Positions 1-64,000 of a stretch of DNA of 64,000 bases are shown here, in pieces. The stretch comes from Paracoccaceae bacterium (GTDB lineage: Bacteria; Pseudomonadota; Alphaproteobacteria; Rhodobacterales; Rhodobacteraceae), in the NCBI GenBank assembly GCA_030148225.1, contig JASBTX010000018.1, forward strand, positions 1 to 64,000. Reading direction: 5' to 3'. The translations under genes and the position numbers were made by a program. The notes under the pieces are model-generated. The model was not told the DNA's origin and ran no database searches. It saw only the letters and a list, made by a program, of their open reading frames with translations. Numbering within the stretch: position 1 is the first letter of the stretch; each line of letters starts with the position of its first letter.

Positions 1-207
1 ATAGGTCCGAGCGCTTTTATCGTAGATCATGTTGTCCGGCGCGAAACCGATGTAGCGGTTCAGATCGGCGGACGCTTGGTTCACCGACAGTCCAAACTGC
101 TCCATCAAATCGCTTCGGTTCACATGCCCCTCCCAAAACAAACGGAACTCGATGAACTCAAGTCGCTGCGCGACTCCCCAACGAAGCTCCGCTTTGGTGT
201 TGTCCAC
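1..207 (-). CDS. WYL-type transcriptional regulator, N-terminal winged-HTH part (truncated by window start)
   Basis: Missing from the ORF track because it has no stop inside the window. Minus-strand translation is open from GTG at 207 (AAGGAG 6 nt upstream; alternative in-frame ATG at 264): VDNTKAELRWGVAQRLEFIEFRLFWEGHVNRSDLMEQFGLSVNQASADLNRYIGFAPDNMIYDKSARTY. This resembles the N-terminus of CapW/BrxR-like WYL regulators. Confidence 0.75.
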   Translation of the reverse strand, partial: MDNTKAELRWGVAQRLEFIEFRLFWEGHVNRSDLMEQFGLSVNQASADLNRYIGFAPDNMIYDKSARTY

Positions 208-482
208 GTCGCACTCCTTGTTCGGCGCGATGGAAAAATGTACGCGCCCAATTTTTGTGCTCATTTTGAGGCTAGCTGAGGGGGACAGCGCAAGCAATCG
301 AAATTGCTCGAAATACCATTGATTATTCTGAGGAAATTTTGGTCGTGAAGGCTTGCTGAATGATCGCGCCGCGTCTGCAGCGCGATCCGGAAATTCCGCA
401 GGGCCGTTGATCTACCTTCAACTTCGCAGGTGATTCAGAGCGATCCGGCGCCTCGTTGAAGCCGTCGGCTCTACTCTGGCGT

Positions 483-683
483 TTAGTGCCCGACGTTCCC
501 ATCTGCGATTTCCCGCAGCTCTTGGCGCTCGAATGCTTCGACATCGTCGATACGGTAGATCACCCTTCCGCCAAGCTTCATGAACCTGGGGCCCTCGCCA
601 GTCCATCTCCAACGCTCCAGTGTTCTAGGGCTTATCTTCCACCTTGCGGCAAGTTCGATTTGATTGAGGCAGGTTTCTCGCAT
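483..683 (-). CDS. AlpA/excisionase-like helix-turn-helix DNA-binding protein
   Basis: 66 aa: 'LNQIELAARWKISPRTLERWRWTGEGPRFMKLGGRVIYRIDDVEAFERQ', typical HTH_17/MerR-like excisionase fold. Confidence 0.8.
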   Translation of the reverse strand: MRETCLNQIELAARWKISPRTLERWRWTGEGPRFMKLGGRVIYRIDDVEAFERQELREIADGNVGH

Positions 684-1041
684 TATTTCTCCTTTCGCTC
701 GACCAACGTGGTCATGAAAGGACGAATGCGTAGGTGAAAAAGCTATGCAAGTCAGTTGGTTGGGGTTTCGCGCTTCAACTGTCAGGAAATGCGCGGGATA
801 TCGTGGTCGGGCGAAAACCCGCGGACTAAGACTGCTTGAGGGTTGCGGGGGCTTGATTGATCAGGGGCGTATCGCACCACGAAATTTCCGCCAGAAGATC
901 GAAGAAGTCCCAAGGCTGAAGAACAACCTGCAGAGGTCACAGGAGACCACTTGTTTCAAGTGTCACTCCCTCCGCCATAGTTTTCCGAACCCTCCTCAAG
1001 CCATATGAATGTCGCTATGCGACCTCCGGTCGGTCGCCACC

Positions 1042-1932
1042 TCACACCCGACGCCCCTCGAACAGGTCGATGTCAGCGCGGATGGTTTCGCTGACGAAAT
1101 CGGCGAAGAGGCGCAGGCGGCGGGTCTGGCGGGTGTCGGGGTGGTAGATGACCCAGATATCGAATTTGGGGTCGGTAAAGACCGCGCCGTCCAGCCTGAC
1201 AAGCGCGGGGTCGGGATCGGCGGTGTAGCAGGGCAGGATGCTGACACCCAGCCCGGCGCGGACCATGGCCTGCATGGCACCCATGCTGTCCGTACGGTGC
1301 TTGGGCCGGGTGCTGGGCAGGAACGTGCCGTAAAGCATGCGGTTATAGGCCTCGTTCTGCATGCCGATCCACGCCAGTTCTTCGGGATCGGGTGCGGTGT
1401 CGCCTGCAACCGTGCCCGCCGCGGCATAGACAGAATAGGCGACTGTCCCCAGTCGCCGCCCGATGAGCGTTTCCGGGGGTTCTGCGGTGAACCGCACGGC
1501 AATATCAGCCTCGCGTCGGCTGATGCTGAGCGGCGTTTGCGTACAGCTTAGCATCAGGTCAATCTGCGGATGGCGGGCCAGAAATTTCCAGAGATGGGCC
1601 CCGAAATAGCCGTTGATGAAAATGTCGGTGCTGGTCAGGCGCAGAACGCCCGAAACCGCGCTGTCGCGGCCAAGGATATGGCGGTCCGCCTCGTTCAGGA
1701 GGTCCTCCACACGGGCCACGGTGGTAAAGAACTCGGCCCCGACCTCTGTCAGTTCATAGCCGTTGCGGGTGCGTCGGAAAAGCCTCGCGCCAAGTGATTT
1801 CTCGATCGATTCAAGCCGTCGCGAAACCGTGGGCTGACTGACCCCCAAAGCCGCCGCCGCGCGTGTCAGAGAGCGTGTCCGCGCAATGGCCAGAAAATAG
1901 CGATGGTCATCCCATGAGGTGCGATTATTCAT
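1042..1932 (-). CDS. LysR family transcriptional regulator
   Basis: From MNNRTSWDDHRYFLAIARTRSLTRAAAALGVSQPTVSRRLESIEKSLGARLFRR: classic LysR HTH plus effector domain. The ORF-track start at 2499 is too long. Confidence 0.9.
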   Translation of the reverse strand: MNNRTSWDDHRYFLAIARTRSLTRAAAALGVSQPTVSRRLESIEKSLGARLFRRTRNGYELTEVGAEFFTTVARVEDLLNEADRHILGRDSAVSGVLRLTSTDIFINGYFGAHLWKFLARHPQIDLMLSCTQTPLSISRREADIAVRFTAEPPETLIGRRLGTVAYSVYAAAGTVAGDTAPDPEELAWIGMQNEAYNRMLYGTFLPSTRPKHRTDSMGAMQAMVRAGLGVSILPCYTADPDPALVRLDGAVFTDPKFDIWVIYHPDTRQTRRLRLFADFVSETIRADIDLFEGRRV

Positions 1933-2025
1933 ATTTGAATAGTAACTATCAGAAATCTGCCATGGCAATGCAAATTCAGTGCAATAGGCTTGGTGCAACA
2001 AGGACACCAGCGACGGAGCGATCAG

Positions 2026-3420
2026 ATGCCGGGGCATCCAGCAACCAACACGACCGAATTCAGGGCATTGCAGGCAGCGTTTGCCGGTCAGCTCATCCTG
2101 CCGTCGGATCCGGAATATGACCGGGCCCGTCAGGTGCATAACGGCATGATAGATCGCAGACCGGCGCTGATCGCAGCCTGCAATGGTACGGCGGACATCG
2201 TCGACGCGCTGGGATTTGCCACCGGGCAGGGCATGGAAATCGCGGTTCGGGGCGGCGGCCACAATGTTGGCGGGCGCGCGGTCTGTGATGACGGGATCAT
2301 GATCGATCTGTCGGGCATGAAGGGTATCTGGGTCGATCCGGCCACCCGGCGTGTCCGGGCCGAGGCCGGGGTGACATGGGGTGAATTCAACCGCGCAACG
2401 CAACTGCATGGTCTTGCCACCACGGGCGGCGCGGTTGGCAGCACGGGCATTGCGGGGCTCACGCTGGGCGGTGGTTTCGGATATCTGATGGGGCGGCACG
2501 GATTGACCATCGACAATCTTACCTCTGCCCGGATGGTCACGAGCGACGGTCGGGTCGTCACGGCGTCAGCGCATGAAAACCCCGAGCTTTTCTGGGGGTT
2601 GCGCGGCGGCGGCGGAAATTTCGGGATCGTGTCCAGCTTTGAATATCAGCTGCATCCGGTCGGTCCGGAAATCGCCGGGGGTCTGATTGCCTTTGATATT
2701 GCCGATATCGGACAGGTTCTTGAATATGCGGCATGGCTGGTCGACAACCCCGACGATGATCTGACGGCGGTGGTCAGCCTGACGCATGCGCCGGACGGGT
2801 CGGGGCGGAAACTCGCCGCGATGCTGGTGGCCCATTTTGGCACAGCCGCACAATCCGACAAGGCGCTCGCGCGGATCCGCGCGCTTGCGCGGCCTGTCAT
2901 TGACCGGCTGGGCCCGATTTCCTACTGCGCGTTGAACGGTTTGCTCGATCCGGGCTTTCCGCGCGGGGCACTGAACTACTGGAAATCGGTCTTTGTCGCC
3001 GATCTGGATGACCGCGTCAGGACGATCCTGGCCGAGCAGTTCCGGGCCTGCCCGTCAGCGATGAGCAAACTGATCGTCGAGCGTCCGCACGGTGCGGCGC
3101 TGCGACAAGCACCCTCGGCCACTGCCTTTCCGCACCGCGCGCCCGGCTACAGCATTCTTGTCCTTGGCCAGTGGGCCGGGGCAGGGGACAGCGAGGAAAA
3201 CATGTTCTGGGTCCGTGAGACCGCCGACAGGCTGCGGGCATATGCCAACGCGGGGGCCTATGGCAATTACCTTGCCGAAGATGAGTTTGATACGCGCCTC
3301 GGCGAAAGCTTTGGCGACAATCTGGGCCGGTTGCGCGCATTGAAAGGCGAATATGATCCGGAAAACATCTTTCACCACAACCTGAATATCGCACCCGAAG
3401 CGCAGCGCGGGCAGGGCTGA
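2026..3420 (+). CDS. FAD-binding oxidoreductase (FAD_binding_4 / berberine-bridge-like)
   Basis: 'AVRGGGHNVGGRAVCDDGIMIDLSGM', 'GGFGYLMGRHGLTIDNL', 'LFWGLRGGGGNFGIV', C-terminal 'YDPENIFHHNLNI'. Alternative start at 1990. Confidence 0.9.
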   Translation: MPGHPATNTTEFRALQAAFAGQLILPSDPEYDRARQVHNGMIDRRPALIAACNGTADIVDALGFATGQGMEIAVRGGGHNVGGRAVCDDGIMIDLSGMKGIWVDPATRRVRAEAGVTWGEFNRATQLHGLATTGGAVGSTGIAGLTLGGGFGYLMGRHGLTIDNLTSARMVTSDGRVVTASAHENPELFWGLRGGGGNFGIVSSFEYQLHPVGPEIAGGLIAFDIADIGQVLEYAAWLVDNPDDDLTAVVSLTHAPDGSGRKLAAMLVAHFGTAAQSDKALARIRALARPVIDRLGPISYCALNGLLDPGFPRGALNYWKSVFVADLDDRVRTILAEQFRACPSAMSKLIVERPHGAALRQAPSATAFPHRAPGYSILVLGQWAGAGDSEENMFWVRETADRLRAYANAGAYGNYLAEDEFDTRLGESFGDNLGRLRALKGEYDPENIFHHNLNIAPEAQRGQG

Positions 3421-3434
3421 CAGGGGCTGCGCGC

Positions 3435-5261
3435 CTAGTTCCGGTCAGCAGGCAGGTAGCAATAGCAGGCTTCGCGTTCGGGCTCGAGCAGGGCCGCACG
3501 CATGACCTCCAGCTCCTGTTTCGCGAATTCATATTTTCGGATCATTCCCCTCAGATAAGCCTCGGATTCCATATAGGCCGTCGCCTCGATAATGGTTTCG
3601 CGCCAGTCGAACAGATCGTAAGCCTCGCGCAGGGCGATCACGATTTCGACGCCTGACAGGATCAGCGTCAGGACCCCGCTGACCTGACCCAGACCTGTGG
3701 CGAATTCGGCACCCATATAGCGCGTGGCAAGGAGTTTCTGAAACGCGCCATCGCCGAGGCCTTCGATGAACTCGGCCATTTCCTCATTCGGTTCACTCAC
3801 AACCTCGTCCAGCGACTGGATATCCCGGTACTGGTCATTGACCCGTTCAACCCACGCGGTCCGGCGCAGGGTAGTGTCGCTCAGCCAGCGTTCATAGGAA
3901 CGGATACGTTCTTCCAGCACCCTGATCTCGACATCGACCTTGTCGATCTGCTCGCGCTGCCGGGGCCGGTCGCATTGGCGCATGTTCGCGATCTGATGGG
4001 CGGCGTTCGTTGCTGAATACAAACCGCCGGTCAGATTGCCCGTGCCCGCAAAATATTCATCCAGGCCGCGGTTGCGGGCCAGATCGTTGATCAGCGCCGC
4101 GAGGTCACGCGCCCTCGGGTCTGCCGGAATATCTCGTGTTTCGGTATCGGGCGGGATGGGGCCGCGGGTCGGCCCGGGATAGAGACGCCGACCCGGCAAT
4201 CCCTCATCCTGAAGGGCCAGTTCTGTCAGCCGGTCGAAAATACCCCGCAGATTGGCAGGCGGAGACATCAGGTTTCTGACACGCTCCTGATATTCCAGAT
4301 CACATCTGCCGAAATCAAGCGCCCACCAATCCGTCGCTTCATCCTGCCACGCACCGTCGCGCCAGAGCGCAACCGTCACGTCTGCGCGATGGGTGACCAG
4401 CCGCGCGTCCCCGTCAAAGTCAGGCGGCTGCAACAGCAATGAAATCTCGAACGCCTCGGGCCCCCACAATTCGCAGTAGATGGGGCGCCCGGTGGTGCAA
4501 TCGGCCCGTTCCGTCAGAATTTCGACGTCACCCGTCGCGGCAATTTCAAAGCGCACCCTGTCAACCGGGATATCTCCGACGCGCGAAGCCAGGAAACTGA
4601 CCCGGCGATAGGGTTCGGACATGCCGGCCTCACCAAAGCGGAAAGGTGCATTCACGGCGATGCCATTGGGCAGAGGCCGGGCAGAATGCGACAGGGTCAG
4701 ACTGCCCAATCCATCCTGAGAGGGCGAGGGAAGACCGTCAAAGAGGCGGAGCGCGAATATCTCGGCGCGCTCTGCATCTGTCAGGGCGCGCGGCGCGGTT
4801 GAAAACGGATCTGGTCCGGCACCCAGCGGCAAGAGCGGAATGAGCATGGTCAGATATTCGTACTCGGCGATCGGACGTACCGGAAATTCACCATCGCCAT
4901 TGGCCACGATGCGTGCACGCAACCTCTCGAGCGCGCCATAATGATAGTCGAGAAACGCTTTGGCGCCAAAGGCCTCATTCGCGGTGCTGATGCCCTGATA
5001 CCACGGGTTTTAGACAGCGAAAAACGGCCTGAGATAGTCGATCCCCGCCGTCCAGTCCGTCACCCTGAGTGGCTGCGTATCGCCCGCCCGCACGCGCGGC
5101 GCGATGATCATGCCCCCAAGCTCCGGCAGGGGCAATTTCTCGGGCCGCGTGCTGATGACCGGGCCACGCGGCCCCTCGAGGCGCGGAAACTCCAGCTCGT
5201 CCTGCGCCCAGCCACCCGTCGCCAGCGTCAACAGGAATAGGCTGATCAGTAACGGTTTCAT
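3435..5261 (-). pseudogene. Secreted protein of unknown function interrupted by one in-frame TAA (5010-5012)
   Basis: N-terminal part MKPLLISLFLLTLATGGWAQDELEF... (signal peptide) ends at TAA 5010-5012. The same frame continues without another stop as NPWYQGISTANEAFGAKAFLDYHYGALERLRARIVANGD... to 3435 (ORF-track entries 5010..5321 and 3435..4922). Confidence 0.6.
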
Positions 5262-5545
5262 GCGCTGTTTCTCCCATCGCGGCGCGGGACTGTGATAACA
5301 GGAACAGGTGATGCGCCACATCTCACGTCGCCGATGTCACGCCAACGGTTCCCCTTGTGACGAGGTTAGCGATCGTGACCGGTTTTGTCAGTAAATTGCC
5401 AAGGATTGCAAAGTTGCAGTGCAGTGTGCACCTGAGCTAGTCGCCGCACGAAAGATTGTTGACCTGGTCTTCGATAAGCAATCAAAGGATGCGACAGGCC
5501 CGCCACAAAGTAACAGAAAGAGAAAACCGGGTTCTCATCGCCGCG

Positions 5546-6376
5546 TCAGTTCAGGTTCAAATCCAATTTTGCCTGATATTGCATCAACTTGTTGCGCAAT
5601 GTTTTCGATCCGATTGATCTCGGGTCACTGTCTTCGGCTGAATTGACGATCGCCACATCTTTCGGGGTTTCGATCGCAAACCAGAAATCTTCAATCATGC
5701 GACGACCCATCTGGTTGGCTTCAGCCAGCCTGGAAAACAAATCTGCCTCGAGGTTCTCAGTTTCCAGCAAGTTGATTTCATCCAGAACATCAGTGTCGAG
5801 CAGCGTGATACCTCCGTTAATGAAGCCCTGGACAAGGCCAGACTTTGGATCATCAACTTCGAATGACCGGACAGTCGAATCTCTGGTGAACGACACCACT
5901 TCACTGTCGCGCACCAAAACCAAACCAAATTGTGAGATGATTTTGCAAAGCGCAAGCGTGGCCCTGAATGAACCCCGAGCGTGCTCGGCGTAAAGTTCGT
6001 TCACGTCAAAATCAAACAGGCAATCCCCGTTGATCAGCAGGAATTGAGGTTCTGTCAGTAAATGGCGAACAAGGTGGAGGCGTTTGCCGATCGGAGCGTC
6101 AATGCCTGTGTGTATCAGGTCAATACGTGCATTCAACGTGTTGAAATAATTGTCAATATAGGCTTGAATTTGAACGCCGCGATAGCCGAGAGGAAGGATG
6201 AACCGACGAACGCCACAGGAGTAAAGTTGTAGAATTGTATACCAGAGGATAGGAAAGCCGTTCACTTCGACCATTGGTTTTGGCTTGCTTTCCGTGATTG
6301 ATCCCAGCCTGCTACCTCGTCCACCGCACAAGATAACGGCGACAGGATTTACGTCTCTTTCTTCTGGTTCTGACAT
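5546..6376 (-). CDS. Sugar-1-phosphate nucleotidyltransferase
   Basis: 'VAVILCGGRGSRLGSITESKPKPMVEVNGFPILWYTI', NTP_transferase signature. Confidence 0.9.
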   Translation of the reverse strand: MSEPEERDVNPVAVILCGGRGSRLGSITESKPKPMVEVNGFPILWYTILQLYSCGVRRFILPLGYRGVQIQAYIDNYFNTLNARIDLIHTGIDAPIGKRLHLVRHLLTEPQFLLINGDCLFDFDVNELYAEHARGSFRATLALCKIISQFGLVLVRDSEVVSFTRDSTVRSFEVDDPKSGLVQGFINGGITLLDTDVLDEINLLETENLEADLFSRLAEANQMGRRMIEDFWFAIETPKDVAIVNSAEDSDPRSIGSKTLRNKLMQYQAKLDLNLN

Positions 6377-6393
6377 CCGGTTGGCATCCTGCT

Positions 6394-7326
6394 CTAGTGA
6401 ATGAGAATTTCACCCATCAAGGTCATTATATCAATTGTTCGATCGGACGAATTCGGAGGCGCACATCCCGTTTCAAACGCGTCGACAGCACGCGCGATAG
6501 ATGATGCCATCGGATTTGCAATTTCCTGTCGCGTATTTTCGTCGTCGGCCAATTTCAGAAATACCTTGAACCCATCGCCCTCCGCGTTCTGCTCACGGAC
6601 AAAGCGTTGGCCGTTTAGCGTAAAATCGAGCGCCGTTTCGGAGGCTGACTGATCCTGAACAAAGTTGAACACGCAATGCGTTGGGCCCATCGAAAATTTG
6701 GCGCTCCAGGTGCTATGGTCGGATGTGATCGACAACCTCTCCAGTCTTGATTTCGGGACGAATTCCAATAGCAGCGAAAACGCATGAGGCAGCAAATCGA
6801 CCGCGATATGTTCACCTTTGTAGCCGCCGCGGGTCTGATACAGAAATTTGAATGATTGCAGTTCATTGAGCGCCGCCATCTCTCGTGCGGGTCCGGCGAG
6901 TTCGGCGGTGGGATGATTGACCATCAATCTGCCATCGGCAAATGCGAAGATTTCGCGACAGGTCTCCTCAATCCCATTGCGTGTCAGATTATCAGCCCAG
7001 AAAAAAGGTTTCTCGACAAAGGTAAAAACCCCTCGCTCAAGGAGTTCGCGCGACTGATTGAGGTGAAGGTGATTGGGTGTGCAGACCGCCCCAAATTCAA
7101 CATGTGCAGGCAGTTCTGCCAGGCTCGCGGCTGGAAGGATATCGCATTCGTATTTTGAACTTTCCGCAATCGCTAATTCTTCGGAGCTTGCCAGCGAGCT
7201 TGTAACAATGAAGATCTCTTTGAAACCCGCCGCGGCCAGTTCGCGGATATGAACTCTGCCGATGCCCCCGGCTCCGATCACCGCAGCGGAACAGTCAGCG
7301 CAGCGCGGCACCGGTCTTCGTCTCAT
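6394..7326 (-). CDS. Gfo/Idh/MocA family oxidoreductase
   Basis: 'AAVIGAGGIGRVHIRELAAAGF', 'VCTPNHLHLNQSRELLERGVFTFVEKPFF'. Start chosen at MRRRPVPRC; the long ORF start is 7383. Confidence 0.8.
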   Translation of the reverse strand: MRRRPVPRCADCSAAVIGAGGIGRVHIRELAAAGFKEIFIVTSSLASSEELAIAESSKYECDILPAASLAELPAHVEFGAVCTPNHLHLNQSRELLERGVFTFVEKPFFWADNLTRNGIEETCREIFAFADGRLMVNHPTAELAGPAREMAALNELQSFKFLYQTRGGYKGEHIAVDLLPHAFSLLLEFVPKSRLERLSITSDHSTWSAKFSMGPTHCVFNFVQDQSASETALDFTLNGQRFVREQNAEGDGFKVFLKLADDENTRQEIANPMASSIARAVDAFETGCAPPNSSDRTIDIMTLMGEILIH

Positions 7327-8470
7327 AAAGATCGCGGAACATTCGGTTGGTAGTGTGCTCTTTGCGATCACACCGACAATCATTTGCGATCATCTTGTCA
7401 TGCTGGCGATCAAGAAAGCCCCAGAAATCACTGGCGTCGTAGTCGTAAAAAGCATCCCAAAAATCGCGGTGCTGAAGATTGCCAAGGGCCATATTCTTGA
7501 AATGTGCGGCACCGGACTGCGAACAATTGGAAAGATAACCATCATAGGAGATCGCCGGATAAATGAACCGCGCGAAGCAGGGTAGGGTGCGCCGCAAATC
7601 AATCTGATTGTCCCGATCATAGTCCATCAGGATGACGTTGGTGGACGCGCTTTTGTAGGATTCGACAATAGGCAAAATCCGATTGTAAATTTCTTCGACT
7701 TCGGCGCGGGTCGGCATGATTGTGCCGTCAACTGTCTCTGTCCCGCGCGGTAACTGGGGAAAGCTGAACCGGATCGCATCAACCCCGGCCGAGATAAGAT
7801 TTTCGATCCCGTCTGTGATTTCCTTGCTGGAGCAGTTCACCCTTGTAATCAAATAATTTGCCGCGATATCCAGCTGCGTGCCATTTGATTTTCTTTGTTC
7901 GGTGATGCGTTTGATATTCCTGAGCACCCGGGGGTACACGTTCGAGCTGCGGGTAAGGTCGTGGGTTTCGTTATAACTCTCTGATGAGCCGGCATCGACA
8001 CTCACGGTCAGATAACTTGTTTGTGGCGTCTTAACCGATGTCATCAGGTCAACGAGCCGGTTTGAAACCTTGAGCAACTTGGAGTGAAAGCCAACAATCT
8101 GCCGGTTTGAAATGGCGGCCTCTACGATATCATCGATATGCTCGTAGTTCAGCGGGTCGGTTGCATACCCTGCAAAAATTATCTTGTGCACATTCCCGTT
8201 GGGGCCATTGGCCATCTGGTGCATCAGTTCAAGATAGCGGTCAGGTGTCAGCCGTTCGTCTGTATTTTCCGAAGATAAACCATAACAGTATGGGCACTCC
8301 ATCCAGCAAATCTTTTTGCCTTTGATACGGCCCGGCTGAACCTCAACCTGATAAGGTACGACGGACTTGCTCAGAATTTCGCTGAGCAGTTCCTCCGGGC
8401 TATCAAAATATCGATGGCGATAAGATATCCTCTCTGAAAGATCTGTTGCCGAACTATTCAATGCTGTCAC
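7295..8470 (-). CDS. Radical SAM protein with SPASM-like C-terminal cysteines
   Basis: CX3CX2C cluster motif 'CWMECPYCYG'; later 'LPCFARFIYPAISYDGYLSNCSQ' and 'NDCRCDRK'. Followed by sugar-modifying genes. Confidence 0.85.
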   Translation of the reverse strand: MTALNSSATDLSERISYRHRYFDSPEELLSEILSKSVVPYQVEVQPGRIKGKKICWMECPYCYGLSSENTDERLTPDRYLELMHQMANGPNGNVHKIIFAGYATDPLNYEHIDDIVEAAISNRQIVGFHSKLLKVSNRLVDLMTSVKTPQTSYLTVSVDAGSSESYNETHDLTRSSNVYPRVLRNIKRITEQRKSNGTQLDIAANYLITRVNCSSKEITDGIENLISAGVDAIRFSFPQLPRGTETVDGTIMPTRAEVEEIYNRILPIVESYKSASTNVILMDYDRDNQIDLRRTLPCFARFIYPAISYDGYLSNCSQSGAAHFKNMALGNLQHRDFWDAFYDYDASDFWGFLDRQHDKMIANDCRCDRKEHTTNRMFRDLYETKTGAALR

Positions 8471-8656
8471 TTTCTGTCGAACCTGCGTTGTGATCTGCCA
8501 ATGCTTTTGCTCCGTCCGAGCAAGATCTGATCAACGGATCGATACTACGCGAGCAGCAACTTATCCACCAGATTTCAAGAAGACCGAAAATCGCGTTGGG
8601 ATCGTTGCATCCAGAACAGTCCTATCCCATAGCCACAGTTAGCGAAAATAAGGGAA

Positions 8657-9691
8657 ATGAGTCGAAACTTGATGCGGAGCAAAAGACGGCAACACGTACT
8701 TTTATTCGTCGGCCTGTTCATAGCCGCGATCAGTCTATGGCTTATTCTGCGACAAGTCTGCCTGTCCTGTATTGGTGAGGCGCTGATCGGCACCGACTTC
8801 CGATACGCCATTCCAGCGTTTGTAGTATATTTCAGCAATATCTCGTTAAGAGCGTCTAGATGGTCGATAATGTGCTCAGCCCCGAACCGGCGGTATACCG
8901 ACCCAAGATTTCTTAAAATATTGTTGGTGTCCTACGCCGTGAACAACATTTTGCCTGCTCGTTTGGGTGAATTTTTCCGAATTGAATACAATCACCGACT
9001 ATCTGACATGACTCGGGGTGAGAGTTTGGCCAAACAATTGGTTGAACGCCTGTTTGACATGTTTGCTCTGGCTGTAGTGTTTTTAATTGCACTTACGGCA
9101 GTCCGGTTTGATTTGCTCTGGAACAACCAGTTGGCCGAAGTACTTATCTCATTTTTGGTCATTCTGGTCATTCTTGTTTTGCTGGTTCTTACATTGCCGC
9201 GACTGCACACAGGTTTGCTTTCTACGTGGATCAATCGCTGGTTCCGACAACACGCGACGTTGCACAGTATCATGGGTAGGCTTGACGAAGAGCGCGTCGC
9301 AATGATCGCGGGACTACGAAAGTTTGAAGCTGCTGCAATCAGCAGAATTTCCGCGTTAACTGCATTGATTTGGGGGCTTGAAGCATTCGCGCTCTATCTG
9401 GTTTGCAAAGCCGTGGGATTTGAGCTCCAAGCAGGAGGCGTAATGCTCCTTTTGTTTCTGTCCGCACTCAGTACGCTCATTCCGACCGCACCCGGTTATT
9501 TGGGGACGTACCAACTCTCGTTTGTCATTGCATTGCAACCGCTTGGCATCAGCCCGGATACTGCGGTTGCGGCGTCGATAATTCAGCTTATTGCAAATAT
9601 CGGCCTTTCAACACTGATCGGTGGAGCGACATACTTTATCCCCGTTCCCCGGCATTCCAAACTTGACAACTCTGCGCCGAACTCTGACTAG
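8657..9691 (+). CDS. YbhN/UPF0104 (LPG-synthase TM-type) flippase-like membrane protein
   Basis: Multi-TM protein with 'LLVSYAVNNILPARLGEFFRIEY' and 'LIPTAPGYLGTYQLSF', characteristic of the family. Confidence 0.8.
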   Translation: MSRNLMRSKRRQHVLLFVGLFIAAISLWLILRQVCLSCIGEALIGTDFRYAIPAFVVYFSNISLRASRWSIMCSAPNRRYTDPRFLKILLVSYAVNNILPARLGEFFRIEYNHRLSDMTRGESLAKQLVERLFDMFALAVVFLIALTAVRFDLLWNNQLAEVLISFLVILVILVLLVLTLPRLHTGLLSTWINRWFRQHATLHSIMGRLDEERVAMIAGLRKFEAAAISRISALTALIWGLEAFALYLVCKAVGFELQAGGVMLLLFLSALSTLIPTAPGYLGTYQLSFVIALQPLGISPDTAVAASIIQLIANIGLSTLIGGATYFIPVPRHSKLDNSAPNSD

Positions 9692-9719
9692 GGTGCGTAA
9701 ATCTTCGACTGGATCGCGT

Positions 9720-10715
9720 ATGAATGGCCTTGGTGTAAACCCTGAATACTGGCGTGGAAAATCCGTTCTGGTTACCGGTGCAACTGGATTTCTCGGCGGT
9801 TGGATCGTCAGGAGGTTGCTCGACTATGGCTCTACGGTGATCGTGGTCGTTCGCGGAGAACGTCCCGAGAGCCAGTATCATCTGGACAATTTGGCACCGC
9901 GCTGTGTTGAGTATCGGGGGTCGGTGCATGATCCGGACCTGATCGCACAGATATTTCGAGAGCATGACATAAGTGCAGTCATTCACACAGCCGCGAATGC
10001 CGATGTAAACAATGCGCTGGACAACCCGGTCGACAATTTCCGAAGCGCAATAGACAGTACGATGCTCCTGTTGGAAGAAGCGCGAAGGCTAGACGGATCA
10101 TGTACGGTTGTTGTGTCTTCTTCGGACAAGGCATACGGGCCGCAACCTACCCCCTACAAAGAATCTGCTGCGCTGAGGCCCTATCATCCCTACGAGGTTG
10201 CAAAAGCATCTCAGGACCTCATGACACAAAGCTATGGCAAGGTATTTGGCCTGCCGGTTGCGGTAACGCGCTGCGGGAATTATTTCGGTGGCTGGGACTT
10301 CAACTGGACTCGCATTATTCCTGGAACAATCCGGAGCGTATTGGATCAGGAAGATATCATTTTGCGATCCGACGGAAAATTTACCCGTGATTTCCTGTAT
10401 ATCGAAGATGCAGTGGATATTCAGCTCGGACTGTCGGAAAAACTTGCTATCGATCCTAAATTGCACGGTGAACCCTACAATTTCTCGCTCGAGGTCGATG
10501 TCGAGATAATCGATCTGGTAAACAAGATCAAAGACAAGATGGATGCCAACTCGCGTGTCGTTGTCAATGCCAATGCGCGCGCAGAGATTGCATTGATGCG
10601 CGTTGATTCAAACAAAGCGCGCAGTCAGTTGGGATGGGTTCCGAGATTTCCTCTCGATGAGGCGCTGTCTCATTCCATCGACTGGTACCGCGACTACCTG
10701 GCGAAAAACAAATAG
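9720..10715 (+). CDS. NAD-dependent epimerase/dehydratase, CDP-glucose 4,6-dehydratase-like
   Basis: 'VNPEYWRGKSVLVTGATGFLGGWIVRRLLDYG', 'YGPQPTPYKESAALRPYHPYEVAKASQDL' (YxxxK), extended SDR. Confidence 0.85.
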   Translation: MNGLGVNPEYWRGKSVLVTGATGFLGGWIVRRLLDYGSTVIVVVRGERPESQYHLDNLAPRCVEYRGSVHDPDLIAQIFREHDISAVIHTAANADVNNALDNPVDNFRSAIDSTMLLLEEARRLDGSCTVVVSSSDKAYGPQPTPYKESAALRPYHPYEVAKASQDLMTQSYGKVFGLPVAVTRCGNYFGGWDFNWTRIIPGTIRSVLDQEDIILRSDGKFTRDFLYIEDAVDIQLGLSEKLAIDPKLHGEPYNFSLEVDVEIIDLVNKIKDKMDANSRVVVNANARAEIALMRVDSNKARSQLGWVPRFPLDEALSHSIDWYRDYLAKNK

Positions 10716-10747
10716 TCCAACCGAAGCTATAGCAAAGGACCGCTCAA

Positions 10748-11785
10748 ATGCGATTTCTTGTAACCGGACATTGCGGCTATATCGGGCCGGTGCTGATCAG
10801 ACTTCTGCACGAAGCCGGGCATTCTGTTGTCGGTTTTGACACAGGGTATTTCCGCGATCTGATCGAGAACGCGCCTGAGTCCTGTTTCCCCGATGAGGAA
10901 ATTCGTAAAGATATTCGCGACATAGAACAAAGTGATTTCAAAGGTATAGATGCTGTTGTTCACCTCGCAGCACTGTCGAATGATCCTTTGGGTGAAATGG
11001 TTGAGAAGCAAACCCACGAGATCAATACCGTCGGAACTATTCGATGTGCGCAGGCGGCCAAATTGGCAGGAGTGGAGAGATTTGTTTTTGCTTCATCCTG
11101 CTCGATTTACGGTGCCTCAGGGGACGCAAAAACACCCTTGGACGAGAATGCGCCGCTGGCGCCCGTTTCGGCATATGCCGTTTCAAAGGTGGATTCTGAA
11201 GCAGCACTTCAACAACTGAAGGACGACAGCTTTTTCCCGGTCATGCTCAGAAACGCAACGGCCTACGGCGTTAGCCCGCGCATGCGCCTTGATTTGGTGG
11301 TCGCCAATCTTATGGCTTCGGGCTATGCAACGGGTACGATCAAAGTTCTGTCGGATGGCACGCCTTGGCGCCCGCTTGTTCATATCGAAGACATTTCGCG
11401 GGCTGCGCATTGCGCAGGAACCGCTGATCGAAATCTTTTTGAACATAACGTGTTCAATATCGGTGCGCGTGATTGCAACTATACAGTTGCAGACATCGCC
11501 AAAGCCGTCGCCGCTGAACTCCCCGGATGCAAAACCGAAATTACCGGCGAGGCGGGAAATGACCCCAGGTCCTACAGGGTTGATTTTTCGCGAGCGTTGA
11601 ACGGGTTGCCCGCATTTGAGCCTCAATGGAACGTGGAAAAAGGCGCGAAAGAGACGCTTGAATGGTTAAAGGCACACCCGGCTGATCTGGAACGACTTTT
11701 CGGACCTGATTTCATTCGTTTGAAACATCTTCGCAAGCTTTCTGACAACGGTCAGATCGACGAGGAATTCAGATGGGCTGTCTGA
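10748..11785 (+). CDS. NAD-dependent epimerase/dehydratase (extended SDR)
   Basis: 'MRFLVTGHCGYIGPVLIRLLHEAGH', 'SSCSIYGASGD', 'YAVSK'. Confidence 0.88.
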   Translation: MRFLVTGHCGYIGPVLIRLLHEAGHSVVGFDTGYFRDLIENAPESCFPDEEIRKDIRDIEQSDFKGIDAVVHLAALSNDPLGEMVEKQTHEINTVGTIRCAQAAKLAGVERFVFASSCSIYGASGDAKTPLDENAPLAPVSAYAVSKVDSEAALQQLKDDSFFPVMLRNATAYGVSPRMRLDLVVANLMASGYATGTIKVLSDGTPWRPLVHIEDISRAAHCAGTADRNLFEHNVFNIGARDCNYTVADIAKAVAAELPGCKTEITGEAGNDPRSYRVDFSRALNGLPAFEPQWNVEKGAKETLEWLKAHPADLERLFGPDFIRLKHLRKLSDNGQIDEEFRWAV

Positions 11786-11805
11786 GTCTGAAAAACAGGT
11801 ATCGA

Positions 11806-13899
11806 TTAATATAGGGTCGGACGCTGATATAGCATTTCAAAGCTCTCCACCCCTTTTGGAACAAATACGACGACCTGCCCGAGATTGGCGGCGGCCCATT
11901 CAAGCGATTGCCCGCCCGATGCAGTTACTGACCACCATGGAAGGGGCGGGGCGTTGACAATAATCGCGCCGCCTGTTGCGACAGGAATATCAATCTGAAA
12001 CCCATCTGGTATCAGTGCAGTTGCAAGTGAACCCGCATCGATCGAATTTGGTGCAATAGCATCATCGGGCATTGTCGTGCGAATGGCCGCGTCCCCAAGC
12101 GGGGCGTTTTCGCGGATGTGATCTACAAATTCGTCGAAATTTGAATCAGCTGCAAAGGACGTCACGCTTGTTGCAGGATATGCACGTGGAAAAGGGTTTG
12201 GAAGTTCGTAGACAAAAATGTCCGGAGCCTTCCCGATTGCGGATATTGGCTGCTGAACCTGCGGTCCAGAGATTTTTGCAAGACCGTTTGTTTCAAGCTG
12301 CTTGAAACTCAGAATATAGCCAACGTTCGCGACCCTGAGCATATCCAGATTCAAATCGCGAGATATATCGTAGGCTTCGCAACAGGTGTTGAATTCGGCG
12401 CGAAACGGCAGGCCCGGGTTGTAGGCATGTGCCGGCATGTCCGTTTCGAGGATGAGTTCGCGCCAAAATTCGTAGGTCGACTTTGGGACAATCGTCGAAA
12501 TGCCATCAAAGCTTGATAATCCATAAGACACAGAGCTGTTGGGATCATAGCCGGTCGGAATGCCGACGACACGCGCATTCCGATTTTCGAACCAGTCCGG
12601 GTTTTGGAGATTGGAAATCTGTTCAAGGCGCGACAGGTTCCCGCGCGTTTTCATGTGCAGAACGGTATTCACCTTGAAAACGAACACCATTGCCAGCGCG
12701 ACGGAAATGCAGATTGCCGCTGGCAAATGCCCGTTGTCGGTGCGGACATCCATTCGAAGGCAAGCGGCAGCGGCGGCCGAAAGCATGACCATCGCGAAAG
12801 CACAATATTCCACATACCAACGGTAAGAGGTAAGAAAATCAAGTCCAATCTCACCCCATGGCACGGCCACAAGAAACGGCGTAATTATGCCCATTATCAA
12901 CGACATGGACCCTGCAATAAATATTTGCCGGTTCTTGAATCGTGTCGCCTGAACGAACGTGTAGATCAGCGGGACAAAGTAGGGCCAGCTTCCTGCATTG
13001 TAGGTCATCCGGAAGTTGAACATCCACTGTAGCTGGAATTTCAGATATCCGGCAAAATCGCCAAACATCGCAACTGATGGCGCGTCTGGTCGGCTGCTTT
13101 GCGGAACCATTTGAACCATGCCGACAATTGCCTCGGCAAAATTGGCGACCCATAGGATCGACATCAAAACGAGACCAAGAAAATACAAAACTACGTTGTT
13201 CGGTCTATGCCACACTGCCAGTGAAATTGCCGAAATCCACAGCCCGATCAGCCAGAAGAATGGATCGGCAAACAAAATGTAAAACAAGGCCACAAGGAAA
13301 AAAATGATGATGGGCCTTGCCTTAAATTCAAGGCGACAAAGGGCAAGCAAGACCAGGGGGATCGCGGCAATGGACACCCCGTAAAGGAATGTTAGGGACG
13401 TCGTGACATCAAAGCCTGCTGAAAAAAGCGCGCCAAATCCGAATGCGGCAAGGCGCGGCGTATGAAATCTTTTTCTGGCAAAGAGATATACTGACCACAG
13501 CGCAACAGACGTCACCAATATGCGCATCAGCACCACAACGAGCCAAAGCGGCATGACTTCAGACATCCAAAGCCGCCCAGAATAAATCGCGCCGCCTATT
13601 CGCCCCAGCGAGTACCGATCAACACCGCCCATCAATTCATGCAGAAAGAGCGCGTCCCGGTTATCCGCAAGATACGGGAAATAGCCAAGGAACATGAACT
13701 CGCCATCACCCCACTCCAACCGACTGAACGGGCCGAGCAGAATGCTGTCGCCCTGAACAACGAATATCCATAGTATCGACAGAATAGTGATGAAGTTCTT
13801 GCTGTCAGGAATGCTCATCGATCTGGAGACAATCGACAAGGAAAGATAGGCCGCAACAAGAACTATGTAGGGCGCCCAACCGAGCGCGAATGCGATCAC
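11806..13899 (-). CDS. Large polytopic membrane protein, possible GT-C-type glycosyltransferase
   Basis: 697 aa, many hydrophobic segments in the N-terminal two thirds and a soluble C-terminal domain; sits inside the glycan locus. Family not recognised. Confidence 0.6.
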   Translation of the reverse strand: MIAFALGWAPYIVLVAAYLSLSIVSRSMSIPDSKNFITILSILWIFVVQGDSILLGPFSRLEWGDGEFMFLGYFPYLADNRDALFLHELMGGVDRYSLGRIGGAIYSGRLWMSEVMPLWLVVVLMRILVTSVALWSVYLFARKRFHTPRLAAFGFGALFSAGFDVTTSLTFLYGVSIAAIPLVLLALCRLEFKARPIIIFFLVALFYILFADPFFWLIGLWISAISLAVWHRPNNVVLYFLGLVLMSILWVANFAEAIVGMVQMVPQSSRPDAPSVAMFGDFAGYLKFQLQWMFNFRMTYNAGSWPYFVPLIYTFVQATRFKNRQIFIAGSMSLIMGIITPFLVAVPWGEIGLDFLTSYRWYVEYCAFAMVMLSAAAAACLRMDVRTDNGHLPAAICISVALAMVFVFKVNTVLHMKTRGNLSRLEQISNLQNPDWFENRNARVVGIPTGYDPNSSVSYGLSSFDGISTIVPKSTYEFWRELILETDMPAHAYNPGLPFRAEFNTCCEAYDISRDLNLDMLRVANVGYILSFKQLETNGLAKISGPQVQQPISAIGKAPDIFVYELPNPFPRAYPATSVTSFAADSNFDEFVDHIRENAPLGDAAIRTTMPDDAIAPNSIDAGSLATALIPDGFQIDIPVATGGAIIVNAPPLPWWSVTASGGQSLEWAAANLGQVVVFVPKGVESFEMLYQRPTLY

Positions 13900-13924
13900 A
13901 TCCCAATCCTCGATGCCATCGACA

Positions 13925-15187
13925 TCAGGGCTCCAATATTTTTATTTCCGGAAGTGGGAGCACGAATTTCGAGGTCAGTCCGCGTGAGCGCAGGTCCTGG
14001 CTGATCGGTTCCCAGTAGTGCCATGCGAGAAGCAGAACATAGTCGGGTTGTTCAGAAAACAAGATCGCGTTGTCGACCACAGGTTGGTGCAATCCAGGCA
14101 AATGCCGCCCCAGTTTGAGCGAGGTCGGTTGCTCGGCAAGATAGGGCATGAGATCCTTACCGAGACCGACGAAGTTCAACAAGGTGCTGGCGCGACCCGG
14201 GCAGGAATTGCCGACGAATCTCTGGCCGTTTTTCTCGGCAGTAAGCGCGAGATTGTATAGATCGCGTTTGCACTGGATGGCTTTCTGCCGGAACCTGTCA
14301 TAAACAGCGCCTTCATAAAGCCCGGCACTGCGCTCCTCGGCGATCAGATTTAATAGGTTCTGGGACACGGACGATGCATTTTTTCTGGCGACATACATCC
14401 TCACTGAGCCGCCATAGCTGGCAACACGATGTGCGTCGACGACTTCGAGACCGTAGTAATTGAAAAGCTTCACAACCGGTTTGATCGAGTAAGATCTCAG
14501 GTGCTCATGGTATATTGAATCGAATTGCACACCTTCGACAATGTCCAGTAGATAATGGTTTTCGAGGACAAAGACACCGTCTTCGTCCAACAGCTTTTCG
14601 ACGCCCCGGGTGATATCACCCAGATTGGCCGTATGCGCGAACATATTTGTGGCCGTTATGATCTTCGCCTTGCCATGCTGTGCAACGATTTCTTCGGCGA
14701 CCCTTTCGGAAAAGAAATCCTGAACCGAGTCTATATTATCCTGTATGGCGATCTGGGCGATATTTGTCGGTTCTACACCCAGGACGCGCATGCCCTGCCT
14801 TTTGAAACCTTTCAGGAGTGTTCCATCGTTTGAGCCGATATCGACGACAAGCGAATCTTTTGGTGTACTTTGTCGCTCAACGACATCAACAGACAGACGC
14901 TGAAGATGGTTGAACAGCTCTCGGGTGATCCCGCTGCGATAGGGGTATTCGGGATAATAAACGACATCGCCCGGAACGACGTAGTCCAGCTGCACAAGAC
15001 TGCAATCCAGACAACGCACAAGATGGAGTGGGTATGATGTTTCGGGCTCTTTTAACTGCTCGGGTGTTAACAACGAGTCGCAAAGCGGCTGATGACCCAG
15101 ATCGATAACCGAAGCAAGGTTTCTTGATCCACAAATCTGGCATTCTTCGATCCAGCCCGGGGAAAGATCATGATTGGGAATGTCCAT
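13925..15187 (-). CDS. SAM-dependent C-methyltransferase with N-terminal zinc-binding domain (NovU/TylC3-like)
   Basis: 'CQICGSRNLASVIDLGHQPLCDSLL...RCLDCSLVQLDY', 'VVDIGSNDGTLLKGFKRQGMRVLGVEPT', 'FENHYLLD'-like region 'FVLENHYLLDIVEGVQFDSIYHEHLRSYS'. Confidence 0.88.
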   Translation of the reverse strand: MDIPNHDLSPGWIEECQICGSRNLASVIDLGHQPLCDSLLTPEQLKEPETSYPLHLVRCLDCSLVQLDYVVPGDVVYYPEYPYRSGITRELFNHLQRLSVDVVERQSTPKDSLVVDIGSNDGTLLKGFKRQGMRVLGVEPTNIAQIAIQDNIDSVQDFFSERVAEEIVAQHGKAKIITATNMFAHTANLGDITRGVEKLLDEDGVFVLENHYLLDIVEGVQFDSIYHEHLRSYSIKPVVKLFNYYGLEVVDAHRVASYGGSVRMYVARKNASSVSQNLLNLIAEERSAGLYEGAVYDRFRQKAIQCKRDLYNLALTAEKNGQRFVGNSCPGRASTLLNFVGLGKDLMPYLAEQPTSLKLGRHLPGLHQPVVDNAILFSEQPDYVLLLAWHYWEPISQDLRSRGLTSKFVLPLPEIKILEP

Positions 15188-15223
15188 AGCTGCCTCCAAT
15201 TTCCCGCAAACAAAATCGTGCTC

Positions 15224-16243
15224 TTACGGGTGCGATATTTCCGATATTTTGTTCAGTAGTTGCTGTACCTTCAACCCCTCGGAAAATGAAGGTTTCATTT
15301 CTGTTCCCGAGCGAATTGAATCGATAAAACGTTGTGCCAATCTGGATACAGGGGCAACCCGTTGATCTGTTTCTGCATTCAGTTTCGGCAGGTCACATTC
15401 GTAGGCGACATGTTCCTCCCGATCAGAGCCTGATCTGCATAGTGACAACTCGAAACCCATGTAACCTTTGTTTGCATTGACCAGAGAAATCCGACCCTGT
15501 TCACAATAGAAATCCAGTCGATGTCCAATTCCGGCTGCTGTGTCGTTCGAAAGGATCGCGGCACCGACCGCGCCGTTTTCAAATTCGAAAGAGATATTGG
15601 CAAAAGTTTCACCGGGGGCAAAATGTCCTTCCCGTCGTGTCAGATTGGCCGAAGTGATCGTAAACGGGCCACAAAACCACTCCAGATAATGAAGACTATG
15701 CGAACCAAAATGTGAAACCACGCCTCCGCCATGCGCAGAATTTGTTTTCCAGCCCGTGATGCTTCGCGCATTGTCAAAACTCTGACCAGTCCACGTGACA
15801 ACAACATAACTGATCTTTCCCAGTTCGTGCTGGTGCAAAAGCGCCTTGCATTTGCGCCAGGCAGGGTGTTCCGGAAACTGGAAGTCCACTGCGGTCACTA
15901 CCGAATTGGTTTTGGCAATGAGAGAGAGTTCTTCTGCGGCATCCAGATCAACTGCAAGCGGTTTTTCGGCAAATACCGGCAAGCCGCTCTTCAGGCAGGA
16001 CAAAGCGATGGTTTGCTGTGCAAGGGGCGGGACCGCCAGCACAGCAATATCGAACTCGTCAGAACCGAGCGCGGCCCGCCAGTCTTCAAACCTGTTCCTG
16101 ACACCGTATTTTTGCGCGGCCGCCGCCAGCCGTTCGGATGATGTGGCCGTGATCGAGGTAACTTCCACCCCTTCAGCCAGTTGAAAAGCGGGGATGAGGC
16201 AGTATGCGCCGTAGCCTGCGCCGAACACTCCGACGCGCGTCAT
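15224..16243 (-). CDS. Gfo/Idh/MocA family oxidoreductase
   Basis: 'VGVFGAGYGAYCLIPAFQLAEGVEV', 'PVFAEKPLAVDLDAAEEL', 'GGGVVSHFGSHSLHYLEWF'. Confidence 0.88.
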   Translation of the reverse strand: MTRVGVFGAGYGAYCLIPAFQLAEGVEVTSITATSSERLAAAAQKYGVRNRFEDWRAALGSDEFDIAVLAVPPLAQQTIALSCLKSGLPVFAEKPLAVDLDAAEELSLIAKTNSVVTAVDFQFPEHPAWRKCKALLHQHELGKISYVVVTWTGQSFDNARSITGWKTNSAHGGGVVSHFGSHSLHYLEWFCGPFTITSANLTRREGHFAPGETFANISFEFENGAVGAAILSNDTAAGIGHRLDFYCEQGRISLVNANKGYMGFELSLCRSGSDREEHVAYECDLPKLNAETDQRVAPVSRLAQRFIDSIRSGTEMKPSFSEGLKVQQLLNKISEISHP

Positions 16244-17229
16244 GCCTTTGAGCGGCTCTTTGTCCGCTTTGTCTTTTCGGTCGATTTGTCAAAGTTTAGA
16301 CGCTTGGCTTCAAGTACTTTTGATCCAAAGCGGACCTGCCCGTGGATGGAAAGAATGTACTCTCCCAAAATGCCGAGAAACAGAAACTGAACCCCTGAAA
16401 AGAGAAAGAAAGCGACGATCAGAGTTGAGATTCCGGGCTGCAGTGATGGATTGTCGCTCAAAAGTATCAGCAACATGTTTACGATACCGTACAAAATACT
16501 GCCGATCGACAGCATGAGGCCAAAAACGGTCATCAGTCGGATCGGCGTTGTGGTGAACGTGAACAATCCGTTCAGCGCAATATCCACCAGCGTCAGAAAC
16601 CGATTTTTGGAGAATCCTGTTTTACGTGCACGGACGAAGTAGGGAACACTATATGGTCGATGGCCGGCGTATGCGATGAGGCCTCGGATATACGGATCGT
16701 GATCATCATATGCGATCAGCGCCTCCACGACAGAAATGTCAACAAGCTGAAATTCTCCGACATCAACCGGAATATCAATGTTTGAGACTAGCTTTACCGA
16801 ACGGTAAAAAAGCCGTCTGAGATTGTGAAACACAAAACCTTCGTCGCGATTTTCCCGAACGCCCTGCACCACTTTGTGGCCTTTTTCCCAATGCATTACG
16901 AACTCGGCGATCAATTCTGGCGGATCCTGTAGATCAACGGCCATCATCACGAGCACTGCATCGCCAGTTGCCGACTTGAGCGCATTGTATACTGATCGCA
17001 ATGGTCCCACGTTGCGTGCATTCACGATCACGCGGACATTGGGATCTTCAGCTGCAATTTGCTCCAGAATTTGCGGCGTGTCATCGGTGGAGGCATTGTC
17101 AGCAAAGATATGCTCCAAATCGTAGCCAGGGAGTTTTTCTTCAAATACCCGGGCCACCGCCTCGTGGCATATTTCGACATTGCTACCTTCATTGAAACAA
17201 GGTGAAATTACGGTGATTTTCTTTTTCAT
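16240..17229 (-). CDS. Family 2 glycosyltransferase with C-terminal TM segments (DPM1/GtrB-like)
   Basis: 'ITVISPCFNEGSNVEICHEAVARVFEE', 'ADNASTDDTPQIL', 'MAVDLQDPPELI'; ATGA overlap with the next gene. Confidence 0.92.
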   Translation of the reverse strand: MKKKITVISPCFNEGSNVEICHEAVARVFEEKLPGYDLEHIFADNASTDDTPQILEQIAAEDPNVRVIVNARNVGPLRSVYNALKSATGDAVLVMMAVDLQDPPELIAEFVMHWEKGHKVVQGVRENRDEGFVFHNLRRLFYRSVKLVSNIDIPVDVGEFQLVDISVVEALIAYDDHDPYIRGLIAYAGHRPYSVPYFVRARKTGFSKNRFLTLVDIALNGLFTFTTTPIRLMTVFGLMLSIGSILYGIVNMLLILLSDNPSLQPGISTLIVAFFLFSGVQFLFLGILGEYILSIHGQVRFGSKVLEAKRLNFDKSTEKTKRTKSRSKA

Positions 17230-17285
17230 TTCCTGCGACTTTCAAGCCGGATGCATTCGTTGTCGGTTAAGAAAAATTGACCGGA

Positions 17286-17303
17286 CCAATTGCAAACAAT
17301 TGG
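17286..17303. promoter_or_regulatory. Inverted repeat CCAATTG-CAAA-CAATTGG between divergent genes
   Basis: 7-bp perfect arms with 4-nt spacer in the shared upstream region of the GT2 and vWA genes. Confidence 0.35.
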
Positions 17304-17487
17304 CAAATTCTTCGCATCATTTACCACTAGCATCAAGAGTGCCGGGCGGGACAGGACGCGCATAATGGCCCATCGGGGATGACACGAATCGATGTGTTGC
17401 GTAAGCTTGGCCTCACGGGGCTCGGAATTCGGGCATGCCGGGTCCAGCCTGAAATATCGCGATCTGCTCGTGATAAGGAGTGCTGCC

Positions 17488-18870
17488 ATGACCAGAACCT
17501 TGTTTTCCATTTGTGCTGTGATGTCACTGGCCATTGCCGGGCCGGTGAAAGCCCAGTCAAATCTGTTATTTATCGTCGACAGCTCAAACTCCATGTGGGG
17601 GCAGATCGACGGTGCGGCCAAGATAGACACCGCCAAATCGGTGTTGCGCGAAACGTTGGACACGCTCCCGCCCGAGGTTTCGGTCGGCATGCTGGCCTAT
17701 GGTCACCGGCGCAAAGGGGATTGTGGCGATGTGGAACTGGTCTCGCCCATCGGTTCGGATGCCGCGCAGCTTCGCGCGGTGGTTGGGCGGCTGACACCGC
17801 GGGGAAAGACGCCCATCGCCGCCTCGCTTCAGGCGGCGGCAGGGGCCTTTGACGGGCGACTGGAGCAGACCAACAACATCCTCCTGATATCGGACGGCAT
17901 AGAGACCTGCAGTGGCAATCCCTGCGCCGTGGCCGAAGAACTTGCCAAAAGGAACATAGACCTGAAGGTTCATGTCGTCGGGTTCAATGTCGATGCTGCG
18001 ACACGGGCACAGTTGCAATGCATCGCCGACAAGGGCCGTGGCCAGTATTTCGATGCCAGAAACGCGGCAGAATTCAGCGCGGCGCTGCAGCAGACACAGG
18101 AAATCGTGGCCGTCGTGGAGCCTGAGCCGGAACCTGCGCCCGCCCCTGAACCCGTACCCGAACCTGACCCCGCGCCGGTGATCTATTTCGAGGACGAGTT
18201 CGATGGCGATGATCTGGGCCCTGAATGGGTTCTGGCCAATCCCGACCCCGACAATTATCTGGTGGAAAACGGCGTTCTGACGCTGGTATCGCGCGACGGA
18301 ACCGAGGCCGGGCTGGCCGCCGGGCGCAACATCCTCACACTCGATATGCCTATCCCCAAGGGTGACTGGACGGCCACGGCGCGGCTGCTGGTCACACCCC
18401 AGACTATGGGTGAGATCATGCGCCTTGGTGTGGTGCGTGACGAGGCTAACGGCCTCTTCAGCTCGCTCATTCTTGAAAGCTACAACTATGCGCTGACCGA
18501 GATATTCGTCAGTGGTGACAAGCGCGCACGGGGAGAGGCCACGGGATTTCGTCGGGAAATCATGGAAATCACCGACCGCAACGTGGCGTTGCGCGCCGCG
18601 CAGTTCACCAGCCAGGTCGCCGCGGTGGAAATCAGGCTGGAAAAATCCGGGCGCAAATACACCGCCTTTGCCCGGCTTGAACCCGTCAACCCCGATGCCG
18701 AAGGCGCACCGGATGGCGAATGGCTCTCTGTTCAGGAATTGTCATCGCTCAAAGCACCGGGCGATGCATTTGCCCTGATTTTTGGCAGCACCAGCAACGG
18801 GTACACCGCCGCCGAGGGCGAAGGGGTGATCGAAATCGACTGGTTCAGGATCGAGGTCCCCGCCGGGTAA
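17488..18870 (+). CDS. Secreted von Willebrand factor A domain protein with C-terminal jelly-roll-like domain
   Basis: Signal peptide MTRTLFSICAVMSLAIAGPVKAQ; MIDAS-like 'FIVDSSNSMWG'; Pro/Glu linker 'EPEPEPAPAPEPVPEPDPAP'; C-terminal domain 'YFEDEFDGDDLGPEW...'. Confidence 0.88.
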   Translation: MTRTLFSICAVMSLAIAGPVKAQSNLLFIVDSSNSMWGQIDGAAKIDTAKSVLRETLDTLPPEVSVGMLAYGHRRKGDCGDVELVSPIGSDAAQLRAVVGRLTPRGKTPIAASLQAAAGAFDGRLEQTNNILLISDGIETCSGNPCAVAEELAKRNIDLKVHVVGFNVDAATRAQLQCIADKGRGQYFDARNAAEFSAALQQTQEIVAVVEPEPEPAPAPEPVPEPDPAPVIYFEDEFDGDDLGPEWVLANPDPDNYLVENGVLTLVSRDGTEAGLAAGRNILTLDMPIPKGDWTATARLLVTPQTMGEIMRLGVVRDEANGLFSSLILESYNYALTEIFVSGDKRARGEATGFRREIMEITDRNVALRAAQFTSQVAAVEIRLEKSGRKYTAFARLEPVNPDAEGAPDGEWLSVQELSSLKAPGDAFALIFGSTSNGYTAAEGEGVIEIDWFRIEVPAG

Positions 18871-18931
18871 TCGTATGACGGGCAGGATGATTGCCCGTAT
18901 CAGCAGCCCCTATCAGAAGGAGGAGGAGCAT

Positions 18932-19687
18932 ATGACCATACGCACGATTCTGGGGGCGGCAGCACTTGCGCTTTCCGCCGGCCCGCTTCTGGCCCAGACG
19001 GTCTATTTTGAAGACGGGTTTGATGGCGATGATCTCTCGGCGGACTGGGAATTGCTAAACCCTGATCCGGATGCCTATCTTGTCGAGGCGGGTCAGCTTA
19101 TCCTGCTGACCGCCGACGGTGTACCGGCCGCGTATGATGCGGCGACGAATGTATTGCGCCTGACCCGGCCCGTGCCCAAGGGCGACTGGACCATGACCGC
19201 GCGGTTCAACATGGCGCCGCAGACTATGGGCGAGGCGTTGCGCATTGGTGTGGCGCGGGATGGGCAGAACGGGCTTTTTTCGTCATTCGTGCTCGAGGCC
19301 TATAATTATGCGTTGACCAATATCCGGGTCGATGCGGATAAGCTGGCCAAAGGCGAAGTTACCGCGTTCCGCCGCACCGCGATGGGGATCGAGGAGCGTG
19401 ATATAGAACTCCGCTCGGGCCAGTTCAGCGATCGTGTGGCAGCCGTCGAGCTGCGGCTTGAGAAGGTGGGGCGCAAGTACCAGTCGTCGATCCGGTTTGA
19501 GCCGGTCAATCCCGGAGCCGATGACGCCCCGTCGGGTGAATGGATCGGCGTTCAGAAACTCACCTCGCTCAGAAGTCCCGGTGATGCGTTTGTCCTGATC
19601 TTCGGCAGCGCCAGCAACGGCTATACGCCTGATGGCGGCGAGGCACTGGTCGAGGTCGATTTCGTCAGGATCGACGTGGCGGAATAA
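18932..19687 (+). CDS. Secreted protein, stand-alone paralog of the C-terminal domain of the upstream vWA protein
   Basis: MTIRTILGAAALALSAGPLLAQTVYFEDGFDGDDLSADWELLNPDPDAYLVE aligns with 'VIYFEDEFDGDDLGPEWVLANPDPDNYLVE' of the vWA gene. RBS AAGGAGGAGGAG. Confidence 0.88.
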   Translation: MTIRTILGAAALALSAGPLLAQTVYFEDGFDGDDLSADWELLNPDPDAYLVEAGQLILLTADGVPAAYDAATNVLRLTRPVPKGDWTMTARFNMAPQTMGEALRIGVARDGQNGLFSSFVLEAYNYALTNIRVDADKLAKGEVTAFRRTAMGIEERDIELRSGQFSDRVAAVELRLEKVGRKYQSSIRFEPVNPGADDAPSGEWIGVQKLTSLRSPGDAFVLIFGSASNGYTPDGGEALVEVDFVRIDVAE

Positions 19688-19692
19688 CGGCG

Positions 19693-21219
19693 ATGTCGCG
19701 ATCCGGGCAAGGCGTTTCTGGGTTGCGGGCAGGGCAATTGTCATTCGCGGTGATCTGCCTTGCGGCAGCCGCAGCGCCGGTACGTGCCGAGGTGCCGCCG
19801 CATCTGGCAAGCATGGCCCGGATGCTGGTCACGCAATCGGCCGGAGTTTTCGCAGCTGTGGACCCCGATACGCCTGAAGGCTGGGCCGAAACCACGCTGG
19901 AACAGACCATCCGTAGCGCGGGTGTTCAGCGCTGGAGCGCGCGCAACCTGCCGGAATGGACAGGGCAGGAGGCACTGAACAAGGCGCTTGCGGCGGATAG
20001 TGAGACGCCGGTTGATGCAGCTGCGCTGGTGACGGCAGCGCGCAAAACAGGGTTACGTCAGGCGGTTGCGGATTATCTGGATGACAGCGGGCAGGAGGTG
20101 CCGCCTGATTCAGCGCTTGCCCGGGTCACCGCCGATGTCGGGGCGGCACTTGTCAGCGGTTATCAGGACCTTGCCCGGTCCTATGTTCTCGAAGGAACCG
20201 AAGGGCCGGATCTCGAGCTTGACTGGACGCCTGAGGCCGGCCTTTTCCGGTTGCAGATCGCACCGCCCGGTGACGCCTATACCGAGCCTTTCCTGACCGC
20301 ATTGTCAGGTTCGGTTCTGCCAGCCGTAGAAGGTTCTGAGGATCTGATCACGGGTACTGTCGCTGAGGGTGACCAGCCACAGGATGGCAGGGCCGCCACC
20401 GCATTGATGCTGTTACCCTTACCTGATCCGCTGAAAACTCTTGATGCAGAAGACCTGAGAGAGATCAGGCGCTCGGTCTTTGGGGAATGGGCGGCCGATG
20501 ACGGTGCGATCTGGTACATACATCCCACCGGCAGCCGGACGTCTGAGCCTGACACGGATGAGACCCCGCAAGAAAACAAGACCGCCTCGGCGCTACAGCG
20601 CCTGAACGCAGCATTGGCCGAGCTGGAAAGCCTTCAGGGCGACAAGCGCTATGTCTGGGTCAATACCGAGACGGGCGAGCGCGATGAACAGGAGAAATTT
20701 CGCCGCAAGAAAGATCCCTGGGACTATGCCGGAGAAGAACTCTCTGGGGCTGGCACACCCGACGAAATCAACGCACTGACTGCTGAAATTTCCCGCCTCA
20801 AGGCCACGCTCGAACAACGGGGCGAGGTGCAGCAACCGCCAGAGCTGGATGAACCCACCGCAGATGGACGGGTTGTCGCGCTCGATCTGTCCTATACCCG
20901 CACTGATGGCTCACTCGCGCGGTTTAATCAGGCCCGGCTTGCCGGTAATTCACTGACCGGCACCAGAACCCTGCGCGAAGCCGCCGATATCACCGATCTG
21001 CCTGCAACCGTCGTGAGCCAGCTGATTTCAGGATGGTCACCGCCCGAATGGGTCGAGTTTGAGCTTGAGGTTGATGAAACCGGCAATCTTTACGTCACAG
21101 GCAGCGTCTTTCGCCTGCATGTGACCTATAATGCCGATACGCGCGTTGTATCGTCGATCCATACCGCCTATGCGCGCCCGGTTCGCCTGACGCGCGATCC
21201 CGACAAAAAGGCACCCTGA
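19693..21219 (+). CDS. Predicted secreted protein of unknown function
   Basis: 508 aa with signal-peptide-like N-terminus (LSFAVICLAAAAAPVRAE); 5 bp after the upstream gene. Confidence 0.8.
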   Translation: MSRSGQGVSGLRAGQLSFAVICLAAAAAPVRAEVPPHLASMARMLVTQSAGVFAAVDPDTPEGWAETTLEQTIRSAGVQRWSARNLPEWTGQEALNKALAADSETPVDAAALVTAARKTGLRQAVADYLDDSGQEVPPDSALARVTADVGAALVSGYQDLARSYVLEGTEGPDLELDWTPEAGLFRLQIAPPGDAYTEPFLTALSGSVLPAVEGSEDLITGTVAEGDQPQDGRAATALMLLPLPDPLKTLDAEDLREIRRSVFGEWAADDGAIWYIHPTGSRTSEPDTDETPQENKTASALQRLNAALAELESLQGDKRYVWVNTETGERDEQEKFRRKKDPWDYAGEELSGAGTPDEINALTAEISRLKATLEQRGEVQQPPELDEPTADGRVVALDLSYTRTDGSLARFNQARLAGNSLTGTRTLREAADITDLPATVVSQLISGWSPPEWVEFELEVDETGNLYVTGSVFRLHVTYNADTRVVSSIHTAYARPVRLTRDPDKKAP

Positions 21220-24110
21220 TGCTGGTCGATGTGATCATTGCCGCGCAGCGCATCCGGCGCATGGCCCTGGCCGGACTGGCTGCCCTTTGCATGCTGCTGT
21301 CGGTCTGGTTGCCGTCTGCGGGTATGGCGCAGACCCCTGATTTGGGGGGGATCTGGCAGGTGTCGGGATATACGCGCGCCTTCGGCAATCTTGATTTCCT
21401 CGTCCGGATCACCCGAACGGGTGAAAACGAGTGGGAGGCCGAGAAACTCAGCAGTTCGCGCTATGTGCCCACCGGGCGTACGCATTTCCGCGCCCGCGTC
21501 GAGGGGGATATGCTCAGGGCCACCGTTCAGGTCGCCTTTCCCGGATTTGCAGAACCGGAATGGGAACGTCATCAGTTCAGCATCGAAACCGATGATGATG
21601 GCGCAGTCCGCAGCATCACGCTGGCCACCGGAGAGCAGCATTTTCTGGATGAGACCGGTGAAAACTCGGTCACGGATACATGGACATATACGCCCTGGCC
21701 CGAAGATCAGCTTTTGCTGAGTGCACCAAGGTTGAGCTGGAACGGTTATGCGGCCGAGCGGACGCTGGCACGTCGGCAGTTGCAGGCGGCCGAAGGCGAT
21801 CTGGAACATTGGCAGTCCCGGCGCGAGAGCGAGGCCGAAGGACTGGAGCGGTTGTTGCGCGATCAGGCGGCCACCCTTGGCCATAGCGCGGTACTTGCTG
21901 CCCGTTACGAGGAGGCCTGGCGTCGTCTGGCCGATGCCGCCACGCCCGAAGGTGATCCCCCGCCCGACCGCACTGAACTGCCTGAGCGATTGCGCGTTCT
22001 ATATGATCAGCAGACCGCCGCGCAGGATGAAATCGAACGTCTGGAACAGATCCTGCTTGATCACTCGAGTGGCAGGGCCACGCAATCGGATGACACAATC
22101 GCGGACCTCTTTTCGCGTATCGATCAGTCCCGCGCCTTTATCGAACGGCTGTCGCGCACCATCAGCCGCCTTCGGGATGAGATGGGTCTGGGCCCAGAGC
22201 CTGACCCGGCCGCAAATCGTGACGACCGTGTCAGCGATGCAGAAGCCGCCTTTGAAGAGGCCGGTGATGCCTATTTCGATGCGCGCCGCGAAGTTGCCCG
22301 TCTGGCCAGCGATATCGGCGTTGCCGAGGGTCAGATCGCGCTTGCCGCTGAAGAAATTGCGGATGCAGAGGAGCGGGCGGCAAATGCGCGGGCGCGCCTG
22401 AAATTTCTGTCGCAATCATCATCCCTGCAAAAGGTTGAAATCTATACAAGCGGGGATGAACCACGTCTGGTATTCGAAGCGATCCCCAGCGGGCTTGATG
22501 CGGAACTGCGGGACCTGCAGGCTATTCTTGACGAGATATTGGCGCTCGTTGAACGCGCCGAAGACACGCGCGAGCGTTTCCGCGCGGCCCATGCCGACGC
22601 CTTTTATCGGGGTACACTTCTGCGGACGCGGCTCGAACGTGTCATCTATGAAAACGCGGCCTTGATGGCTTATGGTGCTGCGCATGTTCGCGTGGGTGAG
22701 CTACTGCTGTCTTATGCTACCGGCGGACCGATCGGTGTCCTCATCGACATAGTCACTTCGATCATCTTCCAGTTTGTCGCCTATGAAGACGGTGCCGTCT
22801 TCTCGAATTTCGACGAGGCCGATATCAGTCGCGAGTTTCGTGCCCGGATTGCCCAGAATGAAGATGCCGAGCCGGACCCGGCCGAGATCTGTGCGGGCCT
22901 GGACCTCGAGATATCGCAATCGGTGCAGGCGCTGTTGCGGACGCGCACATCGCAGAACATGCAGGCCTATTTCGATGCGCGCGCCGCCGGGGGCGGGATC
23001 GATCCGGTCACGGGCGAGGTCACTGGAAACACCTATCAGCGCATTCAGCCCAATCTCCTGAATTACTTTGCCATGGCGGGGCAAAGCGCGGGCAATGATG
23101 CGGTGGGGGCATCCATTGGCGAGCGAATTGCCAAGAGCGATGATCTGGCGCGCGCCAATGCCGAACATTCCGCCCGCGTGGTGCAAAGGGCGGCACAATG
23201 GGCGGTCTACGCGGTGGATGATCATCGCATGATTGATGTTGCCACCACGCCCGCGCGGCGCGCCGCCGCCGCTGAAGCCCGCACCGCCGCATTGCGCAGT
23301 TATGCCGCGCAATATCCCGAACTTGCCGATGATATCGCCCGCAATATCGAATGGACCAATGCCCGCCTGCAGGCCTTCGAAGAGGCGCTGATCGTACGCG
23401 AAGGCGGCGCGGCCTCGGTCGAGGCGGGTGTTCTGCGTGCTCAGGAAATCGGGGCCGAGGTCGCGCGCGCCCAGCGCGAACTGCGTGAAGTTATCGGATC
23501 AAGCCTGCCCCAGATTGACTTTAACCAGACGCTTAGCCAGCAACGCGTGCTCTGGCAGCGACTGTCGGCCAGGCTTGAAACTCTAAATGCCGTCCAACGC
23601 CAGTTTGCCCGCTGGGGCCTGAGTGGCCGGGGCAAATCGGCCAACATCAAGGCGGGGGCGCTGAATATCATCTATAGCGTGGGCATGGGATTTATGCTGG
23701 ATCAGCTAATGGTGTCGCTGCAAGAACGGGAGTTTGACATCTGGATGGACATTTTCGCCGCCGAGGCCGAGCAGAACATGATGTATCGGGGCTGGCAGGC
23801 CGCGCGCTGCATACATTGGGCCTTTCTGGATCAGCGGGACGCGCTGCAGCGCGACTATGCATTGCTCTATGACGTCTATGACCCCGAAGCAGAATTGCAG
23901 GTTTTGCGGTCCGAGCCATTTGGCAATCACAATGGCCTGCGCATGGACCTGATCTTTGATCCGCCCGCCGGATTTGCCATGCAGGCGCAGATCGCAGGTG
24001 TACCCTGCGCGAAAAGCGCGCGCTCATCCTGCCGCATCCCCCAGGGCGGGCTGGCCGTAACCAGCACCACGATCCTGCCCGTCGATGTCGATCTTGGCCC
24101 GCCGGATTAG
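21219..24110 (+). CDS. Predicted secreted coiled-coil-rich protein of unknown function
   Basis: 963 aa, hydrophobic N-terminus 'LAGLAALCMLLSVWLPSAGMAQ', long Ala/Glu/Arg-rich helical stretches; start overlaps the upstream stop (TGATG). Confidence 0.8.
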   Translation: MLVDVIIAAQRIRRMALAGLAALCMLLSVWLPSAGMAQTPDLGGIWQVSGYTRAFGNLDFLVRITRTGENEWEAEKLSSSRYVPTGRTHFRARVEGDMLRATVQVAFPGFAEPEWERHQFSIETDDDGAVRSITLATGEQHFLDETGENSVTDTWTYTPWPEDQLLLSAPRLSWNGYAAERTLARRQLQAAEGDLEHWQSRRESEAEGLERLLRDQAATLGHSAVLAARYEEAWRRLADAATPEGDPPPDRTELPERLRVLYDQQTAAQDEIERLEQILLDHSSGRATQSDDTIADLFSRIDQSRAFIERLSRTISRLRDEMGLGPEPDPAANRDDRVSDAEAAFEEAGDAYFDARREVARLASDIGVAEGQIALAAEEIADAEERAANARARLKFLSQSSSLQKVEIYTSGDEPRLVFEAIPSGLDAELRDLQAILDEILALVERAEDTRERFRAAHADAFYRGTLLRTRLERVIYENAALMAYGAAHVRVGELLLSYATGGPIGVLIDIVTSIIFQFVAYEDGAVFSNFDEADISREFRARIAQNEDAEPDPAEICAGLDLEISQSVQALLRTRTSQNMQAYFDARAAGGGIDPVTGEVTGNTYQRIQPNLLNYFAMAGQSAGNDAVGASIGERIAKSDDLARANAEHSARVVQRAAQWAVYAVDDHRMIDVATTPARRAAAAEARTAALRSYAAQYPELADDIARNIEWTNARLQAFEEALIVREGGAASVEAGVLRAQEIGAEVARAQRELREVIGSSLPQIDFNQTLSQQRVLWQRLSARLETLNAVQRQFARWGLSGRGKSANIKAGALNIIYSVGMGFMLDQLMVSLQEREFDIWMDIFAAEAEQNMMYRGWQAARCIHWAFLDQRDALQRDYALLYDVYDPEAELQVLRSEPFGNHNGLRMDLIFDPPAGFAMQAQIAGVPCAKSARSSCRIPQGGLAVTSTTILPVDVDLGPPD

Positions 24111-24170
24111 GAGCATTCCAGCAGATCGGGGCAGGGGTCGAAGAGATGGCGGCGGATGATCCCTGCGACC

Positions 24171-25295
24171 TCAGGTGGCCCAAAAGTCCGGGTCCAGCGG
24201 AAAGTCGAAGTCGCGCGCCTGATCGACAAAATTTACCGTATCCGGCGGGTGTTCGGGCACGGGTGAGCGGCCTTCGGCATGTGCCTCCACGATCATGGGC
24301 AATGGACGTGTCAGGGTAACCGACCCCCGAAAGGCATCAAATTTCAGTTCATCCACGCCCGAACCAATGTAATGACGCACTAGCTTATTGAAGTTTTCGG
24401 TGAAATTGCGGCGGTCAAAAACGAGCTTCTCTGCGACCCGACGCCGGATATGCCACGGATCGAGATTGCGGGATATCAGGTCCTGTACCGCGTGCGCGAC
24501 CTGCACGGGATCGTCGCCGGCCCAGATCGCAGTTTGACCGTCGAGATATCTGTTTCTGCCACCGACCGAGTTGGTGGTCACTACCGGAAGGCCGGCCATG
24601 AGGTATTGCATGGTCGATCTCGAACCACCTTCAGCTTCGCTCAGAGTCAGACCCACCCTTGCATGGCCCAGATAGGCATTGACCTGTTGCAGCGATAGTT
24701 GAACAAACTGCCCCTGGCGCATGCGATCATTGGCAAAATAAGCGTGCCGTAGGCGAGGTTGAACCCGTTGGACGTAAGGGTCAGCCATATCCATAGGTGT
24801 CGAGTAGATCAGCATCAGATCATCAATTCCGGATGCCAGTTCGATGCGTTTTTCCGATGATATGCGGGCGTTGTAGACCGCGTCGAATACCGGCAATTGC
24901 GGCAGAAACGGCGCGCGCGGGTACCAGATCCGCTCATCCTCGAACATGGTGGGCTGCGCCATGAGCGCCGGGATGCCATCACCGGCAAGGCGGTTCATTT
25001 CCTGCTCATTGGCGGCGCAGATAATGAAATCGTGGTTTGGGAATACTTCCTTGGCGGCCCAATAGGCGTCGGGAAAATTATAGCTGTGCCCGGATTCCAC
25101 CGTCCAGTGCAGGACGATGAAATGAAGGCCGTTATCCCGGTCGAAAAGCTGTGGCATCAGTTCGCCGTAACGTGCAATCGCAAGATAGGCACCGGGGCTG
25201 GAGGATATGGTGATCAGCGGGTCCGTCGACAGGACCTTGATGGCGCAATAGACCTGTTCGTCACGGCCGAAATGCGCGCTTTCCCATTCGTCCAT
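24171..25295 (-). CDS. Glycosyltransferase (group 1-like)
   Basis: 'VGLTLSEAEGGSRSTMQYLMAGLPVVTTNSVGGRNRYLDGQ'. Start chosen at MDEWESAHFG, 12 bp after the upstream gene's stop. Confidence 0.8.
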   Translation of the reverse strand: MDEWESAHFGRDEQVYCAIKVLSTDPLITISSSPGAYLAIARYGELMPQLFDRDNGLHFIVLHWTVESGHSYNFPDAYWAAKEVFPNHDFIICAANEQEMNRLAGDGIPALMAQPTMFEDERIWYPRAPFLPQLPVFDAVYNARISSEKRIELASGIDDLMLIYSTPMDMADPYVQRVQPRLRHAYFANDRMRQGQFVQLSLQQVNAYLGHARVGLTLSEAEGGSRSTMQYLMAGLPVVTTNSVGGRNRYLDGQTAIWAGDDPVQVAHAVQDLISRNLDPWHIRRRVAEKLVFDRRNFTENFNKLVRHYIGSGVDELKFDAFRGSVTLTRPLPMIVEAHAEGRSPVPEHPPDTVNFVDQARDFDFPLDPDFWAT

Positions 25296-25306
25296 ATAGT
25301 CGCGTC

Positions 25307-26401
25307 TCAACTCGGCCACCAATAGTTCGGGTCGGGATCGGATGGAAAGCCGGCCGGCGTGATGGCATCGGGTTTGGACGGCGCGTGATAGGCTTGCAGT
25401 TGCTGGCCGTGCAGCGCGATCGTGTCGTCCAGCGAAGGCGTTCCGATTATCGCCCCGCGCATCTGATGAAATGGCAAAAACGGTGCATCGCCCCCCAGCA
25501 GATGGTCCAATGTGCGGTTTAACTGACGTTCCATGATGGCGCGCTCGTGGGCCAGATAGCGCCCGGTCTGGGCGCGGATGGCCGCCCGTGGCAATCGCGC
25601 CCGTTTCAATTCCCTGACTGCCGCCCAAACCGCATCCGGATCAGGCGCCGTGATACGCGAATAGGCGGGATCATAGTATCGCGTCCGACTGCCCAGCGCT
25701 TCGGTGCTGACAACCGGGCATCCGCAAAGCAACGCCTCGATCGACGTCCGCATATACCCCTCGCGCGCAGACAGCGCGAGGGCGGCGGCGGCATTGGCAT
25801 GGGCCTGATTGATCTGGTCCGGCATCAGATAGTTGTACCGACCAGAGGCGTCGAAATTTTCGATATTCGCCTTGGGCAGTTTCCTGCGAACTTCTGCTAT
25901 CTCCCGGTTGAATTCAGGGGAATATTTGCCGGTTGTGATCAGGTTTAGCCGGGGAATGGCCGAGGCGAGCTCGTGCCGCTTCGTCAGATCGGGGCGGGCA
26001 TTGTAGATCGCGTCAAAGGATCGAAATCGCGAAACGGAGGGTTTGACCACCCGGTTGCGCGTCTCGTCGATCAGGATCGATCCGTTGCAGGTGATCGCGG
26101 TCAGGCCACGTGCCGACAGAAGGGCTGTTTCCCATTCATTCAGTGTCAGGAACACAGCATGATGATGCGGCAGGTCTTTGGCAAACTGCGAAACGGCGGC
26201 TTCAAATTCTTCAAGCGATACATCTTCAATTGTCACAAAAAAGCCAATAAAATGAACGGCTTGTTTGGCTTCGGCGATACGGGGCAGGAAATCCAAAGCC
26301 TCACCCAGATAGAGGCGCGGCGGTTCGGTTTCGGTCAGTGTAATCAATGGATCCTCGGACAGGATCGACAGTGGCATGCCGAATTGGGGGCGTTTCTTCA
26401 T
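25307..26401 (-). CDS. Glycosyltransferase (group 1-like), paralog of the downstream neighbour
   Basis: 'AALALSAREGYMRTSIEALLCGCPVVSTEALGSRTRYYDPAY'; shared FDAIYNAR and a DPxxW C-terminus. Confidence 0.8.
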   Translation of the reverse strand: MKKRPQFGMPLSILSEDPLITLTETEPPRLYLGEALDFLPRIAEAKQAVHFIGFFVTIEDVSLEEFEAAVSQFAKDLPHHHAVFLTLNEWETALLSARGLTAITCNGSILIDETRNRVVKPSVSRFRSFDAIYNARPDLTKRHELASAIPRLNLITTGKYSPEFNREIAEVRRKLPKANIENFDASGRYNYLMPDQINQAHANAAAALALSAREGYMRTSIEALLCGCPVVSTEALGSRTRYYDPAYSRITAPDPDAVWAAVRELKRARLPRAAIRAQTGRYLAHERAIMERQLNRTLDHLLGGDAPFLPFHQMRGAIIGTPSLDDTIALHGQQLQAYHAPSKPDAITPAGFPSDPDPNYWWPS

Positions 26402-27291
26402 ATATCGCTGGTCAGAAGCTCGGGGGCATTTTCCTGGAAATAGTCGAATATTTCAGTGATATTGCCAACCCGTTCCGCTGAGCCCTGTCGTTGAAGTTTC
26501 ACATCCAATTTGCCTTGAGGATCGAGGTAAATCCCCAGCGCCGTGGCAACCCGCGCCAGCGTCCGCTGCGCACGAAGCCCCGCGATATCTTCGTAGAAAG
26601 CGGGTATGACTGGCCCGGAATACCCGCTGAGATAGCTGTCGAACTGGCGCTGCAGTGCAAAGGCCGCCCGTGCCTCTTGCAGGACATCCGCCGGGTGCAG
26701 AAACACGATTTCGGGCCGGTGTTCCAGATGCGCCCGGTCATCGGTCACCTGATTGCCCTCTGGCGTCTTTGCCCATTCGCCGGTCTGCAACAGAACCTGA
26801 TGCGACACGGCAAGATGAAAGATGCTGTTGCGCTTAAGATGCAGAAGCGGCATCTGCCATTCCGCCAATAGCTCAAGCAGCCGCGGCATCGGCACCGAAG
26901 CCTGATCCGGTACGCCAAAGCGGTAAGCGTCGACATATTTGACATCCAGCACGAGCCGCGCGTTGCGGGGCATCCCGTCGAGCAGAAAGCCGAAAAAGGC
27001 ACGTATCACCTTTTCCAGATCGTCGATCTCCTGATCAACCTCGGGGCATGTCCGGCGAAATTCAGCAAAGCTGCGCGGGATGTCGACGCCGTCGAAACGG
27101 TGAAACACCTCGCCTTCGCAGGAAATACCATCCAGCGTTTTCAGCATGTCCTTGAACAGATGCGAACCCGAACGATAATGCGACAGCAACAGGATGAACC
27201 GCGCGCGGTCCTCGTCGCGGAACATTTCGCAATAATCTGCAAAGCTGCGAAAGGCCGGTCTGCTGGCACCGGCCATCACATCATCGGGCAT
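26398..27291 (-). CDS. Sulfotransferase-like protein
   Basis: N-terminal PAPS-loop-like 'FILLLSHYRSGSHLFKDML'; 'GEVFHRF'; overlaps the next gene by 4 bp. Confidence 0.7.
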   Translation of the reverse strand: MPDDVMAGASRPAFRSFADYCEMFRDEDRARFILLLSHYRSGSHLFKDMLKTLDGISCEGEVFHRFDGVDIPRSFAEFRRTCPEVDQEIDDLEKVIRAFFGFLLDGMPRNARLVLDVKYVDAYRFGVPDQASVPMPRLLELLAEWQMPLLHLKRNSIFHLAVSHQVLLQTGEWAKTPEGNQVTDDRAHLEHRPEIVFLHPADVLQEARAAFALQRQFDSYLSGYSGPVIPAFYEDIAGLRAQRTLARVATALGIYLDPQGKLDVKLQRQGSAERVGNITEIFDYFQENAPELLTSDI

Positions 27292-27298
27292 GTTCTGA

Positions 27299-27985
27299 TC
27301 AGAATTCCGAGCGGAGCTGCAACTCGAATGTTGTCAGGTTGGACTTGGTGCCGACACTTGTCTGGTTGCCGCGCGTCAGGGTTGCGGTCAGATCTGCGCC
27401 CGATCCCAGAAAATAGGTGGCGCGCAATCCTACCATGTCACGTTCATATGTCGGTTCGCGAACGGCATTGAATGCAGGACCAAGCTTGATGTTGCCACCT
27501 GTGTTGAACAGGTAATGCCCACCCACGAATGTGCCTTCGCTGGCATCTGTATATTCTACCAGACCGACAATACTGTCGCCATTGGCGAAATCGCCATCAT
27601 ATTCGAGCATGGCAAATGCGCCGGATTTATTGAAATCCGTCGCTGCCGCAGGGGTGTTGGTGACTTCGACATTGGCGACACCCAGCGCAACGGTCAGAGA
27701 ACCCGGTCCGGCGGTCATGTTATAGGCACCCGACAATCTGACAGCGGTGTTCACGCCAGAGCCGCCCGTGTAGGTATAGGTTGCGCGACCCACACCAAAG
27801 CGCAGTGCGATACCGTCATCAAGGTTGCCGGTAATTGCCTGACGCAGATCAAGCTGCGCATAACCGCTGCTATCGCTGCTGGAATTGCCCAGAACTGAGG
27901 ATTTCGGTTCTGTGGCCATCAGCCAGTGCGGGCGCGGCTGCCGTCGTCAGTGCGAGAGCAAGTGCGGAGATAGTGAACGGCTCAT
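27299..27985 (-). pseudogene. Porin-like outer-membrane protein with compensated double frameshift in the signal peptide region
   Basis: Body (ORF 27299..27919) has alternating beta-strand pattern and terminal 'FELQLRSEF'. Upstream ATG at 27985 with AGGAGG is in the body frame but hits TGA after 12 codons, whereas +1-shifted reading gives a perfect signal peptide FTISALALALTTAAAPALA. Confidence 0.6.
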
Positions 27986-28021
27986 CGAAGCCTCCTGAAG
28001 TTTCGGTAGGTTTCTTTGAGG

Positions 28022-28339
28022 TTATGACGCTACAAAAATTACGCCCTGACCTTCCAGCAGGCTGGAGGTGCTGCGCGGCATCTTGAGACCGTAAAGCGCG
28101 ACTGCATCGATCCCGTCCGTTGCGTTCTGCCGGATACGTTCCTGAGCGATTGAGGTGTATTTGCTCTCGGGGAATTCGAGCAGGAACTCGGTGTAAGCCT
28201 CGACAGATCCGGCCTTTTCAACCTCGGCCCATTTGACATCGACCGGCATCATCTGATCGCCGGACGGAACCGCCGCGCTCGCCCCAGAGGCGATTCCGAT
28301 TGCCGAGAGGTTGGCCAGCAGTATTTTCATTATTTTCAT
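28022..28339 (-). CDS. Small secreted protein of unknown function
   Basis: MKIMKILLANLSAIGIASGASAAVPSGDQMMPVDVKWAEVEKAGSVEAYTEFLLEFPESKYTSIAQERI; signal peptide plus TPR/YbgF-like segment. Confidence 0.7.
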   Translation of the reverse strand: MKIMKILLANLSAIGIASGASAAVPSGDQMMPVDVKWAEVEKAGSVEAYTEFLLEFPESKYTSIAQERIRQNATDGIDAVALYGLKMPRSTSSLLEGQGVIFVAS

Positions 28340-28406
28340 GATCGATCTCCCAGATTCGCCCACAGAATACAGTATCTTGCACGATACGAAAGTGCGTGTG
28401 GTGATA

Positions 28407-30686
28407 CTAATTCCATTCCTGCCATTTGTTGCCCGAATTCAACAATCCGAGGTCAAGCAATTGTTGTGTTGATTCATAGGCAACGGAATATTCAGATATC
28501 AGGCTCGGGGCGGTCTGCGTCTCCATTCCCGATGATAACGCACGATAAAAGCGTGCGCCCATGAAATGCTCGCTCCGTTCAATTGCTTCCTGAACACGTC
28601 CCGACATGTCGCCGACAAATTTGTAGTGCAACAGCGCCGTCGTGGTTTCGTCGACAACGGCGTGAGAATGGAAATGGTTGTTCAGCACATACACCAGATC
28701 GGGCCGCATCCTGACCAAAGGCGCCTTGGTCAGCAGAATGTTCTGATCGGCCATCCGGCAGCGGATGCCGCCGCTGACGAACTGAAACGGCGGCATTTCG
28801 AACGGGATGAAGGTATAGTCCCGGTCGATATATGTGCTGGCACCGAATTTGTTGTCGGTCGGCTGTGACAGGCGCTCGGGATAGATATCCAGCATGTAGG
28901 ACATCACGGATTCGCTGCCATTCTTGTCCAGATAGGCCAGAAAATCAGATAGCTTGCGCCCTTCATCCATATGGGGAAAGACAAAAAGCTCGTCCATATC
29001 GACGTGAAAGCACCAGTGCCCGACGCCGAAACGCTGCATCAGCTCATTGGTCCAGTAGATGCCGAAATGCGCCTCGGCGAAACTGTTTTGATTGAGAAAC
29101 AACGAAACATCGGGCTGCGCTTCGAGATATTCGAATGTCCCGTCATCCGAGCCGTTATCGGTGATAAAAAAGTGATCAACGCCCAATGCCCGATAACTGT
29201 CGAGCAGCCACTCCGCATACTCGATGCCGTTGAAGATGGTCAGAAAGAGCAAAACCGCCCCCGGTGTTTCGCGGTAGCGGAGCCTGACCTCAAGGGGACG
29301 CGTCGATTTGGCGTTGAGACCCAGCATGGCCGAGGACACGAGATGAGACCGCCAGATGGCGCGTGCGCGCGGCTGGTCACCGTCGAGCTGGGCAAAATAG
29401 GCGTCACACGGAGCAAGATCATTGAGTGATTTCAATCCCTTGGGGAGGGATGCAAGCGTGCTCCGCGCATCGTCGACATCCCCCGCTGCCAGCTGCATAC
29501 GGATGTTCAGCATCCAGTATGGCGGGACCATACCCTGCGTCTTTGCCTTGGGTGCGATGATTTTCAGACATTCGACAAAGCGCTCTTGCGAGGGGCGGTT
29601 GTGAAAACGATTGCCCGCGTAAATCATCTCGGGTCCGCCGTGATCGATACCGGCTTCCAGACATTCCCTGAATCTGACTTCGATGTCATCTTCTTGCTGG
29701 TTGAACGCCGCGATGTTTAACAGCGAACTCCGGTAATACCAGTCGCCAAGGGCGCGCATACCGGGCAGCATATTCTGGGCTTCCTCGATTTCGGATGTTG
29801 CGATCAGCCACAAGAGGCGGGTGTAGTAAACCTGTCCTTTTGTCGGGTGTTTGATCCAGGCTGCCTCAACCAGTTTTTCAACGCTCTTGGTCTGACTGCC
29901 CTGAAAGATCAGGCCGATCAAAAAACCGAATAGCTGAGGATTGTCACTGCCGTATTCAAGGCCCGCCTCGATCTCCTGAATGCATTCAAGTCCCCGCCCC
30001 GCCAAAAGGGCGATATGCGCGCGCAGCTGATGTGCGACCTCAGGTGTCGATGTGAAGGCGGATTTCACCTCGTCCAAGGCATCCAACGCACCGCGCCGTC
30101 CCTCTATTGACAGGATCAGTTTCACATATTGCTGCGCGATATCAATGTTATTGCCGTGTAAGCTCATCCAATGTTCGCAACAGTTCCGGGCGCGGTCATA
30201 GGCCCTTGCCATATGCAGCTTTTCAACCAGACCGGCGGCTGTTTTGGTTACATCCTCCCGGTCCGTGCCTTCGTGCCGCGCAAAAATCTCCAGTGCGTTA
30301 TCAAAATGCTGCCCGGCGGCCAGCACCTGAACATGCAGGAGGTCATGATCGATCTCGGGCATTGCCCGGCGCCTGAGGCTGCTGAACCATGCCGCCGCTT
30401 CGTCCCCACGCCCCAGCGCAGAGAGTTGTATGATATGCTCGATCAACAGTTTCTGCTGCAATCCGCACTCCAGAAGTGCACCTCGGGTTTTCAGCACCCA
30501 TCTGTCATCCTGAACGCTGCGCGCGCGCCGCAGCAACTCCTCCAGTACGGCGCGATCGGGTTCGGCATCGATCATCTCGTTCAGTTCCGCAGCCCGGACA
30601 CCCAACGCGCCGACTGGGCCCTGCCGTTCCGCGAGGATCTGGCTGAGTTCGCTTTCGCCCGATCTGAGCAGCCTGAGAAAATTCAT
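28407..30686 (-). CDS. TPR-like repeats plus GT2/GT92-type glycosyltransferase
   Basis: 'LLFLTIFNGIEYAEWLLDSYRALGVDHFFITDNGSDDGTFEYL...WCFHVDMDELFVFP'. Confidence 0.85.
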   Translation of the reverse strand: MNFLRLLRSGESELSQILAERQGPVGALGVRAAELNEMIDAEPDRAVLEELLRRARSVQDDRWVLKTRGALLECGLQQKLLIEHIIQLSALGRGDEAAAWFSSLRRRAMPEIDHDLLHVQVLAAGQHFDNALEIFARHEGTDREDVTKTAAGLVEKLHMARAYDRARNCCEHWMSLHGNNIDIAQQYVKLILSIEGRRGALDALDEVKSAFTSTPEVAHQLRAHIALLAGRGLECIQEIEAGLEYGSDNPQLFGFLIGLIFQGSQTKSVEKLVEAAWIKHPTKGQVYYTRLLWLIATSEIEEAQNMLPGMRALGDWYYRSSLLNIAAFNQQEDDIEVRFRECLEAGIDHGGPEMIYAGNRFHNRPSQERFVECLKIIAPKAKTQGMVPPYWMLNIRMQLAAGDVDDARSTLASLPKGLKSLNDLAPCDAYFAQLDGDQPRARAIWRSHLVSSAMLGLNAKSTRPLEVRLRYRETPGAVLLFLTIFNGIEYAEWLLDSYRALGVDHFFITDNGSDDGTFEYLEAQPDVSLFLNQNSFAEAHFGIYWTNELMQRFGVGHWCFHVDMDELFVFPHMDEGRKLSDFLAYLDKNGSESVMSYMLDIYPERLSQPTDNKFGASTYIDRDYTFIPFEMPPFQFVSGGIRCRMADQNILLTKAPLVRMRPDLVYVLNNHFHSHAVVDETTTALLHYKFVGDMSGRVQEAIERSEHFMGARFYRALSSGMETQTAPSLISEYSVAYESTQQLLDLGLLNSGNKWQEWN

Positions 30687-32587
30687 GCCATTTCCACTTG
30701 TTCCACGCTGCGCGCGGGCAGGTTCAGCAAACCGGCCACCGTATCGGGGCCGCGCGTGTCACCTGCGGTTTCAATGCGGTGTCTGAGCTGACCCATGAAA
30801 CAGGAATTGGAGGGCGGTTTCAGAAAGTCCACGCCCATCAGACGCCATGTTTCCGTGTAGGCATGGATATTCATCGCATCCCTGAACCTGGCTTGATCGA
30901 AATCCGGGGTATCGGTGTCAAAAAACGATGCGGTTTCGCACCACGATACCGGGTTCAGAAAACCGGTATTCATCACATCAAAGCCTGACAAGCCCGCCTT
31001 GCCAATCACCTCCGCCAGCAGATGCGGACCTACCCGGCCAAAAACGACCTCGTCCCGTGCGATCAGGCTTTGCGTGCGGTCGAGGCATGTTTTGATGATC
31101 GGGTTTTCGGGCTCTGCCGCTATCATGGCACCGTTCAAACCCGGAAATCCCGCTGTGGTCTCTTCGCTGGCAACAAAGTGGCGGCCCTCGGGTTCGAAGG
31201 CCCGCAGGTTGATCACATCCGTATCAGACCAAAGCCCGCCCCGCAGATGGATGAGGGCGTATCGAAACAGATCCGAAAAAGCCCCCAGCGAGCCACGATG
31301 CGCGCCCGATTTCTGACTTTCGGCAAAAAGATATCGCTCGGGCAGGATGCTCGACGCCGCCCTCAGTTCGACACCTTCGGGAAGGTTATCCGGCGGTTCA
31401 TAGACATAGAGATGATAGCGCCAGCCGTTGAGAAGGAATGAGCGCATCGAAAGTTGCTCGATCCACCTTAGGGACTTGCCGTGCCAGAACGCCTGAACCA
31501 GCGGGCGGCCCGTGCGCGGCGGCTCAAGGATTGAGGGGGCTTCGTCAAAACCGTGCCCGGTTTCCGTGCGCAGTTTCAACTCGACACCCAGCGCGGCAGC
31601 GCGTGAGCGCAGATACCATGGCACGGCGGGCGACAGGTTCAGAAACGGCAGCCGCGCGCCGGACCGGTCACCCAGCCTGAGTTCAGCGGCCTCGGCAACG
31701 ATCAGGGCCTCCGCCCCCAGTTCGGGATGCAAGACCAACGCCGCGATTGTTTCCTGCGCCTTTTCATTCTCACCTTTGGCCAGCGCGATTCGCGCATCAA
31801 AGAGTTGCTGGTCGGCCTCGGCCTCACCCCCCATCTTTTTTCTCAGCAGATCGACCGCCGGACGCGCGGTTTCCAGTTGAGAGCATGTCATGGGACGGGT
31901 CGTGATCAGGCGCAGCACCTCACGCCTGTCATCTGTGTCGTCAAGATTAGCGATATTAGCCGCTATGGATTGCCATGGATGTTGGACAACGATCCCGGCA
32001 AATATCGCGTAGGCAGGGGCACGATCTGCGCGCCCGATCCGGGTCAGAGCCTCTCGGAACCATGTGACGGGATCATCATACCCCAGTGCGATGATGGATT
32101 GCACAAGGCTTTGCGTGAACCAGAGATTGCCGCGATATGCGTCGAGTGAGCGAAGCTGCAACTCCCAGAATGCCAGCGCCTGTTCATGCAGACCTGCATT
32201 GTATAGCAGTTCGATAATCATCTCGGTCTGCCATATCTTGCGTGATGACAGGAGCGGATTGTAACGACCGGTCAGGAGGCCCGCCATGATGATGGGTGGC
32301 GTGTCGTCAAAACCTTTTTGTGTCAGGTAGCTGCTCAGATCCAGTCGATTGCCCAGAAAGTCGAGCCGCATCAGAAACCGATGCGCCGCCGCCTTGGAGC
32401 TGTCTTCCGGATCACGATAGAACTGTTTGGTGATTGCGGTCTGCCAAACCGTGGACAACAGCCCCTGTTCAACATCGCTGCGCTTGCCGAAGGGATCGAT
32501 TTGCGCAAGCGAGGCAATGGCGCTTGGATAGTCGTTTCCGTCCAGTGCCCTGGCTGCGTGACGCAGACCTTCCTTGACATCTATCAT
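30683..32587 (-). CDS. Glycosyltransferase with DXD motif (GT32/alpha-1,4-GalNAc-transferase-like)
   Basis: 'LGAFSDLFRYALIHLRGGLWSDTDVINLRAF', canonical DXD-containing sugar-binding region; ATGA overlap with the downstream GT. Confidence 0.85.
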   Translation of the reverse strand: MIDVKEGLRHAARALDGNDYPSAIASLAQIDPFGKRSDVEQGLLSTVWQTAITKQFYRDPEDSSKAAAHRFLMRLDFLGNRLDLSSYLTQKGFDDTPPIIMAGLLTGRYNPLLSSRKIWQTEMIIELLYNAGLHEQALAFWELQLRSLDAYRGNLWFTQSLVQSIIALGYDDPVTWFREALTRIGRADRAPAYAIFAGIVVQHPWQSIAANIANLDDTDDRREVLRLITTRPMTCSQLETARPAVDLLRKKMGGEAEADQQLFDARIALAKGENEKAQETIAALVLHPELGAEALIVAEAAELRLGDRSGARLPFLNLSPAVPWYLRSRAAALGVELKLRTETGHGFDEAPSILEPPRTGRPLVQAFWHGKSLRWIEQLSMRSFLLNGWRYHLYVYEPPDNLPEGVELRAASSILPERYLFAESQKSGAHRGSLGAFSDLFRYALIHLRGGLWSDTDVINLRAFEPEGRHFVASEETTAGFPGLNGAMIAAEPENPIIKTCLDRTQSLIARDEVVFGRVGPHLLAEVIGKAGLSGFDVMNTGFLNPVSWCETASFFDTDTPDFDQARFRDAMNIHAYTETWRLMGVDFLKPPSNSCFMGQLRHRIETAGDTRGPDTVAGLLNLPARSVEQVEMA

Positions 32588-32759
32588 GACTTTCCGTTCC
32601 CGCGCCTTCGGTCAGCCACCGATACCATCCGGCAGCCGCGTCAGAAATGGACGGTTTGCACCGTGATGTCCACATCGACAACGATATCAAATTCTGACGT
32701 TGCATCGGGCAAGGCGGAATGTCACTAACCGGCTGAATTTCCGGCAGGATGATGGTCAT

Positions 32760-34310
32760 ATGAACCGAGTGCGAGACACATTCAAAGCAATCGCTGTAGC
32801 GACAGGCGCTTTGCTCTGGTGGGCGGCGCAGAGCGCATTCGCGGCAGAAGATACGGATTTCATGCGCAAAACGCTCATTGTCGAGGGGCTGGCCACACCC
32901 ACATCGCTGCAATTCGGGCCGGACGGATACCTCTACATCGCGCAGATGGATGGACGTCTTCTCAGGCTTTTGCCGGTGCGCGACAGGCGCGGAAATTATG
33001 GTGTTCTGGAGCGTGAGGTCATCGACCTGGTCGCCCGCATTCCCAACCACGATGATGACGGCCAACGGTCAGATGTTTCGGGGCGGCTTGTTACCGGCAT
33101 TCTGGTCGCCGGGACCCGGGAAAACCCGGTGATCTATGTCTCATCCTCGGATCCGCGCATCGGAGCTGGGCCTGAACTGGGTGATATCGGCCTTGATACC
33201 AATTCAGGAATGGTTTCGCGGCTGCGCCCTGTGCCGGGAAGTGATGCGTGGGACAAGGTTGATCTGGTGCGCGGTCTTCCCCGTTCCGAACACAATCACA
33301 GTGTCAATGGGATGGCGCTCAGCGATGATGGCAACACGCTCTATTTGGCCGTTGGCGGCAACACCAATGCCGGGCGGGCATCGGCAGAGTTTGCGTTTCT
33401 GAACGAATATGCGTTAAGCGCGGCGGTACTGGCTATCGATCTGGCGGCGCTGGATAACATGCCGGTATTGGGTGCCGGCCCGCACAAATACGTGCTGGAC
33501 CTGCCGACGTTGAACGATCCCACCCGGCCTGACGCGTCGCAAGGCATTGATGTCGGCGATCCGTTCGGCGGCAATGACGGTTTGAATCAGGCCAGGCTGA
33601 CCCCGGGTGGCCCTGTCACCATCTACGCCTCCGGGTTTCGCAATCCCTATGATCTGCTGATAACTGAATCGGGCCTGATGCTGACGATCGACAATGGCGG
33701 CGATCCGAATTGGGGCGGGCCTGTCGTCACGGACGATGCGGGGGCCTGCCGCGCGGATTTGGCGCAAGGTCCCGCCCGGGACACGCTGAATGAGGACGGG
33801 CTGCATGTTGTGACGGCGGGCTACTATGCGGGCCATCCGAACCCGATCAGGGGCAATCCTACGGGGGCCGGGCTGTTGCTGGGTGAGAAGGGTGAAACCT
33901 TTCTTGCCCCCGGATCAGGCACTCTGCCAGAGGACTGGCCGCCCGTGCCACCTGAACTGGCCGATCTGCGCCAGTGTCGCTATCTTGAACCCGGACGAGA
34001 GGACGCCGCGCTTGCCACGTGGGGCGGGTCGACCAACGGGCTGACCGAATATACCGCGGGCAACCTGTCCGGCAAATACCGCGGGCAGATACTGTCGGCG
34101 AATTTGCTGGGCGACATCGTCTCGTTTACTTTGGATCAGGGTGGGGGTGAGGTGGTGATGGGCCGCTCGGGTTACTTTGCAAGCGAGGTCGCCATTGCTC
34201 CGCTGGATATTGTCGCCCAGCCGGATAACGGCCCGTTTCCGGGCACTGTCTGGGTGGCGGCGATAGGTGACGCCTCGATCACTGTGTTCGAGCCCAAAGA
34301 CTATGAGTAA
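32760..34310 (+). CDS. Secreted PQQ-dependent sugar dehydrogenase-like (GSDH beta-propeller) protein
   Basis: Signal peptide, 'LATPTSLQFGPDGYLYIAQMDGRLLRL', 'VNGMALSDDGNTLYLAVGGNTNAG', 'YASGFRNPYDLLITESGLMLTIDNG'. Confidence 0.8.
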   Translation: MNRVRDTFKAIAVATGALLWWAAQSAFAAEDTDFMRKTLIVEGLATPTSLQFGPDGYLYIAQMDGRLLRLLPVRDRRGNYGVLEREVIDLVARIPNHDDDGQRSDVSGRLVTGILVAGTRENPVIYVSSSDPRIGAGPELGDIGLDTNSGMVSRLRPVPGSDAWDKVDLVRGLPRSEHNHSVNGMALSDDGNTLYLAVGGNTNAGRASAEFAFLNEYALSAAVLAIDLAALDNMPVLGAGPHKYVLDLPTLNDPTRPDASQGIDVGDPFGGNDGLNQARLTPGGPVTIYASGFRNPYDLLITESGLMLTIDNGGDPNWGGPVVTDDAGACRADLAQGPARDTLNEDGLHVVTAGYYAGHPNPIRGNPTGAGLLLGEKGETFLAPGSGTLPEDWPPVPPELADLRQCRYLEPGREDAALATWGGSTNGLTEYTAGNLSGKYRGQILSANLLGDIVSFTLDQGGGEVVMGRSGYFASEVAIAPLDIVAQPDNGPFPGTVWVAAIGDASITVFEPKDYE

Positions 34311-34337
34311 GGTGCGGGCGGAAAACCCACCCGCGCC
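34311..34337. terminator. Possible bidirectional hairpin between convergent genes
   Basis: GGTGCGGGCGG-AAAA-CCCACCCGCGCC imperfect stem-loop directly after the stop; no clear U tract. Confidence 0.4.
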
Positions 34338-35033
34338 TCAGGTGCGGGCCTGCTCAAATGCCTGCCACGCGGCCTCGAACCGGGCATAGTCGAAATCGGG
34401 GTCGCGGGCAGCCTCCAGCACGATATTCTCGGTGGCCTGCAGCTTGGCGATGGCGCTTTCCAGTTCGGCGGCATAGCCGTCGGGGATGATCAGCGCGCCG
34501 TGCCGGTCGGCATGGATCAGGTCGCCGTCGCAAATGCTTAGCCCGAATATCGTCACGTCGCCCGCGATTTCGCGCACATGCACAAAGCCGTGGCTGGGCC
34601 CGACCGATCGGGCGATGACCGGAAAACCTTCGGGCAGATCGCCCAGATCCCGCATGACGCCATTGGTCAGCGCCCCCGAAAGGCCAAAGCCCTTGTGCAC
34701 GGATGTGTTGATCTCCCCCCAGAACGCGCCCACCGCACCGTCGCCATCCATATCCTCGACCACGGCGATGGCCGGTCTGGGGCCGTCGGCCATGTGCCGG
34801 TAATAGGCCATGCGGCGTGCGCGGATCATTTCGGCGGGCTCATCGGGCGGGGCAAGGGCGGCGATGCGCGCGGTTTTGGCGTGACCGACCAGTGCCGGCG
34901 CGGTCGGGTCACTGGACAGTACCGTACCACGGGTAAACCGGTCAAAACCGCGTTTACCCTCGATGACTTCGATGGCGTTGCAGACGGTGGGGGTGTCGAC
35001 CGATCTGAGCAGAGAGAGGAGGGCAGGTGTCAT
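34338..35033 (-). CDS. RraA-like protein (HMG/CHA aldolase / demethylmenaquinone methyltransferase-like family)
   Basis: 'GHAKTARIAALAPPDEP', 'GAFWGEINTSVHKGFGLSGALTNGVMRDLGDLPEGFPVIARSVGPSHGFVHV', RraA fold. Start overlaps the upstream stop (ATGA). Confidence 0.85.
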   Translation of the reverse strand: MTPALLSLLRSVDTPTVCNAIEVIEGKRGFDRFTRGTVLSSDPTAPALVGHAKTARIAALAPPDEPAEMIRARRMAYYRHMADGPRPAIAVVEDMDGDGAVGAFWGEINTSVHKGFGLSGALTNGVMRDLGDLPEGFPVIARSVGPSHGFVHVREIAGDVTIFGLSICDGDLIHADRHGALIIPDGYAAELESAIAKLQATENIVLEAARDPDFDYARFEAAWQAFEQART

Positions 35034-36151
35034 ACCCGCGCTGCCCCCTCGGTAAGCGCGCCAAGCTTGGCATAGGCGATATCGGGATCGACCGCGCCGA
35101 AACCGGCGAATGTGCCAAAGCCGCAATCGCTGCCCGCGATGACGCGTTCGCGCCCGACAATATCGACAAAGCGCGCGATCCGCTCGGCCACGAGATCGGG
35201 ATGCTCGACAAAATTCGTCGTCGTGTCGACAACCCCGGGCACCAGCACCTTGTCATCTGGAATATCGGCCTTGCGGTCGCGGAACACCGTCCATTCATGT
35301 CCGTGACGCGGGTTCGAGGTCTCGAACAGGACATAGCGCGCATGGGTCGACATCAGCGTGTCGAACATCTTGGCCATCGGGATGTCACAGACATGCGGGC
35401 CCTCGTAATTGCCCCAGCAGATATGCACGCGCACTTTCTCGGCGGGTATCCCTTCCAGCGCGTGGTTCAGCGCCGCGACATGCGCATTGGCGATGGCGAT
35501 AAACTCGTCATCAGAGAGATCATTAAACAGCATGTGCCGCGACAGCGCCAGATCGGGGCAGTCCAGCTGCAGATCAAGCCCCGCGTCAACGATGGTGCGG
35601 TATTCCTCGCGCATGACATCGGCCAGCGCCGCCAGATAGGCCTCGCGCGAGGGGTAGTGGTCGTTTTGCAGGAAGAGCGAGATCACGCCGGGCGAGGCGG
35701 CATTCATGAAGCCGCGCGCGACACCCGCATCGGCCATGGCCGATTTCAGGTTGGCGATGTCTTTCTCCAGCTCGCCATTATTCTTGCTGCGAATCTCACC
35801 CACGCACATGGGCCTTGCATATTTCGGCGTGCCGCCATCATCGGCAAGCCGCGCCAGAAAGCTTGGGAATTGCTTCAGATCGGCGGGCGCGTTACGCGGG
35901 CTGTCGCCGTCAAAGCCGGTATAGCGGTCTTTGACATAGGTGGCATATGAAATCTTAGAGGTTTCACCATCCGACACGATGTCGACGCCGGCAGATTTCT
36001 GCCGCGCCACCGTGTCCGCGACCGCACGGGTCATGCAGGCATCAAACGCCGCCTGATCAAAGGGTTTTTCATGCTCGCGCGCAAAGATGAAATCCACCAC
36101 CTCCTGCGTGCGGGGCAGGCTGCCGACATGGGTTGTATTGATCCGGGTCAT
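35030..36151 (-). CDS. MetE C-terminal-domain-like protein (cobalamin-independent methionine synthase / epoxyalkane:CoM transferase-like family)
   Basis: 'THVGSLPRTQEVVDFI', zinc ligand pattern 'VHICWGNYEGPH' (HXC) plus 'IAGSDCGFGTFAGFG'. Confidence 0.85.
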   Translation of the reverse strand: MTRINTTHVGSLPRTQEVVDFIFAREHEKPFDQAAFDACMTRAVADTVARQKSAGVDIVSDGETSKISYATYVKDRYTGFDGDSPRNAPADLKQFPSFLARLADDGGTPKYARPMCVGEIRSKNNGELEKDIANLKSAMADAGVARGFMNAASPGVISLFLQNDHYPSREAYLAALADVMREEYRTIVDAGLDLQLDCPDLALSRHMLFNDLSDDEFIAIANAHVAALNHALEGIPAEKVRVHICWGNYEGPHVCDIPMAKMFDTLMSTHARYVLFETSNPRHGHEWTVFRDRKADIPDDKVLVPGVVDTTTNFVEHPDLVAERIARFVDIVGRERVIAGSDCGFGTFAGFGAVDPDIAYAKLGALTEGAARV

Positions 36152-37113
36152 GAATGTCCTCCTGTAAATCCCTGCGTCAGGCCTGCAGCGTCGTCATTGC
36201 CGCGTATCCGGTAAATCGCGGCCTCTCCGGTCATCGCAGGGGTCAGGCTGCGCGACATGCCGGGTGGAACCAGAACGGTATCGCCGGGGGCGATGGTGGT
36301 ATCGCCGTCATCGGTGCTCAGATTCCAGTGCCCGGTCATTCCCATCAGAACTTCATGCCTGTCAAAGGTATAAGGGTCATCCTTAATGGAATTTCTCGAC
36401 AGGAAATGAATGTCGAAACCGGGCTTGTCCTGCAAGATCGCCCCATCGCCGACGATATGTGCAGGGCCGTCTGCCGACATGGCCATCATGTCCCAGTACC
36501 GCGCCACATAGCCGGGAATGACATCGCGCGCGGAGGGTTCGGGAAAGGCGGCCAGCGCCGCATCATCCAAAAGCGGCATCGGCCTGACCCCGTCGGGCAA
36601 CGCCTCGCCCTTTTTCGTGTCGAAAAGCTTGCCCGTTTCTGAGAGGACCAGCCCGTGATCGGCGGCGTCCTCGATCACCTGCGGTGCCCAGACGACACCG
36701 CCACCGGCATCGTCGCCACCCAGTATCGCCATGATCATCCCGTAATCGGTGCCGATATTTTCAAACCCCCGGAATATGCCGGTAGGAATGTTGAAAATAT
36801 CGCCCGGTTCCAGCACGACCTCGCCCGCGGTCCCCCAGCGCCCCCAGAAAAAGCGCCAGCGCCCGGAAAGAACGAAAAACACCTCGGCCGTGCGGTGGGA
36901 ATGCAGGCTGTTGCGGCATTTGGGCGGCTGTCCGGCGGCACCGATATTGAAGCCGGGGGTCTCGGCGATATGCACGTGCTGATCGGGGCTTTCCGATACC
37001 CCGCCACCGATGATGGTAAAGTTTTCCTTTTGATCGCTTCCCGGCGTGTGGGCGTCGATAAACGCGGTTTTGCAGGGGACGAGTTCGCCATAGCGAACGA
37101 TCTGAACACTCAT
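36148..37113 (-). CDS. Bicupin protein
   Basis: 'PPKCRNSLHSHRTAEVFFVLSGRWRFFWG...GDIFNIPTGIFRGFENIG' and second cupin-like 'FDRHEVLMGMTGHWNLSTDDGDTTIAPGDTVLVPPGM'. Confidence 0.85.
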   Translation of the reverse strand: MSVQIVRYGELVPCKTAFIDAHTPGSDQKENFTIIGGGVSESPDQHVHIAETPGFNIGAAGQPPKCRNSLHSHRTAEVFFVLSGRWRFFWGRWGTAGEVVLEPGDIFNIPTGIFRGFENIGTDYGMIMAILGGDDAGGGVVWAPQVIEDAADHGLVLSETGKLFDTKKGEALPDGVRPMPLLDDAALAAFPEPSARDVIPGYVARYWDMMAMSADGPAHIVGDGAILQDKPGFDIHFLSRNSIKDDPYTFDRHEVLMGMTGHWNLSTDDGDTTIAPGDTVLVPPGMSRSLTPAMTGEAAIYRIRGNDDAAGLTQGFTGGHS

Positions 37114-37122
37114 TTGTGCCTC

Positions 37123-38091
37123 TTACATGTTGGCCAGCAGGATCTGTTTCCAGACGGCGGTTTCATCGAAAAGCGTGTATTCACGGCGCAGGCCCCAGGG
37201 GCCGAACTCGGCATGGGTGGCCCCCATCACATGCACCTCGGCCCCCGTGGGCGCGCCAAAGCTGCCCCAGCCTTCGTGTTTGCCCGTCAGGCCCCAGCGT
37301 ATCGCGGCGCGGGGGGGCATCATCGGGTCCTCGCGCCCGATCTGGTGATCGATCGTGAAACGGGCATTGGGAAAGCTTGCGCGCAGGCCCATCCAGAACT
37401 CATCGGCATCGCCATGGCTCAGCCCCGACATTCCGCCGGGATATTCCAGCGCGCAGGCCCTGTCATAGGCCTCGGGGATCACGGCCATATCCGCGCCCAT
37501 GATCCGGTTCAGGATATCGGCCAGCCGCACGCCCCATTCATTATCATTGCCCCGCCCGGTATAGGGTCCGGCGATATCGGTGTCGGGGCTGAAAGGGCGG
37601 GCGCATTTTTCCGGGCCGCCCTCGGTCTCGATCTGATCGGCGGCATAGTCGCGCGGTTCCCATCCCAGCTGGCGCACGATGGCGCCCTGATCACGGATCA
37701 GCCATTCGTCGTTGATCTGGTTGGCGATGGCATGACAATCGGCGATGATCCGGTATTGCAGCGGCGTTCCGCTCGCCTCTCCATAGACACCGCTGCCGGC
37801 ATGGGTGGCCGTGGAATGCAGACGGTGCGAACTCAACATGCCGTCTTCGGGGCTGCCCGACCAGATCACATCCTCACCGTAAAGGGTGCGGTCGGGAAAC
37901 TCGGCCAGTGTCGCCATGGTGGCGGCGATCACCCCCTGATTGCCCACCACAACCGATGCCGGAGAGCGCACGACGATATCGCTGGCATAATAATCATGCA
38001 GGCTGGCGATGCGCCGGTCTTCCCAGATTTCCTTGGTAATTCCGATGATATAGTCGGGGAAATCCCTGAATTTGGGGTCAAAACCCTTCAT
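37123..38091 (-). CDS. SnoaL/NTF2-like protein (two domains)
   Basis: 'WEDRRIASLHDYYASDIVVRSPASVVVGNQGVIAATMATLAEFPDRTLYGEDVIW...', SnoaL-like polyketide cyclase pattern, repeated in the C-terminal half. Start coupled to the LacI stop (ATGA). Confidence 0.75.
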   Translation of the reverse strand: MKGFDPKFRDFPDYIIGITKEIWEDRRIASLHDYYASDIVVRSPASVVVGNQGVIAATMATLAEFPDRTLYGEDVIWSGSPEDGMLSSHRLHSTATHAGSGVYGEASGTPLQYRIIADCHAIANQINDEWLIRDQGAIVRQLGWEPRDYAADQIETEGGPEKCARPFSPDTDIAGPYTGRGNDNEWGVRLADILNRIMGADMAVIPEAYDRACALEYPGGMSGLSHGDADEFWMGLRASFPNARFTIDHQIGREDPMMPPRAAIRWGLTGKHEGWGSFGAPTGAEVHVMGATHAEFGPWGLRREYTLFDETAVWKQILLANM

Positions 38092-39110
38092 GTGCTCCAT
38101 CCTTTGGGAATGCGGGCTGATTGGCGGATGATCAGCGGGCCGTCGATTTCTATGCGCCGGGGCGATGTTTCGTGGCCCTCGATCTGGTCCATCAGCGTGG
38201 CCACGGTTTCGGTCACCATGCGGTTGGCGGGCTGGCGGACGGTGGTCAGGCCATAGGCAGGCCAGCCCGCGGTTGTCACATCATCGTAACCCACGACCGA
38301 CACATCATCCGGAACCTGCAGACCGCGTTCGTATCGCAGATAATCCATCACCGCGAAGGCCATGTGATCATTGGCCACAAACACGGCATCGGGATGGTCC
38401 GGCCCTTCAAACATGCGCGCGGCGGCGGCACGGGCGTTGTCCATCCGGAAATTCCCGGCCTCGCGCGCAATGAGCGTGGCACCACCGGCCTCGAGCCCGG
38501 CACGGAACCCTAATTCGCGGTCGCGCTGGGTCGATGCGCCCTCCCATCCGGCGATATAGCCGATGCGTTCATGCCCGCCCGCCAGCAGGAACTCGGCAAC
38601 CTTGCGCCCGCCCGCGACATTTGCCGATGTCACCGCCGAGAGCGTTTTGTCATCCTGCGACCGGTTGAAAAGCACCACCGGCACCCCGGCAGACCGGCAC
38701 CGCGCCGAAAGCTCGGATGACATCGCCACGGATGCGGCGACGATGCCATCAACCTGATAATCCAGAATTTCCTCGAGCACATTGTCGATTGTGCCGCTTT
38801 GGGTATTGGCCATGAAGATCAGCACATGATAGCCGCGTTCCTGCAACGCGTTCGAGAGACGTTCCAGCGCATCGGGATAGAACTGGTTTTCCAGATAGGC
38901 CACCACAAGCCCGATGATCCGGCTTTTGCCGCTGACCATGGCGCGCGCCAGCGTATTGGGCCGGTAGCCCAGCTCGGACGCTGCCTTGCGCACCTTTTCG
39001 GTCGTCTTGGCCGATGCCGAGGCACCCGGGGTAAAAACCCGGCTGACAGCCGACTGGCTGACACCTGCGCGCCGCGCAACCTCGAGCGAAGTGATCTTGG
39101 GCGCACTCAT
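38088..39110 (-). CDS. LacI family transcriptional regulator
   Basis: 'TSLEVARRAGVSQSAVSRVFTPGASASAKTTEKVRKAASELGYRPNTLARAM'. Confidence 0.95.
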   Translation of the reverse strand: MSAPKITSLEVARRAGVSQSAVSRVFTPGASASAKTTEKVRKAASELGYRPNTLARAMVSGKSRIIGLVVAYLENQFYPDALERLSNALQERGYHVLIFMANTQSGTIDNVLEEILDYQVDGIVAASVAMSSELSARCRSAGVPVVLFNRSQDDKTLSAVTSANVAGGRKVAEFLLAGGHERIGYIAGWEGASTQRDRELGFRAGLEAGGATLIAREAGNFRMDNARAAAARMFEGPDHPDAVFVANDHMAFAVMDYLRYERGLQVPDDVSVVGYDDVTTAGWPAYGLTTVRQPANRMVTETVATLMDQIEGHETSPRRIEIDGPLIIRQSARIPKGWST

Positions 39111-39877
39111 CAGTCGGCCGTCCAGCCCCCGTCGATCAAAAGTGCGGTGCCCGTGACCAGCGCCGCCGCGTCCGAGGCGAGATAGACCACAGCGCCCATG
39201 ATATCCTCGACCTCGCCCACACGGCCCAGCTTGATTTTATCCTCGATCCACGCACGGCGCGCGGGATTGGCAAATGTCGGCTCGGTCAGCGGTGTGCGGA
39301 TGAAGGTGGGGCAGATCGTGTTGATCCGGATACCCTTCGGGCCCCATTCGATCGCCATGGATTTGACCATGCCCTCGATCCCGTGTTTCGAGGCCGCATA
39401 GACAGACCGGTCGATGCCGCCGACATGGCCCATCTGGCTGGAAATATGCATGATCGATCCGCCGCGTCCTGCGTCGATCATCGCTTTTGCCGTGGTCTGG
39501 CTCAGGAAATGGGCGGCGCGCATATTGACGCCCATCACCGCGTCATAATCATCCGGCTGCGTTTCGGTTGCAGGGGAATGCCGTGCCAGACCGGCAGAAT
39601 TTACAACAATATCAAATATCTGACCGCCGACCTTCGCGTCAATCATCTCCAGATCAGCGATATCGAGGACCAGCGCCTCTGCCGACATGCCCGCATCTGT
39701 CATCGCGCCGACTGCGTCATCCAGCCGCCCGGCACCGCGCGCGGCACAGATCACATGCGCCCCTGCCTCGGCCAGGGCAACAGCGCAGCCAAGACCAATC
39801 CCCGAACTGGCCCCGGTCACCAGCGCGTGGCGGCCATCGAGGCGGAATGAAGGGGTGCGGGGAAGGGTAAGTGTCAT
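39110..39877 (-). CDS. SDR family oxidoreductase
   Basis: 'ALVTGASSGIGLGCAVALAEAGAHVICAARG', 'YAASKHGIEGMVKSMAIEWGPKGIRINTICPTFIRTPLT'. Confidence 0.93.
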   Translation of the reverse strand: MTLTLPRTPSFRLDGRHALVTGASSGIGLGCAVALAEAGAHVICAARGAGRLDDAVGAMTDAGMSAEALVLDIADLEMIDAKVGGQIFDIVVNSAGLARHSPATETQPDDYDAVMGVNMRAAHFLSQTTAKAMIDAGRGGSIMHISSQMGHVGGIDRSVYAASKHGIEGMVKSMAIEWGPKGIRINTICPTFIRTPLTEPTFANPARRAWIEDKIKLGRVGEVEDIMGAVVYLASDAAALVTGTALLIDGGWTAD

Positions 39878-40923
39878 GCCGCGTCTCCGATGCCAGTGAT
39901 TGGCCCGGTCGGGCGTGCCTTGTTGAACTCGCGCAGCCGCGCCATGACATCGACGCCCAGTTGCCGGTAGACATGCAAAAGGTCCACCATCACCCAGTTT
40001 TCGCGGATGCGTCCGTCCGGCCCGCGCCGCCAGAAATCAAGCGAACGCATCTCGAGCGGCTGACCGGCGGGCGCGATTCCCATCCAGCCATCATGGGTCA
40101 ATGTCTGCTTCATGTCCGGCCAGCCGGTGACGCCCGCATAATCGCCATCCCCGAAGAAATGATGGGTGATCGCCTCGGCATGCTGCCCCCGGTCCGGCAT
40201 GGCGCGCAGAAACGGGATCTGGTGCCAGTTGCGAAATCCGGCGATGCCGCGGGCCGAGCCGATGCCCGAAGGCCCGTACCAGTTCATGCGCTCGTGCCAG
40301 TAGCGCGGCATTTCCATCGCCTCGGCAGGTTCCCGGGGGTGGCGCGTCATCGCCTTCAGCATGTCGATAATGTGCTGGCGCGTCTCGCGAGAGCGCGCCG
40401 GGTCGCCTGCCGCGGGCTGAAGCCCGTCCAGTGTCATCGGGGCAGGGGGGCACCACTCGCGCCCCAGCGACGGCGCCATGGGCCATGCGTGGGCCTGCAT
40501 CATCACCTCGGGCAGATCCCAGATCATCTGCGTCTCGACGACCCGGCCATCCTCGAAACGGTAGAACTCGTGAAACCGCATATGCGCCAGATGGCCCGTT
40601 GGCGGAATATCCAGAAACGGCGCGGCAAAGGTGCCGCAATAGAAACCGCCGGCACCCAGCCAGAGATGTCCGTGCTCGTCTTCGCCCGCGATCACGATAT
40701 AGTCGCGCCGTTCGGCATCGGGCATGGCCGCTGCCAGCGGCATCATCAGCACGTCCCAATACCCTTGCGCACCGGTCGCCGCATCAAACGGATGGCAAAG
40801 GCGCAGCTCGGCATCCGGCGCGATCACCGCATCCAGCGCGCGCCTCGCCCCGTCCGAAATGCCATCGGCCAGGGCCGCGCGCAGCGGCTGAAAGGCGGAT
40901 TTGGCATCGGTGGCTGGGTTCAT
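39874..40923 (-). CDS. SnoaL/NTF2-like protein (two domains)
   Basis: '[39 protein letters not shown]' and '[31 protein letters not shown]'; start ATG overlaps the upstream stop. Confidence 0.8.
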
Positions 40924-42248
40924 TCCGCCGCCTCGCGGTGGGGTGCGGCCTGACCATAGGGCAGGTTGATACCGCCATAGCGGCGCACGCGGATATTGCA
41001 TTGCTCGGCATGGCCCACGAACCCTTCCAGCATGCAAAGGCGAGAGCCGTATTCGCCGATCAGCGTCGCGGCCTCGTCGGTCGTGACCTTCTGATAGCTG
41101 TGGGTCTTGAGGAACTTGCCCACCCAGAGCCCGCCGGTATAGCGCCCGGCCTTTTTCGTGGGCAGCGTGTGATTGGTGCCGATCACCTTGTCACCATTGG
41201 CCACGTTGGTGCGCGGCCCCAGAAACAGCGCGCCATAGCTGTGCATGTTTTCCAGAAACCAGTCATCGCGGTCGGTCATGACCTGCACATGTTCGTAGGC
41301 CATGTCATTGGCAACGCTCAGCATTTCGTCATAGGTATCGCACAGGACGATATCGCCGTAGTCAAGCCAGCTGGCCTCGGCGGTTTCGCGTGTCGGAAGG
41401 ATTTCCAGCAGGCGCGTGATCTCGTCCATCGTGGCCTCGGCCAGTGACCGGGAATTGGTGATCAGGCAGGCGGGCGAGTTATAGCCATGCTCTGCCTGCC
41501 CCAGAAGGTCGGTCGCGCAAAGCTCGCTGTCAACGCTGTCATCGGCGATCACCATCGTCTCGGTCGGGCCCGCAAAAAGGTCGATACCGACCTTGCCGTA
41601 AAGCTGCCGCTTGGCCTCGGCGACAAAGGCGTTGCCGGGGCCGACCAGCATATGCACAGGCTCAATGCTTTCGGTGCCCAGCGCCATGGCACCCACCGCC
41701 TGAATGCCGCCCAGGCAGTAAATCTCGTGCGCGCCGCCCAGATGCATCGCGGCCACGATGGCGGGGTGCGGTTCTCCGTTCTGGGGGGGGGCGGCGGCGA
41801 TGATGCGCGGCACACCCGCGACATTGGCCGTCAGCACCGACATATGCGCGCTGGCGACCATTGGAAACTTACCGCCCGGGACATAGCAACCGACCGACTG
41901 CACCGGAATATTACGATGCCCGAGGATCACGCCGGGCAGGGTTTCGACCTCGATATCCGTCATCGACGCGCGCTGCGCCTCGGCGAACCGGCGGATCTGA
42001 TCCTGGGCAAAGCGGATATCGGCCATGTCGCCGGGCGAGACCTTTTGCATGGCCGCCGCAATCTCGCTGTCGCTCAGGCGAAAGCTGGCCGGCGCGTAAT
42101 TGTCGAATTTCTGCGACAGATCACGCACCGCCGCGTCGCCGCGCGCGGCAATATCGGCCAGTGTCCCTTCGACGACCTGACGCACCTTGGCGTCATCTTC
42201 CGCCTTCTCGGCTTCGGGTTTGCTTTGCTTCAGAAATTGAATTGCCAT
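40920..42248 (-). CDS. Histidinol dehydrogenase-family protein (HpsN-like alcohol dehydrogenase)
   Basis: '[36 protein letters not shown]', '[35 protein letters not shown]', '[18 protein letters not shown]'; catabolic context. Confidence 0.88.
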
Positions 42249-42257
42249 CCTGCTTAC

Positions 42258-42788
42258 TCACTCTTGCGGACGCGGGGCGGTTGCCTCCCCGCGGTCATAT
42301 TTTTCCCATCCATGGCCCTGGAACACGTCAACGCCAAGCTGGGCCAGAACATGCGGAAAATCCACCATGACCCAATTGTCCGATATGCGGCCATCTTCGA
42401 CCTTCCAGAAATCCATGTACCTGATTTCGATGCGTTTTCCGGTTGGGGCGACCCCCATGAACTCACCCGTATGGCTGGCCTCCTGACGGCCAAAGGCAGC
42501 GGCCCATTCCCCCATGTAAAGCCGCGCTTCATCCACACAGACCTTGTCGGAAAACGCCGCCTGAAACGGGCGCTGCCAATTGTCCTGAAATTCGCGCAGC
42601 CCGGTTTTTGTCCCGCAGCCCTGATTGCCCATCCAGCGAAAACTCTCGGCAAAGAACTGACCGATATCATCGATACGGTGATCGTTCAGCCCGTCGACCA
42701 TGCCCTCGATCACGGCGCGGGTTTCCCCGGTTCTTGACATATCCGTGTCGCGGCTCAGAACAGCCTGTTCAGGACGGGAACCTTTCAC
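42258..42788 (-). CDS. SnoaL/NTF2-like protein (single domain)
   Basis: 'MGVAPTGKRIEIRYMDFWKVEDGRISDNWVMVDFPHVLAQLGVDVFQGHGW'; start overlaps the stop of the upstream SnoaL-like gene. Confidence 0.8.
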   Translation of the reverse strand: MKGSRPEQAVLSRDTDMSRTGETRAVIEGMVDGLNDHRIDDIGQFFAESFRWMGNQGCGTKTGLREFQDNWQRPFQAAFSDKVCVDEARLYMGEWAAAFGRQEASHTGEFMGVAPTGKRIEIRYMDFWKVEDGRISDNWVMVDFPHVLAQLGVDVFQGHGWEKYDRGEATAPRPQE

Positions 42789-43780
42789 GTCGCACTCCTT
42801 TCAGCGGCAAAAAGGTCGTATCCCATCTGCAAAAGCACATGCGGGATATCGACAAAAACCCAGTTCTCCGCCAGCCGGTCACCTTCGCGCCGCCACCAGT
42901 CCGACACGCGCATATAAAGCCGCTTGCCGGTGGAGGGTTGATCAAGGAAGGGTTTGGCCTGAACGGCATTCAGCGACGGCCAACCGCCCGAGCAGATGAA
43001 ATCGCCATCGGCAAACCGGGTGAAATGCTGTGTTTCGCTGCCGGGGACGGCGCCGCCGATCCATTCGCTGAAGGTGTTTTCAAAGGGGACCTGAAAACCG
43101 GCGAAATCCTCGATCCCGATAAAGCTGCCAAAGGCTGCGGGCCCGTACCAGATCATGTTGTCATGCCAGAAGGGGCGCCATGCCTCATCGCGCGTGGCGA
43201 GCTGGCGCAGCATTTCCGTCACCAATGCCACCGAATCCGCCGAATGGGCCGGATCACTTTCATCCCAACGCAGCCCGTCCTGACCAAGCGGGCCGGGCAG
43301 GTAGCCGGTAAAGCCGCGCGCGTGCCCCGGGCTGGTTTTGATCGGCCATTGCCCGGCGGCGATCATCAGTTCCGGGATGTCGAGATAGATATAGCTTTCG
43401 ACGGCACGCCCGGCCTCCATCCGGTGAAACTCGCCAAAGCGCAGATGGGCAAGGGCGCCCGTTGGCCGGATGCCGAGCCATGGCTGGCTGAAACGCCCGC
43501 TGTAATAGCCCGTGGCCGTCACCCAGCCCTGGCCCGCATAGCTGCCGCCGAAGGCGATGTAATCACTGCGCTGAAGGCCCGTGAAACTTGCCCGCAAATC
43601 ATCAAGGAACCGCGCGCGATAGGCCCGCCCGCCGGTGACCGGTTCAAATGGATGGACAAGATTGATCTTGCCGTCCTCGGCAAAAAACGCATCGATCGCG
43701 GCATCCGTGTCGGTCGCCTGCATGCGTCTTTGCGCCTCGGCAAAGCGTTTCAAAGCGGCCTTGTTGGCGGACATGCCCAT
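42785..43780 (-). CDS. SnoaL/NTF2-like protein (two domains)
   Basis: 'LGIRPTGALAHLRFGEFHRMEAGRAVESYIYLDIPELMI' and 'DWWRREGDRLAENWVFVDIPHVLLQMGYDLF'. Confidence 0.8.
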   Translation of the reverse strand: MGMSANKAALKRFAEAQRRMQATDTDAAIDAFFAEDGKINLVHPFEPVTGGRAYRARFLDDLRASFTGLQRSDYIAFGGSYAGQGWVTATGYYSGRFSQPWLGIRPTGALAHLRFGEFHRMEAGRAVESYIYLDIPELMIAAGQWPIKTSPGHARGFTGYLPGPLGQDGLRWDESDPAHSADSVALVTEMLRQLATRDEAWRPFWHDNMIWYGPAAFGSFIGIEDFAGFQVPFENTFSEWIGGAVPGSETQHFTRFADGDFICSGGWPSLNAVQAKPFLDQPSTGKRLYMRVSDWWRREGDRLAENWVFVDIPHVLLQMGYDLFAAERSAT

Positions 43781-43784
43781 CGAT

Positions 43785-44666
43785 CTAACCCTTGACCGCA
43801 CCCGCCGTCAGGCCGCTGACGATCTGACGCTGGAAGAACATCACAAGGATAAAGAGCGGCACGGTCGCCGAGACCACGGCGGCAACGGCAAACATCACGT
43901 TGCCTTCGGTATAGGTCGTGCCCAGATAGGCCGCGATTTCGGGGATCATCGTGCGGTTTTCTTCGGACAAGAGCATCGCCGTTACCGCAAAGTCGTTATA
44001 GGCCAGCAGAAAGCTGAAGAGCCCGGTCGTGATCACGCCCGGCCACATCACCGGAATGATCACGTGACGAAAGGCCTGAAACTGGGTGCAGCCATCGACC
44101 TTGGCGCTTTCGTCCAGTTCCTTGGGAATGTTCTGAAAGAACGAATGCAGCATCCAGAGGGTGAAGGGCTGGTTGATCGCCACCAGCACGATGATCGTTG
44201 TCGGCAGGATGCCCCAGAGGTTCCATTCAAAGAACGGCAGCAGATAGCCCGAGACCAGCGTGATCGGCGGCATGGCGCGAAAAATCAGCGCCGTGATCAG
44301 CAGCCAGAACGTGTATTTATGCCCCGAGCGCGACAGGGCGTAGCCCCCCAGCGTGCCGAATGTCAGCGAAGTGCAGACAACGAAGAAACAGACGATGAAG
44401 GTGTTGATGACGTTGCGCCAGAATTCTTCCTGTATCCAGGCACCGCGATAGCCGGCCTCGGTAAAGGCGCTGCCATATTCGGCCTTGGTCCGCTCACCCG
44501 TCAGCGCATAGGTCCAGTCCGCGATGGAAAAGAAATCCAGCTCGACCTTGAAGCTGCCCCATGCCGTCCAGATAAAGGGAAAGGCCGCGGCGATCAGCCA
44601 GATAATGGCAAAGCCATAGATCGTGATCCTGAGGCCCAGCGGTTTTCGTTGCGCAGCGCTTGCCAT
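43785..44666 (-). CDS. Carbohydrate ABC transporter permease (MalG/CUT1 type)
   Basis: Multi-TM, EAA-like motif 'ELDESAKVDGCTQFQAFRHVIIPVMWPGVITTGLFSFLLAYNDF'. Confidence 0.92.
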   Translation of the reverse strand: MASAAQRKPLGLRITIYGFAIIWLIAAAFPFIWTAWGSFKVELDFFSIADWTYALTGERTKAEYGSAFTEAGYRGAWIQEEFWRNVINTFIVCFFVVCTSLTFGTLGGYALSRSGHKYTFWLLITALIFRAMPPITLVSGYLLPFFEWNLWGILPTTIIVLVAINQPFTLWMLHSFFQNIPKELDESAKVDGCTQFQAFRHVIIPVMWPGVITTGLFSFLLAYNDFAVTAMLLSEENRTMIPEIAAYLGTTYTEGNVMFAVAAVVSATVPLFILVMFFQRQIVSGLTAGAVKG

Positions 44667-44669
44667 GGG

Positions 44670-45698
44670 TCAGACCTTTCCCTTGAAATCGCGCCACGTG
44701 CGCACCAGCACCGGCGAAAGCAGAATGGCCACACCGATGATTGTCAGAACCGACGAGGCCGATGCCGACGAAAGCTGCCGGGTCTCGCCCCCAAGGTCGT
44801 TGAAGATGAACCAGCTGAGCGTCTGGGCATGCGCCTGCGCGTTGAAGCCGACGATCGGCTCGAAGACGCGGAAATTATCCATCAGCTGGATGAGCGCAAC
44901 AAAGGTCACAAGCGGCATCAGGTGCGGCACGATCACGTAGCGAACCTGCTGCAGGCGCGTGGCACCGTCGATCTGTGCGGCCTCTACCTGATCCTGTGGA
45001 AGGGTCTGCAGACCCGCGTAAAAGATGACAAAGGCGAAGGGCGCGGCATGCCAGACCCCGTAGACAATGATCGACACCCACATCAGCCCGGTCGACGCCT
45101 TGAGCGAAAGTGACGGATCACCGGCCAGAAACTGTATGAAACTGCCCAATATGCCCCGGCTGTCGATCATCCAGAACAGCACCAGCGACCCGATCAGCGG
45201 GGTTACCACGAAAGGCAGGAGTGAGAAAAAGATCACCAGCCCGCGCAAACGTTCGTTCAGCGCGTTGACTGTCAATGCAATGATCAGACCCAGCAGAATG
45301 ACCAGCGGCGAGACCACGAAAGTAAATGTCAGCGTAAAGGCCATGGCCCGGTAAAAGGGCAGGTTGCCCAGCTTGTCGAAATATTCGCCCCAGCTTTGCG
45401 AGCTTGACCAGGCCTCGCGGGCCTCGGTGATGGCAAGATGCCCCCGGTCAAAGAAGATTTCCAGTCCGACGAAACGCCCCAGCGGTTCGCGTTCGCGCAA
45501 TTCCCGCGTGGCGTCCTGATCGATGGTGGTTTCGGTGGTACACCCGACCAGCGGCGTGCAGTTTTCTACCTCGATCAGTACCGCCGGATGCGGCGCATAG
45601 ATCGACTGCAACACGACCGAGACCAGCGGAAAGGCGATAAAAAGCAGCATCGCCGCACCGGTCGGCAGAAAAAACCAGAAAAAGGTACTGTGTCGCAT
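44670..45698 (-). CDS. Carbohydrate ABC transporter permease (MalF/CUT1 type)
   Basis: EAA motif 'DQVEAAQIDGATRLQQVRYVIVPHLMPL'. Confidence 0.92.
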   Translation of the reverse strand: MRHSTFFWFFLPTGAAMLLFIAFPLVSVVLQSIYAPHPAVLIEVENCTPLVGCTTETTIDQDATRELREREPLGRFVGLEIFFDRGHLAITEAREAWSSSQSWGEYFDKLGNLPFYRAMAFTLTFTFVVSPLVILLGLIIALTVNALNERLRGLVIFFSLLPFVVTPLIGSLVLFWMIDSRGILGSFIQFLAGDPSLSLKASTGLMWVSIIVYGVWHAAPFAFVIFYAGLQTLPQDQVEAAQIDGATRLQQVRYVIVPHLMPLVTFVALIQLMDNFRVFEPIVGFNAQAHAQTLSWFIFNDLGGETRQLSSASASSVLTIIGVAILLSPVLVRTWRDFKGKV

Positions 45699-45764
45699 GA
45701 TGGCCTGTCCGGACGGTTTGGGTGGTGTGGCGGGGGCACGCAGGCGCCCCCGCCGGATCAGAAC

Positions 45765-46994
45765 TTACTGAAGGAAGCCCTTTTCCTTGGCCGCGGCGAC
45801 ATAGGCCGCCTCGACATCGGCAAGCGCCTGTTCAGCCGATTCCTTGCCCTGCATGAAATCCGCCAGCTCGTTGCCAAGCGCGGTATGCATCAGACCCATA
45901 TAGGGCAGCATCGGATAAGGCGTGGTGCCCATCTTGGCCGCTTCGAACACGCCCACGGCGGCCTCGGTTGGCTGGTAGCCTTCGATCAGCCAGACCGCCT
46001 GCTTGGCGACCTCGGGGTCCTGCAGAATGTCAGGACGGATGCCGTTCATCATCGCAACAAAGGTCGCTTCGGCCTCTTCATCGCTGATATTCTTGGCAAC
46101 GGTCCAGCCGTCCCACCAAAGCGTCGATGCCGGCGTGTCGCCACCACCAACGGTCATCGGTCCCGCTACGGCATGGCCGGCCTTAACGGCATCAGTGACA
46201 CCCTCGGCGGTGGTCTGCGTGGCCGCGCGTGACCCCCACATGTTCAGGAGTGCGATATTGCCCGCGCGGTATTCCGCGTTGGTTGCGTTGGAGTCATGCG
46301 TCAGGAAATCGGGGTTCATGTATTCCGACAGCGCCTTCATCATGTTCAGCGCGTTGATGCCGGCCTCTGAGTTCACATTTGGCTCTGCCGTGCCGGGCTT
46401 GAAATGCGCGCCACCGTAGCCCAGGAACATGTTGTTGAATTCCTGCGCGAGGTTCCAGCCCGCCGCATAGGCACCGCCGATCGGGTTTTCCATGATGCCC
46501 TTGTCGCGGATCATCTTGGCGATATCGAGCATTTCCTCGTAGGTTTTCGGCGGCTCGACACCCAGATCGGCCAGAATGTCCTTGCGGTACATCAGGTGCT
46601 GGGCGTTGGCCATGAAGGCCACGGCCATGATATTGCCGTTGATGGTGATCAGCTGCGATTTCTGCAGACCGCCGCCATATTTCGCCACCAGATCATCCAG
46701 CGGGCGGATCACATCCTCGTTCATCAGTGCCACGATGGACGAGTTCGCGATGATCGCCGAGGTATATTCCGCCGGGTTGCCCTGCATGCCGGGAACATTG
46801 ATTTTCTGGTGGTCGGCAGTCAGGTTGGTCGTCACTTCGGCGCCCGAGCATTCTTGTGCACCCGCGCCGACCGTCTGGATCGCCGGGAATTCATTGCCCA
46901 CGATGCTGACGCGCGCCCCGATCTCGCAGGCATAGGCCGTGGTCGATGCCAGTGCGGCAAACGTCCCGGCTAGTGCAATTTTCTTCAAAAACAT
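45765..46994 (-). CDS. ABC transporter extracellular solute-binding protein (family 1)
   Basis: Signal peptide MFLKKIALAGTFAALASTTAYA; 'MYRKDILADLGVEPPKTYEEMLDIAKMIRD'. Confidence 0.92.
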   Translation of the reverse strand: MFLKKIALAGTFAALASTTAYACEIGARVSIVGNEFPAIQTVGAGAQECSGAEVTTNLTADHQKINVPGMQGNPAEYTSAIIANSSIVALMNEDVIRPLDDLVAKYGGGLQKSQLITINGNIMAVAFMANAQHLMYRKDILADLGVEPPKTYEEMLDIAKMIRDKGIMENPIGGAYAAGWNLAQEFNNMFLGYGGAHFKPGTAEPNVNSEAGINALNMMKALSEYMNPDFLTHDSNATNAEYRAGNIALLNMWGSRAATQTTAEGVTDAVKAGHAVAGPMTVGGGDTPASTLWWDGWTVAKNISDEEAEATFVAMMNGIRPDILQDPEVAKQAVWLIEGYQPTEAAVGVFEAAKMGTTPYPMLPYMGLMHTALGNELADFMQGKESAEQALADVEAAYVAAAKEKGFLQ

Positions 46995-47079
46995 TCTGTT
47001 CTCCCTGATAAGACAAGATGCGTCTTGCAAGCCCGCATCCCTGTAAACCCGCCTGAATGACGGGATCTCAAACGGGGCC

Positions 47080-48156
47080 TCAGGCCCCTATTCGCGCACC
47101 CGAAGCGGTATCGAACAGGTGGCAAATTTCGGTTGGTACCCGGATCGAGACCATATCCTCGATCTCGGCGCGGAATGACTTGTCGGCCTTGACGCTGATC
47201 AGTGTGCCGCCGATGCGGACCGTCACCATCGTCGCATCCCCCAAAAGCTCGAGCGTATAGATCGGCGCGTTGATCTGCCCGCTGCCATCCGGGGCAATCG
47301 ATGCATCCTCGGCGCGGAACCCCAGTGTGACCTGGCCGTCGGGTGCGGAAATCCCCTCGATGCGCACATGTTCCGCGTCAAAGGCACCGCCGCCGGCGGT
47401 CCCTTCGATCAGGTTCATTGCCGGGTTGCCGATAAAGCCGGCGACAAAAACATTGGCCGGGGCATCGTAAATCTCGGTCGGGCTGCCGACCTGCTGAACG
47501 ACGCCCTGTTTCATGACAACAACCCGGTCGGCCAACGTCATCGCTTCGATCTGGTCATGGGTGACGTAGACCGTGGTGACCGCCAGTTCATGGCTCAGGT
47601 TCTTGATCTGCGCCCGGGTTGAGACCCGCAGTTTCGCATCAAGGTTCGACAGGGGTTCATCCATCAGAAACACGTTCGGCTCGCGCACGATGGCGCGGGC
47701 CAGTGCCACCCGCTGACGCTGACCGCCCGACAGTTCGGCCGGTTTGCGGTGCAGGAAATCATCCAGTTCGACCATGGCCGAGGCGCGGCGCACCTTGTCG
47801 TCATGCGTGCCCGAGGCGATGCCGCGCACCTTGAGCGGAAAGCGGATATTGTCGTAAACGGTCATGTTCGGATAGAGCGCGTAGGACTGGAACACCATCG
47901 CGATATCGCGATCCTTTGGCTCCAGATCATTGACGACCTTGCCGTCGATCAGGATATCGCCCTCGGTCGCATCCTCGAGCCCGGCGATCATGCGCATCGT
48001 TGTGGTCTTGCCGCAGCCGGACGGCCCCAGAAGCACCAGGAACTCCTTGTCCGCGATGGTCAGATCAAAATTGTCGACGCCGACAAAGGATCCCCAGCGC
48101 TTGGAAATGTTGCGAAGCTGTATTTCTGCCAATGTGAATATCCCCTGAACGCGCAT
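47080..48156 (-). CDS. ABC transporter ATP-binding protein (UgpC/MalK type)
   Basis: Walker A 'LLGPSGCGKTTTMRMIAGLE', 'LSGGQRQRVALARAIVREPNVFLMDEPLSNLDAKLR', C-terminal TOBE region. A TTG start at 48132 is also possible. Confidence 0.93.
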   Translation of the reverse strand: MRVQGIFTLAEIQLRNISKRWGSFVGVDNFDLTIADKEFLVLLGPSGCGKTTTMRMIAGLEDATEGDILIDGKVVNDLEPKDRDIAMVFQSYALYPNMTVYDNIRFPLKVRGIASGTHDDKVRRASAMVELDDFLHRKPAELSGGQRQRVALARAIVREPNVFLMDEPLSNLDAKLRVSTRAQIKNLSHELAVTTVYVTHDQIEAMTLADRVVVMKQGVVQQVGSPTEIYDAPANVFVAGFIGNPAMNLIEGTAGGGAFDAEHVRIEGISAPDGQVTLGFRAEDASIAPDGSGQINAPIYTLELLGDATMVTVRIGGTLISVKADKSFRAEIEDMVSIRVPTEICHLFDTASGARIGA

Positions 48157-48160
48157 TATT

Positions 48161-48178
48161 TTTGCAAACGTATGCAAA
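48161..48178. promoter_or_regulatory. LacI-family-like operator 1 (TTTGCAAACGTATGCAAA)
   Basis: Near-palindrome with central CG; its reverse complement recurs 38 bp downstream. Confidence 0.75.
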
Positions 48179-48215
48179 AAGGCTAGTCTTGGAAGGGCGC
48201 TTATGGCAAGGATTA

Positions 48216-48232
48216 TTTGCATACGTTTGCAA
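48216..48232. promoter_or_regulatory. LacI-family-like operator 2 (TTTGCATACGTTTGCAA)
   Basis: 17-nt exact inverted copy of operator 1 in the divergent promoter region. Confidence 0.75.
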
Positions 48233-48264
48233 TTTATCTGCAAGCCGATGAAAAAAGGTGATAA

Positions 48265-49269
48265 ATGTCATTTCAGGCTGAAAAGGAAGTGGTCCGGGCC
48301 TTGTACGCTGACCTCGCCGAGGCCATCGACCCGGCAGAAGCGATTCTGAGCCGCCACATAGTACCAGAGGGGATATGGCGCGGCTATCATCCCTTCGGAG
48401 AACTCGAAGGCCCCGAGATCGTCGCGCGCGAGTTCTGGACACCGCTCAGGAGCGCGCTTAGCCACCTGCAACGCCGCGAGGACATCTTTTTTGCCGGCGC
48501 GAACGAGATTGATGGTGGCGCATCTGTCTGGGTCGTGTCGATGGGCCACCTGATGGGGCTTTTTGACCGGCCTTGGCTGGGCATTCCGCCCACCGGCAAG
48601 ATGGCGTTCCTGCGCTATTGCGAATTCAACCGTGTCCATGATGGCCGGATCCACGAAACCGCCATGTATTTTGACCTGCCGCATCTGATGGTGCAGGCGG
48701 GGCTGAACCCCTTTCCGCCACAGACGGCGGCGCATCTGGTCCAGCCCGGGCCGCAGACTCATGACGGGCTGCTTTATGCCGAAACCGACCCTGAAGAGGG
48801 GCGGAAAACGCTTGCTGCCATCAACGCCATGATCAGCGATCTGGGCCAGTGGCAAAGTGGTCTGCCGCTCGAGGAAGAGCTGCGCCGGACATGGGCCGAA
48901 GACATGATCTGGTGGGGCCCCGAAGGCATCGGTGCTACCTATACCATTCCCCGCTATGCCGCCCAGCATGCCGGACCGTTTCGCGCCGGGTTTGCCGAGC
49001 GTGGCCAGACGCGCCATATCTGCCGTCTGGCCGAGGGGCACTATGGCGGCTTTTTCGGCTGGCCCAATTTCACCGCCCGGCCCACCGGCGGTTTCATGGG
49101 GATGCCCGCCACCGGTAAGAAAGGCGAGTTTCGCGTGATCGACATCTACCGCCGGTCCGACGACAAACTGGCCGAGAACTGGGTCTTCATCGACCTCCTG
49201 CATTTCTGGAACCAGCAGGGGGTCGACATCCTGCAACGCATGAACGGACTGAAACATCATGAAAATTGA
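48265..49269 (+). CDS. SnoaL/NTF2-like protein (two domains)
   Basis: 'LGIPPTGKMAFLRYCEFNRVHDGRIHETAMYFDLPHLMVQAG' and 'IDIYRRSDDKLAENWVFIDLLHFWNQQGVDI'; paralog of the minus-strand SnoaL proteins. Confidence 0.85.
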   Translation: MSFQAEKEVVRALYADLAEAIDPAEAILSRHIVPEGIWRGYHPFGELEGPEIVAREFWTPLRSALSHLQRREDIFFAGANEIDGGASVWVVSMGHLMGLFDRPWLGIPPTGKMAFLRYCEFNRVHDGRIHETAMYFDLPHLMVQAGLNPFPPQTAAHLVQPGPQTHDGLLYAETDPEEGRKTLAAINAMISDLGQWQSGLPLEEELRRTWAEDMIWWGPEGIGATYTIPRYAAQHAGPFRAGFAERGQTRHICRLAEGHYGGFFGWPNFTARPTGGFMGMPATGKKGEFRVIDIYRRSDDKLAENWVFIDLLHFWNQQGVDILQRMNGLKHHEN

Positions 49270-50131
49270 CGCCCATCATCATCTCTGGGATCTCGGCGCG
49301 GTCGAATATCCATGGCTCATGCAGACAGGCGCGCCGCGGTTTTTCGGCGATCCGACACCCATTCAGCGGGATTTCCTGATCGATGAATTCAGTGCGATGG
49401 CCCGGGCCGAGGGGTTTGGCGGCTCGGTCCATATTCAGGTAGGTGCGGCCGATCCCTGGGCCGAGGCCTGCTGGGTTCAGTCGGTGGCCGATTCCCATCC
49501 TGAATGGCCGATGGCGCAGGTGGTGTTCTGCGATCTGACGGCCCCCGACCGCTCGGCCCAACTGGCGCGGTACAAAACGCTGCCGTCCGTGCGCGGTGTG
49601 CGCCAGATCATCGGGCGCGCGCCGGGTGAGGATGCGGTTACCGGCACCAACGCGCTCTTGGGTGATCCGGCCTTTCTGGAAGGTCTGCAGGAGGCAGGCG
49701 AATTGGGGCTCAGCTTTGATCTGCAGCTTATCCCCGAACTGATGGTGCAGACCGCCGCGGTGCTGGCGGCGGCACCCGGAACCGCTGTCGCGCTCTGCCA
49801 TGCAGGCTCGCCCCATGACCGCAGCGCCGCCGGGCTCGCGGAATGGACGGCACTGTTGCGCAATCTTTCCACGCTGGATCATGTCAGTTGCAAACTGTCG
49901 GGGCTGGGCATGTTTCAGCATGACTGGGTGACGGATGATTTCGCACCCATCGTCGACACCTGCCTCGCGGAATTTGGCGCGGACCGCTCTATGTTCGGTT
50001 CCAACTTTCCGGTCGACAGCCTCTATTCAGACTACGCGCGCCTGTCGCAATGCTTTCACGACCTCGTGCCCGACGCCGATCACCACGCCGTCTTTGGCGG
50101 CACAGCATCACGGTTCTATCACATGAGCTGA
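49259..50131 (+). CDS. Amidohydrolase-2 family protein (COG3618, sugar lactonase-like)
   Basis: 'MKIDAHHHLWDLGAVEYPWL', 'SCKLSGLGMF', 'MFGSNFPVDSLYSDY'. Confidence 0.88.
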   Translation: MKIDAHHHLWDLGAVEYPWLMQTGAPRFFGDPTPIQRDFLIDEFSAMARAEGFGGSVHIQVGAADPWAEACWVQSVADSHPEWPMAQVVFCDLTAPDRSAQLARYKTLPSVRGVRQIIGRAPGEDAVTGTNALLGDPAFLEGLQEAGELGLSFDLQLIPELMVQTAAVLAAAPGTAVALCHAGSPHDRSAAGLAEWTALLRNLSTLDHVSCKLSGLGMFQHDWVTDDFAPIVDTCLAEFGADRSMFGSNFPVDSLYSDYARLSQCFHDLVPDADHHAVFGGTASRFYHMS

Positions 50132-50179
50132 ACGATGGGGTAGGAGGCTTATATCGGCAGACCTGCGATGGAAAATGAA

Positions 50180-50200
50180 TTGTACCGACTGCCGGTACAA
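50180..50200. promoter_or_regulatory. Inverted repeat TTGTACCG-ACTGC-CGGTACAA
   Basis: 8-bp perfect arms upstream of the TAXI-TRAP genes; operator-like. Confidence 0.55.
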
Positions 50201-50249
50201 ATTTGCATGATGCCGGGTTTCGGCGGCGAAGTGGAACGAATTCGCCCGC

Positions 50250-50267
50250 AGAAAAATCGATTTTTCT
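50250..50267. promoter_or_regulatory. 18-bp perfect palindrome AGAAAAATCGATTTTTCT
   Basis: Read directly; between the lactonase-like gene and the TAXI SBP gene. Confidence 0.5.
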
Positions 50268-50352
50268 TGTGACGAATCCAAAAAACCCTAACCTTTGATC
50301 CCATGTCAATCCCGATGGCGCAGCGCGCGATCGGAGGTATCTGGGAGGAGAC

Positions 50353-51399
50353 ATGAAACCATTTGCGCAACTGACCGCCGTGATAACCGCTGCCCTGCTG
50401 GCAAGCGGCGCACAGGCTCAACAGAACCTGACCGCTGAAACGGCGGCCCCGTCCAGCGGGCCGGGCGTGGCCGTGCTGTCGCTGGGCGAGGCCGCCGCCA
50501 AGGCCGGCGTCGCCAACATTCAGGTGACAACGGGCCAGACCCTGACCAACTCGGTCCAGAACGTGGCCGAGGGCAAGACCGATATCGCATCGGCCCCCTT
50601 CATACTGCCGTTTCTGATGTCGCGTGCGGTTGGCCCTTACGCCAAGCTGGGCAAGGAAGAGGGCGCAGCGCTGGCCGCGAAACTCGCCGTGCTCTATACA
50701 TACCGGATTTCGGTGCAGGGGCTTTATGCCTATGACAGCGCGAATTTCCCCGGCTGGGACGGGATCGAGGGCGCCACGATCTATAACGGCCCGCCGCGCG
50801 GTGCGGCGCTGACCAATGCGCGCCTGCTGATCAAGCTGAATACCGGCCTCGAGGAAGGCAACGGATATACCGGTGTGCAGGTGAACTGGGGACAGGCGGT
50901 CAAAACGATTCAGGACGGATCGGCCGATGCCTTTGTTCTGCCGATGAGCTTTCCCGATGGTCGTCTGACCGCCGCGCTTTCGTCGGGCAACATGACCATC
51001 TGGTCGCTGCCCCTGGACGTCTACAACGGCGAGGCCTTTGCCAATGTCACCAAGATCCCCGGCACCGTTCCCGTCGAACTGCCGATCTCGGAAATGGGCT
51101 ATAACGAAGGGGTGACGGTCGTCTCTGAGGATGACATGTTCCGGGGTCCCGGCACCGTGGGCGGCGAGGTTGTCAATGTCGCGATGGATGAAGAGACGGC
51201 TTATAACCTGACCAAGGCGTTTCTTGACAATATCGACTCTGTCTACATGGCCAAGGCGCCCTTTGTCGCCAATGCATGGTTTGGTGAAACGGATATCGCG
51301 CTGACCAATATGTGCGGCGGAAACCCGATGAAATATCATCCCGGTGCCGTGCGTGCATGGGAAGAGGCGGGCTATACCATTCCCGACTGCGCCAAGTAG
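50353..51399 (+). CDS. TAXI family TRAP transporter solute-binding protein
   Basis: Signal peptide; 'GQTLTNSVQNVAEGKTDIASAPF', 'VNWGQAVKTIQDGSADAFVLP'; RBS GGGAGGAG. Confidence 0.85.
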   Translation: MKPFAQLTAVITAALLASGAQAQQNLTAETAAPSSGPGVAVLSLGEAAAKAGVANIQVTTGQTLTNSVQNVAEGKTDIASAPFILPFLMSRAVGPYAKLGKEEGAALAAKLAVLYTYRISVQGLYAYDSANFPGWDGIEGATIYNGPPRGAALTNARLLIKLNTGLEEGNGYTGVQVNWGQAVKTIQDGSADAFVLPMSFPDGRLTAALSSGNMTIWSLPLDVYNGEAFANVTKIPGTVPVELPISEMGYNEGVTVVSEDDMFRGPGTVGGEVVNVAMDEETAYNLTKAFLDNIDSVYMAKAPFVANAWFGETDIALTNMCGGNPMKYHPGAVRAWEEAGYTIPDCAK

Positions 51400-51459
51400 A
51401 ACTTAAACCAGACTGCGGGCCCGATGCGGCCCGCAGTACCCCGCCCGAAAGCACCCGCC

Positions 51460-53808
51460 ATGGCCGACGACCAAGCGCCCGCAGAGCCGCGTCCCGATCT
51501 GGGGCAAAGAGTGGTTTTTGTGCTGGCGATCATCATGGTGCTGATCGGGCTGATCAACTCGACCCCGGGCATCCCGGGATATGATGACGCCGCGGCGCGA
51601 CTGCTCGGACAATCGGGCGCGACCTTCCGCAAATTCCCGTTCGAGTGGTTCTATCCCGCTTTCTTTGCCCTGATGATGATCATCGTCGCCCTCAGGCATT
51701 CGATGTGGCGCGACTGGAAGGACAGGGGCAGATACCGCCGTGGCTTCGGCCTTTTTCTGGATATCGCGCTGGTTGTGATGGCGCTGGTGATCGCGCTGAC
51801 CTATGTCATCGAGATCGAGGCGATCTGCCTGATCGACCAGATCACCGGCGACCGTGCACGACTGATCGAAGAGAGCCTGAAAACCGAGGCCGAGTTCGCC
51901 GCCTCACTTGGGCTGAGCCCGCCGACCACGGTCGACGATCCCAAATGCGTCAGCACGACGGGCGGCTGGCTGGTGCTGATCGTCGGCCTCGCCGTGATCG
52001 TGTTCCTGTCCTACAACGTCAAGGTCTGGGGCCTGCCGCTGGTTCTGGTGGCGATCCTGATCTCGGCATATACGATCATCACGGTGCTGGTCTGGTATGT
52101 CTATGGCGCCGATGACATCAACAAGTACTTCATGACCAAACTCGCCGGTGAACCGCGATTGCTGTCGGACGGGCGACCGCGTGTGCATGATATTCTGGTC
52201 AACAATTCCTCGGGGCTGCTGGGCCGGTTCATGGATATCATCCTGAACACGATCTTTCCCTATCTGGTGCTCGGCTCTCTTTTTGGCACTTCGGCTGGGG
52301 GGCAGTCGCTGATCAAGCTGGCCTTCCGATGGACCCGCAAGCTCAGGGGCGGGCCGGCCCATGCCGCCATCGTCTCGTCGGCCATGTTCGGCACGATTTC
52401 GGGCGGGCCCATCGTCAACGTGCTCTCGACCGGGGTGCTGACCATCCCGATGATGATCCGGCGCGGCTTTTCCAAGGTCTTCGCCGGCGGGATGGAGGCG
52501 GCGGCGTCCTCCGGCGGTTCGATCATGCCGCCGGTGATGGGTGTGGCGGCCTTTGTGCTGGCCGCGCTGACCGGCATTCCCTATTCCAGCGTCGTCATCG
52601 CCGCCATCATTCCCGCCATGGCCTATTTCTTCTGCCTGTTTCTGTCGGCGATATTCCAGTCGCGCAAACAGGGGATCGAGGCGATTGGTGAACTGACCGA
52701 AGAGATGCGCTTTGACCGTCAGGACATCCTGAACCTGATCATGATCTTTGGCCCGATCCTCTTGATCCTTGTCCTGCTGCTGACTCCGAAAGAGGCGGTG
52801 GGCTGTGGCCCCATCGGGTTCATCCTGGGCGTGGAGGCGGCGTTTCAGTACGGGGTCTGCCGGGCGGGCGATCTGCCTTGGATATTGCAGGCGGTGCAGA
52901 ATTCGGCCGGGGATGCGGGTTCGGCCGGCTGGTGGGCCGTCATGCTTTTGATCATCCTCTTGTTCCTTGACCCCGAGATGCGGGCAAAACCGTCGAAACT
53001 GCTGACCGCCTTTTCCAATGCCGGGACGCTAATCGCGACACTCTATCTGATGTTTCTCGCGGTCTCGATCATCGATTTCTGCCTGTCCTTTACCGGTCTG
53101 CCGGTCTTTATCTCGCTGGATGTGCTGCAATGGCTGAACGGGCTTAACCTTGGGCAGGGCGGGCCGGTGCTCTTTCAGTTCGTGGCACTTCTGGCGACGA
53201 TGTTGCTGGCCGTGATCCTGGGCATGGGCATGCCGGCGGTGCCTGCCTATATCAACGCGGCCCTTCTGATGGGGCCGGTACTGGCCGGGCTGGGGCTGTC
53301 GATCTTTACTGCCAACATGTTCATCTTCTATTTTGCCGTCGCCTCGGCCATCACCCCGCCCGTGGCGCTCGCGGCCTTTGCCGCAGCCTCGATCACCAAG
53401 GCCGAGCCGATGGCCACCGGCCTTTCGGCTGTCCGCTCGGGCATCGTGATCTTTGTCATACCCTTCGTCTTTGCGATGTATCCCGAACTTCTTCTGATTG
53501 ACGCTGCGGTGTTCGATCCCAACGCCCCGGCGGGTTCGCAAAGCTATCTGCCGGGTTATGACGGCCAGATTCACTGGGGACCGTTGGCAGGGCTGCTCGC
53601 GCGGCTTGTGCTCGCGCTCTACCTGTTGGCCAGCGCGCTGGCGCGGTTTGACCGGCGGGCGCTCGACTGGTGGGAATGGCCGCTCAGGCTGGCACTGGCC
53701 GCGCTGGTGATGGCGGGCACGCCGCTGATCTATGGCACCGCATCCGCGATTGCCATCGCGGTGCTGGCCCTCCACGCCCTCCGGTCGCGCGCACCAGACC
53801 CCGCCTAG
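51460..53808 (+). CDS. TRAP transporter fused permease (small plus large TM subunits)
   Basis: Large multi-TM protein; 'FGTSAGGQSLIKLAFRWTRKLRGGPAHAAIVSSAMFGTISGGPIVNVLSTG', 'GMEAAASSGGSIMPPVMGVAAFVLA'. Upstream start at 51424 possible. Confidence 0.92.
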   Translation: MADDQAPAEPRPDLGQRVVFVLAIIMVLIGLINSTPGIPGYDDAAARLLGQSGATFRKFPFEWFYPAFFALMMIIVALRHSMWRDWKDRGRYRRGFGLFLDIALVVMALVIALTYVIEIEAICLIDQITGDRARLIEESLKTEAEFAASLGLSPPTTVDDPKCVSTTGGWLVLIVGLAVIVFLSYNVKVWGLPLVLVAILISAYTIITVLVWYVYGADDINKYFMTKLAGEPRLLSDGRPRVHDILVNNSSGLLGRFMDIILNTIFPYLVLGSLFGTSAGGQSLIKLAFRWTRKLRGGPAHAAIVSSAMFGTISGGPIVNVLSTGVLTIPMMIRRGFSKVFAGGMEAAASSGGSIMPPVMGVAAFVLAALTGIPYSSVVIAAIIPAMAYFFCLFLSAIFQSRKQGIEAIGELTEEMRFDRQDILNLIMIFGPILLILVLLLTPKEAVGCGPIGFILGVEAAFQYGVCRAGDLPWILQAVQNSAGDAGSAGWWAVMLLIILLFLDPEMRAKPSKLLTAFSNAGTLIATLYLMFLAVSIIDFCLSFTGLPVFISLDVLQWLNGLNLGQGGPVLFQFVALLATMLLAVILGMGMPAVPAYINAALLMGPVLAGLGLSIFTANMFIFYFAVASAITPPVALAAFAAASITKAEPMATGLSAVRSGIVIFVIPFVFAMYPELLLIDAAVFDPNAPAGSQSYLPGYDGQIHWGPLAGLLARLVLALYLLASALARFDRRALDWWEWPLRLALAALVMAGTPLIYGTASAIAIAVLALHALRSRAPDPA

Positions 53809-53845
53809 GATCAGAACCCTCAGGTGTCTCTGACCGTGTTCCGGG

Positions 53846-55384
53846 TCAGGCCAGCAATGTCGGGAACGGGCTCGTGTCAGTGGCGCGCATCATCTCGTCG
53901 ACCATGCGCCTTGTCAGCGCGGCGCGCGTGGCGGCATGGGCCGGATCGTCCCAGAGGTTATGCGTCTCATCCGGGTCGGTGGCGAGGTGAACGAGGTCGC
54001 CCCAGTTCTCACCGGCATAGAGGCTCAGCCGGTAATCATCGGTCAGAAGGGTCCTCAGATTTGCCGGTCTCTCGGTGAAATGCAGCTTGATCCGGGCGTT
54101 ATCCTCGTGCTCGATCAGCAGCGCCTCGCGCCGTTCCCCATTCCAGAGTGAGCGGCCCTGAATGCCGTTATAGGGCTTGAGCCCCGCCGCCTCGATCAGC
54201 GTGGGCGCGATATCAAGCGATGAACAGAGGTCATCCCGCAAACCGGCCTCTGCACCCGGTGCGCGCCAGATAAAGGGCACGCGGTTGATCGAATGGTGCT
54301 GAAACGGCCCTTTGAGCAAAAGCGAAAAGGCCCCGAGGTAATCGCCGTGATCAGAGTTGAAGATGACAATCGTGTTGTCCCAGAGCCCGCCGGATTTCAG
54401 CGCCGTCACCACCCGACCCACCGCATCGTCCACCATGGTGATCATCCCGGCGGTCAGCGCCATCGCCTCCTGCAACTGGCGTTCCGACGCCATAAAAAGC
54501 TTTTGCCTGCCGGTCTCGGCGCTTCCATCCGCATATTGCGTATGTGCGGCCCGCAAAATGGGATTGGGATTGCGATGTGCCGTGTAGGGCAGATCAACCG
54601 AGAATTCCGCCGGGTCATACATGTCCCAGTAACGCCCGGGCGGATTGAAGGGGTGATGCGGATCGGGAAAGCTGACAAAGGCAAAAAACGGCTGATCCGG
54701 GCTTTGTTCGCTCAGAAAAGCCTCGGCCCGCTCGGTCACGAAGCTGGTGGGATACAGCGCTTCGGGCAGAGGGGTGCGATAGGCCTGCGGGCAGGAATAA
54801 TTATGCGCCAGCCGGTTGGCAGGGTCTCTGAGTGTTTCCCAGTCATCGGGGCGGCGTTCTTTTAGCCAGGCGATATAATGTCCCCCGCGCGGTGCCGCCC
54901 CGTGCCCGCCGACCAGTTCAACATGGTCGAACCCGTAATAGGGCCGGGGCACCTCGTGCGGCGATCCCATGGGGCGTTCATCACGGTAGGGCCCCGCGTC
55001 CTTGTTGGCCTCGGCAATCGGGCCGGTATCGGGCGCACTGCCCCGGCGCTGCGGTGTATCGGTAAAGGTCTGAAGGTGGCTCTTGCCGATCATCGCCGTA
55101 CTGTAGCCGCCGGCGCGCAGCACCTCGGCAAAGGTGGCCTGGTTCCGGGGCAGGTTCAGCCCGTTATGCCTGAGCCCGTGCACTGACGGATAGCGCCCCG
55201 TCATGATCGAGGCGCGATTTGGCTGACAGACAGGTGTGGCCACGTTGAAATTGGTGAACCGTGTCCCTTCCGCTGCCAGCGCATCGATATGGGGGGTTTT
55301 CAACACCGGGTGGCCCGCGCATCCCAGCCAGTCCGCCCGCTGCTGATCGGTCATGATCAGCACGATATTCGGTTTTTTCTGCAT
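53846..55384 (-). CDS. Sulfatase-like hydrolase
   Basis: 'KPNIVLIMTDQQRADWLGCAGHPVLKTPHIDALAAEGTRFTNFNVATPVCQPNRASIMTGRYPSVHG'; formylglycine motif C-x-P-x-R (CQPNR). Confidence 0.93.
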   Translation of the reverse strand: MQKKPNIVLIMTDQQRADWLGCAGHPVLKTPHIDALAAEGTRFTNFNVATPVCQPNRASIMTGRYPSVHGLRHNGLNLPRNQATFAEVLRAGGYSTAMIGKSHLQTFTDTPQRRGSAPDTGPIAEANKDAGPYRDERPMGSPHEVPRPYYGFDHVELVGGHGAAPRGGHYIAWLKERRPDDWETLRDPANRLAHNYSCPQAYRTPLPEALYPTSFVTERAEAFLSEQSPDQPFFAFVSFPDPHHPFNPPGRYWDMYDPAEFSVDLPYTAHRNPNPILRAAHTQYADGSAETGRQKLFMASERQLQEAMALTAGMITMVDDAVGRVVTALKSGGLWDNTIVIFNSDHGDYLGAFSLLLKGPFQHHSINRVPFIWRAPGAEAGLRDDLCSSLDIAPTLIEAAGLKPYNGIQGRSLWNGERREALLIEHEDNARIKLHFTERPANLRTLLTDDYRLSLYAGENWGDLVHLATDPDETHNLWDDPAHAATRAALTRRMVDEMMRATDTSPFPTLLA

Positions 55385-55595
55385 CCTTGCCGCCCTGCCA
55401 TCCGGGGCCGAGTTAAGATCATTGCGCCGCCAATGCCAAGCCACCGGCACCGGGTATCCTTGGCCGGGTTGTGTATTTCATGCCACGTGGCTTCACGATG
55501 CGGACATGGCCTGTGGATAAATTCTTGCATCCCGCCCCGGCAGGCCGCAGAACGGTAGCCATAATAACAAACCAGAAACTATCGGGTATAAGACA

Positions 55596-56420
55596 GTGGG
55601 AAAATTTGACAGGGGGCTGTCGACAGCTCTGGAATCGCATGCCGAGCTGTTGGTGCGCACCATCTCGAACACGATCTATCTTGATCCGCCACAGAATCCG
55701 CGCCGCCCGGCGCAGTTTCACCAGCTTTTTCGCGGCATGAATGCTGAATCGCCCGAACAGCGCGAGGCGCGGATGTCGCGGCGGCTCTCGGGGCGCGACT
55801 GGCCCGTATTTGCCCACAGCATGGCCGGTTATGAACGCCTGAGAAACCTCGCCAATTGTGTGCTGGATGTATTCGAGAACGAGGTCGAGGGCCATTTCAT
55901 CGAAACCGGCGTCTGGCGGGGCGGGGCCTGTATCCTGATGCAGGGTCTTTGCCGCGCCGCGGGCGAGGCTGGCCGCAAGGTTTTCGTGGCGGATTCGTTC
56001 GAGGGCCTCCCGCCGCCCAATGCCGAAGAGTTCCCCGCAGATGAGGGCGACAAGCACCACACCAAGGATGCGCTGGCGATCTCGCTCGAGACCGTGCAGG
56101 ACAACTTCCGCTCTTATGGGCTCTTGGATGACAATGTCGTCTTCATGAAGGGCTGGTTCAAGGACACGCTGCCGACGCTGGGTGACGAGAAATTCGGGAT
56201 CATCCGGCTGGATGGCGACATGTACGAAAGCACCATACAGGCGATCGAGATCCTCTACCCCAAACTATCGGTCGGGGGCTATATCATCGTCGATGATTTT
56301 GGCGCCGTGCGCGCCTGCCGCAAGGCCATTGGCGACTATCGCAAGGCCCATGGCATCGAAGAGCCCATCGAACAGGTCGACTGGACCGGCGCCTACTGGA
56401 AAAAGACGCGGGATATCTGA
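55596..56420 (+). CDS. TylF/MycF family O-methyltransferase-like
   Basis: 'GHFIETGVWRGGACILMQGL', 'FVADSFEGLPPP', 'IIVDDFGAVRACRKAIGDYRKAHGI'. Confidence 0.85.
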   Translation: MGKFDRGLSTALESHAELLVRTISNTIYLDPPQNPRRPAQFHQLFRGMNAESPEQREARMSRRLSGRDWPVFAHSMAGYERLRNLANCVLDVFENEVEGHFIETGVWRGGACILMQGLCRAAGEAGRKVFVADSFEGLPPPNAEEFPADEGDKHHTKDALAISLETVQDNFRSYGLLDDNVVFMKGWFKDTLPTLGDEKFGIIRLDGDMYESTIQAIEILYPKLSVGGYIIVDDFGAVRACRKAIGDYRKAHGIEEPIEQVDWTGAYWKKTRDI

Positions 56421-56602
56421 GGGATCGATGGCGCAATGAGAGGCGCGGGCGTTCTGCCCGCGTTTTGCTCAGGTCTCTTCGGTCGAATTGCCATCGGGAT
56501 AGCACGACGCGTCATTGGGGCATGCGAGTTGCGCCAAACCCTCTTGCGCCCAATCCACCCACGATAGACATTGCAGCGATACCAAGACAGGGAGTTTGAT
56601 CG

Positions 56603-57493
56603 ATGTCAGATGAGACCATCGGATTTGTCGGCGTGGGCCTGATGGGCCACGGTATGGCCCGGAACTTGATCGGGGCCGGATATCGCCTGACCATCATCGC
56701 GCATCGCAACCGGGCGCCGGTCGATGATCTGGTCGGACTGGGTGCGGTTGAAGCCGAGAGCCTTGCCGAACTGGCCGCCACCTCATCGGTCATTCATATC
56801 TGCGCCCCGGGCTCGCCCCAGGTCGAAGCGATTGTTACCGAAATGCTGCCCGTGCTGAAACCCGACAGCGTCATCGTCGATTGCTCTACCTCCAACCCTA
56901 CATCCACCATCGCGCTGGCAGCGCGCCTGCGCGAGGCGGGCTGCCATATGGCCGACGCCCCGCTGGGCGGCACGCCCGTACAGGCCGAAAGCGGGGAACT
57001 CAGCACCATGATCGGCGCGGACGATGCGGTTTTCGCGCGGCTCAGGCCGGTGATTGGTGCATGGGCCGCCACGATTGTCCATCTCGGCGCCAGCGGTACG
57101 GGCCACAAGATGAAGCTTTTGAACAATTTCCTGTCGCTCGGCTATGGCGCGCTTTATTCCGAGGCGCTGGCCCTTGCGGAAAAGGTGGGCATTTCCACCG
57201 CCCAGTTCGATTCCGTCATTCGCGGGAGCCGGATGGATTGCGGATTTTACCAGACCTTCATGGGCTATGCCATTGATGGCAATCGTGAATCGCACAAATT
57301 CACGCTGACCAACGCGCTCAAGGATATGACCTATCTCGAAACCATGGCCGACGACGCCGCAACCGCCAACCCGATCGGCAATGCCGTCAAGAACAGCTAT
57401 GCCATGGCCGTTTCAGCAAACGGGGACGGGGCCGAGGATTACGTACCGCATATGGTCGATTTCGTGAAACGGCGCAACGGCATCGCGACCTGA
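56603..57493 (+). CDS. 3-hydroxyisobutyrate dehydrogenase-family NAD(P)-dependent oxidoreductase
   Basis: 'IGFVGVGLMGHGMARNLIGAGYRLTI', 'DAPLGGTPVQAESGELSTMIGA', 'GTGHKMKLLNNFLSLG'. Confidence 0.92.
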   Translation: MSDETIGFVGVGLMGHGMARNLIGAGYRLTIIAHRNRAPVDDLVGLGAVEAESLAELAATSSVIHICAPGSPQVEAIVTEMLPVLKPDSVIVDCSTSNPTSTIALAARLREAGCHMADAPLGGTPVQAESGELSTMIGADDAVFARLRPVIGAWAATIVHLGASGTGHKMKLLNNFLSLGYGALYSEALALAEKVGISTAQFDSVIRGSRMDCGFYQTFMGYAIDGNRESHKFTLTNALKDMTYLETMADDAATANPIGNAVKNSYAMAVSANGDGAEDYVPHMVDFVKRRNGIAT

Positions 57494-57495
57494 GA

Positions 57496-58386
57496 CTAAG
57501 GCGTCAGGTAGTCGCGCCAGTCATGGCGGGGTGCGAACCCCAGCAGGGCCTTTGCCCGGGCATTGGTGTAAAAGCTCTCATCCTCGGCCATGTCCCGTCG
57601 CAGCGGCACGCCCTGATAATATCGCGAACAGAGTTCTGACGTGCCAAGCGCCACCGAGTGATTGTCATTGGCCACGTTGAAGACCTGATAGCCCAGCCCG
57701 TCCACGGCAAGGCAGCGATCCACCATCTGGCCAAGATCACGCGCATCGATATAGGCAAAGATATTGCGCAGGCGCAGCGTTGGATCCTGCATGTATTTCG
57801 GGAAATCCTGTTCATATTCATGCGGTTCAATGACGTTGTTGATCCGCAGGCCATAAATGTCGAAACCGCTGCGGCGCTGAAAACTGCGCGCCGTCGCCTC
57901 GTTGACCACCTTGGACATGGCATAGCTGTCCTCGGGCAAGGTCGGATGATCTTCGTCAATCGGCAGATAGTCCGGTTTGCGCTCGCCGTCGGCGAAACAG
58001 ATACCATAGCTGGTCTCGGATGAGGCGAAAACGATCTTGCGCACGCCGAATTTCACGGCAGCATCAATGACATTATAGGTGCCTATCGTGTTGACGCGGA
58101 AACACTCGTTGTCGGGTTTCAGGAGGATGCGCGGCACGGCGGCAAAATGGACCACGGCGTCGAAGCGCGGTGTGCCGGTGCCGGGCTCAAGCTCATCAAA
58201 GCCCGCATAGCTCAGCATCGTATCATAGACCTGTCCCGCATCGGTGATATCGACGATACGGTCGTCGACCCCGTCCATGCCCAGCGGGGTCAGATCGATA
58301 TTCAGAACGCGGTGCCCCTGCGAGGTCAGATAGGCCACGGCATGACGCCCTGCCTTGCCGCTGCCACCGGTGAACAATATCCGCAT
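57496..58386 (-). CDS. NAD(P)-dependent epimerase/dehydratase
   Basis: 'MRILFTGGSGKAGRHAVAYLTSQGHRVLNIDLTPLG', 'VHFAAVPRIL', 'SYAMSKVVNE'. Confidence 0.9.
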   Translation of the reverse strand: MRILFTGGSGKAGRHAVAYLTSQGHRVLNIDLTPLGMDGVDDRIVDITDAGQVYDTMLSYAGFDELEPGTGTPRFDAVVHFAAVPRILLKPDNECFRVNTIGTYNVIDAAVKFGVRKIVFASSETSYGICFADGERKPDYLPIDEDHPTLPEDSYAMSKVVNEATARSFQRRSGFDIYGLRINNVIEPHEYEQDFPKYMQDPTLRLRNIFAYIDARDLGQMVDRCLAVDGLGYQVFNVANDNHSVALGTSELCSRYYQGVPLRRDMAEDESFYTNARAKALLGFAPRHDWRDYLTP

Positions 58387-58646
58387 GATGCCTCCTCTTC
58401 GGTTGTTGCGCACCTTGTGGCACAAGGGTTCCGGACGGGTCCAGATGGCCCGCCGTCGCACAGACGGGATCGGCCACTGATCTGTCCATCCCGGTACCAC
58501 CGCGTTCCCGGGCAGACAGCACGTTAAAGAATTACCCGGACGCTTCTCATTTCATTGCCATGGCGCACATCCGCCCCTAGGCTTCATGCCAACGTGGCGG
58601 GCAACTGCCCGTTGCAGTCAGGCCATGCCAAAACAAGGAAAATTCT

Positions 58647-59363
58647 GTGAATCAGGTTGGATGGATTTTCTACAGTCACTGGACGTTCGACAAGAAATAT
58701 TCCCACAACGAACTCGCACCACCAGCACCAGCTGACAGCGCGCTTTGGCTTTGCGGCCCCGACAGCGCATGGGATCCGGTTGCCGTGCGCAGCCGCGAGG
58801 GCGCGTCATGGGCCGGGGCCAGTTTTCACGCGGACCGCGCAAGTGCAGAGGCCGCATTTGATCGCGCAGAGACACATTTTGCCACGCTCCCGGCCTATCA
58901 CGAGGTCTGGCACGCCATCCTGAGGCCCTACAGGTTTTCCGGTGTGACAAACTGGTTTTCCGCGCGCCAGCTTGACTTGGTGCTTGCGCCCGACGATCCG
59001 GGCGGGCCGCTCGCGATCATGACCTCTGCCGGCTATGACACTGAAAACCAGAACGATCTGCCGCGCATTCTGGACTTTACGTCAAAGGTGGACGAAGTGC
59101 GCAACTGGTACGGTACGCTGGATGAAAACATCATCCACGGCAATTTTCAGCACCAGCATGACGATATTGACGGGATGACCTTTTCCATCTGGAAATCCGA
59201 TCAGGCCATGATGAAGGCGGCCTATGGCACCGGCACGCACCGGACATATCTGGACCAGCAGAAATCACAAAAACTGGCCGACCGGACATGCTATCTGCGT
59301 AACCGCATCATCGCCAGCAAAGGCACGTGGCAGGGCGGCAATCCCGTGGACCTGACGGGCTAG
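58647..59363 (+). CDS. Conserved hypothetical protein
   Basis: 238 aa ORF from GTG, 'VGWIFYSHWTFDKKYSHNELAPP...YGTGTHRTYLDQQKSQKLADRTCYLRNRIIASKGTWQGGNPVDL'; not overlapped by a better ORF. Confidence 0.7.
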   Translation: MNQVGWIFYSHWTFDKKYSHNELAPPAPADSALWLCGPDSAWDPVAVRSREGASWAGASFHADRASAEAAFDRAETHFATLPAYHEVWHAILRPYRFSGVTNWFSARQLDLVLAPDDPGGPLAIMTSAGYDTENQNDLPRILDFTSKVDEVRNWYGTLDENIIHGNFQHQHDDIDGMTFSIWKSDQAMMKAAYGTGTHRTYLDQQKSQKLADRTCYLRNRIIASKGTWQGGNPVDLTG

Positions 59364-59499
59364 GCGCTGTTCCTTCGCGCAAAGTTGGCTGGGGAGATGA
59401 CCGCAGGAAAAGCGATGAATTGGTAAATTCAGCGATTATAAGTCACGCTCCAGCCGTGCAGGCTATGCACGCTGGGCAAAATCCGAAGATTGTCTGAAT

Positions 59500-59826
59500 T
59501 TAGTCTGGTCGGCCAAACCCGAAATCATCCCGGAAGCGGCCGATCTGGTGCATCCTCTCGTGCAGGATTGTCACGATCCCGATGTCGCCATTCGAGAGAT
59601 AGCGCCAATAAACGAAATGGCGCTCGTAGCGAAAAAAGAACCCCTCGACACCAAACTCGGCCGGGACGGGTTTCGAAGCGACACCGTGCGCCGCGATCTT
59701 TTCAAGAGCAGCGAACAGACCGGTGATGTATTTCTCGGCCTGATCCTCGCCCCACCGGACGCATGAGTGGAGGTAGATGTCATCAAGGCGGCGAGAAGCC
59801 GCTTCCTGTATGCGGATGTCCGGCAC
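59500..59826 (-). CDS. RelE/ParE family toxin
   Basis: 'IRIQEAASRRLDDIYLHSCVRWGEDQAEKYITGLFAALEKIA...FRYERHFVYWRYLSNGDIGIVTILHERMH'. Confidence 0.9.
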   Translation of the reverse strand: MPDIRIQEAASRRLDDIYLHSCVRWGEDQAEKYITGLFAALEKIAAHGVASKPVPAEFGVEGFFFRYERHFVYWRYLSNGDIGIVTILHERMHQIGRFRDDFGFGRPD

Positions 59827-59830
59827 CAGT

Positions 59831-60085
59831 TCAGGACCGGTTCCGCGCGATCACATCGCTCGCCGTCAGCGGCTGATAGCTCTCCTCGGTTGCGTCAAAC
59901 GCGTGGGTCAGTTCGGCCTTCAGACGGTCGAATGCTTCCGCCTCCACCCTTTCCTTGTCCCGCCGGATCAGGTCCCGGATATACTCGCTGACATTTTCAT
60001 AGACACCATCATCGCCCGTATTTGCCGCGACGAAATCGCTAAGCGCACCGCTGACGCGTACCGTCATTGTGGTTGTTTTCGACAT
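59831..60085 (-). CDS. ParD-like/CopG type II antitoxin
   Basis: 'MTVRVSGALSDFVAANTGDDGVYENVSEYIRDLIRRDKERVEAEAFDRLKAEL'; 4 bp upstream of the toxin. Confidence 0.9.
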   Translation of the reverse strand: MSKTTTMTVRVSGALSDFVAANTGDDGVYENVSEYIRDLIRRDKERVEAEAFDRLKAELTHAFDATEESYQPLTASDVIARNRS

Positions 60086-60338
60086 GATGTTTTCCTAACG
60101 CCCACTACGTATTCAATATAACTATAAAAGAATACACATCAAGCGGCCGTAAAGCTGGCCGAGCCATGCAACGATTTCCTGTAGATGTAGGCCATTTTGA
60201 TAAAAAATCCCAAACGTCAGCAAATCGCGCCGCCTATGAACTGAAACAATAACCAGGTAGAAAATCAGTTCCAAAAAACCTGAGCAACAGGGTTGAATCG
60301 ATGATCGACCGAGCTGGCAGAAATTCGCCTGAGGAAAG

Positions 60339-60428
60339 TGGCGGAGAGACAGGGATTCGAACCCTGGGTGGGCTTGCACCCACAACGGTTTTCGAGACCG
60401 CCCCGTTCGACCACTCCGGCACCTCTCC
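60339..60428 (-). tRNA. tRNA-Ser (anticodon CGA), CCA encoded
   Basis: Reverse complement GGAGAGGTGCCGGAGTGGTCGAACGGGGCGGTCTCGAAAACCGTTGTGGGTGCAAGCCCACCCAGGGTTCGAATCCCTGTCTCTCCGCCA: 7-bp acceptor, anticodon loop CTCGAAA, long variable arm, T-loop TTCGAAT. Confidence 0.96.
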
Positions 60429-60571
60429 GCGTCCGGGCTGAGTAAGAGGTTTGCGCGGCTGCCGCAAGGGGTAATCAGGGGGAAAGTTGCCTGCCTTTGA
60501 GACGCGGGGTATTTCGCCGGTCCAGTGGGAGCTTTCTGGCCAATCGCGTGCGCTCCGGCTAGGAAGGGCGC

Positions 60572-61417
60572 ATGAAAACCAGCCCGAGGATTGCCATGCG
60601 CCGCTTTCTGTCCCTGATCGTCATTCTGGTAACGCTACCCTTGCAGGCCACTGCCCAACGGGCGGATGTCGCGACCCTTTTCGATGTGATGCGCATCGAC
60701 GAGATGTTGGCGGTGATGAGCGAGGAGGGCATCGGCTTTGGCGGCGATATCCAGCGCGACATGTTCCCGCAGAACAACGATCCGGCCTGGATGGAAGAGG
60801 TGCGCGCCATTTATGACCCGAGCCGCCTGCAGGAGATTTTTGCCGAGGGTTTCGGCGATGATCCGTCGCCTGCGATGGTGGGCCGGATCACGGCGTTCTT
60901 TCAGTCCGATCTGGGCCAGCGCCTGACCGAGGCTGAACTGGTGGCGCGGAAGGAGTTTCTGAAACCCGGTCTGGAAGAAGCCGCCATGCAGGCAGGGCTA
61001 GACCTGCGCGCCGCGGGCGGAGCAAGGCTGGCGTTGTTGACCAAATTTGTAACGGTCAATGATCTGGTATCGGAAAACGTTGTTGGGGGGCTGAATTCCA
61101 ACCTCGCTTTTTTCAGGGGCATGAACACGGGCGGTGCCTTTGGCGAGGCGATCCCGGAAGAAGAGCTGTTGCGCGATGTCTGGGCGCAGGAGCCAGATTT
61201 GCGCGCCGATACCGAGGATTGGGTCTATGGTTTTGTTCTCGCGGCCTATGGCGGGTTCAGCGATGACGAGATAAAGGCCTATATCGATATCTCGGCCAGC
61301 GATGCCGGGCAGGCGTTCAACCGGCATCTCTTTGCCGCCTTTGACGCGCTTTTCGATGATGTTTCCTTTGCATTGGGGTTTGCCGCGGCAAAATATGTTT
61401 CGGGCGAAGATATCTGA
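60572..61417 (+). CDS. DUF2059-like secreted protein
   Basis: Signal peptide 'MRRFLSLIVILVTLPLQATAQ'; 'LSDDEIKAYIDISASDAGQAFNRHLFAAFDALF'-type C-terminus typical of DUF2059. Confidence 0.75.
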   Translation: MKTSPRIAMRRFLSLIVILVTLPLQATAQRADVATLFDVMRIDEMLAVMSEEGIGFGGDIQRDMFPQNNDPAWMEEVRAIYDPSRLQEIFAEGFGDDPSPAMVGRITAFFQSDLGQRLTEAELVARKEFLKPGLEEAAMQAGLDLRAAGGARLALLTKFVTVNDLVSENVVGGLNSNLAFFRGMNTGGAFGEAIPEEELLRDVWAQEPDLRADTEDWVYGFVLAAYGGFSDDEIKAYIDISASDAGQAFNRHLFAAFDALFDDVSFALGFAAAKYVSGEDI

Positions 61418-61601
61418 AAGAGGCACCGGGTTTTGCGTTGACTCTTGGTTCGCGCGCGCTCATAAGCCCGATCTGTGATGCGGGCCGGTGCCCGCTTCTG
61501 TTGTTTAATACCGCCCTGACGGGGCGCGCTGTCCGGGGCGGGATGCTCCCCAACGCCTGCAAAGCAGGGGCCGAAGGACGCGGAAGCAAAGGAAAACGCA
61601 T

Positions 61602-62297
61602 ATGTTTGCGGTGCTGAAGACCGGCGGCAAGCAATACCGTGTACAGGATGGCGACGTCCTGAAGGTAGAAAAGCTGGCTGCAGAGGCGGGTGAGACCGTC
61701 CAATTCAACGACATCATGATGCTGGGCGGCGACAAGACCGTGATCGGCACGCCCCAGGTGGACGGTGCAGCCGTTCAGGCCGAGGTGATCGATCAGATCA
61801 AGGGCGACAAGGTCATCCATTTCGTCAAGCGCCGGCGCAAGCATTCGTCCAAGCGCACCAAGGGCCACCGCCAGCAGCTGACGCTGTTGCGGGTCACATC
61901 GATCCTGGCCTCGGGCGGTGACAAATCCGGCGTCAAGGCCGCCATCGGCGCAGGCGCGGCAGGGGTTGCAGCCGTTGTCGCGGCGGACAAGCCCAAGAAA
62001 GCGGCACCCAAGAAAGCCGCCGCACCCAAGGCCGGGGCAAAGCCCAAAGCCGAAGCGAAACCCAAACCCGCCAAGAAGGCCGATGCGCCTGCGGCGGGCG
62101 CGGATGATCTTAAGGAATTGTCCGGTGTCGGCCCGGCGCTGGAGAAAAAACTGCACGCCGCCGGTGTGACGTCTTTTGCCCAGATCGCGGCATGGGGCGC
62201 CGACGACATTGCCGAGTTCGATGACAAACTGTCCTTTAAGGGCCGGATCGAACGCGAAGGCTGGGTCGCGCAGGCCAAAGCGAAACTTGAAGGGTAA
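61602..62297 (+). CDS. rplU: 50S ribosomal protein L21 with C-terminal Lys/Ala/Pro linker and helix-hairpin-helix extension
   Basis: '[35 protein letters not shown]...[29 protein letters not shown]' followed by KAAPKK... and '[31 protein letters not shown]'. Confidence 0.97.
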
Positions 62298-62308
62298 GGA
62301 GAGAACAG

Positions 62309-62578
62309 ATGGCACATAAGAAAGCTGGTGGTTCATCCCGTAACGGTCGCGATTCCGACGGCCGCCGCCTTGGCGTCAAGAAATTCGGTGGCGAGCATGT
62401 GCTTGCCGGCAACATCATCGTGCGCCAGCGCGGCAACAAATGGTGGCCGGGCGACAATGTCGGTCAGGGCAAGGATCACACGCTCTTTGCGACTGCCGAA
62501 GGTCACGTGAGTTTCCGCAAGGGCTTCAAGGGCCGTACCTATATTTCCGTGCTTCCGGCAGCGGAGGCCGCTGAATAA
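62309..62578 (+). CDS. rpmA: 50S ribosomal protein L27
   Basis: '[52 protein letters not shown]'. Confidence 0.98.
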
Positions 62579-62607
62579 GCCGAACCTCAACGGGTAAAAG
62601 ATGCAAA

Positions 62608-62638
62608 GGGGATCGGCGACAGGCCGGTCCCTTTTTTT
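62608..62638 (+). terminator. Rho-independent terminator after rpmA
   Basis: GGGATCGGC-GACAG-GCCGGTCCC-TTTTTTT. Confidence 0.9.
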
Positions 62639-62706
62639 ATGTTGCCGCCTCCGGCAGGAGTATTTGGACAAAGAAGAAGGAGGAGGCGCGCAAGCGTCTG
62701 AGAGAG

Positions 62707-63309
62707 ATGTCTGTTGCAGCCGGATCACTCGTGATATTTGCCGCCAGTCAGGTGGGCACGCCCGGACCGGCCAATCTGGCGCTGATGGCGGCGGGCGCGC
62801 GCTATGGTCTGGTGCCGGTTCTGCCTTTCGTGGCGGGGGTCGCGCTTGGCAAGCAGCTGATCATCTGGCCGGTCGGTTTCGGGCTGATGAGCTATGCGGT
62901 GCGCTATCCCTGGCTTTTTGAAGCGCTGAAATGGGCATCCGTCCTCTATATCCTCTGGCTGGCATGGCGGATCGTCAATCTGCGCCTGTCCGAACGCGAG
63001 GGTCCTGCCAGCGTGCCGGGTTTTTCGGCCGGTCTGCCGGTCCATCCGCTGAACCCCAAGGCATGGGCAATGGTCACAGCGGCCTTTACCGGCTTTGTCA
63101 CGCCGGACACACCCGCCCTGACGGCGACAGCGCTGATCGCGGTGATATTTCTGGGGCTGCAGGTGCTGCTGCATCCGTTTTGGGCGCTGGCGGGCGCGCG
63201 GATCGCCCGGCAGGTGGCGGGCAGGCAGGGCGAGCGCGTTCTGATGTGGGGGCTGGCCGCAGCGACGGTGGCCAGTGTTTTTTACGCTGTTTTCGCGGGA
63301 GGCCGTTGA
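62707..63309 (+). CDS. LysE family translocator
   Basis: 'FAASQVGTPGPANLALMAAGARYGLVPVLPFVAGVALGKQLI', 'HPLNPKAWAMVTAAFTGFV'. Confidence 0.88.
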   Translation: MSVAAGSLVIFAASQVGTPGPANLALMAAGARYGLVPVLPFVAGVALGKQLIIWPVGFGLMSYAVRYPWLFEALKWASVLYILWLAWRIVNLRLSEREGPASVPGFSAGLPVHPLNPKAWAMVTAAFTGFVTPDTPALTATALIAVIFLGLQVLLHPFWALAGARIARQVAGRQGERVLMWGLAAATVASVFYAVFAGGR

Positions 63310-63851
63310 TGGAGATCGTGCGTTTTGACACCCAGCCTGTCATCCGGGGCGCGCGGCTGACGCTGCGCCCGGTCAGCATGTCCGATGCCGGGGCGATCGC
63401 GCTTTATGCCGGGGATCAGCGCGTGGCCGAATGGACACGCTCGATCCCGCACCCGATGCCACCCGGCGCGGCTGAGGCCTTTATCCGCCAGGTACAGGCG
63501 CCGGAGCGGAGCGAGGATGTCTGGGTGATCGAGGGGCATGAAGGCGGGCTGCGCGGTGTGCTGGGCCTGATGGGGCTGGAGCGGATGGATCGCGGGCAGT
63601 CGGAAATCAAGTATTGGGTGGCACCGCAATTCTGGCGGGCCGGGATCGCGTCTGAGGCGGTGATGACGCTGATCGGGGCCAATCCGCATCATGCGCGCAC
63701 CATCTTTGCCGAGGTGTTTCAGGGCAACCATGCCTCGGCGCGGGTGCTGTCGCATGCCGGTTTTGATTATCTGGGCGATGCTGAGGCGTACTCGGTGGCG
63801 CGCAACAGCAGGGTGGCGACATGGACCTATCTGCGCAGGATGGGCAGGTGA
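63309..63851 (+). CDS. GNAT family N-acetyltransferase
   Basis: 'RLTLRPVSMSDAGAIALYAGDQRVAEW', 'YWVAPQFWRAGIASEAV', 'NHASARVLSHAGFDYLGD'. The ORF-track start at 62931 is artefactual. Confidence 0.9.
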   Translation: MEIVRFDTQPVIRGARLTLRPVSMSDAGAIALYAGDQRVAEWTRSIPHPMPPGAAEAFIRQVQAPERSEDVWVIEGHEGGLRGVLGLMGLERMDRGQSEIKYWVAPQFWRAGIASEAVMTLIGANPHHARTIFAEVFQGNHASARVLSHAGFDYLGDAEAYSVARNSRVATWTYLRRMGR

Positions 63852-64000
63852 GCGCGGCGTTGGTCCGGACCAAACGGTTGGTGCTGCGCAACATGGTGGC
63901 GGCGGATGCCGAGGCGCTTTGCCGGATCGTCACCCATCCTGAGGTCGGGCCGATGCTCCTCAGGTTTCCGCCCGACTGGACGCCCGGCGCGGCGCGCGAA
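63821..64000 (+). CDS. GNAT family N-acetyltransferase, N-terminal part (runs off window end)
   Basis: Open frame 'ALVRTKRLVLRNMVAADAEALCRIVTHPEVGPMLLRFPPDWTPGAARE'; start ATG 63821 or GTG 63848 (GTGA overlap). Confidence 0.75.
   Translation, partial: MDLSAQDGQVSAALVRTKRLVLRNMVAADAEALCRIVTHPEVGPMLLRFPPDWTPGAARE

Follow-up and report, generated by a model that had tools for sequence, protein, structure and literature searches.

Gene cluster and paired palindromes

The window, that is, the whole stretch of 64,000 nucleotides analysed here, carries a catabolic gene cluster in which a long series of minus-strand genes and a short plus-strand unit diverge from one intergenic region. The genes and the two candidate operators are as follows, in the order in which they are read leftwards from the intergenic region and then rightwards.

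48161..48178, no strand: ABC-side operator TTTGCAAACGTATGCAAA, read in the sequence and kept in relatives
48216..48233, no strand: SnoaL-side operator TTTGCATACGTTTGCAAT, read in the sequence and kept in relatives
47080..48132, minus strand: ABC transporter ATPase (UgpC/MalK type), first of 14 minus-strand operon genes; TTG start inferred from homologs
45765..47030, minus strand: extracellular solute-binding protein (SBP_bac_1)
44670..45698, minus strand: ABC permease 1
43785..44666, minus strand: ABC permease 2
42785..43801, minus strand: SnoaL-like protein (SnoaL / SnoaL_2)
42258..42788, minus strand: single-domain SnoaL-like protein
40920..42248, minus strand: HisD-family dehydrogenase, closest to HpsN, with Met at the sulfonate-binding His
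39874..40923, minus strand: two-domain SnoaL-like protein (start inferred)
39110..39877, minus strand: SDR oxidoreductase
38088..39110, minus strand: LacI-family repressor of 340 aa for which binding to both operators is predicted (Pfam LacI and Peripla_BP_3; motif-bearing orthologs)
37123..38100, minus strand: two-domain SnoaL-like protein
36148..37113, minus strand: cupin protein
35030..36151, minus strand: MetE-like (Meth_synt_2) protein
34338..35126, minus strand: RraA-like aldolase/decarboxylase (extent of the longest ORF; the actual start is probably more internal)
48265..49269, plus strand: two-domain SnoaL-like protein, whose gene opens the divergent unit
49259..50131, plus strand: amidohydrolase (Amidohydro_2), second gene of the divergent unit

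The 14 minus-strand genes are predicted to form one transcript, as suggested by their common strand and tight spacing. The ATPase most likely starts at the TTG at 48132 (MAEIQL, ATG-started in relatives) rather than at 48243 as given by the longest ORF, and the intergenic region is therefore taken as 48133–48264. The nearest model for the amidohydrolase is L-fucono-1,5-lactonase, with a score far below its cut-off; the gene adjoins the SnoaL gene in many relatives too. Between 37123 and 49269, five SnoaL-fold proteins occur in a single catabolic cluster, four of them of ~325–350 aa. The one encoded at 48265–49269, the only one of the five compared with solved structures, gave weak matches only. 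A TAXI-type solute receptor, a fused TRAP permease and a sulfatase lie beside the regulon (50353–55450). The receptor and the permease are not kept with the cluster in relatives, and no operator of the cluster type was found for them.

The first-pass annotation had described two palindromes in this intergenic region, one carrying a 17-nt inverted copy of the other at a distance of 55 bp, and this is directly readable in the sequence. Both are even palindromes of 18 bp with a central CG, the first 17 nt of TTTGCATACGTTTGCAAT are the exact reverse complement of 48162–48178, and the start-to-start distance (48161 to 48216) is 55 bp. The SnoaL-side operator ends 31 nt upstream of the ATG of the SnoaL gene. 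At up to three mismatches, TTTGCAWACGTWTGCAAA matches no sequence in the window other than the two operators, while shuffled versions of the window gave a mean of 0.06 matches and in 0 of 100 cases two sites.

Occurrence of the motif at many unrelated loci had been named in that annotation as an observation that would speak against its reading. The genome of the organism (3.50 Mb in 44 contigs, 89% complete) was searched with patterns allowing mismatches, not with a weight matrix, and the operators at 48161 and 48216 are the only sites at 0–1 mismatch, which supports a regulon confined to this locus. Two further sites, TTTGCAACCGGTTGCAAA/T, appear at 2–3 mismatches (C1:38022 and C2:201033). 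They have a CCGG centre and are of another type.

Conservation of the pair and the sequence between the sites

LacI orthologs were collected from whole genomes and from named genomes, giving 100 loci, most at 50–80% identity, and the same gene cluster is present at most of them. Divergent SnoaL/ATPase regions were compared for the window and 52 relatives (n = 53). A palindrome pair 53–56 bp apart was found in 49 of these 53 intergenic regions, as expected for the divergent regulatory region postulated from the window alone. The spacing is 53 bp in two pairs, 54 bp in 19, 55 bp in 23 and 56 bp in five. In the whole-genome set, the genome whose LacI is most similar carries the pair as well, with a spacing of 54 bp. 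Over the 49 regions the TTGCA half-sites and the central CG hardly vary, with ~29 bits of information per site, and the central CG itself is retained in 49/49 pairs, which bears out the earlier assignment to the LacI operator type.

A weight matrix built on the 49 regions was then run on loci outside the training set. Strong sites were found at related LacI loci from further orders and classes, where the genes are arranged differently: two sites 22 bp apart before the cluster in Sinorhizobium medicae, with more before the cupin gene and a hydrolase gene; sites 56 bp apart in a divergent region in Roseibium; sites 26 bp apart before hisD in Variovorax; sites in front of a related cluster in Roseomonas and Pantoea; and, on a Salmonella plasmid, a pair at 55 bp in the interval from hisD to lacI. 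Over 1.97 Mb of loci, 158 matches reached the strong threshold versus three in the reversed sequence; training loci are included and make up most of the 158, so this figure speaks for specificity and not for discovery. The core motif was also counted in 101 related genomes: of the 24 with a LacI ortholog, 15 have it, and of the 77 without one, a single genome does, kinship being uncorrected in this count.

The Salmonella plasmid (L162, NZ_CP030176.1) is a conjugative IncFII plasmid on which a hisD-like gene and a LacI gene form a pair with the same operator motif, which suggests horizontal spread of the core module. Two other loci (L082 and L084) lie on equal-named, equal-sized contigs (c_000000041941) binned as a Roseobacter and as a Flavobacteriia bacterium, respectively, and their LacI proteins are identical. 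Misbinning may likewise affect some of the clusters that carry SUP05 or Gammaproteobacteria labels.

When all 49 spacers were anchored on the SnoaL-side operator, two short elements became visible in fixed register. TTG occupies spacer positions 7–9 in 47 of 49 (TTGCCA in 32) against a background of 4%, and TAnnnT occupies positions 31–36 in 42 of 49 against a background of 1.9%, while the sequence between the boxes is poorly conserved. In the window these elements correspond to

48204..48209, minus strand: predicted -35 box TTGCCA of the ABC operon promoter (TTG in register in 47/49 regions)
48180..48185, minus strand: predicted -10 box TAGCCT, 18 nt from the -35 box (TAnnnT in register in 42/49 regions)

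TTGCCA-N18-TAnnnT is thus the predicted sigma-70-type promoter of the ABC operon, with a start point predicted near 48173, inside the ABC-side operator. This operator starts 1 nt downstream of the predicted -10 box and overlaps the putative start point, and a gap of 6 nt separates the predicted -35 box from the SnoaL-side operator upstream of it. The promoter emerged solely from the comparative alignment; a generic sigma-70 scan of the operator region returned none. For the SnoaL direction, inspection of the alignment by eye revealed no convincing -35/-10 pair.

These elements also account for the distance between the sites. An 18-bp operator, a gap of 6, a box of 6, the 18-nt spacer, a second box of 6 and a final gap of 0–2 add up to 54–56 bp, a range into which 47 of the 49 observed spacings fall. 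It was proposed earlier that 55 bp, about five helical turns, suits cooperative binding. In its strict form this would be an obligate pair, the spacing having been selected for dimer-dimer or tetramer contact, possibly with a DNA loop. The narrow range of 53–56 bp despite diverged sequences would fit such a pair, as would the return of ~55 bp in other arrangements (Roseibium and the Salmonella plasmid), and a cooperative reading has been given to tandem LacI sites at distances of 22 and 32 bp (PMC4052901). However, published intersite distances peak at 13, 22 and 32 bp (PMC4052901), away from 53–56 bp, and the commonest spacings, 54 and 55 bp, amount to ~5.1–5.2 turns, not exactly five. Across all loci, pairs are 53–56 bp apart in compact regions and also 22, 24, 26, 90 and 95–243 bp apart, so a multiple of the helical step is not kept. 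The long values come from long divergent regions, usually with one site close to each gene start. Single sites occur as well, at the downstream position in L039, L085 and L088 and at the upstream position in L036, L106, L113 and L124; L085, L088, L113 and L124 are divergent regions with one of the two sites.

The protein itself points in the same direction. Full-length alignments of the 340-aa LacI to solved LacI-family chains end at ~329–336 and leave few residues, so it ends about where PurR does and has no room for the C-terminal tetramerisation helix of E. coli LacI. As the spacing equals the sum of the promoter parts, a helical-phase explanation is unneeded; five turns as the cause of the spacing were set aside in favour of promoter packing. 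An obligate cooperative pair is considered improbable, and cooperative binding as such, though conceivable, is not indicated.

A division of labour, in which the SnoaL-side site would serve the SnoaL gene only and the ABC-side site the ABC operon only, deserves more weight, though we still regard it as somewhat unlikely. In the long divergent regions L040, L050, L060 and L111 a site lies near each gene start; L053, where the divergent neighbour is not a SnoaL gene, retains the ABC-side site only; and L039 has only the ABC-side site, though its locus ends ~300 nt further on. These observations fit such a division, but the Tateyamaria-type loci L036 and L106 do not: they have no divergent gene, and their sole site is the upstream one, which in L106 is separated from the ABC -35 box by 6 nt. 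The upstream site can therefore evidently act on the ABC promoter.

The cluster LacI and its recognition helix

The LacI protein (38088–39110) matches PF00356 and PF13377 above cut-off, corresponding to a helix-turn-helix and a periplasmic-binding-protein-like effector domain. Its recognition helix is SQSAVSR, and the helix-turn-helix of the orthologs is conserved through this helix. Operator bases in the family have been tied to residues 15, 16, 20 and 55 of the DNA-binding domain (Camas et al., PMC2978694), which are Gln15, Ser16, Arg20 and Val55 in the cluster LacI. Residues 16 and 20 are nearly invariant among the orthologs, residue 55 is mostly Val or Ile, and Gln15 is found in 93 of 100.

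Arg15 occurs at six loci. Sites were detectable at five of them, and at four they are of a symmetric variant, TTTGCACAC·GTG... (CAC·GTG), which is found at none of the Gln15 loci. L080 is the exception, with Arg15 and no operator change. A maximum-likelihood LacI tree requires four changes to account for Arg15, and supported branches force no fewer than three of these. Gln-to-Arg exchange at residue 15 thus arose ~4 times, three times with the matching operator change. Among the sequence data, this recurrent covariation argues best for the cluster LacI, and not another protein, as the reader of both sites. Together with the conservation of the pair and the out-of-sample sites, it upholds the earlier naming of this protein as the probable controlling regulator, and the paired palindromes are almost certainly binding sites of the repressor from their own cluster.

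The same genome contains one protein that might be held responsible instead, the LacI of an inositol-type gene cluster (L150 3713–4711). It has the near-identical helix SRSAVSR and a nearly identical outer half-site, and the site at C1:38022 (L150 8023, contig C1 of G000), TTTGCAACCGGTTGCAAA, lies inside the inositol-type cluster with this LacI of its own. Nevertheless, that site has C, not A, beside the operator centre, the gene cluster is a different one, and the two proteins share 32% identity. Other genomes contain the TTTGCAACCGGTTGCAAA site as well, and in several of them a LacI paralog of the inositol type is encoded nearby. The inositol-cluster LacI carries Arg15, Ser16 and Thr55; the base beside the centre has been linked to residues 55 and 15 (Camas et al., PMC2978694), and the distinct site is in line with this link. 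Binding of the pair by another LacI-family regulator, be it this repressor or a central-metabolism regulator, is further opposed by the motif, which tracks orthologs of the cluster LacI over rearranged loci and covaries with their recognition helix, and by the site number, since many sites would be expected for a global regulator and the genome has two. We consider it highly unlikely.

The operators of E. coli PurR and GalR have the half-sites GCAAAC and GTGTAAAC. The palindromic half-site length and the central CG are shared with the sites described here, and GalR also shares Arg-20 with G at NT-6. In contrast, PurR and GalR have a Thr-Thr-Thr or Val-Ala-Thr helix where the cluster LacI has Gln-Ser-Ala, and the cluster half-site, TTTGCAWAC, differs. 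In the literature searched, no match was found for the specific motif TTTGCATACGTATGCAAA.

Proposed regulation and the pathway under control

The sites, their uniqueness and conservation, the promoter register and the covariation with the recognition helix form the basis on which we infer binding, repression and induction. Very probably, the palindromes are operators of the LacI encoded at 38088–39110 that bracket the ABC promoter, both directions being closed until an inducer releases the repressor. As long as no inducer is present, repressor dimers would occupy both operators and so enclose the 14-gene ABC/SnoaL/HisD operon promoter. One of them would lie over the -10 edge and the start point, the other just upstream of -35 and also before the divergent SnoaL-amidohydrolase unit. 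From these positions both directions would be shut, RNA polymerase being excluded from the shared promoter region. Each site probably blocks the polymerase alone. Binding of the inducer, which is probably either the substrate taken up or an intermediate, would free the repressor and open both units. Located tenth in the operon, lacI would also limit its own synthesis by negative autoregulation.

Members of the LacI family usually act locally and regulate their own genes (PMC4052901). The local autoregulated repressors of sugar and polyol operons (Ravcheev et al. 2014, PMC4052901) share with the present system an even palindromic operator centred on CG, the position of the sites ahead of a catabolic operon with an ABC importer, a lacI gene within the operon and control of two divergent units. 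The predicted type of control is thus ordinary; the comparative support for it is unusually good.

The HisD-like protein (40920–42248) offers a view of the chemistry. Its closest solved relative is HpsN, far above the true histidinol dehydrogenases (E ~1e-110 versus 1e-76 for the best of these). HpsN is sulfopropanediol 3-dehydrogenase, in which His126 recognises the sulfonate (PMC11382572). Met is aligned to His126 in the protein from the window and in 88 of the 89 related genes scored. Identification as HpsN was rejected on this ground, and sulfopropanediol is not the expected substrate. The protein probably has a distinct dehydrogenase specificity, and a sugar-acid or polyol-like compound would be our guess for the substrate.

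A literature search on the cluster or on the combination of SnoaL, HisD and LacI found nothing relevant. Tentatively, and with somewhat less than even confidence, we suggest that the regulon represents an undescribed, widespread marine catabolic pathway combining ABC import, an HpsN-like dehydrogenase without the sulfonate His, an SDR, a fuconolactonase-like hydrolase, up to five SnoaL-fold proteins and a LacI sensor, with operators that clamp one promoter and either dimer alone silencing it.

A regulator, a binding motif and a promoter are now assigned, at the level of prediction, to a cluster that is conserved through marine Rhodobacteraceae and is also present, rearranged, in other Proteobacteria. 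Moreover, the family provides a natural case in which residue 15 of the LacI recognition helix and the operator appear to have co-evolved repeatedly. The motif can be used to define the regulon and, via induction tests, to find the substrate.
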